Shown piece by piece: positions 1 to 64,000 of a DNA stretch of 64,000 bases (position 1 is its first letter; every line of letters starts with the position of its first letter). The DNA lies in assembly GCA_016490735.1 (NCBI GenBank), contig JAEMWC010000003.1, positions 2,666,001 to 2,730,000 on the forward strand, written 5' to 3'. Made by a program: the position numbers and the translations under genes. The DNA is from Pachyseris speciosa (Eukaryota > Cnidaria > Anthozoa > Scleractinia > Pachyseridae). The notes beneath the pieces are model-generated. The model did not search any database. It worked only from the letters and a program-made list of their open reading frames with translations, and was not told the DNA's origin.

Positions 1-2494
1 CCGGCATTCTGGTGGACAGATGACGCATGTCGTTCAAGAATGGGACGAGATAGCGCGCGTAGTTTTGGCGATCATACGCAAATGCCCATGGTATCACTTC
101 TTCGATGCATGACAGATACAACTCCCAGCTACCAGTGCGCGACGCATAGATAAGGTTCAACATCAGCTCGCACAGCTCCAAGTACGAGAGCCAGAACCTT
201 CCTAACTTTGAGCCTTTCTCCTTCATTCTCTGTACATAGACATTGAACTGCTCTCCAAACTCGCGGAACTCACTGCTGTTCATCACTCGCTCGAACTCTT
301 CATGGTTCAGTTCTAGCTTTAGCTGTTCCAAGTTCAAGGCAGGCAATGACTGGATTGAAGACTCAAATTCTGTACTGTTTTCCATTTAGAGACTAATCCA
401 CTGAACCCTCCGCCACGACATCGCTCTGGACAGCTAGTTCTCTAAGCCCTGCATCCCCGAATCGGCTTCCGATGACTCCCAAAAGCATTAGCAACAAATA
501 GAAACCTCCCATCATTACGACTAGGCCAACGAATAGCCCCTTGTGTTTCCAGTAAACTTCCATGGCCTTGGCATAAAAAGCCTGATCAAAAACACAAACA
601 ACAGCATTCAACTGCAGGCGATCTTTTATCTCACACCCTCGAGACAGCACTTCGCACGCTGTCTTCCGGTCATGGGCAGGGGAGTCTATAGTGTCCAAAT
701 AACTAATTGTGCTCTCCACAACCACAACACGATCGCGAACTTTAATGTTAAAGCCAGTCGACCCAGGCACTAGTAACAATAGATGCGTTTGGAGCTTTCT
801 GACCTCGAGCCACACGAGGTAGCGCAGTGTCAGTTCCTTTGCCTTTTCAGTATAAGAAGAACTTACTCCGAGGTTTTGAACATGCGGCAGTTCCCCTGGC
901 CTCTTCCGCTTTCCACCGTAGACTCGGGGATCTCTCTAGTCACCACAGTCGCTGAGAGGGATCTCCTGCATTTCTTCGCTACTTATGGTGCGTAATCTTG
1001 GTCATCTGACTCGTCTGTGCGCTCTCTATCATTTCTCTCCGTGACGAGGATGGAGTTCACGCAATGAGATGTTCCAGCCCCACTCAGTATACATTCCAGG
1101 TTATCAATATTATCCGCCATCATCAGGGCGACAGTGGACCAGGACTTCTCTTGCGTTACACTGGCAGGAATGACGACTCGGTTTTCTTCTAACGCATACT
1201 CGGTCTTGATCTCTTCTACTAGGTCATAACGTACGCCATGGCCGTAGTTATTGATTAGCTTCACAATCTCTGTGTTATTACACAGGGCCTTTACAACAGA
1301 AGGAAATAACACGCTTTTGGGAGTTTTCACAACCCCATCCGTCACAGAAAAAACAATATCTTGTGCGAAAGACTCTTTCAGCCTTTTTGTTCTTTCTGTA
1401 CTACTTCTCTCACTGTCGAGTGATTTCCCAGAAATAAGCACAGTCAAAAAGACGTCGAGTAGATGTGGAATATAGTCACTGGTTCTACTTGGTTTCAAAT
1501 CGTCTTCTTTAGGCGCCAAGACATCTGCGGGTTAGGATCTTTTATTTCATTGCTAATTAATTGTGCAATCTTTATCATATTGTGCAATCTTTATCATATT
1601 GAGACCTTTAAGCGACTCCAGCTCGGCTTTGACCTCAAAGAAATCCTGGATGGCTTTGTCTATCGACAACGCGTTTGGATACATTAACACATTGTTATAC
1701 TGGCAAGTAATAAAATTAATTTCTGGAAACATGTTTGAAAGTTTTCGCATGAGGTTCTTTTTGTGTGATTCTGATACTGTTGCTCCAAGTTCACTAGCTT
1801 TGTTCAGAAACAGTTTTTTGACAACTTTATATTCGATTATTTTAGGGTAGTCTATCAACTCTTCGCAAAAATCGTACACAAATTCATAAACAGGTTTTAA
1901 TTGGCAATCTGTTTCTTTCGCCCTTTGACCTTCGTTTGTATTGGAATAAATTATTCTCACGAAACTTTTGTAGCAGGAAGCGTGGTACTTTGCTTCGCTA
2001 GAAATGAGATCTTTAGCACATATTCCAATCACATACCGAGCAACCTCACTCATAGCAGTGTTTTGTTGTATATGAAGAGAAGCACATGCTCTAACCGTAT
2101 CATCGGCGCGAAATTACTGCACACTGTGTAGCTTCTCTCTGGTCTTTGTGTTTGGCTTGTACTTTGACTTTTTACAAAACAAACATTGATCTGGCAGAAT
2201 CGCTGAGCTTGACTGATTTCCGGCTCTGGAGCTTCTTCTAGGCACACTTCCAGTTGCCGCATCATCAGATGGTTTGTTAGTGACTTGCAAATCTCTCTTG
2301 TTGGTGAACTCATCTCTGCAGTTGCGATGATATTTGATGGGATTTTCGGGGAATTCGCTTTCGGTCGAAGCCTCCAAAATTGGTTTGTGATTCCGGATCA
2401 CAGCAGCACGATATAACGTTGTCCATGAAGAAATATCTCTGCACTGGGCTAGCTTTGAGTCCGAACAACCGCATATAATGCATTCGTCCGCCAT
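1..2494 (-). pseudogene. Decayed copy of a multicopy cnidarian transposase-like (DUF6589-like) gene, cut by the window edge
   Basis: Minus-strand reading begins with a Cys-rich segment (MADECIICGC...) at 2494 and continues with a second Cys segment (CLFCKK). Further blocks follow at 2053-1553 and 1519-983. A hydrophobic block with GLVVMMGGF and GVIGSRFGDAGLRE lies at 815-393, and an open block (FWLSYLELCELMLNLIY) runs off the left edge from 382. I recognise this order from a large family of uncharacterised cnidarian proteins that resemble DUF6589 transposase-like proteins; that match is from memory. Damage is clear. There is an in-frame TAA at 2114-2116 and a 19-bp direct duplication (1561-1579, 1580-1598) that shifts the frame into stops. 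A further one-base shift lies near 1510, an in-frame TAG at 393-395, and a frame change with an apparent short deletion just after it. The blocks stay collinear, so this is one broken gene. Confidence 0.72.
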
Positions 2495-2618
2495 TGATCA
2501 TTGTACGGAAGAAACACATTCGCACCAGGGTGAAAAGCTATTGAATGTTTGTGCGACCACGTGGTTGGGAAGGAAAAAGGCTGTTGTTTTTGAGGGGGCT
2601 TTATTCAACGCACATGCA

Positions 2619-2619
<1 letters not shown>

Positions 2620-2680
<61 letters not shown>

Positions 2681-2681
2681 G
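2620..2681. repeat. (TA)n microsatellite
   Basis: About 60 bases of uninterrupted TA dinucleotide, ending in TTTATATATG. ORFs through it (YIYI repeats) are artefacts. Confidence 0.95.
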
Positions 2682-2899
2682 TACTTGCACTCTTTTCGAA
2701 AATAATTTTGAAAAACCCACTATTTCTTTTTCAATGATTATAATTGCAAACTGGTCGTATAATAGTGATATTAGACATGTTTCGGCTGTTCCCCTTAAGT
2801 GAGCCATAAACCCGAATTTTAGGGTCTCAGCTGATGGACTATAATCTATCTAAAACCTGTTTTTCATGAATTCCGTGTATAATATAACATTAAAAATGA

Positions 2900-4000
2900 A
2901 GGTTAACTAATCGTTTAAATTGACTGAGAGATTTAGCTTCTCTCTCATCACAGGTTAGAGAGAACTGCTCTGCTACAGCTAAAGCTGTTTTTCATGAAAT
3001 TAGTTCTCGGAAACGAGACAAATAGTTTGTTACGCGTTTCATTTCGTTTAACAAATTTAGAGGATAAATATTCAGGAACAAGACCATTTAAACACTTGTA
3101 TACCATTAAGGCTTTCTGTGTTTGAAATTGAGTGCTCAAGTCTTTCCAATCGAGTTGCCTAATTAAGCAAGCATCACAGCTAGAAAAGGTTAAAGCGCGA
3201 GCGGCACAGTTCTGAAGCTTCTGTAGCCTGTCAAATAACGTTCCACCACAATTACCCCAGACAAGATTGCAATAATTGAAGTGAGATTGAATTAGTGCGT
3301 TGCATATATAATGAAGAGAAGGTGGGGGGACAAAAGGTCTAATTATTTTTATTGCTCCTAATCCCGGAAGCGACCTTCTTAGATGATTTATCAATGTGTA
3401 TTTGCCACCGTAGATCTTCGTCAATAAATATTCCAAGCGATTTAACAGAGGAAACATGTTCTATCGGAACATTATCAATCGAGAGCTTAAGTGGGTTCAA
3501 CAAAGTACTCAATTTTTGTCTAGAGCCAATTAGCATAAATTCAGTTTTGGCAGTGTTCATATGTTTATTGGAAATAAGCCATTTGTTTAGGTTATATAAA
3601 TCGTGATTCAGATTTAACTGTATTGAATTCATATCAAAGCCCGCATAAGTGATGTGGGTGTCATCAGCATACATCCTAGGCTGGCACGACTTTGCGGTCC
3701 CCCACATTAAGTGAACAGATTCTAGAAAGAGAACTATTAACGAGACATCGTTGTCTACAATTAGTTAAATATGACTTAAACCAATCAAGAGCTGTCTCTT
3801 TGTATTCCGTATTGGTTCATTTTAGATGAAAGGATATCATGGTCAACGTTGTCGAATGCCTTTCTTAAATCGAGAAAAACCACAGCATTAACATCAGTAC
3901 CACATGGTTTCGGTTTCATTTGAGTCAACGGCAATGGCGTCGTTTGAGAGGCGGGAAATGTGGCTTTCGCTTTCGTTTTCAGCATTAAGTAACCCACGAT
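2900..4000 (-). mobile_element. 5'-truncated non-LTR retrotransposon (LINE) reverse transcriptase fragment
   Basis: Minus-strand translation gives, in order, an RT motif VFLDLRKAFDNVDHDIL (near 3890-3840), the catalytic MYADDT (near 3675) and the RT thumb/C-terminal region. That last part (LRRSLPGLGAIKII, HFNYCNLVWGNC, LQKLQNCAARAL, CLNGLVPEYL) ends at a stop at 2948. The pieces lie in three frames (3997-3785, 3707-3339, 3457-2948), so the copy is frameshifted and inactive. The endonuclease domain is absent. Domain order and sequence style fit the CR1/L2-like clades common in cnidarians; the exact clade needs an alignment. Confidence 0.85.
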
Positions 4001-4295
4001 TCAAGAAGGCTTTGTACCATATATATAGCCTGTAGTCCTTGCAATTGCAAAGTTCCTGTGGGCTCATACCAGTTAAGAATGAGGTGGTCCGCTTTGATAG
4101 ATTTCCTGTTTTCATTTTCCAGCAGCTTCGCCGTTTCACGATTGACAATGAGATGCTTTTCGGCGAAATCAATAAGTTCTTCCAAAGAACCCAACCAAGA
4201 AAACTTTGATTTGTTGAACTTCAAATGTCTGGTATCGAAGAGGGATTGAGATGCAAGAGAATCGTTATTATCGTCACTGTTTTTTTTCGCTAAAA
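3985..4295 (-). pseudogene. Fragment of an uncharacterised cnidarian multicopy protein
   Basis: Minus strand reads FNKSKFSWLGSLEELIDFAE and then ADHLILNWYEPTGTLQLQG, preceded by a possible splice acceptor (TTTTAG) near 4290. The pattern F-SW--SLEEL ... I-WY---TL-LQG recalls a repeated cnidarian protein family that I cannot name functionally. It breaks into other frames below about 4020 where the LINE begins. Read as an exon relic or a fragment carried with repeats; no function is claimed. Confidence 0.35.
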
Positions 4296-4329
4296 TTCGT
4301 GGAGATCAAACTAACACGTCCGTCAGCCT

Positions 4330-5075
4330 CCATTATGCGGTGATGGTAATGATAACAATAATGGTAATGGTGGTGTTGATGATGATGATGATGGTGATGG
4401 TGGTGGTGATGATGGTGATTATGGTGATGACGATGCTGATGGTGATGGTCGTGGTAATGATAATGGTGATGCTTATGGTGATGGTGATGATGATGATGGT
4501 GGTGATGGTAATGGTAATGGTAATGGTTATGGCGATGATAGTGGTAATGGTAATTGTAATTATAATGGCAGTGGTCATAGTGATGATGATGGTGATGGTG
4601 ATGGTAATGGTGGTGGTGGTGGTGATGATGGTGATTATGGTGATGACGATGCTGATGGTGATGGTCGTGGTAATGATAATGGTGATGCTTATGGTGATGG
4701 TGATGATGATGATGGTGGTGATGGTAATGGTAATGGTTATGGCGATGATAGTAGTAATGGTAATTGTTATATAATGGCAGTGGTAATATTAATGGTAATG
4801 GGTATTTTAATGATATTGATAATGGTGATAGTTATGGCGATGGCGATGGCGATGGTGATGGCGATGGCGATGGTTATAGTAGTGACAATGTTAGTGGATG
4901 GTAATGACCGTGGCAGTGGTTGTGGTAGCGACATGTTAGTGATGATGTTAGTGGTATTAGCGCTAGTAACAGTAATGCAAACAGTGACGGTAACGGTGAT
5001 GATAATGCTGGTGGAAATGTTAACGGTATCGGTAACAGCGGTAGCGGTAATTATAATGGTGAAAATAATGAAATA
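4330..5075. repeat. GATGGT/GGTAATGGT-type imperfect trinucleotide tract with internal duplication
   Basis: About 740 bases dominated by GAT, GGT, AAT and GTG triplets. A stretch of roughly 110 bases around 4410-4530 recurs with few changes at 4626-4740, an offset of 216 bases, so a segmental duplication lies on top of the simple repeat. The Met/Val-rich and Ile/Thr-rich ORFs on both strands are by-products of the triplet bias. Confidence 0.9.
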
Positions 5076-5194
5076 ATCAAATGCGCATAACAACACTGGC
5101 CGGGCGACTTTGCCAGACTGCTTACAACACAATTTACAATTAATGAAGTAACAGTTGAGTTATGAATGTCCCGTAATGTAAATATCAAATTAAG

Positions 5195-5400
5195 ACAGAC
5201 AGTTGGGGTGGTTACGTCCCTAGTGGTTCTTTTAATTACGTCCCACAGAATCAATTATGAAGAGTTTTGAGACAGCTGCAGGGCATACGGTTTATCGCCC
5301 TTATCCGACAAGACTAGAAACCCTAACCGTTTGTAGATTTAATTAAACAGGCAGCACCTTCTCCTCAATTATTTAAAGACCCTGAATGTTGGACAATATG
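5195..5400. repeat. Dispersed repeat family R1, copy 1
   Basis: Shares several blocks with 27540-27790: TACGTCCC, CGTCCCACA, a block reading TACGGTTTATCGCCCTTATC here, and AAGACTAGAAA followed by TAACCGTTTG. The two copies are diverged but collinear, which marks an old dispersed, SINE-like repeat. No coding sequence is seen. Confidence 0.6.
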
Positions 5401-5785
5401 GCACAAAGCTAAATTGTTCGAAAAGCGTATGGGTTGTATGTATGGGCTGTTATAACCGTTAATCCAGGACTAATTTTAATCGGCCCAGTGCAGCGCAGTG
5501 CAGTACAGTAGAGAACAGTGAGGCTTTATCCATCCATAGTCCACCGGCAACCATCTACATAACTCGCAGAAGGAGCTCAAGCAGCGACGAGGGCAATAGC
5601 GGCCAGAACGATACAAAACAATAGCTTTAATGAACAAAACATTATAATGGCTCTGCGAGTGTCTTCTCACTTTGGTACGTTTGTTTAAATACAAACAAAC
5701 AAACAATCGCTCTGTACGTACGCTTTACATTTTGGTACATTTTTTGCCGTCCTCAGCGAAACAGCAACGTGACATGACCAGATTT

Positions 5786-5834
5786 TAGCGGAGCTCCAGC
5801 GGCCCGAAGGGCCGCGAAGCGGAGCACCATACCT

Positions 5835-5866
<32 letters not shown>

Positions 5867-6060
5867 AAAATGGCTAGCGGTATTGCTCGTGGGCGCGCAC
5901 GACGACGACGACGACGACGACGGTGGAGTTGCCCAATAACTAATAATATCCTAATAATAATCATAATATATATATTTAGCCAAGCCTAAAAGCAGAGCTC
6001 CAAAAGCATTCTTTTTCTACTGGCATTTACATATAGTCTGCTAATGTCATATCACCCATC
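5786..6060 (+). repeat. Dispersed hairpin repeat (family R2), copy A, with (CGA)n tract and tail module
   Basis: Contains in order GCGGAGCTCC, the hairpin GCGGCCCGAAGGGCCGC, GCGGAGCACCATACC, TCATGGTAAAAATGGCTAGC, an ACG/CGA triplet run, and TAATAATATCCTAATAATAA. A tail module follows, TTAGCCAAGCCTAAAAGC...GAGCTCC, continuing to TTTACATATAG. Further copies lie at 10827-11017 (reverse), 22972-23130 and 32525-32700 (reverse). Tail-only copies lie near 8050, 12755-12840 (reverse) and 30930-30965. Confidence 0.8.
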
Positions 6061-7510
6061 TGACCTCACTCAAGCTACAGACCCAATGCTGTAAAAAATA
6101 GTATGGAAAGGTGATCTGAGCCAGTGGCACAATGGATTTGGACCCCACGTGGATTTGCACCCTCCAGTCCAGATCTGCTTGTGGATCAGATTTGGACCCA
6201 CTAGTCCAGAACTGCTAGCAGATATGAATCCCCTTTTACGGATTTGTACCCCCACCCCTCCTAAAAACAAGCGTTCTATTCAGTAAGGTAATAAAAATTC
6301 CTTTCCAAACTGAGTTTGGAGATGTTAAAAAAGCAAAATAAAAATATTGAGGTAGGTTTTTTTAAAAATAATCTTTAATACCTTGTGTAAAAAAGAACCT
6401 GCAACGCTAGTTTTCATCTATAAATTTTTAAAACAAAACATTTCTTAACATCTTAGAGCAATACCTAAGGACAGGTCTGTTTCCCTGTTCAACTGTAGGC
6501 AACTTAGTTACATACTTAGCTACTTAGGTATGGTTTAGAGCCACTAGAAATTGGTGGAGAAGCCTGGTTATTGCTCCTGGAATCAGTATCACATCAGATA
6601 TATAGTGATTCAGATCATCAGTTCATAATGAATGCAATTGCAATTATCCACAGCCTCCCATGAGACAGTCAGAAATCAGAAATTGTGTATCCTCTGGATA
6701 TATGTATGCCTCACAAAAATTATGAAAGAAAGATACATGGAAATCAATAAAAATATTTAGATGCCATGAATTAAGACCAAGATATTTCTTTTGAGCAATT
6801 ACTTCTTGACCTTACTATCACAAAAAAAAATGCTTGCTAACATTAAGCTCATCACTCAATGCACCTACAGTGTTTTCAAAAAGAAATCCAGCTGCTCTTC
6901 TGGCCAGTTAAGTGCAAGACCAAACAATTTGATAATAAAATATTGGGCATTTGGTTGATACCACTATCAAGGTGATTCATCAAAGCAAAAGTGCTGGAAA
7001 TCTGTGTTAGCCGTCTTAACTTGATCTTAACATACTTCATCAAACATCAGAGATTCCATTAAACATTAATGCCAAATGTCATCCAAACATCCCACTATAT
7101 TGGTGTGACCAGCTACTAATAAAATTAATTGAAAGACTGTATGCAGGAGAAGGAAGTCCAAAGGATGTGTACATTGATGAGAAAGAGCTTACTTTAAGTT
7201 TAATTTTAAGTTTTAAGTTTAATAATACTTTGTCATGCGAATACAACTAAGCTGATACAAAACAAAAAAGTGCATGACTGGAGAATAATTGGGAGAAACT
7301 AAATTCCCATACAAAGAATGTTATCTAATATCACACATTCTAAAAACTAAGAGGTGAAATTTAAACGTGGACTAAAGCTAACCTAATCAAATTAAATCAA
7401 ATACTTGTCTCTTACAAGTCACCCCTGATTTGAGATTGAGACTAAAAAGTATGAAGTAATCCAAAGCAAACCTAATTAAATTACATACTTGTCACTCACA
7501 AGCTACATCT
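6061..7510. other. Unassigned AT-rich intergenic DNA
   Basis: No convincing coding region. At 6120-6255 a loose motif (GGATTTGnACCC) occurs about four times, reading like a degenerate short tandem repeat. The rest (6270-7510) is AT-rich with small A/T runs and a TTTTAAGTTTAA patch near 7200. Confidence 0.5.
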
Positions 7511-7513
7511 GAT

Positions 7514-7921
7514 TTAGGCCCTGTTCGCACTAAGACAAAAATTTGAGTTTGGCGTCTGCAAAAAAAAATGAAAATTTTGTAATCACCAATTTTTTGTTTT
7601 TGTAATCCTGTTCGCACATGAAGATGCGAAATCTTTTTTAGTGACAGATAGCTCTAATGCAAGGCAACCGCAAAAACTACACTGAAGGAGTCCGTCATCA
7701 ATTTGATGACCCAATGACGGATGGATGTCAACGAACAAAGGATTTTCTCGCCTGGCAAAATTTTTACAGCCTCCTAAGCTAGTCGACGGAATCTTTGAAG
7801 TTTCGTTGCGCTTGCAAAAATTTTGGTGAGTGCAAAAAATCGTTCGCACTAGAAATGGCTTCGCGTTGACAGATGTTTTGGCAAATCAAACAAAATTTCG
7901 CGTAGTGCGAACAGGCCCTTA
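7514..7921. mobile_element. Tourist/PIF-Harbinger-type MITE with TTA target duplication
   Basis: The left end is TTA|GGCCCTGTTCGCACTA (TSD 7514-7516). The right end is the inverted TAGTGCGAACAGGCCC|TTA (TSD 7919-7921). The inverted ends differ at one base, and both are flanked by TTA, the 3-bp target typical of PIF/Harbinger elements. The 402-bp body has no transposase, so this is a non-autonomous copy. Confidence 0.85.
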
Positions 7922-8130
7922 AATTGACACTAATAATGTAATAGATAGGACTTAAAACTGCTTAAAGAAGGTGCATGTATGATGTTCGATGGAACACCAT
8001 TCCAGTCTGCTATGTAGCGATTAAAAAAAAGAAAAGCTGAAGGCCATATATATATTTAGCCACGCCAAGCCTAGAATCGGAGCGGCACACTCTCACCGAG
8101 CAACTTCGCAAGGGTTTATTTGGGCCAGTT

Positions 8131-9133
8131 TACAGCGCTTACCAGTCACACGCGCCCTCCAACGGCTTTTTCCTTTTTCGAAAACTAAGTTTTGGTGGAC
8201 GTCAATCAAATGTTTCCATGACAATATAGTCCTCGTTTCGTGTCAGTTGTCAGTTTCACGGTCATGTTCCATCGTCGTTGTGATCAGGTATAATCGCTCA
8301 GTTATTACTAACAAAGTCGTTTCCAGTTTAATTCGTTGAGATGGAGGATTATTATGTCGAGACAACATGGTCTGCCTTTAATCACATAGCATGCAGAAAC
8401 ACTTTTTGGGAGCAAAACGTTTGTGTAGAAGGCAGTGAAGAAGGCGATTCGATTGTACGTGAACACTGGAGCCGTAAGCGATCCGCCAAAGAGAAGATCA
8501 AAGAAACAAAAAATATCAGGTAGCTGAAAACGTTGGCCTCAGAAAATAAGTCGAGTTGTGTGGAAATTGACTTTTTATCAGCTTTTTACGGATGTAGATT
8601 ATTTTAGGGGCAGAAAGTCATTCGTTATGATAATCCAGAGCTCTAGCTATCTTGACGAGTTGCAAGCGTGGTTGGAGTACGAGCGAGGTGAGGCGTATGC
8701 AATTGAAACCCTCAGCAGAACTTTACGACAAATGGGATTGACAGTACAAAAGGTACTAAAAGCCGGAAGAGATTAGCAGTCAAATTTGCGTAGTTCATCC
8801 TGTAATATTAAAAGGTTATTATTTAGTTCTCATGTTGTGGTTTGTATACACTGTTCGTAAATTTGTAGCCTCAAATCATTGCCCGTGAGCAAGACGAACG
8901 AAAAGGCACAGAGTTCAGACGATTTACGTCTCAGTTTCAACCAGAACAGTTCCTGTTTCTAGACAGTCAAGTAAAGATGAAAGAGCAACTTGGGTACTCT
9001 GCGAGTAGTTCGTTTGATAAAAGAAATCCCGTTATTGTCATGGATACATTTGATTGACGTCCACCAAAACTTAGTTTTCGAAAAAGGAAAAAGCCGTTGG
9101 AGGGCGCGTGTGACTGGTAATCGCTGTAATTTG
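8131..9133. mobile_element. Inverted-repeat element (family R3) with a small conserved ORF
   Basis: A block of about 100 bases at 8131-8228 (TTACCAGTCACACGCGCCC ... GACGTCAATCAAATGT) is repeated in inverted orientation at 9036-9133 with only a few differences. The span of about 1 kb holds the ORF starting at 8341 and 3' sequence related to the 26.3-26.7 kb copy. No transposase is recognised. Confidence 0.7.
8341..8776 (+). pseudogene. Small repeat-encoded ORF (MEDYYVETTW type), broken
   Basis: The reading frame starts MEDYYVETTWSAFNHIACRN and ends at TAG 8521-8523. Downstream sequence keeps similarity in other frames to the copy on the minus strand at 26357-26664 ([10 protein letters not shown]..., [35 protein letters not shown]). 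Conservation of the amino-acid pattern between the two copies suggests an ancestral protein of at least 100 residues carried by the repeat. I do not recognise it. Confidence 0.45.
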
Positions 9134-9169
9134 TGTCCAAAACAATTGAGCAGCAGCAGGGAAAACGAA

Positions 9170-9320
9170 GAGTTTTCGATAGTAAACGTTTGCAAAAAAA
9201 AAAAAAAAAAGACAGACATTCTTGAGTCCTAACTACTTTCAGATGAAAGCGTAAAGGGATTCAAAGCGGATCAAAAAAAACAAAAAAAAAACAAAACAAA
9301 AACACTACAAGCGAACAAAG
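9170..9320. repeat. A-rich low-complexity tracts
   Basis: Poly-A run at 9193-9210 and AAAACAAAA repeats at 9272-9305, following the R3 element. Confidence 0.6.
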
Positions 9321-9496
9321 TACGATGCCGGCGAGTGTTTGCTCGAAGAAGGAGAAGGTGGAGAAATTAAATAAGACTAGCAAGTAATTAAAATAGCTTG
9401 TACTGATAAAGCTAGGAAAATCGGTATTTATTTTGACATAAATACCTCTAGAAAAGAAAATAAAGGGTACAAACTCTTCGTTTACAGCAGTCAACA

Positions 9497-10827
9497 GGAA
9501 TTTATCAAAACCAGCCAGCCAGTCAACCCATTTCGCTGTTTTTAACATCCAAACGCTGATTCTTACCGGTTCAAACAAATTAAGCCGACATGTTTAAAGA
9601 CGCCGAAACTTAATTGTTGTTTACAGGCTGCTTTCGACGAAGATCTCTTAAAGACTTTTCTCAAATGACGAGTGAAGCGCGCTGGGTTTTGACTGTTTTG
9701 GCAGCATTTTGTCAGATTTTGAGAAGTGCACATGCACATGCATTTGATCGGATTTTTTATTTTTACTCGAGCTTGAGTTTCCGCCTTTAATCCTTAATTT
9801 TACGAGGACTCATTGCGATTACGTGTTAATAAGATAAGGACAAAAGTTTCTTAACGCTATTGAGGAACCAAGGTCGAAAAACAGTCAGCCAAGCCGAGTA
9901 AAAACACTCGTTCGCTTGCAAAGAAAACAACGTAACAAAACAAACAAACAATTCAACTACTTCTTTGCGTCCAAAACGAGTACAGATAATTGTTATTTAT
10001 ATCCATTCGAGAGAAAAATACAAGTTTCATTCCTGAACAAAAGTAACAACGATTAAACCAAATGTTAAGCTTCTATTTATTTAATTTACCTCACTGTCCT
10101 GTGTTGTAGAGGTTTCTACCACTTGAAAATACGTAAGCTTCAGTAAAGTAAAAACAAGCATCCGCAAAAATAGCCAACGGTTTGTCCAAAGAAAGAGCTT
10201 CTTCCAGAGAGTTTGAGCTACTCATTCCTCCCATTGATACCGGTGAACTGTTAAGTGACTTTTCTTGGTGAGATGCAAGATGCCGCGGTGAAGTGAAAGC
10301 CCTTGAAGCGTTGAATTATACTGTTTTCAACCGCACAATCTTTGAAGCTTTTCCTGAGAAAAATCTTCCGTCCTTCCTTTCATCACTTGAAAATTCACCT
10401 TCCGGAGTATCTTTTGATAAGGTCTTGATCTTTATGCTTTTTACGCGAAAGACAAACTTCGATCGAAGAAGATGAAGTTGTTTTGCTCAAAATAAAGAAA
10501 CCAACTGAATGTGAAATTACCAGCCGCAGAAAGCGCGCGAAAAATTTTAACGGCCTCGATTTGGTTTGGGTGTCCCACACTTGGCTTGAGCCTGCGATCC
10601 AATCGAAAGCAAGTACCTGGTCAGCGGTCAACTTCAAAAAAACAGCTGACCTCGATGAGGTCTTAACTTGAGCCCGCGATATGGTCACGTTACACTGGTC
10701 AGCGGATACCTTGTTTTGACAGGTGTCAATTGGCTATAAGATGGATGTCCAGTATCAAAGATGTACGCTGTAAAGTAGCTGGTCAGCTGGGCCAGGTGGA
10801 GTATGGCCGCCATGTTGGATTATTATG

Positions 10828-10858
<31 letters not shown>

Positions 10859-10862
10859 GACT

Positions 10863-10902
<40 letters not shown>

Positions 10903-10938
10903 GCGTACGCGCCCACGAGCAATACCGCTAGCCATTTT

Positions 10939-10970
<32 letters not shown>

Positions 10971-12313
10971 AGGTATGGTGCTCCGCTTGACGGCCCTTCG
11001 GGCCGTCGGAGCTCCGCTAATAATCCAACATGGCGGCCATACTCCACCTGGCCCAGGTGACCAGCTAGTTTACAGCGTAAGTCTTTGATACTGGACGTCC
11101 ATCTTATAGCCAATTGACACCTGTCAAAACAAGGTATCCGCTGACCAGTGTCACGTGACCATATCGCGGGCTCAAGTTGAGACCTCCTCGAGGTCAGCTG
11201 TTTTTTTGAAGTTGACCGCTGACCAGGTACTTGCTTTCGATTTGATCGCAGGCTCAAGCCAGGTGTGGGACACCCAAACCAAATCCAGGCTTAATTTTTC
11301 GCGCGCTTTCTGCGGCTCGTAATTTCACATTCACTTGGTTTCTTCATTTTGAGCAAAACAACTTCATCGTCTTCGATCGAAGTTTGTCTTTAAATCCGCG
11401 TAAAAAGCATAAAAATCAAGAACTTGTCAAAAGATACTCCGGAACGTGAATTTTCAAGTGATGAAGGGAAGAGCGATTTTTCTCAAGAAAAGCTTCAAAC
11501 TTGGATCGATTAAGCGGTTGAAAACAGTATAATTCAACGCTTCAAGGGCTTTCACTTTACCGCGGCATCTTGCATCTCACTAAGAAAGGTCACTTAACAG
11601 TTCACCTGTGTTAATGGGAGGAACGAGTAGCTCAAACTCTGTGGAAAAAGCTCTTTCTTTGGACAAACCGTTTGCGATTTTTGCGGATGCTTGTTTTTAC
11701 TTTACTGAAGCTTACGTATTTTCAAATGGTAGAAACCTCTACAACACAGCGCAGGACAGTGAGGTAAATTAAATAAATAGAAGCTTAACATTTGGTTTAA
11801 TCGTTGTTACTTTTGTTCAGGGATGAAACTTGTATTTTTCTCTCGAATGGATATAAATAACAATCATCTGTACTCGTTTTGGACGCAAAGAAGTAAGACT
11901 TAGTTGAATTGTTTGTTTTTTTTGTTACGTTGTTTTCTTTGCAAGCTAACGAGTGTTTTTACTCGGCTTGGCTGACTGTTTTTCGACCTTGGTACCTCAA
12001 CAGCGTTAAGAAACTTTTGCCCTTATCTTAATAACACATAATGACAATGAGTCCTCGTAAAATTAAGCTTTAAAACTCGAGTAAAAAAAAGCCGATCAAA
12101 TGCATGTGCATCTGCACGTCTCAAAATCTGACATAAAGGTATCAAAATTTGAAAAACCTTTTAGAGATCTTCGTCGAAAGCGGCCTGTAAACAACAATAT
12201 TAAGTTTCGCCGTCTATAAACATGTCGTCTTAATTTGTTTGAACCGGTAAGAATCAGCGTTTGGATGTTAAAAACACCGAAATGGGTTGACAGGCTGGGC
12301 TGGCTTTGATAAA
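9497..12313. mobile_element. Giant inverted repeat (fold-back element R4) with the R2 hairpin repeat at its centre
   Basis: The left arm (about 9497-10828) and right arm (about 11017-12313) are inverted copies of each other. Matching landmarks include TTCTTACCGGTTCAAACAAA, TACAGGC-GCTTTCGACGAAG, TGCACATGCATTTGATCGG, TTTGCGTCCAAAACGAGTAC, CCTTGAAGCGTTGAATTATA and TCCAACATGGCGGCCATAC. The arms show scattered substitutions and small indels, so this is an old structure. The 190-bp centre (10827-11017) is the R2 hairpin repeat. A third, single arm ending in R2 lies at 31470-32700. No transposase is seen; short ORFs in the arms are not conserved across copies. Confidence 0.82.
10827..11017 (-). repeat. 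R2 hairpin repeat, copy B (spacer of the R4 inverted repeat)
   Basis: Reverse-orientation copy with a (GTC)n run at 10865-10901 and the hairpin GACGGCCCTTCGGGCCGTC at about 10990. Relative to copy A the outer stem pair has changed on both sides (GC to AT), so pairing is kept. Confidence 0.8.
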
Positions 12314-12431
12314 TTTTATATTGGACGGGTCTGCGAGAGAAATGCTGGTGTGGTTTGGCAAGCGCTTTCTTCGTTAACTGGATGACGCTTTGCCACTGAG
12401 AATCATTAATTGAAGAAGGTTCTTCGGAAGA

Positions 12432-13155
12432 CATCAAGCAGACCGTGGATTTATTCAACATAATAAGTGAAAGACAGTTTCAGTTTCATCGAATCTATCA
12501 AATTATTGGAATGGGCTATGAACGGCATTGTAAGAAAGAACAACTAAACGAAGAACAATTTGCCTCCACGAGCTCACGTTCTCGACAAAAATCTTTAGAG
12601 AGCTTAGGCAATGGTGACGGCAATGACAACGAAAAGTGGGAGAACTATTCTAGACCCCCCCCCCCCCAAAAAAAAAAAACAGAGTTGAGGTTGGGTAAAC
12701 AAGGAAGAGTTTACCTTCATACGATCGCGTTCTCTATAAATCCTACGATATGACCAGCACACTATATGTAAATGCCAGTAGAAAAAGAATGCTTTTGGAG
12801 CTCCGCTTTTAGGCTTGGCTAAATATATATATTAGGATTTATGGAGAACGCGATCGTATGAAGGTAAACTCTTCCTTGTTTACCCAACCTCAACTCTGTT
12901 TTGTTTTGTTTTTTTTTTGGGGGGGGGGGGGTCTAGAATAGTTCTCCCACTTTTCGTTGTCATTGCCGTCACCATTGCCTAAGCTCTCTAAAGATTTTTG
13001 TCGAGAACGTGAGCTCGTGGAGGCAAATTGTTCTTCGTTTAGTTGTTCTTTCTTACAATGCCGTTCATAGCCCATTCCAATAATTTGATAGATTCGATGA
13101 AACTGAAACTGTCTTTCACTTATTATGTTGAATAAATCCACGGTCTGCTTGATTG
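12432..13155. mobile_element. Near-perfect 320-bp-arm palindrome (R5) around an R2 tail fragment
   Basis: 12432-12750 and 12838-13155 are inverted copies. Both encode the same reading frame starting MDLFNIISERQFQFHRIYQI (12445 on plus, 13141 on minus). They differ mainly in the homopolymer C/A tract (near 12654-12680 and 12900-12932). The spacer of about 90 bp contains the R2 tail module in reverse (CCAAAAG...TAGGCTTGGCTAAATATAT). The high identity implies a recent duplication or gene conversion between arms. Confidence 0.85.
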
Positions 13156-13379
13156 AGCCTTCAAAAATTAGAGCTTCGCGTTAACGAGGACTGCGTTGTA
13201 GCAGTCTGTAGATATTTCAGATAACACTTAAGTTGAAGTTTATATTTAATGATAATTTTTAGCACTGTACAATATCCTGCTAATAAATATCCTACTAATA
13301 AAAATCATAATAATCATCATCATAATTACTATATAAAATTACAGTAGGTAAAGGAAAAAGATAAGGCAATACCGTAGAC

Positions 13380-13670
13380 TGCAGCCTTATCTGACAAGCG
13401 GACTACAGAATGCTTAATGGCCTGGTTCCCGAGTATCTTTCATCCAAGCTTGTCTATGTTGCCAGTGACGCAAACTCTTAATTATGAGCTTCGAGATTCC
13501 GAGAATAAGCTAGCTGTTCCCTTGCCACGTACCAAGTATTGTAAAAAGTACCTTCAATTATGATGGTGCTGTAACTGGATTTCCAAAGTTATTGAATCAG
13601 ACAGTGGGTTGATACACGGCATAAAGAAAACAGGAATTCGTATTTCGTATTTTCAAATTTAATTGTTGAA
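13380..13670 (+). mobile_element. LINE reverse transcriptase C-terminal fragment
   Basis: Plus-strand translation in shifting frames gives LNGLVPEYLSSKLVYVASDA, NYELRDSENKLAVPLPRTKY, then KVIESD. This resembles the RT C-terminus seen on the minus strand at 2948-3457 (CLNGLVPEYLSSKF). Frameshifts make it inactive. Confidence 0.7.
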
Positions 13671-13789
13671 TAGGCATCACTTTGTATTATAGTATTGTAT
13701 AATATTCTAAACTTTTATTTAAATTTTATTCCCCTGATGTACGTTTTTACCGTGTTTAAATAAGGATTGACTTGATAAAATAACTCTCG

Positions 13790-14870
13790 TCTCACATGGC
13801 AGACTATCAATGAACGCGTACATCTCGCAAAACTAACACCTCTTCGGGAAAGAACTAATTGTAAACGGTCTTTCTATTATCGATCCAACTAACCTGTCAG
13901 AGGTGTTCAATGAGGATTTTTCTACTAATGGCCCCAAAATTTTGAGATCCCTAAACAGATCCCGTCGGCAACAATAGTCATCTTGATTATCTTAACACCA
14001 CGTGCACTGACCAAAGGTTTCATTTTACTCTGACGAATAGCAATCAAGTGTTTTCGCTCTTGAATAAACTTAGCCAATCGAAAGCAATTAGTCTTCATAA
14101 GATATCTGCAAAACTAATTAGAGAGTGCGCATTCGATTTGCGAGATCTTTAATTGTTTTTTCACCACGGGCGTATTCCCGGATGACTGGAAATGCGCTAA
14201 AGTTACACCTTTATTTAAACACGGAAGTTCTACTGGCATCAACAACTGCCATCCTATTTCTATAGACCTTTTTCATAATGGCGGACGATTTTAATTATCC
14301 TTTTGTATATGCGTTAATTAGCCCTACTAACCTCACTTTAATGAAAAAATTCTATTGAATTTTGCACATGCTGACGAGGCTAGTAGGGCTCATTATCATA
14401 AGAATAAAAGAATAATTTGTCGGGCGCCATTATGAAAAGGGTCTATAATCTCTGTGGTACTGGCTAAGGTAATTGAAAGATTAAAGTATCAGCTGCACGA
14501 GAACCTTTCACAGCAAAGCATCGTTTGAAAAAGTCAATCTAGACTACGGTTCTACGGTCGCTGCTCTACTAGGGGCTGCCGATAGCTGGCCTTTTGACAT
14601 TGATCGTGGTAACGTTAATGCTGTTGTAGTTTGGGATTTAGAGAAAGCCTATGATACGGCAGACCACGCGATTCTATTGTCTAAATTAAGCGCCAACGGG
14701 ATTCAAGAAATGCTTACAACTGGTCTAAATCATATTTAGATAATCATTCGAGCACAAAAATGTTCTGTTAATGGTTCACTTTCTAAACCTGCTCCCTCCA
14801 ATGTGGGAATGCCATCTGAAACGTTTCTTTTTAAGATTCAATAAATAGTGGAGTGAACTCAAATGGCCCA
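13790..14870 (+). mobile_element. LINE reverse transcriptase central fragment, interrupted by a MITE
   Basis: Plus-strand pieces read VFALLNKLSQSKAI, HKISAKLIRECA, TGVFPDDWKCAKVTPLFKH, NNCHPIS, then after the nested MITE ISVVLAKVIERLKYQLHENL. NAVVVWDLEKAYDTADHAIL follows, the RT motif with Asp retained. The fragment ends near 14860. Multiple stops and frameshifts are present, and the YADD motif is not included. Confidence 0.75.
14261..14447. mobile_element. Short TA-target MITE nested in the LINE fragment
   Basis: Inverted ends TAGACC-TTTTTCATAATGGCG and CGCCATTATGAAAAGGGTCTA lie at 14263 and 14445, flanked by TA (14261-14262, 14446-14447). The LINE reading (…NNCHPIS / ISVVLAKV…) resumes directly after it. 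TA duplication fits Tc1/mariner-type mobilisation. Confidence 0.8.
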
Positions 14871-15095
14871 AGACAAAGAATTTTTATGATATTGTTTTAA
14901 TTTGTTATTGAAATAATATTGTGATTACTATTAGATTCCCATGCCTTTCACTGGAATAGAAAAACGATAAGATATTCCTGGATGCTGTTACTAGTAGTTT
15001 ACTCACAGAAAAACAAATAAATGCCAACTGCACTATGAGGAAGTACGAAATAATCTATGTCAGGTTAGAATTATTGCAATCTTGCTTTATACCCT

Positions 15096-15280
15096 TCACT
15101 CTTTCAAAATTTTCTGATCTTCAAATTCTTTGTTCTCCATTTTTTCAAAGATTTGTAAGACTGTAGATTCCAGCTTTACAAGGTGTTCTTGTACTTCTTG
15201 GAAACGTTTTCTTGTAACCTCAATGTCACCTCGAACAGCTCCTCTTTCCATTTCTTTCCCCTCATCCAACTTCTCCACAT
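15096..15280 (-). other. Unassigned ORF with coiled-coil-like composition
   Basis: The minus-strand frame EKLDEGKEMERGAV ... KRFQEVQEHLVKLESTVLQI is rich in Glu, Lys and Leu with heptad-like spacing, which could be a coiled-coil exon. Upstream it runs into the ATTG repeat. Nothing identifies the family and it may be chance. Confidence 0.2.
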
Positions 15281-15289
15281 GTACTGCAA

Positions 15290-15316
15290 CTGATTGATTG
15301 ATTGATTGATTGATTA
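15290..15316. repeat. (ATTG)n microsatellite
   Basis: About six tandem copies of the GATT/ATTG tetramer. Confidence 0.85.
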
Positions 15317-15363
15317 AGAAGAACAGTCGAGATATATACACATATACTTGTATATACGAGCGC

Positions 15364-15460
15364 ACTTAAAAAGTACACATAGTTGAAGAGCAGTTTGTGT
15401 ACTTGTTAGTCACTTAAAAAGTACACATATTTGAAGAGCAGTTTGTGTACTTGTTAGTAG
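15364..15460. repeat. Two tandem copies of a 49-bp unit
   Basis: The block from CACTTAAAAAGTACACATA through AGCAGTTTGTGTACTTGTTAG occurs twice in a row with one substitution. The unit itself has self-complementary ends (AAGTACAC, GTGTACTT). It abuts the left arm of the CCACCA palindrome. Confidence 0.8.
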
Positions 15461-16590
15461 TGTAGTATGCATGAAATTATCCCCGTTTTTGCTGTGCTTT
15501 CTCATGAAATTGCTGCGGAATACATAAGCGCGGGTGACGTCATTAGCTATTGTCTGTATCTCATGAATAAAATGCGGAGGATTCCTACTAGGGTGTGAAG
15601 GAATACATTAACTACATGAGTAGACATCTTAATCCCACGTGTTTGCCGTCACGGTGATTGCATAGACACAAAAAAAGGGTCGGATGATAACCCACGCTTA
15701 GACACAAACAGGGTCGGATCATAACCCACCCGTGTACCATATACAATAGCAACAATAGACTTACCCAGACTTGAACACTGTTCGTGAAAGAGGACAGGCT
15801 TCAGCCACCACAATTCTATTGTTTTCCACCACCACCACCAACACCACCCCCGTCACCCTGACCACGGCAACCACCACCACCACAATTCTATTGTTTTCCA
15901 CCACCACCACCAACCCCCTTGTTTTCCGCCACCACCACCACCACCACCACCACATATCTAATGATTTCCACAACCACCACCAACCCCCCCCCCCAATTCT
16001 ATTTTTTTCACCACCACCACCACAATTCTATTGTTGTCCTACACAACCAACCACCACAACTTTATTGCTTTCTACCAACACCACCACGACCACCACCACC
16101 AGTGGTGGAGGTGGTGGAAAACATTAGAATTGTGGTGGTGGTGGTAGTGGTGGAAAACAATAGAATTGTGGTGGTTGTGATGGAAAGCATTAGAACTGTG
16201 GTGGTGGTGGCGGCGGTGCTGGTGAACAATGTTCAATAGAATTGTGGTGGCTGAAGGCTTTACTTTTTCACGAACAGCGGGCAAGTCTTGGTAAGGCTAT
16301 TGTCGCTATTGTATACGGTACACGAATGGGTTTTGATCCTACCCTCTTTGTGTCTAAGCGTTGGTTATTATCCTACCCTCTTTGTGTCTGTGCAATCACC
16401 GTGACGGCAAACGCGTGCATTCCTCCGTACGCTAATAGGAATCCTATGCATTTTGTTCATTAGATACAGACAATAGCTTATGGGGTCAACCGCGTTAATG
16501 TATTCCGCAGCAAGTTAATGATAAACCACAGCAAAAGGGGGATAATTTCATGCATACTATACTACTAACAAACAAACAAACCGCTCTTAG
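15435..16590. mobile_element. 1.15-kb palindrome with CCACCA/TGGTGG inner arms (fold-back element R6)
   Basis: Outer arms of about 350 bp (15435-15795 and 16250-16590) are inverted copies sharing TAGTATGCATGAAATTATCC, GCGGAATACATTA and TTGCCGTCACGGTGATTGCA. The inner arms are a (CCA)n-rich tract (15815-16105) and its complement (TGG)n (16105-16235), each interspersed with ACAATTCTATTGTTTTCC. His-, Thr- and Val-rich ORFs here are artefacts of the repeat. Confidence 0.82.
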
Positions 16591-16710
16591 CTTGTTTACC
16601 TCCCCACAGTTTTTTGTTTAATCTTAGAGCTTCTTCATGAGATAGTATATATTGGTGTTAATATTGGACGAAATTCAAGGCAAGTTTTGTTTATTTGTTT
16701 GCTTTTAAGC

Positions 16711-17989
16711 TAAGGTGGCTGGTACCAATTTTCAGCTTTTTCACGACGTAAACTTTGAGAGAAAAGAACACAAAGGCAAACCGAGGCCGTAAGAAATCTT
16801 TTGCGTGATTAAATTATATATTTAGTCGTTGACCGAAAATAACTATTATTACGTCATCAGTTGTTACCATGGCAACGGTTACTTGAGGGTTATTCAGAGC
16901 TGCATTTAAGCTTCTGGCACTTATAATTTGAAAACTAACTCGGTGACCCCCTATTTTTTTCATGTGATTACTTTTGCCATTTGAAAAGGAAACTCCAAAA
17001 TGTTTTTAAAAATTTTCTATCAAGCGGATTTTTTATAAACGCGAGAAAAGGCAATTTATGAGTAGTGTAAAATTTCTCTGATAGAATTTTCTTGAATTTT
17101 GTGTGACGTTTACTCTTTACAACACAGAAATGTTGAAACAATAAAAAGAGGGAGTCACCGGGCTCGCTTTCTTGCAAAAACCTTCGTGAGTTGAGCAATT
17201 TCCACGCGCGTTTTCGACCATTGCAAAATCTGGATTCTAAAAGATCGATATTTGCCCATGCGCTTTGCTGACTGCCGCTAACCATTACGCGTACATGCGC
17301 GGTCACCTACCGTAGCCTTGTTTGCAGTCCACGCGCTGAGTTGATTTCAGTACGGTGGAGTTTAATAGTCCACAGTTGCTTTTTTTCTTTTACTGTTTGG
17401 CCGAGCGTTTGGGCTCACTTAAAACAATTTCTCCACAACTTGTGGCATGACTAAGCATTTTTATGTTAAATAACACCAAGCGAAAGCGCGGAATTAACTA
17501 AATTGCTCGCAGAACACCTTACAACACATGTCAACTGCATGCAATTCTGACACAAGTGCAGATATGATTCGCGGCAGGCAACAGGAGGTGGTGAGGCATA
17601 CAAATAATAGAATGTTGAGATGTATTACCTGTAAGTAAATTTAAGTGCTATCCCACTTTTGCAGTTTTACAATTACTTTCCGGCTCCTTGTCCTCCCGGT
17701 TCCCGACACGATCGATCGCAGTAGAGGTGGGAATTATCTCTTTGGAACTTCAATATGCATTACCAATCTCCAGAAACAAATTTTCCTATGTACATTGAAT
17801 TAACTTTAGTCGATCGAGTACATACGGCGAATTTCTTTTTGAACAGGACAAACGTAGCCTTGCTCGAAGAAAGCCTCGCTCCGCCATATTTGTTTTTTTC
17901 CCATTCTTCAAATCTCGCGCGTATCAAGTGTGACGCGCGCGCTAGTGGCCAGACTCTCCACGCGAGTAAAACCGGTACCAGCCACCTTA
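16711..17989. mobile_element. Non-autonomous TIR transposon, TA target duplication
   Basis: Terminal inverted repeats AGGTGGCTGGTACCA (from 16713) and its complement TGGTACCAGCCACCT (ending 17987) are each flanked by TA (16711-16712, 17988-17989). The TA target suggests Tc1/mariner-type transposition. The internal 1.2 kb has no recognisable transposase; the minus-strand ORF at 16968-17306 is unassigned. Confidence 0.78.
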
Positions 17990-18006
17990 ATAGGCGCGCA
18001 TCTTGA

Positions 18007-18327
18007 CTAGACGTTTTGAAATTGGCGTATATAACTTAAGCGACAGTGCGCAGTTTCCGAGGTATCCAGTCTTTCATACACCTCCACTCCACAATCTCCT
18101 CTTCCGCTAGCCTCTGGTAAGTCACTGAAAGTCAAGGGAGAGGACTCCATGGTTATAAAACACTCACCCAACTTAGTTTCGTCCTTAACTTCAGCCTTCC
18201 TCCTGATGCAAATGTCCCACAGTATTCCAGTTATGAACAATGCGCCCAGTACTCCAAGTGACAGGAACAGGAATTTTTTCACAAATGGCGTGGAGACGTC
18301 AAACAAGGTGATATCAATGGCGGGTTC
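18007..18327 (-). CDS. iGluR-like gene exon 6: M4 and C-terminal tail
   Basis: Acceptor CTTTTTGCATAAG, then [18 protein letters not shown] and the hydrophobic M4 ([20 protein letters not shown], followed by ICIRRK). A polar tail follows to the stop at 18007-18009. It enters in phase 0, compatible with exon 5. A further small exon between 19243 and 18327 cannot be excluded. Confidence 0.75.
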   Translation of the reverse strand, partial: EPAIDITLFDVSTPFVKKFLFLSLGVLGALFITGILWDICIRRKAEVKDETKLGECFITMESSPLTFSDLPEASGRGDCGVEVYERLDTSETAHCRLSYIRQFQNV

Positions 18328-21300
18328 CTTATGCAAAAAGAGTTTGATGAATAATAATTGCACAATTAAACCACATTTAACCTAAAATGCTTCTGGTACT
18401 TATGCCAAATTTCCACATCCATGGCCTTTTCGTCTCATATTTGAGCAAACTTCTTGGTTTTACTATCTATCTCACAAACAATTTGATATCACATTGCATT
18501 GTTGAAGTGTCTTGATGTTTTCACGGGAACGAGGTTTTGACGGCCATCTTCAAACAAAATCTAGTTTGCGGTCACAATATCTACATTTTACAGCATTTTA
18601 CTGCTTTGAATAATGGTTTCGATCATTTTTATGTCAATTTGGACGGTTTTCAGAGGCAATGAAGAATTCAAGAAGTTCATTATTACGGGTCCAAGACGGA
18701 AGCTTTCCGGAAATAACGGCGCAATTTCCATGTACATAACATCATCATCCCAACGCCTCCAGACGTGCTTATAAATAAGCTTCCGAGTTACCTCTCCGTA
18801 GCTTAGATATCTTAAGGTGAACCATAACACTAGCACTAACCCTAATCCCTCTCCCAATATAGCAAGGCTCGAAGAACGAAAAAAAGCAAAGGGAAAATAT
18901 GGTGGAATTGCGATCACTTCAAGAAAACTGTTGTTGATGGCGATCCGCTTGTCACTAATACTGACCAGTGTTTCATAGATCTACTAGTCTCTCTTTCAAA
19001 AATACGCTTTAATTATAAAACTGGAAAACTTACTCTCTATTTCTACGTGTAAAATAAGGAGAGGACACTTAATTAAGAACATTATAATCATTCTTAAACA
19101 TTCTTAAACACAAGTGTAAAATGTGTAGTATTCATTCCTCTTTCTTCTTGCACTGAGCTCGAGGTTTAATTTCTGTCACAAATTTCTGTGAATTTGTATT
19201 AAGTACCATAACGTTATTGTTTTATCAGCTTAACTACAATACCTCGAACTCGCTTGTTTCAAAGTAACAACGGTCATGCCAGCAGTACAGACAATCAGAT
19301 ATATTTGCTATGTTCCTTGAAATGAACATTGCGACCACTCCATCATATGTTAACTTTTTAACGGTAAAGAGTGATTCGAGCTTTCCCATTTTGCGATAAT
19401 AGGCAGCTGTATAGTGGTCCAGGAGCATTCCATCCACTTTACCTGAGATCACGTCGTTGATTGCATCATCAATTCTGTAGAAGACTGTATTAGGAACATT
19501 CAATTAAAACAAAACAAGCTATGGAATGTGTTCAAAAATGACCATGAGAATGGAATTCATGTGCGTGCCATTCGCAATTTAAAATCTCAGGGAGATGATC
19601 GAACATAACTTTCATGCAACTATGCGATATTTACCGGAAATAAAGTTTAGCGCTAAGAAGATTTTTATTTAATAAGAAAATAAACGCTACAAATTAAACG
19701 TTACAGTGATGACATGAGGTCCTAGAAACGTCATGAAACGTTTTTATTGTTAGTTTTCCTTTTAAAATGTGTTTTTCAAAATCGATCTTTATCAGAACAA
19801 TTTCATTACCCTGTTTTAGCAGTAGGGCGTATAGTATGGTAAGATCATATTTTATTTATTAAAAGAAAAAACTTATGGCGTTTATTTTGAAGTCAGTTGT
19901 CCGAAAGATGGTTGCGATATAAAGTTTGACGTATTTATCACTAGATTCTGTGAGAAAGATTTGGAGCAATTTGAGATATTGACTCTTTTTCTACTGATCA
20001 CCAAAATGTAGGCATAGAAGACCAATGCTTTGAAAACCTGCAGCTTTCCCAGATCTCGGACTATGGTTGAAATGAAGCACTTTTTTTGCGAAATTATAAG
20101 TTTTTCAGATTTCATCAAACTGGAAACTGATCGAAACTCCCAATTTTCACTTAATATGACTGTTTATTCTCTTTGAAAACCAAAATCGCCCTCGGACAAC
20201 ACCAAAATTCATGCAACTTTGTCTTGAAGTTTTCGAGACAAAAATTCCTATCGAAGTTTTAAAAAAGTTCACATTGGCAGCAAACTTTGACTCCACCTCC
20301 TGCAATCTGTTACACATTTACCTGCTCACTCCTTTTAGCCCGACCCCGATAACGCTGTTTGATTTCAGTTGCTCTCACAGTCTGTAATTTTCACGTTTGT
20401 GACCCGAGGGAATTCTGGGATATTCTTGCCTAACAGCAGCATGGAACTCTGCCAATTTTCATTTTACATATTTTTTATTAGTGTCGAGCCACCCGGTTCT
20501 GCTGGCAAAACATTGCACCGATTGCATTATTTACAAGTCAGAAATCGCCAAAATTGCCATGCCAGGTCCCGGAATCCACTTGCAAATTAAAACGACTCAA
20601 GCGTGGATTGCCATCACTCGCTCAGATACTTTGAGCGGCCCACTTCGCGTGAAATTGCTTCTCGCCTCTGTTTTCTTTCAAAGGATTGCCTCCACCCATC
20701 AACCCAGCCTTATGATGCCAGGCAGGGGGCTTCTGAGGTGCAAAATGGCTCGAAAAACACACTTATAAATCAAATAAGCAACGAATTGTAGCTGCAGTGT
20801 TCGTTTAGAAATAAAAGATCGCGACAGCTAGCGTAACGAGCGTGACAGAGCCTTCGGTGTTGTGAAAACAGCGAAATCGCCGCGGTAACCCCTTATATGG
20901 AGTAGCCAGGTCGATTTGAGTTAATGTTATGAGGTATCAGATTCTATTGGCTCACAAAAAAGAGCCCATAAAAAAAAAAAAAACTAGCATTAAACGGAGC
21001 AAGACGTGTCACTCTCTTTAAATAAAGCAAACTTGAAGTCACCTTTGCACTTTTTGAGGGCTCGTTATTCACAAAAGGTGTCAATTTGACCCAGAATCAT
21101 ATGGAACATGTGTGAACTTTACTCCTAATCACGTATGGAACATTTAACAATTGGTTCATGGGCCAGCGTGCGTTCATCGAGATATAAAGCACGCGGGAAG
21201 TTTGGAAAGCACGAAAGATGCGTAAGAGTTGCTCGAGGCGTAGCCGATAGCAACTATAGCTTATTGAGTGCTCTTCCAAGTGCTTCATATCTCGATGAAT

Positions 21301-24300
21301 GCACAGCTGACTCATGAACCAATTGGTTTTAAACATTTTCGACGTGGTAGTTTAAATATGATATAAAGAGAAATTTCCAGTGCTACGTCATCAGCATGCA
21401 CAATAGGAATATGAAGCACGCTCGGGCAATTGAATTTGACTGAGCGAATTTACCAGCTATGTTATAAAAACAAATTTCTAAAGAGACAAGACGCACGGTT
21501 TCAGCTAAAGATTGGAGATCACTCTTGATCATACCTTAATTAACGCTTACTGGGCCCCGCATCTAGATTAGTAACGAAGGATCTGAGTCGCAGTAGTCTA
21601 TTATTTTGTATCTATATCGTTGTCTTCAATATTTTTTTGGAGACAACACTAAAGTACCTAAAGTACTAAAGTACTCTTGATGGCTCTCACTAAGGTTAAA
21701 ACCATCACCAGGACGAATTGTAGATTACCGCGCCTGGCAACAGTTTAATTACAAACTATTACATGGCCGCCAAGCCAAATAATACCCGACAATTGTCCAA
21801 TGATCAAGTTTTAATGTATTTGAAACATTCTTTATTACCAGTAGGCTTGGCCTTCTCATCAAGAACATATTGGTATTCTGTTGTATTATCCAACACAGCA
21901 ACCTAATAAGAATTGAAAAATGAGGTTAATTCACTGTATTACTTGTTCATACTGCACTTGATAACTGGGATTACTAGGATGGGCTATAAGGTGAAGAGAA
22001 TTTCAGCTTGGTTGCAGAGATAACATGCATTTACCCAACATCGTTTAGGCAGCAATGAAAGGTATCTCTAAGTGATTGTTTTTGCTTTTGGTTATTACAC
22101 AGGTAAGTTGAATCTCCTTTTTTGTGATGTTGTGAAGTAAGTAGAAGTTATGATCCAGGTAGGACAGGCACGCGGATATGTTTTTTTTAATCCTCTGTTT
22201 GACTATTCAGAACTGATTCCGTTCACCCGTAACCAGGTTTGCTTAGCCAGTGAGAGCTCACCTTAAAGTTTAACGTTACCTAAGAGAACATGACCATATT
22301 TGACAGTCAAGTGAAATTAGAGTTCGCCATCGCAGTCAGCAGTCTTTGCATTATTTACATATTAATGAATTGTTTGAAACTACTCGAACAACCGGCTTTA
22401 ATCACTTCCACACCGATTCCCCTTTAACTGCGTTAAGACGCCAGGCTTAGCAGTGCATGGTGAGGCTCTTTATTGCGTTAAATGATCAATTCAGCGCTCT
22501 TATGGGAGTAAATATGGGTCAAAGCTATATCTGAAAACGCCTCCAAATTCCTTTTCTTTAAAACAGCTCGGTGTGTTTTATTTTGAACCGTCTTTAATGA
22601 TATCCTCGGAACAAAAATGCTTGGTTTTGGGGATTGAGTAGATGATATATGCTTAAGTCTTCCATACCATTACAAGATATTATTTTAACAATAAAATATT
22701 GCGGTCACTCATGTCATGGACAGTCTTGATAAACATTTTCAGGTAACGTTTCATACTGACCTTTAATTCATTGTTGAGACGAAACATATTCTTTTTCACT
22801 GACAAAGCTGTCAAGGTTGAGGTGACATTAGCCGTAAATATTGCGATAAAAATGACACCAAATAAAATCCAGACGACGGAGAAAATGCGAGCGATTGCCG
22901 ACTTTGGTGCTTTGTCGCCATAACTATGAAAACACAAAATGTATCAAAAAGATTAAACAGAAGACGTGATAGAGGAGCTCCGGCGGCCCGAATGGCTACC
23001 AAGCGGAGCACCATACTCATGGGAACCGTTAATTGCTTTTCTTGTGGTGATCATGGCTAGCGATATTGCTCGTTTGCGCGTACGCAAGACGACGACGTCG
23101 CCCAATAATTAATAATATCCCAATAATAATAATAATAACGATAATTTTTCTCAAAGGATTAGTTAAATTGAGTGAAATAGGAAATTTAGAAGATTTAATA
23201 AAGGTTTAAAATTGGAATTTGAAGTTAAAAATTAGTAGACGGATACCAAATAGTTCCCCAGCAACCTGCAGTGCCCTTGTGGGTGTCAACTAACTGGAAG
23301 TGTTTCAAAACATTTTTACTCCATAAGAATCCCTTCCTCAAACTCCTTAAAATTTCACACAAATTCACGTTTACCCCCACCTTAAGGGATATAATTAGAA
23401 AGCTTCTATTGACACCTACATCCAATTTCCAGTTCTAGATATATCTATTTGATATAGATACGAGTTAAAACGCGGATTTTAACATGTTAATATAACAATG
23501 GAAAAAAACAATTCGTGCAAAATGAGCTCCCCCGTCTCTGCCCCGCCCCAAACCCCCTCACGCCCTCCTCTTTTTGTCAAGCCGCATAGTCGACTGTATT
23601 TGGAACACAGTATCAAGCGAAAGGACAGGATAATTGGATGAGAACGATTAGTATTTTTCTTACTGCATAATGTAGAAACCGTTAATTACCCGCTAATAAA
23701 TATTTTCTTGTGGATATTTTACCACCATCCTCGGCACATAATCAACGAGTTTTATCCATAACGGATTGTTGAATACTTTGCTGTTTTGATTTTAAATCAG
23801 TGAACGGATTGTTCACGGTTTCAATGAGGAAATATGAAGAAAAATGCAAGTTGAATTTGTCGCCATTTGCTTTGCGAAACCGGGGACAAGCGACAACTCG
23901 GCGGGATGAGCCAGATCAAAAGCTCGATAAACATAATTGACTAATGAGAGGCATCATTTAACAATAGCGCGATTTCAAAACAAAAACAAACGACCGCGTC
24001 GGATCAAGGGCGACAATGGGCCATTAAAAATCTATATATTGTTAAATAAAATATCGGTTTAGTGGTATAGCAGGTTTCACGGATCCTGCAACGCGATGTA
24101 ATTACATTGGGTCATTTATTAGCGAAAAAGATCAATGAGTATAACTATGACTATGGCCATGATGATGACTATCATGACACCGATAATGATGCTGATGCTG
24201 ATGACAACTGTAGCAATAACAATGTCAATAATAATAGCTATAGCAAGGGCAATATAATGAGTTCTCGTAAGGAAATAGGTAAATTTACACTTAAAGTTTG

Positions 24301-27300
24301 TTACAGATTTTCCTTACCCTACGGTGGTCATAGAAATAAAAGACCACCAAAATCCATCCCATGATCCTTTGATGAACGAACGGGGAAACTGCTTACTATT
24401 TCCGTATTTCTCCTAAGGAACATGGGGATAAAAAAAATTAAATTCAAGATTAAAAAAAATTATTTTTTTCTTAACTGTGGAGCCTATACTTTTCTCATTG
24501 ACCATCCACATTTCTCAAATATTAAAGAAATAAAAAAAAAAAAAAAAAAAAAAAAGAAAAGAAAGAAAGAAAGAAAGGAAAAGCGCGCCGAGTGCATTGT
24601 TGAGTTATATAAGCACGCGGGAATTTTTAAGAACACGAAAGAAATGCATAGAGAAGCACGAGCCGTAACGTGATCTTATTGCGTACGTAAACCGTTTCTA
24701 CATAAACAGCGTCAAATGGTGGTCCTACCATCGAATTCATGATTATCAGCTAGCCTTAATTAGACCAAAGTGTTAACTTTTTTGCGTAAAGGAATGTTTT
24801 CCTGGAGATCTATCGTCATTCAACTGATTCTCTGTTGATAGATCAATCGATCAACTTACTGACTGATGGGCTGACGGACAGACGGACTCCCGGACTGACT
24901 GACGGAATGAAGGATCGACACTGATTACTCGGGCTTCCCACGGGAAGACGGACTCCCTTATATGGGCTATATAGGTATGTGCGGCCCCAACAGGTATGAT
25001 GTTTTTAGTTGTTTTGGCCTGAAATAGGATACTGATTTCACAATTCAAAAGAGTCTAGGGTGCTCGTTGTCCTAATATTTGCGGGCAAATTGTTTCAAAC
25101 TTTGGGCGCGGCAACTGAGAAAGCTCGGTCCCCATATGTGGAGGTGAAGGATTTGGGAACAACTAGAAGATCTTGTGTCGCAGGACGCAAGGAACGTGTT
25201 GAAAAATACGTTTATAGCAGGTCGCTAAGATATTTCAGAGCACAGCCATTGATAATTTTAAAGGTCATCAATAGAACTTTAAATATTATTCTGTGTTCAA
25301 CAGGGAGCCAGTGTAGTTTTTCCGATGATGGAGTTATGTCGTTACAGGCTCTACTTTGCAGAACTAATCCGATTAGTTCTGAAAAGCAAAGTAAAGTTGC
25401 CGCAGAAGTCTGTAGACGCTGTAATTTGTTAATCTCCTTGGATGACAGTCCATGCAATAAACTATTGCAATAGTCTAGCCTTGATGTAATGAAGGCATGG
25501 ACTAGTCGCTCCGTATTAGTCTTATCATATCCAAATATTTCCTAACTCTTTCGATGTTTCTTAGAGCAAGAGAAGTGGAGCGACACATACTGCTACTATG
25601 GGTAGACATAGTAAGATGGTCGTCAAAAACTACTCCGAGGTTCCTCGCTTCTTTACTGGTGGATAATACATGATGACTGACGTTAATAACAGCTAAATAA
25701 ATAAATGAAGGCGGACTTGCCTGGATTTCAGAAATATAATGTTCAAGTTTAGTAAAGGCCTTGTGTCTGCTATTTGACTTCGACCATTTAGGTCCAAAAT
25801 AGGATATGGTTTGTGCACTCTAGTGATGAATTGGGCATGTTTTTTTTTTCTTTTTTAAGAGAAGCTACTTGTCAATAAGATAATCGATATTGTAGTACTG
25901 TCAAACCAGCGAGATTAAACAGGGTTTTTTGAACAGAAAAGGGGTAATCAAATAGTTAACACTCCCCTGCAGTGAAACCGCAAATCGCCATCGATGATGG
26001 CCTAAGAGCAGGTCTACGACGTCATTCCTTAGCGACCATCTGGAGTACATTTTTTTAATATCAGGTTCTCTCTGTCTCGTTATGATTCATCATTAGGCAA
26101 TAAGAACATCAATTGCGCCCTTCTTTTATTCTTTTAAATATGTTTACGCCAACCGTGTACGTAAAATAGGTCTGAAATCGTGTATCGAATTTGTGGTCAG
26201 GTCTGAAATAGGGTAGGGAAAACCGCAGAGTTTGGTCTGAAATAGGGTAAGGGTTTCAGGTAGCGGGCTGCACACCCCAATCAATTTTTTTAACCCCCCC
26301 CCCCCCTCAGGGCATACACTTCCCCTGTCTGGTTTGCAACTCGTCGAGATATAGCTCTAGATTATCTCATAGCAAGGCGAATGACAAGAATTTCTGCGGC
26401 TAGAATAATCTGCATTCATAAAAAGCTGACAAAATGTCAATCTCCACACAACGCGACTCATTTCAGAGGTCAACTTATTCAGATACCTGGTATCTTTTGC
26501 TTCTTTGACTTTCTCTTTGCTGAATAGCTTACGGCTCCAACTGTGCATTCCTACAATCGAAACGCCGCCTTCTTCAGAAACGTTTTGCTCACAACATGTG
26601 CTTCTGCTAAGTGATTCAAAGACATAGAACGTTGTCTCCACATAACAACCCTCCATCTTAACGAAACTGGACTCGTTGTTCATCGAGAGAATGAAGATTA
26701 TTAAAAAGATTGAGACGAGCAATGCTGTGGTAATTGTGAGTGTTGTGTGACGAACGACGTACACTCCAGAATACCGCTAACTTAGCTGAGCATTATGTAC
26801 AAGTTGTTTGTATTGTGGCGGTTTGTGTACCTGGTGTGATGAAAAGGACATTTATTTTATTAGTGTAGTGGCGTCTCCGTGGCGTTCGTTGTATAACAGA
26901 AGTCAGTGTAGGAGCGAAAGCATTCACAAGATTCAGAGATTATTTTCTTGAATCAATTGTCTTATATCGGAACAAAAGCTTTTTTTCTCAGAACAGAACT
27001 GATCGGAAATCAAGGATGAACATCTTAAAGCAAGAGAAGGTCTTAAGTTTTTCTAATTTTAACAACCGCTTAATTTGAGAAATTTTGCTAAAATTGAATA
27101 TTTTTTCCCGAAATTAAGAACTTAAAAGTGAGAAAGATTTTACGCTTACTACCGAATTTTTGTCCTAAAATTAAGAAATCGGGTTTTAGAGTGTGAATAA
27201 CTAAAGTACGGAATATTACACAACCCTGAGACTTTGAAAGGTCATTTATTTACTATGTTTTTTTATTTCCTTGCATTTGTTGCAAATATCTGTACATGAT

Positions 27301-30117
27301 CAAACTACGGATGCTATATTGAAAATGTAAAATTGAAAAGAATTCAGATCTCGTTATGCCAACTTTGTCATAATATGTATGCAACCGTGTTGGTGAATCA
27401 GTGTTGTTGGATCAGTGAATGATTGTGAATCAGCAAATTTCATTTTTCGATCGATTGCCTCTTGGAATGCCGAGTGAAGGCCAATATGGCCTCCTTTTTT
27501 GGTTTTTCAGCTTTGAGCTTTTATTGGATACAGGCCTATCCAGTAGGGGTAGACACGAACGGGAGTCCTAGGTCCCATGCAAGGTGCCCTCCCTACCCAT
27601 TCCTACAACCCATGAAGGTTGACCACACCACTGGGGTCTACGTCCCATTCTCTTTTCGAACAGTGGTGTGGGTTCTTTAACGTCCCACAAGAACAGATCA
27701 GAGAGAAAAGCTGCGAGACGGGGCCTACGGTTTCTCGTCCTTATCCGAGAAGACTAGAAAGTCTAACCGTTTGCAGATGATGAGTGGATTTATGGATAGA
27801 TGGATTGTTCCTTCGTTAGTTAAGGTTAAAGTCGGGCAGGACATTTGCCTATGAATAAATTCATGAGCCAAAGTTTTGGGTTAGGTGCTCAATTCATTTT
27901 CAAGCTTCAAATCACTGGTTTCTGAGGGGGATTCCGGTGAAATTTGACAGAGATGATGATGGAATTACATCATGGTTGTCGTTTTATACGCGGATCGCGA
28001 TTTACAGCGACATTGTAGGCTGATCAAGTTAGAACTGTGTAAAGCAATGTTTGTAAATGGTTATATTACACATTTTGCTGGTCATTACATTACTTTCAAT
28101 CAATATCGTTGGTATCAGGTTCATTAACGTCAAAATTAATTCATTTGAACGAATCATCTTTACAAATTCATTAACCATTTCTACATATTAATAAACATAA
28201 CACGTATAGGCAACCATTTACACTATGGGGCAGTCTTTAATAGTGCTAATAAACAAACATTGAAGCCGTTTATTAGTTCAATACTGAGGAAAACCAATAA
28301 AATATCAATAACGCAAGAGGTTTTTCCACACAAAATCGGGGTAGAATAAACCTTGAAATATGAACCTTTCCATTCAGATATGAATGCTAGAATTGTACAG
28401 TTCCGTGCGAAGGTCTTACTGTCAAGAGCATGCCGACGAAACGTCGGCATTATAACCACCCACAAATGTTTCCTGTGGTATCGGTTTGTGGAAACACATT
28501 TTCCGCCTTTCTTAAATGGCGAAGAAAACCATGGATAAAAACAATTTTTTGAAGAACTTTGATAGTACAAACATTTTTTTTAGTGACATGAAAGACATGT
28601 ACTAGGTTGATGTGTTTGCATCGTCCGACATTAAAAGTTTTGCGTTATTAAAATTTTATTCTTCTCTTATTGAACTAAAAAGCGGTGTTAATGTTTGTAT
28701 ATTAGCCCTATAGAATGCCCCATAGTGAAAATGGCTGCCTATCACGTGTACGTTAGAGTATGTTTATGAAAATGCAAAAAGGCTTATTAAACAGCGTAAA
28801 TGAATGACCATTTGTTTATATGAATGTATTTTGACGTTAATGAACATTGAACGTTATTTTCTGGTAATTACAAGAAAACGGGGTTACTTAGTGATAAAGG
28901 ATAACCTCATAGCCTTCTGTAATGTGACAGAAGCAGACGTCTCAATTTCAAGACTCGCTGAGAGTTATTGGCTTCCACAGGATTTAAACTGTGAGACCTA
29001 TACTTTGACGCATCCGGTCTTCTGTCACATCACAGTATAGCATACTAAGCTTTTCCCTGGTGTATCAGTTCCTGAAGTTCTATGTCCATGAGTATTTTCC
29101 GATACCGAAGATCGAACGAGTCCGCTAATGTATTATACAATGTGCAAGAAGTTCAATACACGGAGCACATATTATATTCAATAAATTTAGAAAACAATTA
29201 GAGTTTATATAATAAGGTGAATAGTTCGCGCGTTGTGATTGGTTCTTAGCTATGATCTATTAGAGGACAGATGCACAGATTACGTCATCACTGCAACTAT
29301 TTTTCCAGAAATGTGAATATAAACAAGTTTTTGTTTTATATATTATATAAAAAAAAACATCAATGACAAACTCGCCTGCGGCTCGTGTGCCACTTCTTTG
29401 TTTATACCACATTTTGGCGTCATCTTTGATCTATTACTGAACAGAAGCACAGCAAAATGGAATCTATTTGTTAAGTATAAACTCTTCTCGTGAATATTCT
29501 GTGCATCGTAGGAATCAGTCGCCACGGAGGGTGTATACTCTTTAAATAAATACATAAGTAATGAGATCAGTGTCCTGCGCGGCCGTAATAAACTAAATTT
29601 CCCGGGAAGGGAATTTTAAATTTTCGCCAGTACTTACCAATGCCCACATCACGATCCCGGCGATGGCCGAAAGGACAAGAATAGCAGCAAGCCATAACCA
29701 CGACTTGAATACTTCTCTTCCGACAATACTGAGCACGTTGGTTTCTTTAGTGATGTACTCTAAAACTGAAATATCTTCTAATGTGGAGAAATTAAACTCG
29801 CTGAACTCGTGGCTGTCGTAGCGTGTAAATACAGGGAACGCGATTTGAGCTTTGTTACTCCTCAGCAGCTCCATCATTTCAGATTGACTGGCAACTTGAA
29901 GGTATGTTAGACTTGGATTTTGTCCTTCTGGACAAATTATGTCCCAGTCTATAGTATCATTGGTTGTGGTGTAAGGAGGCCTACTGGTCCACACGATTTT
30001 CAAATGCATCGTTTCATTAGCTGAACAATCGCACTGGTCTTCATCCTCTGCTGTTTCGGGGTGACTAACACTTGTCCCGATAATAATAGTCAATAGAATT
30101 TCACACATTTTCTTCAT
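18007..30117 (-). CDS. Ionotropic glutamate receptor-like channel with potassium-channel pore signature (spliced gene, six exons proposed)
   Basis: Proposed exons on the minus strand are 30117-29638, 24412-24318, 22923-22761, about 22422-22359, about 19500-19243 and 18327-18007. Together they give signal peptide, S1, M1, pore loop, M3, S2, M4 and a cytoplasmic tail, about 460 residues. There is no amino-terminal domain, as in prokaryotic GluR0. The pore reads [21 protein letters not shown] across a phase-2 junction, the K+-channel filter TVGYGD. M3 ([13 protein letters not shown]) matches the iGluR SYTANLAA-type gate. S2 has VDGMLLD, whose Asp aligns with the alpha-amino-binding acidic residue of the family. 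Known relatives with this filter are GluR0 and the rotifer AvGluR1, both K+-selective; K+ selectivity here is inferred. Exon 4 frame and the exon 5 acceptor look imperfect, so this copy may be damaged. Confidence 0.72.
18588..18960 (-). other. Unassigned minus-strand ORF inside the last iGluR-like intron
   Basis: Open frame from about 18960 ([20 protein letters not shown] ...) to a stop at 18588. It has one hydrophobic segment ([20 protein letters not shown]). No family is recognised and it lies between exons 5 and 6. It could be a relic or chance. Confidence 0.2.
19243..19500 (-). CDS. iGluR-like gene exon 5: S2 lobe
   Basis: Reads [40 protein letters not shown] and so on to CYFETSEFE, then donor GAG|GTATTG (phase 0). 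The TVFY--DDAI---SGKVD-MLLD pattern is characteristic of the iGluR S2 lobe. Upstream, an in-frame TAA lies directly before LNVPN, and no AG acceptor sits at the natural boundary. A usable AG (CCTAATACAG) lies four codons inside. The acceptor may be lost. Confidence 0.72.
19560..22320. other. Intronic, non-coding stretch of the iGluR-like gene
   Basis: No coding sequence supported. Contains AT-rich DNA, short ORFs without family features (20369-20790) and a fold-back repeat at 21130-21345. Confidence 0.4.
21140..21345. repeat. Fold-back repeat, about 55-bp arms
   Basis: ACAATTGGTTCATG ... GTTCATCGAGATAT at 21147-21185 recurs inverted at 21286-21330 (ATATCTCGATGAAT ... CATGAACCAATTGGT). The loop of about 100 bases contains AAGCACGCGGGAAGTTTGGA, a motif that reappears near 24612 (AAGCACGCGGGAATTTTTAA). 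Confidence 0.65.
22359..22422 (-). CDS. iGluR-like gene, candidate exon 4 (start of S2), possible frameshift
   Basis: Minus strand reads [20 protein letters not shown] before a donor AT|GTAAAT, which fits the S2 start (K-G--VGV--GSSS--F). The open frame does not join exon 3 in phase 0: from acceptor CGCAG the sequence TTAAAGGGGA needs one base fewer to read L-K-G-I-G-V. It is therefore a one-base indel in this copy, an assembly error, or a mis-set boundary. Confidence 0.45.
22761..22923 (-). CDS. iGluR-like gene exon 3: filter YGD and M3
   Basis: Acceptor TTTTCATAG, then T-TAT-GGC-GAC: completes Gly and reads [54 protein letters not shown]. It ends in phase 0 at donor AAG|GTCAGT. Length 163 nt. 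The [11 protein letters not shown] block corresponds to the gating end of M3 in ionotropic glutamate receptors. Confidence 0.88.
22972..23130 (+). repeat. R2 hairpin repeat, copy C (degenerate)
   Basis: GAGGAGCTCCGGCGGCCCGA, then AGCGGAGCACCATACTCATG, ATGGCTAGCGATATTGCTCG, a short ACGACGACG run and CCCAATAATTAATAATATCC. The hairpin's 3' arm is mutated (AATGGCTACC), so pairing is lost. Located just upstream of exon 3 in the intron. Confidence 0.75.
24318..24412 (-). CDS. iGluR-like gene exon 2: pore loop ending in TTVG
   Basis: A 95-nt exon missed by simple ORF scans. Acceptor TTCCTTAG precedes GAGAAATACGG; donor AGG|GTAAGG. It translates [13 protein letters not shown], then [19 protein letters not shown], and leaves phase 2. 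It enters in phase 0, matching exon 1, and its last codon (GG) is completed by the first base of exon 3 to give Gly-Tyr-Gly-Asp. The WDGFWWSF segment is typical of K+-channel and GluR0 pore helices. Confidence 0.88.
24520..24580. repeat. Poly-A / (GAAA)n tract
   Basis: About 20 A residues followed by GAAAGAAAGAAAG repeats. Confidence 0.85.
25030..25740 (-). mobile_element. 5'-truncated LINE reverse transcriptase C-terminal fragment (inside iGluR-like intron 1)
   Basis: Minus strand reads [85 protein letters not shown] and, in another frame, [18 protein letters not shown]. These are typical of the non-LTR RT thumb and C-terminus. Frameshifts mark it as dead. It lies in the 5.2-kb intron between exons 1 and 2. 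Confidence 0.82.
26140..26330. repeat. Dispersed repeat R7 (GTCTGAAATAGGGTA motif), copy 1
   Basis: Three close copies of GTCTGAAAT(A/C)G(G/T)GTA, with a poly-C run at 26296-26307. Related DNA at 42820-43190 carries the same motif in the opposite orientation (CCCTATTTCAGAC); single diverged matches lie near 25790 and 35390. Confidence 0.6.
26357..26664 (-). pseudogene. Second copy of the R3-encoded ORF ([10 protein letters not shown] type)
   Basis: From an internal Met the minus strand reads [20 protein letters not shown] and continues through [19 protein letters not shown] and [20 protein letters not shown]. This matches the 8341-8700 sequence over about 100 residues once its frameshift is bridged. 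The longer open frame reaching 26764 adds a hydrophobic stretch not shared with the other copy. Function unknown. Confidence 0.45.
27540..27790. repeat. Dispersed repeat family R1, copy 2
   Basis: Better preserved copy of the 5195-5400 repeat, with GGTTCTTTAACGTCCCACAA, GGCCTACGGTTTCTCGTCC, TTATCCGAGAAGACTAGAAA and TCTAACCGTTTGCAGATG. Intronic in the iGluR-like gene. Confidence 0.6.
28160..28790. mobile_element. Fold-back element R8 with CACTATGGGGCA inverted arms
   Basis: The arm around 28205-28265 (ATAGGCAACCATTTACACTA..., GCTAATAAACAAACAT) is matched inverted at 28690-28745 (ATGTTTGTATATTAGC, TGCCCCATAGTGAAAATGGC). Weaker similarity extends outward toward 28180 and 28770. No transposase; ORFs inside are not recognised. 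Confidence 0.65.
29638..30117 (-). CDS. iGluR-like gene exon 1: signal peptide, S1 lobe, M1
   Basis: Begins at ATG 30117 with a hydrophobic leader (residues 1-20, [20 protein letters not shown]). S1 starts with [10 protein letters not shown] near residue 41. The segment [19 protein letters not shown] (92-110) corresponds to the PVF---R----FS stretch just before M1. M1 spans about 138-160 ([20 protein letters not shown]). The exon ends MWAL, phase 0, at a strong donor GTAAGT (29637-29632). The ORF that continues past the donor to a stop is intronic. Confidence 0.85.
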
Positions 30118-30921
30118 TGTTTGGCTGTTGAGAAAAGTGTCAGGCTAGATATTAAATACCCTATGTCATAACATTTTTTCCTCTTTTAAAAGAAGCAATA
30201 GCAATGGGGTATTCTTTAAAATGCAGTTAAAACAAATTGCACATGACCGTTATGAGCCAAGATTTTAACGCGCAGTGAGACTAATATTAATATTTATTAA
30301 AAACGGAACAACGGTTATCAGATTCCCAGCATTTTCATTAGCTAGCCGGACACAGGCTATCAGCTCATATACCTGCATTACCTTATATGGTCAATGAACG
30401 CTTCAGCAAACAGCGACTTTTCCCTCGAAACGGCAGCCATTAAGACATGAATCCTCTCGCAGCAGAATTAACGAGTAGAAACTTCGAAACTGGAACAGAA
30501 ATACTAAAGGAATTCAACTTTTCATTGAAGAGTGTTTTTTGAACGAGCAGAAACAGTGCGGGGATCTTGTTAAAAAATTTCTTGCAGCGCTAGGAAAATT
30601 TTCCGGGCTGTTTATGTTTAGCTTATAGCAAAACGCACTATTATTTACGGAAATACCGACCTTAGCTAAACGAAATTGAAAATATGTATCTAACAACAAG
30701 TGTCAACGTCACCAATCTGCAACTATGCTCACAGGCCAGTCTATAAAAACACAAACTGAACAAACACGAACTTCAGCTAAAAGTTGCAGCAATAATCCAC
30801 TGTTGAAAATCTTTCCAGCGATCAGTGACACTTTTTTAAAAAATTAACACATATTGAAAATGTTCTGAACTGCACTCGATGCAACGTATCAATCACCAGC
30901 TTCAAACTTTCTGGTCACAGA

Positions 30922-30969
30922 TAATATATAGATTTTATAGTCAAGCCTAAGAGCGGAGCTCCACGATTA

Positions 30970-31010
<41 letters not shown>

Positions 31011-31013
31011 TTA
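30922..31013. repeat. R2 tail fragment joined to (TTA)n microsatellite
   Basis: TCAAGCCTAAGAGCGGAGCTCC at about 30941-30962 matches the R2 tail module; an ATT/TTA run of about 45 bases follows. Confidence 0.7.
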
Positions 31014-31019
31014 TTCCAT

Positions 31020-31465
31020 TTTTTTTACTGGTATTCCTTGCGCCAATAGTTTATGTTAAGAGCATTCAACAGGAACTTACCACGGTTCAAAAACCTCAAG
31101 ACATTTAAAACATTAAACATTACAAGAAAATAATCCACGAAGTGTTTGACTGTTTAGCCACCTCTTTCAACATATGGCATTTATTCTTAAATGGCTTTCT
31201 GTGTTTGATCAAGATCAAACATTTTCATCCATCATTTCGCGTTACGAACAAATGTTTGATCGTTTAATTCAGCCACCCCAGCCAACAAATTAAAACGTGC
31301 ACAGCCGGTAAAAATGAACCACATAAAGACGAAATTTCAGCGATAATACGCAAAACATCGTTCTGTGGACTCACTCATAGTGTTTGGTCAAACACTGTTT
31401 GTGGGTGTAGCCACCCAACGTTATGTTTGACAACTGATGATGTTGGATGAAAATGTGTGATCGTT
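31020..31465. repeat. Diverged dispersed repeat with ATGTTTGATC/TAGCCACCC motifs
   Basis: Short motifs (AATGTTTGATCGTTTA, TTTAGCCACC, GTGTAGCCACCC, TGTGTGATCGTTTAGCC) recur in both orientations over about 400 bases, suggesting a decayed MITE. No coding region seen. Confidence 0.35.
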
Positions 31466-31469
31466 TAGC

Positions 31470-32618
31470 CGGGACTTTAATCCTTAATTTTACGAGGACT
31501 CATTGCGATTACATGGTAACAAGATAAGGGCAAAGTTTCTTAACGCTGTTAAGGCACCGAGGTCGAAAAACAGTCAGCCAGGCAGAGTAAAAATACTCGT
31601 TCGCTTGCACTCAAAACAACGCACCAAAACAAACAATTCAATTACTTCTTTGCGTCCAAAACAAGTACAGATGATTGTTAATTATATCCAGTCGAGAGGA
31701 AAATACAAATTTCAAGAACAAAAGTAACAACGATTAAACCAAATTTTAAGCTAATCAATTTATTTAAATACCTCACTGTCCTGTGCTGTAGAGGTTTCTA
31801 CGACTTGAAAATACGTAAGCTTCATGCAGTAAAGTAAAAACAAGCAACCTCAAATATAACAAAAGAGCTTCTTCCACATAGTTTGAGCTAATCGTTTCTC
31901 CCATTAATGCCGGGGAACTGTTAAGTGACCTTTTTTGGTGAGATGCAAGATAACGTGGTAAAGTGAAAGCCCTTGAAGCGTTGAATTATTTTTTTTTTCA
32001 ACCACACAATCGATCCAAGTTTGATGCTTTTCCGGAGAAAAATCTCTCTCTTCCTTTTATCACTCGAAAATTCACCTTCCGGAGTATCTTTTGACAAGTT
32101 CTTGATTTTTATGCCTTTTACGCGAATTAAAAGACAAACTCAAAATTAAGAAACCAACTGATTGTGAAATTACAAGCCGCAAAAAACAGCGCGCGAAAAA
32201 TTAAGTCTCGTTTTTGTTTGGGTGTCCCACACCTGACTTGAGCCTGCGATCCAATCGAAGCAAGTACCTGGTCAGCGGTCAACTTAAAAAAACAGCTGAC
32301 CTCGATGAGGTCTTAACTTGAGCCCGCGATATGGTCACGTGAAACTGGGCAGTGGATACCTTGTTTTGACAGGTGTCAATTAGCTTGACAGGTGTCAATG
32401 GATGTCCAGTTAATGTCCAGTTAGTGTCCAGTATCAAAGACGTACGCTGTAAACTAGCTGGTCAGCTGGGCAATTTCTGTATTTAACTGCAGCTGCATGT
32501 AGGTGGAGTACGGCCGCCATGTTGGATTATTATGATTTTTATTAGGATATTATTAATTATTGTGCGACTCCGTCGTCGTCGTGCGGTGACGCCCACGAGC
32601 AATACCGCTAGCCATTTT

Positions 32619-32650
<32 letters not shown>

Positions 32651-32700
32651 AGGTACGGTGCTCCGCTTGGCGGCCCTTCGGGCCACCGGAGCTACGCTAT
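31470..32700. mobile_element. Third copy of the R4 arm, ending in an R2 hairpin repeat
   Basis: Collinear with 9775-10990. It shares TTAATCCTTAATTTTACGAG, GGTCGAAAAACAGTCAGCCA, TACTTCTTTGCGTCCAAAAC, GCCCTTGAAGCGTTGAATTA and GGCCGCCATGTTGGATTATT. The R2 module follows (short GTC run at 32573, hairpin near 32670). The opposite arm is missing, so this is a half element. Confidence 0.8.
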
Positions 32701-34440
32701 GATGTTTTGTTTAAAAAAAATGAGAAGAATCGCTGTCCTTGTTGTTTTTGTTATTCTGTTCGGCCGCGGTTCCAGTTTTTGTTCCACGCAGGAAGACATA
32801 TTTATATAACCCATTTCTTGAAGCATAACCTGGACGTTTGTCTTGCTTACCCTCAGGTGTGGTGAGACAATGTTCCAGTCCATCAAAACTAAATTGGAAT
32901 CGTGTCAACATGATCAGTGAAATTCGCCCATGGTGCTGTTATTTTGATTGATTACCACTTGGCTTCCTTCGGCTCGTACATCCACGTGAAAGCCTAAAGG
33001 AATGTCCGAACCGTAAATTTTTTCCGGTAAAACATGTTGAAACCTGTCTATGTTTTACAAAGTGGCGAAACGGCATAAAACATCTCAAAACATGTTTTAT
33101 CAAAATAAGTAATAAGCTCCAGAAGCAAAGAATTGTAGTCCACTACATGACCCAGTGTGCCTCACTGTTCGATTCCTATTTTCAACATGACGGAATGCGA
33201 GATTCAACAGCGCAAACTAAAACCATGTGTAACGGCTGCAATGTTCGTTGAATTGTTCGAACTCGGATTTTTTTTCCGAGTTTCCATTTGATGTTATATG
33301 CATTTCTATCATGTTGTATATCTATGTATGCACGGTTATTTCGTAGAAGACATAACAATACAGATATTTATTTCATTAAATTCCTCTTTATTTGTAAACA
33401 CATTGTATCTAAAACTCACAACATAATATAATATTTTTAATGGCTGGATACAACCAAAGAACTCATGATTTTAAACAATAACATTTTATAAATTCTCATT
33501 TTACATCTGTAGGATATAAGCATGAGGAGACGCAAGTGGGCCTAAACTGGAAGTACTTGATTTCCGAACTAATTAAAATTGCGGTTTCCGCCTTAATTAA
33601 ACTTCTGTCAACAAAGAGAGGTGAACACGGATCAAATAGGATTAATGTGTCAGTATCAAATTTAGTCTTGATCATTGAGGTGCGTTCAGTCACGTTGTCT
33701 CGTTTCCGCAATCATTTGAGAAAACCGAGCCACGCAGAAGTGTGTCGATGGCTCCGAGGAATATTTCTCGAGGAATATTCCCTACCAGCACGCTTTCCGG
33801 AGGATATTGTGCGAGTATTCAAGGCGAAGAGCTTTACAGACGATAGATGGAGAACCTTATCAAGGAAAAGCTTCTTCAGAGGATGAAATCGTTGCCTCAT
33901 CGTTTGGATTAATTGCGGCATTCCTTTGTTGAAGTATATTTTACAACATTTGCCACAATATATTTAATTACAATTATCGTATCTTAAACGTGCAATAATC
34001 AAACAAACAACCTATTGATGTAACTTTCCCACGAGTAAGTTGTTTTGGGGCAAAAGTAGAATTTCCGCCGTTGTCGTTAAAAGCACAATAACTTGTAGGT
34101 GTTCTTCCGGCAAGTTTGTAACTTTGTCCATGTGAGCATGGTTATCTGTGGCAACAGCTCTCTCGTGTAAAGGGCCGCGGAAACTTTGGTTCCCGCCGCT
34201 TTTAGGTTGTCAAACATTTTAATTAACTTGAATTAAGCTTAGCCGAAGTATTTACCACAAGTGTTACCACAAGCTTTTCTGCATGCCTTGCTGATAAATT
34301 TAGGATCACGTCCATGTGTAATTTCCAAGCTCTGTTGCTAGCCATGGTTGAATTTGGCACAGAAACTTTACAGTCTTAAACGTATCTACTTAAGTGAACC
34401 TTGTAAAGTTGGTTACAATAAGCTTGATCAACTTATTCTA
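32701..34440. other. No recognisable gene
   Basis: AT-rich DNA with a few ORFs without family features (33536-33886 plus; 32692-32911 minus). No splice-supported exon chain or repeat with clear boundaries was found. Confidence 0.4.
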
Positions 34441-34449
34441 GTTCAACAA

Positions 34450-34690
34450 TCGAGGCACGTATTCAAGTTTGTATAGCCTTTGTCTATTATTCTAGAAAGG
34501 AAACGAACGATCGACCAATCAGAGCTCAGAGCGAGCGTACTTAATCGCTAGTTTTGTGTAGTTCAACGGGAGTTGTCTGCCGGCAACGGCAGAGTGTAGA
34601 AGCCTAACGCTGAATAAACTGAAGTGATCCTGAGAAGCCACAGCCTTCTAAATCTGTCCCGCAACACCTTTCTCCGTGCACGAGATTGGC
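34450..34690 (+). mobile_element. Possible solo LTR
   Basis: Compact region with CCAATCAGAGCTCAGAGCG, a polyadenylation-type GAATAAACTG at 34611, and an end resembling an LTR boundary (CCCGCAACACC, then TTGGCAATTATATCAAGAGG, possible primer-binding or post-LTR sequence). No internal retroelement ORF and no second LTR were found nearby, so this rests on layout only. Confidence 0.25.
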
Positions 34691-34837
34691 AATTATATCA
34701 AGAGGAGATCTTTGAGCAGCTAAGATGTTTTTTAAACAGCCTTGTCATTAGCGTACTTTGCGAAGCTCAAGCCGACGTATAAACGAGCACTCGCACTCGC
34801 ACTCGCACGGCCGCGAGTAGTTCGAATCCTGTGATGA

Positions 34838-35785
34838 AGACTCAAACGAATCGCCGTTTGCAAATGTCAGGGTCATCATCGGTTGTTTCACAAGAAATGG
34901 ATGAAGACATTGGCTGCTTATTACTAACCCTGCCAAGTAGCTGCCCCAAAAAGGTAAGCTTAGGGAAATTCTCAAATTTTTTATTCTGCGAACTTTGCAC
35001 TCGGAAACACTGATCAGCGGCTTTCCATTGCGAGTGGCGCGACATAGTTCTTGTAGCACGAAAAATAAATCCCAAGGAACAGATTTCGCGACAGAGGAGT
35101 AAATACTCACTATCTGAGGACCAAAATACTACAACAGACCCCGGCAACGAAAGGCAATTCCCGTTCCCTTTACGAAATCCGCACAATGTCACTCGTAAAT
35201 TATGCTCACATTTCCTGAAACAAGTTATTTTCATGTCTAAGGCCTTATTGAGGGGGATAAAAGGGATTCCTAGAACAGGATAAAATTGTAGTTTGCTACT
35301 TATCAATGTTTATAAGAACAAGAGGGGGGTAACTCGGACATATTAGGACATTAATTTTGACTTTTCAAAATAATTTTTAGTCAAAATACCACACCAGGGC
35401 CTGAAATTGGGTAAAACTGGATCAAATTTCCCCACCTTAGGCATTAATTATATATCTAAATATAAGTATCACAGTTCTCCACTCCCTCTCCTTTCCTACA
35501 GATCAACCGGGATACATGATGATCTTGAATTTTTGTTGGAGGATGAACTGAGCAATATTCAACTCTTTGCAATGTCACACATGGAAAGACAAAATACTGA
35601 GCAGCTTCTTGATTCTTTGGCTTTGTTGCCTACAAGATTAATTCCCTGCAGGAGGCTTACTGGGCACTGAGAAGTTATGGTCTAGAGTCCTTCAATGGGA
35701 CCAACTGATGGTGCAAAAGAAGACTGGATGACAAACAGAAATTGGAAAACACAATATCCATGTTAGCTCAATTTCAGGTATGTAA
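34838..35785 (+). pseudogene. Relic of an uncharacterised cnidarian multicopy gene
   Basis: An exon-like block at 34838-34960 (MKTQTNRRLQMSGSSSVV ... LPSSCPKK, donor GTAAGC) precedes a block at 35503-35776. The second block has acceptor TCCTACAG and donor CAG|GTATGT. It reads STGIHDDLEFLLEDELSNIQ, LFAMSHMERQNTEQLLDSLA and, after a one-base shift, LQEAYWALRSYGLESFNGTN, then an in-frame TGA and RRLDDKQKLENTISMLAQF. The frames of the two blocks do not join in phase. The second block recalls a repeated coral protein family without known function. Confidence 0.4.
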
Positions 35786-36001
35786 AATGGTTAAGACTAA
35801 ACATTAAAAAAATACTCTGGGGATGTTTCGTAACTGGAAATCAATGGCTTACATGTATTGTTGCTAGTTGGTGTCAATGCAGTCAGCAGCTCATTTATGA
35901 CAAATGTCCATTTTTTTTTTCAGGTCCCACAAAAATGAATATCTTGGGAAATGTAGAAGATACTGTGGGGCATGCACTCCCAATTGAGAAGATGGCATTT
36001 T

Positions 36002-36162
36002 TTCCTGAGAAATTTATTTTGTATATTTTTTTGATTTTATGCTATTGAGACTAGATCAATAGATTGGAAAAGATGTAAACAATTTGCATCTTCTCCAATC
36101 TGTTGATCTAGTCTCAAATAGCACAAAATAAGAAAAATATACAAAACAAATTGCTCAGGAAC
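36002..36162. repeat. Hairpin with about 70-bp arms
   Basis: TCCTGAGAAATTTATTTTGT ... ATTGAGACTAGATCAATAG ... AAGATG, a short loop near 36075-36085, then the imperfect inverse ending TTGCTCAGGA. The arms are about 90 percent complementary by eye. It lies immediately before the 98-bp satellite array. Confidence 0.75.
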
Positions 36163-36179
36163 TACCAAGGTTACCAGTA

Positions 36180-39100
36180 ACATCCAGATGTATTGTCAGA
36201 GTGTGCTGCTGTTGCCTTCACCAATTCTTGTTTTCATTTTAACTGTATCACCAAGTATCACCAAGGTTACCAGTGGCATTCAGATGTATCGTCGTAGTGT
36301 GCTACTGTTGCCTTTAACAATTCTTTTTTTCATTTTCATTTTAACTACTCAAGTATCACCAAGGTTACCAGTGGCATCCAGATGTTTCGTCGGAGTGTGC
36401 TCCTGTTGCCTATAACATTTCTACTTTTCATTTTCATTTTAACTGCTCAAGTATCACCAAGGTTACAAGTGGCATCCAGATGTTTTGTCAGGGTGTGCTA
36501 CTGTTGCCTTTAACAATTCTTGTTTTCATTTTAATTCTCTCTGCTCAACTATCACCAAGGTTACCAGTGGCATCCAGATGTTTCGTCGGGGTGTGCTACT
36601 GTCGCCTTTAACAATTCTTGTTTTCATTTTCATTTTAACTGCTCAAGTATCGCCAAGGTTACCAGTGGCATCCAGATGTTTCGTCGGAGTGTGCTACTGT
36701 TGCCTATAACAATTCTTCTTTTCATTTTCATTATAACTGTTCAACTATCACCAAGGTTAACAGTGGCAACCAGATGTTTCGTCGGGGTGTGCTACTGTTG
36801 CCTTTAACAATTCTTGTTTTCATTTTCATTATAACTGTTCAAGTATCACCAAGGTTACCAGTGGCATCCAGATGTTTCGTCTGAGTGTGCTACTGTTGCC
36901 TATACCAATTCTTATTTTCATTTTCATTATAACTGTTCAAGTATCACCAAGATTACCAGTGGAATCCAGATGTTTCGTCGGAGTGTCCTACTGTTGCCTT
37001 TAACAATTCTTGTTTTCATTTTCATTATAACTGTTCAAGTATCACCAAGGTTAACAGTGGAATCCATGTGTTTCGTCGAAAGGAGCTACTGTTGCCTTTA
37101 ACAATTATTATTTTCATTTTCATTATAACTGTTCAAGTATCACCAAGGTTACCAGTGGCATCCAGATGTTTCGTCGGAGTGTGCTACTGTTGCCTTTAAC
37201 AATTCTTGTTTTCATTTTCATTATAACTGTTCAAGTATCACCAAGGTTACCAGTGGCATCCAAATATTTTGTCGGAGTGTGCTACTGTTGCCTATAACAA
37301 TTCTTCTTTCCATTTTCATTTTAACTGCTCAAGTATCGCCAAGGTCACCAGTGGCATCCAGATGTTTCGTCGGAGCGTGCTACTGTTGCCTATAACAATT
37401 CTTATTTTCATTTTAATTATAACTGTTCAACTATCACCAAGGTTACCAGTGGCATCCAGATGTTTCGTCGGAGTGTCCTACTGTTGCCTTTAACAATTCT
37501 TGTTTTCATTTTCATTTTAACTGTTCAAGTATCACCAAGGTTCACAGTGGAATCCATGTGTTTCGTCGGAAGGAGCTACTGTTGCCTTTAACAATTCTAC
37601 TTTTCATTTTCATTTTAACTGCTCAAGCATCACCAAGGTTACCAGTGGCATCCAGATGTTTTGTCGGGGTGTGCTACTGTTCCCTGTAACAATTCTTGTT
37701 TTCATTTTTTATTTTAACTGTTCAAGCATCACCAAGGTTACCAGTGGCATCCAGATGTTTTGTCGGGGTGCGCTACTGTTGCCTGTAACAATTCTTCTTT
37801 TCAGTTTCATTTTCACTGCCAAGTATCACCAAGGTTACCAGTGGCATCCAGATGTTTCGTCTGAATGTGCTACTGTTGCCTATAACCATTCTTCTTTTCA
37901 TTTTCATTTTAACTGCTCAAGTATCACCAAGGTTACCAGTGGCATCCAGATGTATCGTCTGAGTGTGCTACTCTTGACTATAACAATTCTACTTTTCATT
38001 TTCATTTTAACTGCTCAAGTATCACCAAGGTTACGAGTGGCATCCAGATGTTTCGTCGGAGTGTGCTACTGTTGCCTTTAACAATTCTTGTTTTCATTTT
38101 CATTATAACTGTTCAACTATCACCAAGGTTACCAGTGGCATCCAGATGTTTCGTCTGAGTGTGCTACTGTTGCCTATAACAATTCTTATTTTTACTTTCA
38201 CGATAACTGTTCAACTATCACCAAGGTTACCAGTGGCATCCACAGATGTTTTGTCGGGGTGCGCTACTGTTGCCTGTAACAATTCTTCTTTTCAGTTTCA
38301 TTTTCACTGCCAAGTATCACCAAGGTTACCAGTGGCATCCAGATGTTTCGTCTGAATGTGCTACTGTTGCCTATAACCATTCTTCTTTTCATTTTCATTT
38401 TAACTGCTCAAGTATCACCAAGGTTACCAGTGGCATCCAGATGTATCGTCTGAGTGTGCTACTCTTGACTATAACAATTCTACTTTTCATTTTCATTTTA
38501 ACTGCTCAAGTATCACCAAGGTTACGAGTGGCATCCAGATGTTTCGTCGGAGTGTGCTACTGTTGCCTTTAACAATTCTTGTTTTCATTTTCATTATAAC
38601 TGTTCAAGTATCACCAAGGTTACCAGTGGCATCCAGATGTTTCGTCGGAGTGTGCTACTGTTGCCTTTAACAATTCTTGTTTTCATTTTCATTATAACTG
38701 TTTAACTATCACCAAGGTTACCAGTGGCATCCAGATGTTTCGTCTGAGTGTGCTACTGTTGCCTTTAACAATTCTTGGTTTCATTTTCACTATAACTGTT
38801 CAAGTATCACCAAGGTTGCCAGTGGCATCCAGATGTTTTGTCGGAGTGTGCTACTGTTGCCTATAACAATTCTACTTTTTATTTTCATTTTAACTGCTCA
38901 AGTATCACCAAGTTTACCAGTAGCTTCCAGATGTTTCGTTGGAGTGTGCTACTGTTGCCTTTAACAATTCTTGTTTTCATTTTCATTATAACTTTTCAAG
39001 TATCACCAAGGTTACCAGTGGGATCCAGATGTTTCGTCTGAGTGTGCTACTGTTGCCTAGAACAATTCTTATATTCATTTTCTTTATAACTGTTCAACTA

Positions 39101-42100
39101 TCACCAAGGTTACCAGTGGCATCAAGATGTTTTGTCGGAGTGTGCTACTGTTGCCTATAACAATTCTTATTTTCATTTTAATTATAACTGTTCAACTATC
39201 ACCAAGGTTACCAGTGGCATCCAGATGTTTCGTCGGCGTGTACTACTGTTGCCTTTAACAATTCTTGTTTTTATTTTAATTATAACTGTTCAAGTATCAC
39301 CAAGGTTACCAGTGGCATCCAGATGTTTCGTCGGGGTGTGCTACTGTTGCCTTTAACAATTCTTGTTTTCATTTTCATTATAACTGTTCAAGTATCACCA
39401 AGGTTACCAGTGGCATCAAGATGTTTCGTCTGAGTGTTCTACTGTTGCCTATAACAATTCGTATTTTCATTTTCATTATAATTGTTCAACTATCACCAAG
39501 GTTAGCAGTGGCATCCAGATGTTTCGTCGGAGTGTGCTACTGTGGCCTTTAACAATTCTTGTTTTCATTTTCATTATAACTGTTCAACTATCACCAAGGT
39601 TACCAGTGGCATCTAGATGTTTCGTCGGAGTGTGCTACTGTTGCCTTTAACAATTATTGTTTTCATTTTCATTATAACTGTTCAAGTATCACCAAGGTTA
39701 CCAGTGGCATCCAGATGTTTCGTCGGAGTGTGCTACTGTTGCCTTTAACAATTCTTGTTTTCATTTTCATTATAACTGTTCAAGTATCACCAAGGTTACC
39801 AGTTGCATCCAGATGTTTCGTCTGAGTGTGCTACTGTTGCCTATAACAATTCTTATATTCATTTTCTTTATAACTGTTCAACTATCACCAAGGTTACCAG
39901 TGGCATCCAGATGTTTTGTCGGAGTGTGCTACGTTGGCCGTTAACAATTGTTGTTTTCATTTTCACTATAACTGTTCAAGTATCACCAAGGTGACCAGTG
40001 GCATCGAGATGTTTCGTCGGAGTGTGCTACTGTTGCCTTTAACAATTCTTGTTTTCATTTTCATTATAACTGTTCAAGTAGCACCAAGGTTACCAGTGCA
40101 ACCAGATCTTTCGTCGGAGTGTGCTACTGTTGCATTTAACAATTCTTGTTTTCATTTTCATTATAACTGTTCAAGTATCACCAAGGTTACCAGTGGCATC
40201 CAGATGTTTCGTCGGAGTGTGCTACTGTTGCCTATAACAATTCTTATTTTCATTTTCATTATAACTGTTCAACTATCACCAAGGTTACTAGTGGCAACCA
40301 GATCTTTCGTCGGAGTGTGCTACTGTTGCCTTTAACAATTCTTGTTTTCATTTTCATTATAACTGTTCAACTATCACCAAGGTTACCAGTGGCATCTAGA
40401 TGTTTCGTCGGAGTGTGCTACTGTTGCCTTTAACAATTATTGTTTTCATTTTCATTATAACTGTTCAAGTATCACCAAGGTTACCAGTGGCATCCAGATG
40501 TTTCGTCGGAGTGTGCTACTGTTGCCTTTAACAATTCTTGTTTTCATTTTCATTATAACTGTTCAAGTATCACCAAGGTTACCAGTTGCATCCAGATGTT
40601 TCGTCTGAGTGTGCTACTGTTGCCTATAACAATTCTTATATTCATTTTCTTTATAACTGTTCAACTATCACCAAGGTTACCAGTGGCATCCAGATGTTTT
40701 GTCGGAGTGTGCTACGTTGGCCGTTAACAATTGTTGTTTTCATTTTCACTATAACTGTTCAAGTATCACCAAGGTGACCAGTGGCATCGAGATGTTTCGT
40801 CGGAGTGTGCTACTGTTGCCTTTAACAATTCTTGTTTTCATTTTCATTATAACTGTTCAAGTAGCACCAAGGTTACCAGTGCAACCAGATCTTTCGTCGG
40901 AGTGTGCTACTGTTGCATTTAACAATTCTTGTTTTCATTTTCATTATAACTGTTCAAGTAGCACCAAGGTTACCAGTGCAACCAGATCTTTCGTCGGAGT
41001 GTGCTACTGTTGCATTTAACAATTCTTGTTTTCATTTTCATTATAACTGTTCAAGTATCACCAAGGTTACCAGTGGCATCCAGATGTTTCGTCGGAGTGT
41101 GCTACTGTTGCCTATAACAATTCTTATTTTCATTTTCATTATAACTGTTCAACTATCACCAAGGTTACTAGTGGCAACCAGATCTTTCGTCGGAGTGTGC
41201 TACTGTTGCCTTTAACAATTCTTGTTTTCATTTTCATTATAACTGTTCAACTATCACCAAAGGTATCAGTGGCATCCAGATGTTTCGTCGAAGTGTGCTA
41301 CTGTTGCCTTTAACAATTCTTGTTTTCATTTTCATTATAACTGTTCAAGTATCACCAAGGTTACCAGTGGCATCCAGATGTTTCGTCGGAGTGTGCTACT
41401 GTTGCCTATAACAATTCTTATATTCGTTTTCTTTATAACTGTTCAACTATCACCAAGGTTACCAGTGGCATCCATATGTTTCGTCGGAGTGTGCTACTGT
41501 TGCCTTTAACAATTCTTGTTTTCATTTTCACTATAACTGTTCAAGTATCACCAAGGTTACCAGTGGCATCCAGATGTTTCGTCGGAGTGTGCTACTGTTG
41601 CCTATAACAATTGTTCTTTTCATTTTCATTTTAACTGCTCAAGTATTACCAAGGTTACCAGTGGAATCCAGATGTTTTGTCGGAGTGTGCTATTGTTGCC
41701 TTTAACAATTCTACTTTGCATTTTCATTTTAACTGCTCAAGTATCACCAAGGTTACCAGTGGCATCCAGATGTTTAGTCCGAGTGTGCTATTGTTGCCTA
41801 TAACAATTCTACTTTTCATTTTCATTTTAACTGCTCAAGTATCACCAAGGTTAGCAGTGGCATCCAGATGTTTCAACGGAGTGTGCTACTGTTGCCTTTA
41901 AGAATTGTTGTTTTCGTTTTCATTTTAACTGTTTAAGTCTCACCAAGGTTACCATTGCATCCACATGTATCGTCGGAGTGTGCTAGTGTTGTCTTTAACA
42001 ATTGTTGTTTTCATTTTCATTTTAACTGTTCAAGTCTGACCAAGTTTAACAGTGGCATCCACATGTATCGTCGGAGTGTGCTAGTGTTGGCCTTAAGAAT

Positions 42101-42245
42101 TGTTGTTTTCATTTTAACCTTTCAAGTATCTCCAAGGTTACCAGTTGTATCCATATGTATCGCCAGAGTGGCTACTGTTGCCTTTAACAATTCTTGTTTT
42201 TATTTCATTTTAACTATTGAAGTATCACCAAGGTTACTAGTGGCA
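36180..42245. repeat. 98-bp tandem satellite array, about 60 units
   Basis: The unit runs AAGGTTACCAGTGGCATCC-AGATGTTTCGTCGGAGTGTG-CTACTGTTGCCTTTAACAAT-TCTTGTTTTCATTTTCATTA-TAACTGTTCAAGTATCACC, counted at 98 bases in a typical copy. Units fall into recurring subtypes (TTTAACAATTCTTG versus TATAACAATTCTTA/C; CAAGTATC versus CAACTATC). Edge units are more diverged (36180-36350, 41930-42245). Higher-order duplications are visible: about 490 bp (37755 to 38247) and 783 bp (39803 to 40586). Since 98 is not a multiple of 3, the open frames seen here are by-products. Confidence 0.95.
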
Positions 42246-42249
42246 TGAG

Positions 42250-42815
42250 ATGTCACGAATAGTCCACTTGTCTTGTGATTTAAAATCAAACTAATTGGAA
42301 CGGAATTTTTGTGACTGCCAATGATAGATAGTAGTCAACTTACATGTACTTCCGTACTTAAAGTTCCCCAAAATTCGTGAGGTGGAACAGGCTTAGATTA
42401 GGCATTGTAATATTTTGAGTTTGTGCCACACGTTACCCACTTCGTTTGGTGTTATAATGAATCGAAACACAAAATAATGTTGTTTGAGCTATAGTAAATG
42501 TTTATAATGAAAAAAAAAATGTGATTAACAGATGAGAATTAAAAGGGTGAGTTTTAAAAGAAACTGTCAGGTGCTGCGTCTTTTGGGGAGTGAAACACGA
42601 GAATATGGTTTGTCAACGGAATTGACCACCGTAAAGAGATTCAAAAAGCTGACGTTTCTAGTGTTTGCCCTTCCACAGATCGCATCGAGGAATTGCGGGT
42701 TATGTATGGTTTGTGCACAGCATCTGGAGCTACGTGAAAAACGGAAATAAATAGAATGAAAAGCGTTCATTGATACGATTTGAAAGATGAATTTTTGCTC
42801 TGTATTTTTCCCCCT
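42250..42815. other. Unassigned flank of the satellite
   Basis: AT-rich sequence with a small plus-strand ORF at 42532-42750 lacking any recognised motif. No gene is supported. Confidence 0.35.
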
Positions 42816-42819
42816 TTCG

Positions 42820-43195
42820 GTGTTAACTTGATCCCGGGGAGGGGGGTGGGGTGGGGGTAAGGTTGGGGGTGTACTCCCAGAAAAATTGGGTAGGGCGTGC
42901 GGCCCCCTTCCCTGAACAAAATCAGTGGCTCTCCCTACCCTATTTCAGACCTGATCAAACATTTGATACCCTGTTTCAGACTTATTTCATGTGCGCGATA
43001 AAAGATAATTAAGGACAAAGAAGAAGGGCTTTTTCAGATGGTCTTATCGCCTACTGACGAAGAAGTAGCTTCTTCTAAAAAACTATACCCAATCCAAGGC
43101 GAGTGGACAAACCATACCTTATTTCACACCAAAATGTTCAAAATCGATAACCTATTTCAGACCAACACGGCCTAAAATCCATACCCTTTGGTGCT
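42820..43195. repeat. Dispersed repeat R7, copy 2 (opposite orientation)
   Basis: A G-rich patch (GGGGAGGGGGGTGGGGTGGG) is followed by repeated CCCTATTTCAGACC / CCTGTTTCAGAC / CCTATTTCAGACC. These are the reverse of the 26140-26330 motifs. Confidence 0.6.
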
Positions 43196-43299
43196 CCATA
43201 TACCTGATATAGCGCATAACTATTAAAAGCAAACTAATGATGTGGCGATAAGCACAAAAATGGTACCCAGCTACGCCACTCTTTTTCTTTTTTTCTTTT

Positions 43300-43625
43300 T
43301 TGTTTTTGTTTTTTGTAGGTTATACGTTGAGCACCAATTCTTCAATCAATACAAAGACCCTAAACCTGAACTATACGGTCACTCGGCATTGACGACGGCA
43401 TTGGTGCAGTGTTTTGAGGAACTCAATGAATTTATAACCTCCGTCAATTCCTCTCATCGGGCTCTGAAATATACCTGGGAAATTACAGAAGCTTCCCTGG
43501 CTCTTCTTGATATCAAAGTTTCTATCCGTGGCAATAACTTATGTACCAGTGTGCTCTCCAAAGTCACAGATTCTCACAGTTATTTATTGTATTCATCTTC
43601 ACATCCATCTCACGTCAAATACTGA
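43300..43625 (+). mobile_element. Penelope-like element reverse transcriptase fragment
   Basis: Plus strand reads ELNEFITSVNSSHRALKYTW, EITEASLALLDIKVSIRGNN, LCTSVLSKVTDSHSYLLYSS and SHPSHVKY, then stop. The F---VN--H--LK-TWE---------LD--V and P/VTDSHSYL--SS-HP-H-K patterns are typical of the Penelope-like RT just after the catalytic motif. The rest of the RT and the GIY-YIG domain are absent here. Confidence 0.78.
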
Positions 43626-43639
43626 AAGCCACTGCTCCC

Positions 43640-44090
43640 TGTTACGGTCGTAGGAAAATCCACGGAAGTTTAATCAAATCAACATAACCGGCGTTGAGTA
43701 AAATTTTCATAGACAAAGGAAAACGTGCTATAATTGTAAACGCTCACAAAATGAAAAATTAAAGTTATAACTGAACATACATTACTTGAGTGAACTCGCC
43801 TACCAGGGAGAGAACGAGTTGTAGAGGCGTAGGCGAGTTTACCGGTATTCCTAATTCGGCCGGGTTTTCTTAATAAAAAAAAATACGAATGCGTGATTTG
43901 GACTTCTGCATTATTGTTTGTTGTCTTGTCACTTTCTCAGTCTCCCCGCCGCATAGAAAGTGATCCTAATTTTCTCACGGCTCAATCACAGTGTTTCCGG
44001 TGACAAAAATTAGTTTTGACAGCCGCTCTTGCGAATTTTCACGCCTTCTACTTTACACGGGCTGACTCACTGACAGATTGAAATTCAAAT
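43640..44090. other. No recognisable gene
   Basis: Short self-complementary patch at 43795-43840 (GAACTCGCCTACC ... GGTAGGCGAGTT-like); otherwise unassigned. Confidence 0.3.
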
Positions 44091-44094
44091 ATGT

Positions 44095-44127
44095 AAGGAA
44101 TGCGGGGTCCACAACCCCGCATTCCTT
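44095..44127. repeat. Perfect 14-bp-stem hairpin with 5-base loop
   Basis: AAGGAATGCGGGGT, loop CCACA, ACCCCGCATTCCTT. GC-rich core in AT-rich surroundings; no flanking gene suggests a terminator role. Confidence 0.85.
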
Positions 44128-44715
44128 TGTAATACTTCCAGATAGACTCCGCTGCGTCTCGTCATGTGTTTTTGATAAACTGTAACAAGTTTTGAACCAT
44201 GTGAACTCTTTTTTTTTTCATTTTAAAATAAATGACAAAGCTTTTAATACTATTAATCAGCACTGTAACAAGATCACCCATGGCCGAAAATTTCGGACAT
44301 TTGAGCCCGCACGGTAGTAGCGGCTTTTCCCAATCAATATGAAAAATGGCGTACGAAATTACAAAGCTTTATATGAGAAGTGATGGAGTTACGCAAAATA
44401 CAAGCACAATTAATACCGTTTTTCCGTTTGCCAAAATCGAGCGTTATTCAAAAGCATTTCAGCGATATTGTAGTTAAAAATCTACCGGAAAAACGAATTC
44501 CATACCTTTCTTTCGGAAGGTTGTCATATTGCAATTTCAGCTCCGGTCAAAACATTATAAATCAGTGAAAAAAGTAGCGAAGACAATATATATCTAAAGT
44601 CGAGTCAAAAAATGTAGATAGATAGATCGCTATTTTCAGAATAATAAAACAGATCTTCAGCTTGTAAACGTACCTTTCTTAGCGGCTGCTAAAAATCGTA
44701 CACAATGAAATAAGA

Positions 44716-45015
44716 TCACGGCAAGGTCGACATGTCACGCAGATCCACGTCCGTTCCATGAAGAAGACGACAACAAAGTCTCGCTCCTAGCACCGTATTC
44801 TCCCACGCAAACCCTGCATATCTGGTAATATAAACAACGTAATTCTCGAGGAGATTCAAGAAAATTAGCCCGTTCCATTTCGATGATAAAAAAAGAAGTA
44901 AAGCTGCGATATACAATACATATAAACCAGACGTTCGTGCTCTGAGTTCAACAAGCGATATCTCGGCCAAATGTGCCTCAAATGTCCCCCAAAAGGCGTG
45001 GATTTTGTCCGCCAT
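44716..45015 (-). other. Unassigned minus-strand ORF, 99 residues
   Basis: MADKIHAFWGTFEAHLAEIS ... with a hydrophobic run (LYVLYIAALLLFL) and no recognised family. It starts 70 bases outside the large transposon's left target duplication. Its upstream sequence, read across the ancestral insertion site, joins the ORF at 54794-55098 but in a different frame. Confidence 0.25.
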
Positions 45016-45093
45016 TGCTCGTTTTGGCTATACCTTCAGCCAGCGGCATTCATTTGACCATAAACGTATTTGTATTTTACTCCGACTTTCACC

Positions 45094-45705
45094 CATCCTC
45101 GGAGACCCAGGGGCAGATAGTCGGGACGGGACAAAGATTCGGGACGAGCGAAAGTTTACAAGACAGTCGGGAGAGCCCCTGGGAACATTTCTTTATCGGA
45201 CTAGTTCCAGAAGCCATCGAAATCCAGCTTCCTGATTGGGCGGAAATTTTCTGGCGAGGAATTTTTTTCTGCCCAATCGGCGATCAGCTTATATATCGCT
45301 CTCCTTTCGTGACTTCTTACATCAAGGGCTAAACATGCAATCTGCTGTCAGCCATAATTTTCGATCGTTGTACTTGTCTCGCTCGTTCGACAGAGCGTCC
45401 TTTCGAGGAAAGTTTTCATGGAGAGGGGCCCACAAAACGCAGAAATCCACAAATTCAACCTCTACTCAAGCAAAAACCACTTGTAAGGAACTAGCAAAAT
45501 CAAGATGAAGATCGATCGCAGGTATCGTAAACTTCTCGCGAAGAATTGTAGGCAACTCGGTCACACAATTTGTTGTTGTTTGGTATGGGCTTTTTTCTCT
45601 CTGGTGTACTAACGGGCAGTGGGCCGCTCCTGAAACTTTCCGGTCCGCAGGGATTTCTGTTGCACGGGCCACACAAGTATGCTGATCGGGCGAGAAGCAC
45701 GCAGC
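45094..45705 (+). repeat. Left 612-bp terminal inverted repeat
   Basis: Matches 54173-54784 in inverse. Only a couple of differences were noticed, for example T versus C at 45684 and one base that changes Asp to His in the shared ORF. Confidence 0.93.
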
Positions 45706-45772
45706 GGTTTAAATTCTTGCGCGCAAATTCGCTCGCGAAGTTTGCAGCCGAGCTTCGATGTGTTAAACAGTC

Positions 45773-47949
45773 ATGTCTGGACTCAATTTCGAGAAAGACC
45801 TTGAAAAGGCCTTACAGGAAAGTCTTTCTGCATTTCCAGATGTAAATGACTTGAAGGCTGAACAAAAGTTAGTCGTGGAAAAAATTGTTGAAAAAAGAGA
45901 TGTTTTTGCCCAGTTGCCTACCGGATTCGGCAAGAGCTTAACCTTTCAGGTATTGCCAGCCGTGTGTAAATATCTGTTTACTCTGGGCCACAAATTTCCG
46001 GAGAACCCTTTAGTTGTGGTCGTTTGTCCACTTTTAGCCATCATGGAAGACCAGGTTAAGTGGTTGAGGTCATTAGGTTTGAAGGCTGCTTTTGTTGGGG
46101 AAAGCAAAGCAAAAGACAAACAGATACTAGATGGCCAATTAAATTTTAACTTCCTTTATGGAAGCCCAGAGTCGTTGGTTGGCGATGAACGATTCAGAGC
46201 TATGTTTTCTAAGGAGTTTTACCAGTCCAATACGGTCGCTGTTGTCTGCGATGAGGTGCACACCGTGGTTCATTGGTAAGTGCACATTTTTATAAAGTGG
46301 CACAGTCATTATGAAGATGTGTTGTGTTTCAAGCAGCAAGGAAATATCTTGTGCTAGATAATGGTAATCTAGATTTAATTTTTGTCATAGTTTTGAACTG
46401 TTTTTACTGCCAAAACAATTAGGAATTTTGAATTTTATACTAGGTCATCTGGGGTTGAATCCCAGGTTTTAAATTTTCTCATCTAGATAGTCATGTTAAC
46501 ATTATTTTGTATACATGTAGCTACTCAGGTTGTGGGCTTGTTTGTGTGAGTTGTTTATTTCAAAGCTACATGTACATGTACATTGTAGTAACTGACTCGG
46601 TGAACTGTATGACTGAGAATGGTGTGTCAACAGGTGGTTATACATGGTCTTTCCACACAACACATTTCCAGTGTGTGAGAAACTAACAGAACACGACAAG
46701 ATACTTAGTTAATGGTAAGCATTGTCATTATTTTTAACTCTTCAGGGGAGAGGGCAGTGGTAAGAAGAACCCATTTAGAAAGTGGTGTGGTTTCGTGGGA
46801 GAAATCAGGTCCCTTCTTCCTGGTGTACCACTGTTAGCACTGACAGCAACAGCAACTGCCACAACAAGAAAGAAAATCCTGAGTGTTCTTGCTTTTAACC
46901 ATGGCATTGAGATTGTGTTGAGTCCAGATAGAAAGAATGTAAAGCTCTGTGTCAAAAAGGTAACAGATGACATTTCCCAGAATTTTTCATGGCTTGCAAA
47001 AGAAATTGAAATGAAAGGTGTAGCATGCCCAAAAACATTAATTTATGTCAGGGATTATCACAACTGTGGGGAAATCTACAGTTTTTTTATGCACACATTA
47101 GGCACTAAAGCATATTGGCCAACAGGGGCCAGTAAAAAATCTGCTAACTGAATGATAGCAATGTATCATAGTGGAACTGTAGGTAACGTAAAAGATCATG
47201 TGTTATCCTCCCTGAAAGATTCTCAAGGCAAAGTTAGAATTGTAATTGCCACAAGTGCTCTACATGTAGGTATGGGTGTAGACATCAAAGGGTTATATCG
47301 CATTATCAATTATGGACCCCCAGCTGATATTGAGTCATATGTCCAGGCCTTTGGCAGAGCAGGAAGGGATGGGAAAAATTCAGAAGCCCTACTGATATAC
47401 CACGGTCGCCAACTTCGCCTTTGTGAACCAGAGATGCTTGATTTTCTGAAGTCTGAAACCTGTCGGCGACTGAAAATTCTTGCCTTGTTTGAGGATACAG
47501 GTCAAAACAGAGCTGTTTTCCCCAAGCATCTGTGTTGTGATATCTGTGCTAAGGACTGTGAGTGTGAGGAGACAGAATGCCACAACTGTGAAGAAAGCAT
47601 GGTTTCTCTCATGTCCAAGGAAACAGAGCCTACCCAGGGAAATAATGCCCCAAGAAGAGATGTATCAGAAGCTCAAAGGAAACAACTGGAAGAACTGCTT
47701 AAGGACTGTCAAGACAAAATGAGACAGGAAGTTGAACAATCAAACCTTCACTGCCTCTTCACTAGTATTGACCATCTTACTTGTTTCTCTAACAGTCTTA
47801 TAGAGGATGTTATCACTAACTGTGAACAATTATATTCAGTTGACAGCATCCTTGAGAACATTTGTGTGTGGAGTGTTGATCATGCCTTTAAAATTTGTAG
47901 TTGCCTTAAAAGAGTATTCGAGGACCTTCAAGAAGAGGATGATGGGTGA
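45773..47949 (+). pseudogene. RecQ-like DExH helicase of the large transposon (one nonsense codon)
   Basis: Exon 1 is 45773-46275 (donor GTAAGT) and exon 2 is 46746-47949 (acceptor CTCTTCAG), about 568 codons. Helicase motifs appear in order: LPTGFGKS (residues 48-55), VVCPLLAIMEDQ (motif Ia area), DEVH (160-163), LLALTATATA (motif III), IATSALHVGMGVDIKG (V) and QAFGRAGRDG (VI). A Cys cluster (CRRLKILALFED ... HLCCDICAKDC) resembles the RecQ zinc-binding subdomain. It would be an ATP-driven 3'-5' DNA unwinding enzyme aiding transposition (family knowledge plus inference). A single in-frame TGA at 47149-47151 interrupts it between motifs III and V; the expected codon is CGA, so a CpG transition is likely. 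Everything else stays open. Confidence 0.88.
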
Positions 47950-48917
47950 TTTAAGCTGGTCATTTACGTACAGTGCTTCTGCTGATATGAAGGACAATAG
48001 CAAAGAAAGCTGCCAAGTTTCAACAGCCACCACTCTGCACTGTACATCACAGGAATAAATTTTGTAAGTCAAGCATTCAGCATTGCATTCTACAGCTCAT
48101 ACACAAATTTCTAACAAAAATCAAGCCCAAAAAAAACTCATGAACCCTAATACTTCTGCTTTAATGTTGTATAGTTACACAGTTAAGTTTTATATTAACT
48201 CAATTTGCTTAAACTGCAGCCAAAACCTGTTTATTACTAAAAGGACTTGACATGTTGCCTCACAGTGCCCATCCAAAAACTTTCTTTGCAACACTTTACA
48301 TGTACTTGCATATTGCAATATCAAAAAAATTATAATAATTATGAAAAGATAAGTTTGCTCACAATAATATTACTTCCCGAAAAATACTGTAACCCATTCC
48401 TCACTCTGTTCATACACCAAATGATGTTACTACACAAGATAATTATTTTAACTCCTGAAAAACATAACATAGTTGTTTCACTGGTTTTCCTGTGAAAAAT
48501 TAATATTAAGTCAAAATCAGCAATTAGAACTTACACGTACATGTACACTTTAAGTGCATAGTGTATTAAAAATACATTGTACTTTAAAAAATACATGGAT
48601 GAATTTAAGTGAACATGCATACATAGGGGTCTTGGTTTTGTCAATGATTACACACAATCTGAGTCTATTTCATAATAGACACTGACACTTCCCGTAGTCT
48701 TTGAACATGGGGATACAACACGTGATGCTAGTGTGTGCTCCTCATAATATTCTAAGCCTATAGTAAGAGGACAATCTCCCAAGAAGACTGTTGCTCAATA
48801 TTTATCCCAGGCATATAGAAACACTTTATTAACTTGCCATAAGGTGATCTAGACAGAGGTGGGATATTTCCAGGGGTGTCTTGCAATGGGAGGTTCAATG
48901 TTACTATTAGGCTATAG
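47950..48917. other. Spacer between the convergent transposon genes
   Basis: AT-rich DNA without coding signals; likely holds the 3' UTRs of both genes. Confidence 0.5.
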
Positions 48918-51900
48918 CTACTGCAGAGCTACCCAGTTCTTCTTGTGTTTTGTTAACCAAATATTAAGATTTTTAAAATCAAGTGCAGAGATGGGATCTT
49001 TTGGAATGGTTCCAATGCCTTTGTGTGTCCTTCCAGAAATTTCCTGGAGTGCATTAACTTTCTGCAGAGTTTCAACAACAGCAAAGACATCTCCATCTTT
49101 CCTTCTCTTGTGTTTTGATGATCCCTTACAAAGATCATTTTCCTGGTCAAAATTTTGCACAATGTTTTTAACCGGATTGGCTGCTCGGCTGTATGCCTGA
49201 GCAGAATTAAAATTAAGGTTGGCTCCATGAGCATACATCAAGTCTTTTGTTTCTCTGATGTTGTGCTCCATTACTTGATCTATAGCAACATTTCTTCCCA
49301 CTCCACCTTTCAGATTTATTGTTCGATTCCATCTCAGGGAATGGGCTTCTCTAGGTGTGAGCAATGAATGGAGCTGTGCATGCATTCGTATGGCAGCTAG
49401 GGCATACTTTGTTTTCCCACACACCTTAAACAACAACATCAGAAATTTCCAAATGTACTCAGTCCTTCCACCATCACCCTCTTTGATGGCATCCTGGAAG
49501 TCTCTCAGGAGCAGGCCAGATTTGAGAATGTTATGCGAGTAATTGAAGATGCCATCTTCATTTCTTGGATTTGGAGGACTTCTCACAGGGTTGTGCTCTT
49601 GAATTATTATGCCATGGACACTCACCTCATGGTTATCGCGCCTTTTTTCTTGGATGTAGGTCTTGTCACATCCGGGATGTCGACAGCTGTGACATGGCTG
49701 GCATTGGCCATCTGGATCACTTAAGGCATCCCGTAACAGCAACGTTTCTGGCTGAACCTTTAGGAGAATAAACTTGTCCACCATGTTTCCAACTTGCTCA
49801 AACAGTTGTGAACCTCCACACGTACCTTCGTCTACAGCTGGGACATTTTTAGATGGATTGTCATTTGGAGAATGCATGCCAAAATACTCCATGGCAGCAT
49901 AAATAACATATCCATCCAGCACAGTACTAAAGAATGCCTCACATCCATGATAAGATTTTGTTACCTTTTCATTCACATCTTTTCTGTTGAGCATGCACTT
50001 CAGTTGGTATAGAGTACCTGTGTCACCCGCACTATTTGACTTGAACATATAATCAAAAATCATCTGAAAAAAAAGCCGTACATCAAGGACAGTGTTTCTT
50101 CATGAAAGTGCTCTATAAATAACACAACAAAGTCAACATTTCAGTAGTTAATATCTATTTATCAGTATTCAACAATTGATGAACATGAAATCACCTGCAG
50201 AATATTCATTTCACAATGAAAGTCTTCATGTTTCAAAATGAGTCCCTCAAGCCTCTCAAAAGGAGTGTCTGAGTCAGCAACTGAAGCAGCAGCACTAACA
50301 CCACGTTCAACCGTTAAGTGATCTCCACCGAAGGCAACCTTATGAAGAATTTTGTCTTCTTCTTCTCCCTCTGCTGTAGTGCTTTTGTACTTTGGAACAT
50401 ACTCATTGCAGTATTGGAGGATTTCCAGCATTTCATGACTTTTGTTTTCATTCTTGTTGAGAATTCCAAGGGGTACCTAATTGAGATTAGAGTATTTCTT
50501 ATACATACATGTACCATAAACCAGCAGACAGATCATGTCAAAACTCAAAATTGCCATGAGCTTAACATATCCTGTTACATTACTTTTCTTCCTTCAGCAA
50601 GAAACATGTTCCTGAGTATGCTACAGTCTAACATACAGTGTAATAATGTTAATTAATAATCCAAAAATCTTTTAAAACCAATAAATTAATCCATCAACTG
50701 TCACTTAGATGCACACTGTATTTACAGTCTAAAATTAATATTTACAAAATTTGAATTTGACAGTCATTTATCCCATTTTGTTTTGGGCTTCCCTTGGAAC
50801 TTATTTTACTGTTAATTAACATTATAAGTTCATAACTTACAACTTCAGATTGCTGCTTCATTTCTTTACTGAACTGGTGAGGAATGTGACTTGTGACCAT
50901 CTTCGAAAACTGTTTGAAATACTTGCAGTACTTGATGAGTGTGCGTGACACTAATATTATGTAGTCATGACGCAACTTTGAATGTTCCTCAGTTGATGGA
51001 AGGAAACTAGAATTGGGTAAGTCCATGATTGGTCTAATTGGCTGATCATCAGGCAAGTCCCAGTCACTGACTCGGTTGTGGTAGCATACACATTAAACCA
51101 GTGAATAGATTCAGTGTCCCGCTGTGTTGAGTAAACAGAGGGCCTTCTTATCCAATCTAAGTTGTCCCCATTCAATCCATAGTCAATAGGAGCACCACTG
51201 ACTGAAATTCTCTGGTCATTATAAATCATTACTTCCTGCAATTCTGATTCTGACTCTGGTGACACTGATGACATACTGCAAGTTACTGAATGGCTCTCAT
51301 TAGGACCTAAAAACAGAGAAAATATTAATATTTTCTGCATTTAATATAATCTTTATACTACATTTTCCAAGTCCGTATGATGTAATGGCATTGCACTCAC
51401 ATGAAATAGTGGAAGAAGACTGACTGCATGTGTGACTGTTGTCAGATACTGATGAGTGGCTTTCACAACCTGAAATTCATCATGTATTGTTTTAGGATCT
51501 TAGCATTGTCATCATAGTTATGATAATCATAAATACTGTTCCATACTATTGAACATGTGTTTGGATCTCAAGCACAGAAAAAGTAACCTGAGTGATCACC
51601 TGTAATACAGAAGAAAACATTTCAGTATTTCTCAAAACTACTGTAACACTTTATGAAAGCATTCTAATCCATAGATTTTGCACCATTAAATCAAATCAAC
51701 TTAAGTGATATACTATAATTATAATAATTATGTCAATTGGTGTAACATTATGTATGTTATTTTTTACCTCACTGTAGTTGTGTTTTCAAATAATGAAAGT
51801 CATACCAAATTGTATATCCATCTGTGACCTATTATGTCCTCCGGTTTCTGACTCAACTGACTCCTGAGCTACTAGAGCACATGCCTGTTTACAGCATGTA

Positions 51901-54070
51901 AAGAAAGAATAATCATAAGCAATAAATACATCTTACCTTCTCAATACATGTAACGAGGATAAGTATTTAAATAAAGACTTCAACTTATAAGCAACCATAA
52001 CTACAGTAGTCCATAGCTTATACTGTCTACTCAGAATGAACCTTCTTTTTCTCTATATCTGACTTCCACGACATCACTTTTCTGTTAAAATCACGGGATG
52101 CCTCAAGAATCTTCCTGTTGACTGTAACCGTCCCTACACTCATGCCAAGCTTCTGAAGTCTTTCAAAACCCTATTAAAAGTAGTTCAAACATGAAATACC
52201 TTGATAAATATTTTAATGAAAGGTCAATACAGTAAAATTGTACATTACAGATCAGAGGGATTAACATTTAAAATATGAAACAATCATTGGGTTAGAAAGA
52301 ACACTTTTTGTTAGAAATTGCTGTAAGCTTAAATTTTCATGTATTAAAATGATGGGAACTAAAGTGTAAAGGTTACATAAAAATGCCTTTATGGGCCTAC
52401 GTGCAACACCATGCACCATGATCAGATCTTCATGAGCTATAAATGACTCTTGCCAAAATTCTCAAGGGAAGTGAAATGTGTGAAGTGTGTTCATAGTCTG
52501 CAGATATGCATTCTTGCTAAGTAGCATAGATGTACTGTATCTGGAAAACCCAAACAAAGCTTTGACATTTGGAAACTGCATCACAATAATAGCTTGAACT
52601 TCATTTTCCAAATATGGTACTTATGAGAAGGAATAATTACATTTGCACCCTCTTAACAAAAGAAAAGATAGGAAAAAGACACATTTCAACCCTTACTCCC
52701 TTCTGCAAATTCATTTGCAAATTCTTTTATGAATTAGTTAATCTACTACACCTTCTTTCTAGTGCGGCCAAGAAAGAGGTACAGGCCAACCAGGTGTTGA
52801 ACAGCTGACATTCTGTTATTTCTTCCCTTTAAAAGGATTGCCCCAGCAGCACCAATGAATGGCTTCAGGGATGCTTTGATTGAATTACCGTGGCTGCTGG
52901 TTACACTTCTTAGAACTTTGAGAAGAATGGGTGCCTCTTTTTCCCACTCTTTTAACAATTTAGACCATTTAAAGACTTTAAGATGTTGGATAGAGGTTGA
53001 CCGTAACACTGACTTCTTCTTTTTGACCAGCTTCTGGCATTCCTTATTCATTTCTAAGCAAGTACGACTTACAAGTGCTTTCCGAAGTTTTTTGTTCTTA
53101 AAGGCTGCACGGCTTATTGCTACGTGTAGTGATGGGGAGGTTGGCTTGCTAAGTGCAATACCGAGACTTTGGAGATCAGATGTTAGCTCTCTCACGATTG
53201 TTTTGGATTTGTGCTGCACAACAACCTTAAAAATAAAACATTTATAGCACATCATAAGTTTTGTGATATAGAAGTGGAATTACTTGGCTAATGGAAAAGG
53301 ATTTACAATACATTTTGCAAATAACAAATACTGTAGAAGCTGTTGGACCAAATTTAATCATTTAGACCTGTAAATGGTCTCTCTATCATAAATAAACGTA
53401 TGTCATATTTTAAGAATGAATTGTAAGGTCATTTCTGAAACTACACTGTAATGGACCACTAAGATAATTACATGCAAGCCCAAACCAAGCATTTATACAC
53501 TACTGACAGTAAAGGGATGATTTAATTCACCTTGTAAATTTTACATACCTTCACACAAGTTCCATCTCTACTGCTTTGCCAGCAGTGGCAGCTAGATTTA
53601 GGTGTTTGACTGCTAGCCTCACTTGTTGTCTTCACTGGATGCCCACCAAATGGCACAGTTACTTTAGGCAAAATTGTCGGCTGACCAACGCATAACTTGT
53701 CGACCAATTTACTACCCACCAACTCGAATGCAAGTCGATGGCCTGGCTTCTTCCGCTCAACCCTACAAGCCGTTTGTTCATCTCCTTGACTGGAACTCAG
53801 GGGAGAAACTGGATGTTTTCGTTTTAGTATATGTTCTGAAGCAGCACTCTCGTGACCAGATTTTCTCCAAGAACGTTCTACTTTATATTTGCACGTATCA
53901 CAAACAGCCAGAGGGAGTCCATATTTGTTGACTGGGTTTTGTTTACAAACCTTTTCAAAGATTTTCGCAAAATCACCGGTTAAGTTCCTTTTTCTCTTTT
54001 TGTCAACGAAAACGAAAGCACACAGATGGCAAGAATCTACAACGGTATTTGCTGTGCTACAATCACTCAT
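48918..54070 (-). pseudogene. DUF6589-like zinc-finger protein (putative transposase) of the large transposon, spliced, one frameshift
   Basis: Proposed minus-strand exons are 54070-53549, 53225-52752, 52170-about 52050, 51884-51806, 51469-51401, 51306-50841, 50476-50195 and 50063-48918, most with GT-AG borders. The N-terminus has a paired-Cys motif (CHLC ... CDTC). Exon 2 contains GNSIKASLKPFIGAAGAILL. Later exons read GDNLDWIRRPS, SIHWFNVYA, LPDDQPIRP, then AFGGDHLTVERG and LEGLILKHEDFHCEM. The last exon holds a C2H2-like CRHPGCDKTY--------H----H and GGVGRNVAIDQVMEHNIRET. The GDQLT-type, ERLEGL---EDFH pattern is what I associate with DUF6589. A frameshift near 51072 splits exon 6 (one base missing before DWDLPDD). 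Two weak donors (52752, 52050) are less certain. Confidence 0.75.
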
Positions 54071-54172
54071 CTCTGAAACTACATGCTAAGAAAAGCGAAG
54101 TTTGCAACCAGCTACATGTAGCTATATATAGAGCACCCGAAACAGTTTCGAATTTGGGCGTGAAAATGGCTC

Positions 54173-54784
54173 GCTGCGTGCTTCTCGCCCGATCGGCATA
54201 CTTGTGTGGCCCGTGCAACAGAAATCCCTGCGGACCGGAAAGTTTCAGGAGCGGCCCACTGCCCGTTAGTACACCAGAGAGAAAAAAGCCCATACCAAAC
54301 AACAACAAATTGTGTGACCGAGTTGCCTACAATTCTTCGCGAGAAGTTTACGATACCTGCGATCGATCTTCATCTTCATTTTGCTAGTTCCTTACAAGTG
54401 GTTTTTGCTTGAGTAGAGGTTGAATTTGTGGATTTCTGCGTTTTGTGGGCCCCTCTCCATGAAAACTTTCCTCGAAAGGACGCTCTGTCGAACGAGCGAG
54501 ACAAGTACAACGATCGAAAATTATGGCTGACAGCAGATTGCATGTTTAGCCCTTGATGTAAGAAGTCACGAAAGGAGAGCGATATATAAGCTGATCGCCG
54601 ATTGGGCAGAAAAAAATTCCTCGCCAGAAAATTTCCGCCCAATCAGGAAGCTGGATTTCGATGGCTTCTGGAACTAGTCCGATAAAGAAATGTTCCCAGG
54701 GGCTCTCCCGACTGTCTTGTAAACTTTCGCTCGTCCCGAATCTTTGTCCCGTCCCGACTATCTGCCCCTGGGTCTCCGAGGATG
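54173..54784 (-). repeat. Right 612-bp terminal inverted repeat
   Basis: Inverse of 45094-45705, with identity ending abruptly at GCTGCGTGCTTCTCGCC (54173). Small ORFs in both TIRs (MARATEIPADRK ...) are duplicates with no recognised function. Confidence 0.93.
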
Positions 54785-54793
54785 ACTTTCACC

Positions 54794-55098
54794 CCTCGAT
54801 CTGTCCTAAAAATATGAACCCGGAGGTCAGTGCTCAAATCAGCGGTTAAGGCCATCACGCGACAGCGTGAATGTAAGTCGCACGAAATGTGATCTCCGAG
54901 ATTTCTGGCCATGGATACGTCCAAAATACTGTAACACTTCAATGGCAGTGTACATGTCCTTTGCGAATTAAAAAATATGTCAGTTAATTGAAACCATGAT
55001 ATTGGGGAGCATGGGTTTGCAGCATTCCCATGTACGTCCACCTTGCATGGAATTACTAACATGATGGAGAGACTGAGAGGAATGGTCACCCATTTCAA
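54794..55098 (-). other. Minus-strand ORF with signal-peptide-like start, interrupted by the transposon
   Basis: Begins MKWVTIPLSLSIMLVIPCKV, a plausible secretion signal. A Cys-containing segment (NPCSPISWF, RTCTLPLKCYS, SCDLHSRCR) follows, ending at the 9-bp target duplication. Beyond this point the frame runs into the TIR and ends at 54643. In the pre-insertion arrangement it would continue at 45084 and stop within about 20 codons. No family is recognised and it could be an exon of a host gene. Confidence 0.3.
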
Positions 55099-55099
55099 A

Positions 55100-55410
55100 G
55101 TTCAAATGTGATGTCATTAATTCTTTTCTCAGCTATCATCCTAGTCCGCCTATCAAAGTTAGCTAATTTTTCAGCAATGCACATAGAAAAATGGCATTGT
55201 TTCTTTTCTTGAGGCTGCAATGGTTATTTAGGAACATTCAGACATCTTTCAAGCACCTCGTGCTTTTTTGACGTTAGCCAGAGTTCAGCTTTCCTTTTGG
55301 ATGACTTAGCCCGAGAGTTTTGGGACCAATTTTCTTGACATTTGGACTTGCCGTAGATTGCTGATCTACCGGTGCTTCAGGTGCTTGTAAAATGTCTTTG
55401 CTTTTTCCAG
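55100..55410. other. No recognisable gene
   Basis: Unassigned sequence; no motifs or repeats identified. Confidence 0.3.
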
Positions 55411-55411
55411 C

Positions 55412-55492
55412 TCTGATAATAATATTAATAATAATAATCATTTATAGAGCGCTGTGTCCACTAACTGCTCAAAGCGCTATACAACAATGGTA
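55412..55492. repeat. (ATA)n run plus AGCGC-palindrome repeat end
   Basis: AATAATATTAATAATAATAA precedes TTTATAGAGCGCTGTGTCCA, then TGCTCAAAGCGCTATACAACA. This short sequence class is common at 3' ends of invertebrate SINE/LINE-like repeats; identification is from memory. Confidence 0.5.
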
Positions 55493-55509
55493 AAACTGTA
55501 AAATACAAA

Positions 55510-55842
55510 CCTAATAACTATTATGATGAAATTAACAAGAATTAAAAACTGAAGTCTGTCCCAATAAATCCTACTGGATTTATAATTTTCGCTGACCCCT
55601 TGTCCGGATTTCTTTTGGTTTGTTTTAGCAACTTCACGACTAAGCTGCGAATGCAGCCCAATTATCTTGTTCTTGATCTCAGCAATCGGTATGTCCAGTT
55701 CTTCCTGAATTTTCTCAAAAGCTTTGTCACGCTTATCCTTCATGTGATAGTCTTTACTAAATATGTCTCATAGACAGGCGCTTTCCTCAAACATATCGAT
55801 AAGAATGTCCGTCTCTTCCTTGCTCCATCTCCTTGTCCTAGC
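55510..55842 (-). pseudogene. MADF-like DNA-binding domain fragment with a stop at a conserved Trp position
   Basis: Minus strand reads RRWSKEETDILIDMFEESAC-L-stop-DIFSKDYHMKDKRDKAFEKI, then PIAEIKNKIIGLHSQLSREV and SSRIYWDRLQFL. This is the three-helix MADF pattern (E--LI-----P-LWD-----Y---------W--I), here related to a form common in coral genomes. The codon where LWD is expected is TGA instead of TGG. Upstream, AAAGCTAG before GACAAGG could be a splice acceptor. The fragment is followed by unrelated AT-rich sequence. A decayed exon or transposon-associated gene is likely. Confidence 0.6.
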
Positions 55843-56337
55843 TTTATTTCCTTATTTCGTTATTTCGAACTGTTGTTTACCTTGATGGTTCGAATTAGGG
55901 GGGAGGGGAGTGGGATCAACTGAGTGTTTACTCGGGAAAACTAGGAGACCTTGTAATGCAGAAGTCGGAAGCTCGCTTCCTGATTCTCGAAAACTGTCCC
56001 TTTGAAAATTGAAATGGGCTTAGGTGAAGTACAACGTTTGATCGACACAGCCAGACTCAGTGGCGCTAGCACGTGAGAAGTAAGATCATTATCAAAGTTT
56101 ATTCCCGTAAATTCAAGCACTTACAGTTAGTGAGAGTTGGCGGAGTTCAACTATTATAAATTTACAGTGGCTTCACATAATTTTCCCTAGCTTTCGCGGA
56201 AGGAAAAAAAAATAAGGTGCCCAAGTAGAAGATGTTAATTAAAGTGCTTTTGAGACATGCTGAACACATCTCGCATCGCGCATTATGAGTCTAAGGACTT
56301 TTATTGTTAAAAAATGGACAACCACTTTGAGTTTAAA

Positions 56338-56378
56338 ACAAGACATGCTTCGATCTTTCAACGATCATCATCAGTTGT
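56338..56378 (-). ncRNA. Hammerhead-like motif in the minus Penelope-like copy (degenerate)
   Basis: Same layout on the minus strand, but the core GAAAC has become GAAGC and stem II has one mismatch (AAGATC for ACGATC). Probably inactive. Confidence 0.45.
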
Positions 56379-57303
56379 GAGATAGTTTACAGTTGTGATT
56401 TGAATTTATACTACCATTAACGCGTTTTTACCATTGACGCGAATTTTTTTAAAATAACGGGCAATAGTTAAATGCGCGAGACCTGTGAAAACACATTTTA
56501 TGAGATAGGACATACATAGAGCGACTAAGTATAAACAACAAAATAATTATAGCTATTGCACAAAATTGTCATAGTAAGTAAAACTAAATAACAAAAGGAC
56601 TAACGCAATGGGAAACCACGTTAGAAAGAAAGAGTCACCTCAGCATGTTTAAGCTGCTTCTTTAACGTGGGATTTTCCCTGCGGATATGAGGTGGAGAAT
56701 CCAAATGCGTGTTGAGAGATGTCGGTAGTATGTTTAGTGTGAAAGATCCTGTGCCTTTCTATCTCCGTTCGTGTGTTGTTTACAAATTTTTTTGTGCAGG
56801 ATGTAATGCCTGTTACATCGGCGGCGACATCTCTCAAGACGCATTCGTGAACATCTGGGTAGGGACAGGAACTCGCACATTTTTCAGCATTTACAACAGT
56901 CTGAGACATGAAGCAGACTTTGTTCAACGAGGTGCTTTTCTATTTTGGATTCTCCACCAAATAGATTTCAGCTAATTTTAAAAGAAGCCGCTCATATCCG
57001 CTGGGAAAATCCCACGTTAAACAAGCAGCTTAAACACGCTGAGCTGACTCTTTCTCTCTAATTTGGTTTCCCATTGCGTTAGTCCTTTTGTTATTTAGTT
57101 TTACTTACTATGACAATTTTGTGCAATAGCTATAATTATTTTGTTGTTTATACTTAGTCGCTCTATGTATGTCCTATCTCATAAAATGTGTTTTCACAGG
57201 TCTCGCGCATTTAACTATTGCCCGTTATTTTAAAAAAATTCGCGTCAATGGTAAAAACACGTTAACGGTAGTATAAATTCAAATCACAACTGTAAACTAT
57301 CTC

Positions 57304-57344
57304 ACAACTGATGATGATCGTTGAACGATCGAAACATGTCTTGT
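57304..57344 (+). ncRNA. Hammerhead ribozyme-like motif in the plus Penelope-like copy
   Basis: ACAA-CTGATGA-T-GATCGTTGAACGATC-GAAAC-AT-GTC-TTGT. It has the core CUGAUGA and GAAA, a stem II of at least five pairs (GATCG/CGATC), a tiny stem III (AC/GU), cleavage site GUC, and stem I ACAA/UUGU. Penelope-like elements are known to carry hammerheads with minimal stem III. One extra U between CUGAUGA and stem II departs from the strict consensus. Confidence 0.6.
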
Positions 57345-57539
57345 TTTAAACTCAAAGTGGTTGTCCATTTTTTAAAAATATTAACTTGTCTGCTTTTATC
57401 AAGACTTTTATTGTTGTTTAAACTTAAATGTCGTTTTCTCATAATTTTATGAAAAACGTAAATGAGAAAGTTAAACATACGGCATTCATGGAAATCAGGT
57501 TTATTAGCCGTGAGCATATTGTTGTCAGTTAATATAATA

Positions 57540-58990
57540 TTAGGATTATGATTTTAGGTTGTAGTAAAGAATATTTGCATCATTTGTGTCGGAAGAAATC
57601 GGCAAGCTGCCCTGCCTGACTACTTCGCCTCATGTTACTAACCGGTAATCGCATCAGACTACAGCAGCAATGAATACCCGAACGAATTTACTAATCCACG
57701 ATTACTTACTACTAGTTAGATATTTGTAAACTTACTCCAGTTTTCACTTCGGACAGTTTTAGCCTGCGTCTACTTAACTTCTGAATCACAAGGTGTCCAA
57801 ACTGTCCGGAGTAAACGCTCATATAGCGTCTTGTCTGCATTATGTTCTTTGGTTTAATGAAATATCGGTGCAGTTGACCCCCGCTAAATGGAACCCTCAA
57901 TGGAAACAACAGTTTGAAATAACGAAATTCACGGCTTGCATTCGCGGCCTACAACTTTTGTATACGGTCCAAAGCTTCCGTGAGCTAATGCTCACGACTG
58001 AGCTAAAAACTTGCTAGCGAGAACTGAAACTTTCAGAATGGAACTCAACCATGCATAGATTTCCTGATCTAAAGCAAGCCCCGTAGAGAGCAGTAACGGC
58101 ACTAAGGCCACATGGTAGTGGGTATTACCCCTTGATTCTTACAAAACCGACCCTGTAACGTTTCTTACTCAATGATAATCTAACAATGTATTTCGCTCCA
58201 GCTTCTTTGAGCAAAAGAGGAGAAACATTGTTCGATAGGCTGAAACTTCAAAATTATAATAAGCATTACTCTCCACCGGGCTTATAAACTCTTGAGGAGG
58301 ATTAGTTTCTTCGCAGATGATATTTTCATCGCATTTGTGAAGTTTTTTTACGAAAGAATCGTTGGGCTGCGAGCAAACGAGCTTTCAATTTCAATTTTCC
58401 CATCTTGTCAATGTCACGGTGTAGGTCAAACTATGGACGCTTTCCACTCAGCCAAAATTTTCGAGATTTCCGGTCCGAAATTGAATGGTACGGGCAAAGT
58501 TCCGGGAACAGTTTTCGATAATTTAGGAATACATTTTGAGTGTCCCCTTTGACAGAAATTTCGGAATGATCGAAATTTTCGTGTTCCATTTACGGAGCGT
58601 GAGCTCAAGTAAACAAGCGGAAAAACCAATGAGCGGACGCAGCACATCTAGCATGTCAATGCACTTGACCTGGAATTCTGGGACGTCGTCAGACGCGTTC
58701 CATTCGACCAGCGAAAATTCCGAAAATTTGTACCGGTGATTTTGTTCAACGGAAAGCACCCTACATATCCATTTGGTCGTTTTGAAATGGATCAAACAAA
58801 ATGTTATTTTTCCGGGGTTGAATGAAAGAGATTGAGGAACGGAGCCTAGCTCGTAGAGCTATTATTATGGTTTTCAGAGCTTTACAATAGTTTCACAATG
58901 GTCACGCTGCTTTGCTGCTATGATATGAATAACTGAACTCAGTGCTCGCGTTGTGGCCTCGTCGAAGGGCGAAAAACGAGGAAAATATGA
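57540..58990. other. Unassigned, probably repeat-derived DNA
   Basis: No gene supported. Segments such as 58440-58500 and 58660-58740 (CGAGATTTCCGGTCCGAAAT, GCGAAAATTCCGAAAATTTG) resemble each other and a patch at 59985-60040, suggesting an old dispersed element. Confidence 0.35.
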
Positions 58991-59021
58991 TTCCCGAACT
59001 GACTAGTTTGGTCGTTTTGAA

Positions 59022-59510
59022 ATGTTTCTGACCAACAGCCACACTTATAATTTACGGCAAAAAGATTTCTATTTACCTAGTTTTGACACAGTTACGCACG
59101 GTAAACACTCAATCCGATATCTAGGTCCAAGACTCTGGAGCAAGATACCAGGCAAAGACAGATCGGCCACCAGTCTTTTGCAGTTCAAGACTCGGATACG
59201 CATTCTTGATTTGAGTAACATTTTAGATGGATGTGATGGTTGCTACCTTTGCAATTCGTGATGTCTTATTTTCATGATTTTAGAATTTTGTTGACTATGA
59301 CGGAGTTTTAGTTGTATTGCATGTTAGTAGCTGTTCATCTGTTGTTTTTCTGATTTTAATTCTCAGAAGATTTGTAGTTTTCTTTTCTGTGTTGATTCGA
59401 TATGTATTTTTAGAATGTATTTTAGAACAGTTAGGTGTCCCTATTAGCAGTGGGGAATCCCATCTGCTAGTTTTCTACCTAAACATTAATAAAGTCATCA
59501 ATTAATTAAT
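59022..59510 (+). mobile_element. LINE reverse transcriptase C-terminal end and 3' tail
   Basis: Reads SHTYNLRQKDFYLPSFDTVT, HGKHSIRYLGPRLWSKIPGK, TSLLQFKTRIRILDLSNILD and ends CYLCNS. The SIRYLGP-LW--IP pattern and terminal Cys residues are typical of the C-terminus of RT in cnidarian CR1/L2-like elements. The 3' region ends in ATTAATTAATCAATCAA. Confidence 0.75.
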
Positions 59511-59629
59511 CAATCAAACTAGTCCTATAAAAGCAAACTCAAGAGAAATTTAATAACTCAAGGGTTCATTTTTAAAATATTCATATCAAAGCAAGAGGGT
59601 CTCGATAGGGAGGAGGGTTCCGTTTGACG

Positions 59630-59765
59630 ATGGACGGTTAAAATCACTGAGCCGTTGTGACTGTTAACGGTTAAATTTGCTTGCTCGGTTGACGGTAAAA
59701 ATATTGCATTTTTGACGGTTGACGGTTAAATTTTTGGCCATCTCACGGTTGACGGTTAACTCCAT
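59630..59765. repeat. Irregular GACGGTTAA minisatellite
   Basis: GACGGTTAA-type units, often preceded by GTT (GTTGACGGTTAA), occur about seven times with variable spacers. Confidence 0.75.
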
Positions 59766-59769
59766 TGAG

Positions 59770-60370
59770 ACCCTCAAGCAAGCCCCGTGCATGTGGAGAT
59801 CCTTACCGTTTACACGTTCCATCCGGGTGGAAATTTTACGTGTAAACATTTAGTGTTGCAGCTTGTCCAAACGAAAAATGGATAAATCACAAAATATACT
59901 AGTATCAATTGGAAAGCTCAAAAAGAAAAGAAAGAGTGCATTGATTAAGTCGATGGTCTTTAATTTCTGAAACGTTCCAAATGGAGTGGTACGTACCATT
60001 TCATTTTCCAACCAGAATTTCCGGGTTTACCGTATAAATGGTAAGGACCCCAATGCTCCACACTGAAATATTTTTCGGTAAAATCCTGAACAATTTGTTT
60101 TCAATATTTTGTTTTCGTGTGACCGAGTTCGGCAACTAACTCGCGATCATTCACTGTCAGTTATAATTAGGCTGTCAGACACGATCAATAATCGCGAGTT
60201 TCAAGATTATTTAATGTTAGAATTATTTACTACGGAAAGGGCCAGCTTTCAGTTGAATTAATTTCTTTAAGTCAATCTGCTTATATTACATTCCGCATAA
60301 TTATTTTTTGTATTTTAGTTGTTTTTTATTGTTTACATTTGGTAATGACAACACAAATCACTTCACTAGG
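59770..60370. other. Unassigned AT-rich DNA
   Basis: No coding sequence. At 59985-60045 there is a patch sharing words with 58440-58740. Confidence 0.3.
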
Positions 60371-60377
60371 ACAACAC

Positions 60378-60411
60378 TAAGCTACAACACACGCACACAC
60401 ACACACAAACT
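60378..60411. repeat. (AC)n microsatellite
   Basis: ACACACGCACACACACACACA, interrupted by one G. Confidence 0.85.
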
Positions 60412-60719
60412 ACATTAGATTTACATAAGCTGATAACAACCAACTGAGAATATGAAGTTAACACGTTTTGATGTGGACGTGGGTTATGAACACTTCTGCG
60501 ATAAGTTGTTACCCTTGTGTACAATACTTGCCCCATTTTTGAAGATGAACGGCCAAACTCTTTCCACTTGTTGAAATGGCAGTCTCTAACTCATAAATAG
60601 CTTTAATTCTAGCGGTGCATGCTCGGAAAGATGATACGAGAGCGTTGTTTCTACCATAACAGACGTATTGCTTAGCAAAGCGTGACGTGATTAAAAAAAT
60701 AAGAAATTATCTTTGCGAT

Positions 60720-61270
60720 CCCAGCTACCGAAAATTATGCTCGCCTTAGTAAGTAAATCTACTTTAACATCAAGGTCGTTAAGCCAGTCCGAGAGATCCT
60801 TCCAGAACAAGAGAATATAGGGGCAGGAAGTACACAAGTGCTTTAGAGATTCGACCGCATCTGCACCAAAAGAGCAGTCGGATGATAGTTTAATACCAAC
60901 CTTTTACAGAAGGCATTCATTCCTTGCTAAATATGTATTTAATATTTTGTACTGAAATTGGCTAGTCTTTGAATCCATTGCAACAGAGAAAGGAAGGCTA
61001 TAGATCTTCTTCCAATCCAAAACAACATTAGGATATTCTGCTTCGTATTTCGATTGAGCTGTCGGTTCCTCATAATTATGCCATTCCGCAGACTCACTCC
61101 GCTTTTAACCCTCACCGGGCGAAACGTAGTTTTTGACATTTTCTTGACAGCCTTTTGACAATTTTCTGTCAGATTTTGAGACACCCAGATACATTTGGTC
61201 GGCTTTTCTCCCTTGGAGTTTGAATTACTACTTTCAATAAAATTCAAGCCTTTAAAAAACAATGCCAATA
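60720..61270 (-). mobile_element. LINE (L1/Tx1-like) C-terminal fragment
   Basis: In shifting minus-strand frames: QYKILNTYLARNECLLKVGI, KLSSDCSFGADAVESLKHLC, TSCPYILLFWKDLSDWLNDL. The Q-K-L------N--L-K and C----E---HL---C-----FW pattern is the Cys/His knuckle found at the C-terminus of L1/Tx1-type RT. Frameshifts indicate a dead copy. Confidence 0.6.
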
Positions 61271-61379
61271 CCGCTAAAAGATCGCAAGTTTCTTCTCTTA
61301 TTGTCTTAAGTTTGTTCTAAATTTTCTATCATATCCTGCTAAAATGCAGAACATAGAACAGGGTGAAATATATAATATG

Positions 61380-61560
61380 ATTTTTCACATTGTCATACAC
61401 GGAGAACGGACGTACGTACGGTCGGTCTGTCGGTCGTACGATGACCATAACCAAATTTTCTCGGACAGATGGGTTACCATATTTTCTTACTAATGGTACT
61501 CCCAGCGCGCTGCATCGACGAGCTCCGCTAAAATGAAAATAACACGGATGAAGTCTCACG
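61380..61560. repeat. Dispersed repeat fragment with CGTACGTACGGTCGG tract
   Basis: GGACGTACGTACGGTCGGTC, TGTCGGTCGTACGATGACC and, further on, CAGCGCGCTGCATCGACGAG-CTCCGCT. The last word resembles the GGAGCTCCGCT end of the R2 family, so it may be a related element. Non-coding. Confidence 0.4.
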
Positions 61561-61625
61561 TCAAACAAAGCCTCCATTATGATTACGTAATTATAACATA
61601 AATGAGAAACTTGTCTTCAAAACAT

Positions 61626-61676
61626 CCCCCCCCCCCCCAAAAAAAAAAGAAGAAGAAGAAAAGAAAAGAAAAAAAC
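61626..61676. repeat. C/A-rich homopurine-type tract
   Basis: Poly-C (61626-61639), poly-A, then AAGAAGAAGAAAAG repeats. Confidence 0.8.
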
Positions 61677-62089
61677 AGTCAGCTCCTGGGGTCATAGCCA
61701 GTTAAAAATCAAGAAACCTAACTAGAGCGGAAGATGTCGTGCTCCTCCCTCAATTAAGAAGGACTACTTGCCGACCAGATACTTAAACCTTGGAAGTCAT
61801 TAAACAGATCTTATGTAATTATACTAACTTGCTGGGATATGATTCGCTCTGACGAATGGCTAGCGCTGGGAAACTTCAGCTTTTGAATCTCTTTATGGTG
61901 GATAATTGACTTTAGTTCATAAAGCCACATTTTCGTGTGTCACTTTCCCGCCGACGCAGCACGATAGTTTCTGAAGAAACTAACCCCCTTTATTCAAATA
62001 TTGAAACACTGGGCTTTTGCTAAAAGACTACAAGAAAGATCAATAAGGAGTAAGAATTAATGTTTTCTCTTTATGAATAATATTCTTGC

Positions 62090-62150
62090 GTTTTAATATA
62101 TATATTAAAATAAAGCGTTGAAAACGGAAGTCCATTCTCCATTGTGCGAG

Positions 62151-62197
<47 letters not shown>

Positions 62198-62230
62198 CTT
62201 AGTTGTTGATTTCTATGCCCAAATTAACCT

Positions 62231-62272
<42 letters not shown>
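62090..62272. repeat. Two (TA)n microsatellites
   Basis: 62152-62193 and 62235-62270 are uninterrupted TA runs, with a short TATATATAT at 62096. ORFs across them are artefacts. Confidence 0.93.
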
Positions 62273-62273
<1 letters not shown>

Positions 62274-62279
62274 AAGGTA

Positions 62280-64000
62280 TATGAAAGAAAAGTATATGCA
62301 AATACGATACGCGCTCGCGATCAAACCGCCATATTGAGGCAATATATAAATTCAGGGTATTGCATTGAAAGAAGTCATCTTAACATCACTCTCGTTAAAT
62401 TTCAATTGTAAACTTAAAAGGAAAAACCTAAAGAGAATGTTGTTTAACCTCGCAAAAGAAATTGATCAATGAGGAGGCCTCGAATGTTTCATTAACCGTT
62501 GTCTACTGCTATGTTGCTTCTTCTCGTGGATTTAACTGAAGAAAAGGGACGATTGATTTTGTAAGCACGAATTTCAGTAGTTGTTTTGCCCGCATGTTTG
62601 AAAAGAGTGTCGATTCGCCATATTAACTTGACCGGTTTTTGTTTTGACTAATAAGACTCAGCTGCCTTAATTTCTGTTCAACATGCACAGCATACAAACA
62701 GATAGCTTGACGGTGCAAGCTCTATTTCGCTTACAGCAAAGTTTCCTACCTGACTTCCTTTAAGGGCAAGAGTGCGCAGTAGTAGCTTTCCTGAAGAGTT
62801 TGCAAATGGAAACTTCAACCACAGGAAGGTGTTAAAGGGCAATTTCAAGGAGAAGGTTTTTTTTTTTTTTTTTTTTTTTTAAATGAAAGCCAGCTGGATG
62901 ACAGTCAGTTGTCAAATTTGAAACATCAAACGCCTGCAGCTAGAAACGCCTGTTATTACTTGCTGTCAACTAATAACACAATAATTCCCATCACATAATG
63001 AATTGCCTTTAACGAACTCAGTAGATGGCATATGTCTAGCTTAGGATAATTCAGAGGCCAAATATAATGTACTAATTACCGATGTCGATGTTTTTATTTT
63101 GCACTGTTAACATAAAATTTACATTGCATAAGTAGAAGTACGTTATAAAACAAAATCAGAATAAAGATAAGAAATTAACGAAATTAAGATGTGCGCAGTG
63201 ACCAAAGTAGCAAACAAACCAAACGTGCAAATGTGCAGCCATTAAAGATATAAACAGAATTATAATTATGTAGATAAACAGCTGCAACCATTGAGTCTAT
63301 AGGGTTGAGCTTCCTTCATTTAACTCGGTATGTTTTCAACCAATAGCCAATGACCAGGATGGATAGGTTCCTGTTCAAACCCAATCAGCGTACTGCGCAA
63401 CCAAATCCACGTCCCATCTAGATGCAAGGAGAAAATAGAGGGAGAGGAGTAGGGTTTTTGCGCTGTTGCATTACCTTAGATATCCTATTATATACTATGA
63501 AAGGAAGGGTTGTCACACGTAATCCATGGGGTCTTTGGATGTTATTTAATTCAACGAGCGACAATTGTATCCTCGATTTCCGATTTTACGACGATTTCTA
63601 GAGAATGCCATAATCTGAGCGAAACGTTGCCTGTAAAAGGCGTCAGAAAGGAGAAGGAGTTGAAAAGAAAAAAGCTGCTTGTACGGTTCCGCAAATGATC
63701 CCAGGACCGCAAATAAACACAGGAATGGCATGGATTGATATAACAATGACACACACAAAAAAAACACGTTTTATCATTTTATAAGAAATATTCCATAGTT
63801 TAATTTTTTTTTTTTCGTTTTTAGTGGAAAACCTGTGACATTGCGTGACGTTCTGTCTGTCTGTTGATTTCAGGACGGCTGCGTAATCGCCAGTGGGCTG
63901 CGAGTTTCGCTTGATGTTATCTTTTTATTGTGTAGAACATCCTAGATCGTTCGAGAGCGTGCTTAATCGCATTTCACTTCCGGCTATTGTATATGATCAA
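62280..64000. other. No recognisable gene; poly-T at 62858-62880
   Basis: AT-rich DNA without exon chains or identifiable domains. A 23-base T run at 62858-62880 and smaller A/T runs near 63758 and 63806. The small ORFs at 63510-63767 on both strands show no family features. Confidence 0.4.

Follow-up and report, generated by a model that had tools for sequence, protein, structure and literature searches.

Two glutamate receptors with a K+ selectivity filter are named in the extracts of PMC12332018 and PMC11479355, namely the bacterial GluR0 and AvGluR1 of the rotifer Adineta vaga, the latter with a eukaryotic iGluR architecture according to the first of these extracts. The GluR0-type channels, with GluR0 of Synechocystis, correspond to Group 1 of Ger et al. 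2010, and that survey states that, to its authors' knowledge, a glutamate-binding site combined with a K+ filter was found only in bacteria (PMC2950845). Cnidarian iGluRs have been classified (PMC6307864, PMC12226733), and the extracts of these two papers contain no mention of a K+ filter in them; the terms 'GluR0', 'potassium' and 'selectivity filter' do not occur in the main text of PMC6307864. The 'NMDA-Cnidaria' group of that paper, as its extract presents it, may overlap with the cnidarian family described below, of which no account appeared among the matches listed in the open-licence PMC literature.

We analyzed a 64,000-nucleotide window of the Pachyseris speciosa genome (contig JAEMWC010000003.1, positions 2,666,001 to 2,730,000), in which an earlier note had proposed, from two exons, a glutamate-receptor-like channel with a K+-channel filter. 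The locus is probably an animal gene whose product would be a subunit of a tetrameric K+ channel with the iGluR fold and extracellular gating, and it belongs to a cnidarian family. A protein search of the window and of the 200 kb to its right revealed seven copies of the gene, named A to G, copy A being the window's own. Copy A lies on the minus strand, with seven exons spanning 30117-15096. Exon 1 (29638..30117) encodes a signal peptide recognized by eye, the S1 half of the ligand-binding domain and M1, and ends at a phase 0 donor (GCATTG/gtaagt). Its assignment relies on the open frame and this donor, on homologous first exons in copies C, E, and G, and on the hydrophobic M1; the signal peptide is below the hydropathy threshold in copy A and above it in copies C and G. 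Exon 2 (24318..24412, 95 nt as in C and G) covers the pore helix up to SMTTVG and has a phase 2 donor. Exon 3 (22761..22923, 163 nt, compared with 160 in C and 160 in G) provides the remainder of the filter (YGDKAPKS) and M3, with Pfam matches to Ion_trans_2 and Lig_chan. S2 starts in exon 4 (21839..21902, 64 nt as in C and G), and its bulk is encoded by exon 5 (19243..19484), including the Asp of VDGMLLDHY, equivalent to E705 of GluA2, the acidic residue of S2. Exon 6 (18168..18327) contains M4 and the start of the cytoplasmic tail; its acceptor is uncertain, either 18327, which is nearer to the length of the relatives, or the in-frame site at 18381. In our first model, exon 6 read through to 18007, a solution replaced on the evidence of the neighboring copies, which place a donor at 18168 and reveal one further exon, the seventh. 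This last exon (15096..15283) encodes a C-terminal helix, coiled-coil-like by eye, that ends with DQKILKE and the stop codon. Copies C, E, and G also have a separate last exon, and resemblance to it, together with the phase 1 acceptor (gcag), underlies the assignment; a helix at residues 445-481 in the predicted model of a relative (P0006) supports the reading of exon 7 as a helical tail.

The final model of copy A is 463 residues long; all seven exons are open, with neither a stop nor a frameshift, and the GT-AG sites are intact. The two exons originally proposed are real and form only part of the gene, with S1 and M1, S2, M4, and the tail encoded by further exons. The advice to turn to an intact paralogue is unnecessary at the reading-frame level, since copy A is open throughout. 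The first model was used for the whole-protein Pfam search, the phmmer search of the PDB, the search for relatives, the profile comparison, the first tree, and the search for copies, and the revised model for dN/dS, the counts of the S1 Arg and S2 Asp, the second tree, and hydropathy.

Exon 2 ends with ATG ACC ACC GTA GG/gtaagg and exon 3 starts with ttttcatag/T TAT GGC GAC AAA, so that two bases and one base form a Gly codon and a GT-AG intron splits the K+ filter. The junction of SMTTVG with YGDKAPKS (24318/22923) is confirmed in sequence, phase, and position, and the resulting TTVGYGD has the TxVGYG signature of GluR0-type channels. The 107-residue join of exons 2, 3, and 4 scores 40.1 bits against Lig_chan and 62 bits against Ion_trans_2, both above the Pfam cut-offs, and the whole protein (first model) scores 44.3 (cut-off 30.8) and 58.3 bits, respectively. 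For A, C, E, and G, both borders of the filter-splitting intron are seen, and for D and F one border, ruling out a chance joining of two exons. The join goes beyond chance because both Pfam domains pass, the intron is shared, and T[TS]VGYGD occurs in 118 of the 120 listed relatives. As deduced from this filter, copy A would pass K+ selectively and inhibit the cell; the protein probably quiets cells instead of exciting them.

Among the other copies, complete models with seven exons were obtained for C and G, and the complete copies span 6.6 kb (G), 10.6 kb (C), and 15 kb (A) of genomic DNA. The intron after exon 5 of copy C starts with GC, not GT. Copies D and F are incomplete in the matches found, and exons 4 and 5 of copy E were not found in this search. 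Copy B, on the plus strand, has two in-frame stops.

Some databases name relatives of this protein as voltage-gated K+ channels (Kv subfamily F or B), and the exons could in principle belong to an ordinary channel of this type. The pore does match Kv channels well, sharing with them the pore helix and the filter, and the automatic names of P0017, P0026, and P0058 agree with such an assignment. However, in the phmmer search of the PDB (first model), K+ channels matched mainly over the pore and GluN1 over residues 81-239. With the family profile, K+ channels were confined to about 181-264 among the 60 chains shown of 324, whereas GluN1 was matched in order from S1 to M4 (e.g. 105-444). The hydropathy profile of copy A contains only three hydrophobic segments, M1, M3, and M4, with no four-helix voltage sensor seen before the pore, and Ion_trans was matched only at 122-236 of 241. 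Unlike in Kv channels, the pore of copy A is flanked by ligand-binding halves, and a clamshell domain is present in the predicted model of the relative. Provided that the S1/S2 assignment is right, we reject the ordinary Kv reading, whose chance we regard as negligible, on the pore-only matches of K+ channels against the S1-M4 match of GluN1 in these 60 of 324 chains; the outcome that the earlier note named as fatal to its proposal, all exons being ordinary Kv with no S1/S2 similarity, is not what we find.

The layout S1-M1-pore-M3-S2-M4 with a K+ filter in an animal gene is supported by both fold and profile matches. The fold is assigned through the AlphaFold model of the relative P0006, in which S1 and S2 are predicted to form a clamshell flanking M1-P-M3; the same order is found with the family profiles. 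The best structural match of this model is the GluR0-type S1/S2 clamshell, and its TM-scores to whole iGluR chains are 0.31-0.38 (query-normalized). The family appears to combine a GluR0-like clamshell with a TTVGYGD filter, an M4 of eukaryotic type, and a helical tail in the cytoplasm. Copy A shares with GluR0-type channels the predicted clamshell, the filter, the lack of an amino-terminal domain, and the strongest profile match, but it is a spliced animal gene with the helical tail and with M4, located in exon 6; the family profile reaches into M4 of GluN1. Like AvGluR1, it is an animal iGluR-type channel with a K+ filter and a four-pass layout. AvGluR1 possesses an amino-terminal domain, whereas copy A and the relatives of about 480 residues start close before S1. 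GluR0 and AvGluR1 hold up as the closest functional analogues, as does the claim that copy A lacks this domain. Compared with animal AKDF and NMDA receptors, copy A has the same segment order, overall fold, and TAN in M3, but carries a K+ filter in place of a Q/R/N pore and no amino-terminal domain. An 11-residue stretch of its M3 aligns with YTANLAAFLT of AKDF receptors, with only TAN kept.

The protein search returned 221 relatives, 120 of them listed; 14 of these 120 look bacterial, and all listed relatives with animal names are cnidarian. The genera represented are Oculina, Montipora, Pocillopora, Acropora, Stylophora, Porites, Actinia, Paramuricea, Rhopilema, Hydractinia, and Clytia. A second search with diverged members as queries, in which scoring was limited to the 7996 candidates with the most words in common, gave 107 proteins and added Nematostella and Xenia. 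Beyond cnidarians, it returned mostly bacterial binding-protein channels, followed by K+ channels. One tardigrade BTB-Kv protein also appeared in this search, over 11% of the query. Many rows come from environmental or read collections. The full-length relatives P0002, P0009, and P0016 lie on contigs of 1.8-2.4 kb, shorter than the genomic copies (6.6, 10.6, and 15 kb), which suggests that they are spliced transcripts. Predicted relatives occur in several cnidarian classes (corals, anemones, jellyfish), and the gene is not peculiar to one genome. Some members carry CUB, Ig, or fibronectin ectodomains, and an amino-terminal domain is absent from copy A and from the coral-type members; in two ectodomain-bearing relatives, Lig_chan falls below its cut-off (P0245, 29.2 bits; P0251, 22.6 bits). 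The existence of these sequences was already on deposit, unnamed or misnamed, and what would be new is the nature of the proteins.

A profile of the coral-type members and copy A matched bacterial GluR0-like channels with an E-value of 6e-38 over 287 columns and animal AKDF receptors with 8e-8 over 271 columns. The jellyfish-type and hydrozoan-type profiles matched the bacterial channels with E-values of 2e-34 and 1e-32 and the AKDF receptors weakly (22.3% and 73.0%, pore included). With the pore cut out and copy A excluded, the coral-type binding domain matched the bacterial one at 94.7% (E 6e-8, 185 columns) and that of AKDF receptors weakly (23.6%, 97 columns); the reversed control of this comparison gave 0.1-0.2%. 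In two trees of hand-picked sequences, the cnidarian family forms one fully supported group, apart from eight or seven AKDF-type receptors. The first tree combined 28 listed relatives and the first model with 8 iGluRs and with two bacterial sets, 34 of 76 open frames and 5 proteins; the second contained 20 relatives, 3 copies, 7 iGluRs, and 28 bacterial rows. In the tree with 7 AKDF-type rows, the family does not fall inside the animal AKDF clade but stands as a separate 100/100 group. Both trees cover AKDF-type and bacterial sequences, without NMDA, epsilon, plant, or AvGluR1 rows (AvGluR1 is also absent from the alignments); the root position is not fixed, both trees carry long-branch warnings, and the bootstrap of the second had not settled. 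A topology placing all bacterial rows together on one side could not be rejected (p-AU 0.397). The family may have arisen by bacterial transfer or by descent shared with other animal receptors.

The agonist-binding Arg of S1, R485 of GluA2, is replaced by His at the aligned site in copy A, a difference from GluR0. Residues were counted in 82 of the 106 listed non-bacterial-looking rows (filter present, at least 420 aa), a selection that drops P0013 and P0017 among P0001-P0021. Of the 19 coral-type relatives, 16 have an Arg within one column of this site, as do 14 of the 63 others, all four bacterial rows, and copies C and G. Copy A keeps the acidic residue of S2, as Asp, and so do 18 of the 19 coral-type relatives and 50 of the 63 others. 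In addition, S1 of copy A is without about 17 residues present in copy C; copy G lacks 13, at the end of S1 and thus in a different place, and is otherwise complete. Opening of copy A by glutamate or another amino acid, as had been suggested, is not supported, given the His and the shortened S1. With the Arg in just 14 of the 63 relatives outside the coral-type rows, the ligand of the family may be other than an alpha-amino acid, or its members taken together may recognize a wider range of ligands than alpha-amino acids.

These changes could also mean that copy A is a decaying or non-binding duplicate, at most a structural or dominant-negative subunit, or untranscribed, with C, G, and the relatives elsewhere doing the work. 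In line with this, its exon 6 acceptor is shifted relative to the neighbors, its dN to C and to G exceeds that between C and G in all six stretches compared, and copy B of the same cluster carries stops. On the other hand, the frame and splice sites of copy A are intact over seven exons, its pore and S2 Asp are kept, and copy G is also shortened in S1 yet otherwise complete. The dN/dS values of A against C and G are 0.15-0.24 for the pore, 0.17-0.29 for M1, and 0.17-0.26 for S2. For S1 and M4, the values are 0.19 and 0.35, respectively, from A against G only, synonymous sites being saturated in A against C; the tail is looser (0.43-0.69 against C and G). We consider decay of copy A unlikely, although by no means negligible. 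Long-term constraint on copy A is likely, judging from these substitution rates, and a recent loss of function is possible. Copy A is the diverged member of the local tandem array and may have a changed ligand or act as a non-binding subunit.

By analogy with the established working of iGluRs and GluR0, the subunits would assemble as a ligand-gated, K+-selective tetramer. A small ligand would close the clamshell formed by S1 and S2, closure would pull on M3 through its TAN-type bundle, and the pore would open, letting K+ pass the TTVGYGD filter. K+ would then leave and the cell would be hyperpolarized. The same architecture might instead belong to a sensor of chemicals in the environment or in food, or to a channel for K+ homeostasis, as reported for cyanobacterial GluR0, and not to an inhibitory transmitter receptor. 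The ligand residues vary strongly across the family, tandem arrays are, in our reading, typical of chemoreceptors, and mutants of cyanobacterial GluR0 are described as showing its involvement in regulating volume when KCl imposes stress (PMC13099474). We lean against this alternative, while regarding it as quite plausible.

Returning to an inhibitory receptor, we tentatively propose, at somewhat less than an even chance, that inhibitory, ligand-gated K+ channels with a GluR0-like ancestor make up a family present throughout the cnidarian phylum, which obtained or kept it before its classes diverged. The family would have gained M4, introns, and a cytoplasmic helical tail, with CUB, Ig, or fibronectin ectodomains added in some members. 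It would have spread in tandem arrays and would work as a second, K+-based ligand-gated system opposing the ordinary glutamate receptors. Database names such as Kv subfamily F or 'uncharacterized' hide this cnidarian family. Since Nematostella, Clytia, and Hydractinia, all used in the laboratory, have members of the family, two open questions would become testable, namely whether the origin of glutamate receptors lies in the joining of K+-channel pores with binding proteins, and by what means early nervous systems produced fast inhibition.

Elsewhere in the window, open frames with DEAD and Helicase_C domains on the plus strand (45767-47949) probably belong to a single gene, a putative RecQ-like helicase, the RecQ name being our own reading. 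On the minus strand, an open frame at 48918-50099 carries a DUF6589 domain (E 4e-31). A tandem repeat with a 98-bp unit occupies 36164-42253 (62 copies, 90% matches), and two minus-strand remnants, at 2948-3764 and 25212-25819, resemble reverse transcriptases, an identity assigned by eye only. The latter lies inside intron 1 of the K+-filter receptor gene.

The Pachyseris speciosa genome also contains a canonical AKDF-type receptor, L001 (G000:C355:782016-782855), encoded as a single long open frame of 975 aa. Across the 411 residues of it that were searched, its identity to a receptor from Oculina is 81%.

Among the K+-filter relatives recovered by protein searches, P0245 (Nematostella LOC5501882) and P0028 bear N-terminal CUB and Ig domains, in place of which P0251 (Stylophora LOC111338361) has a fibronectin III domain. 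Among the matches listed, family members come from Rhopilema (P0041, P0091, P0241, and P0246), EukProt (gene19199-19205), Oculina (P0001, P0003, P0008, and P0015), and Stylophora (P0011, P0012, P0017, and P0020). Because these sets include several members on equal-sized contigs or with near-consecutive gene numbers, tandem arrays of the K+-filter family probably recur in other cnidarians.
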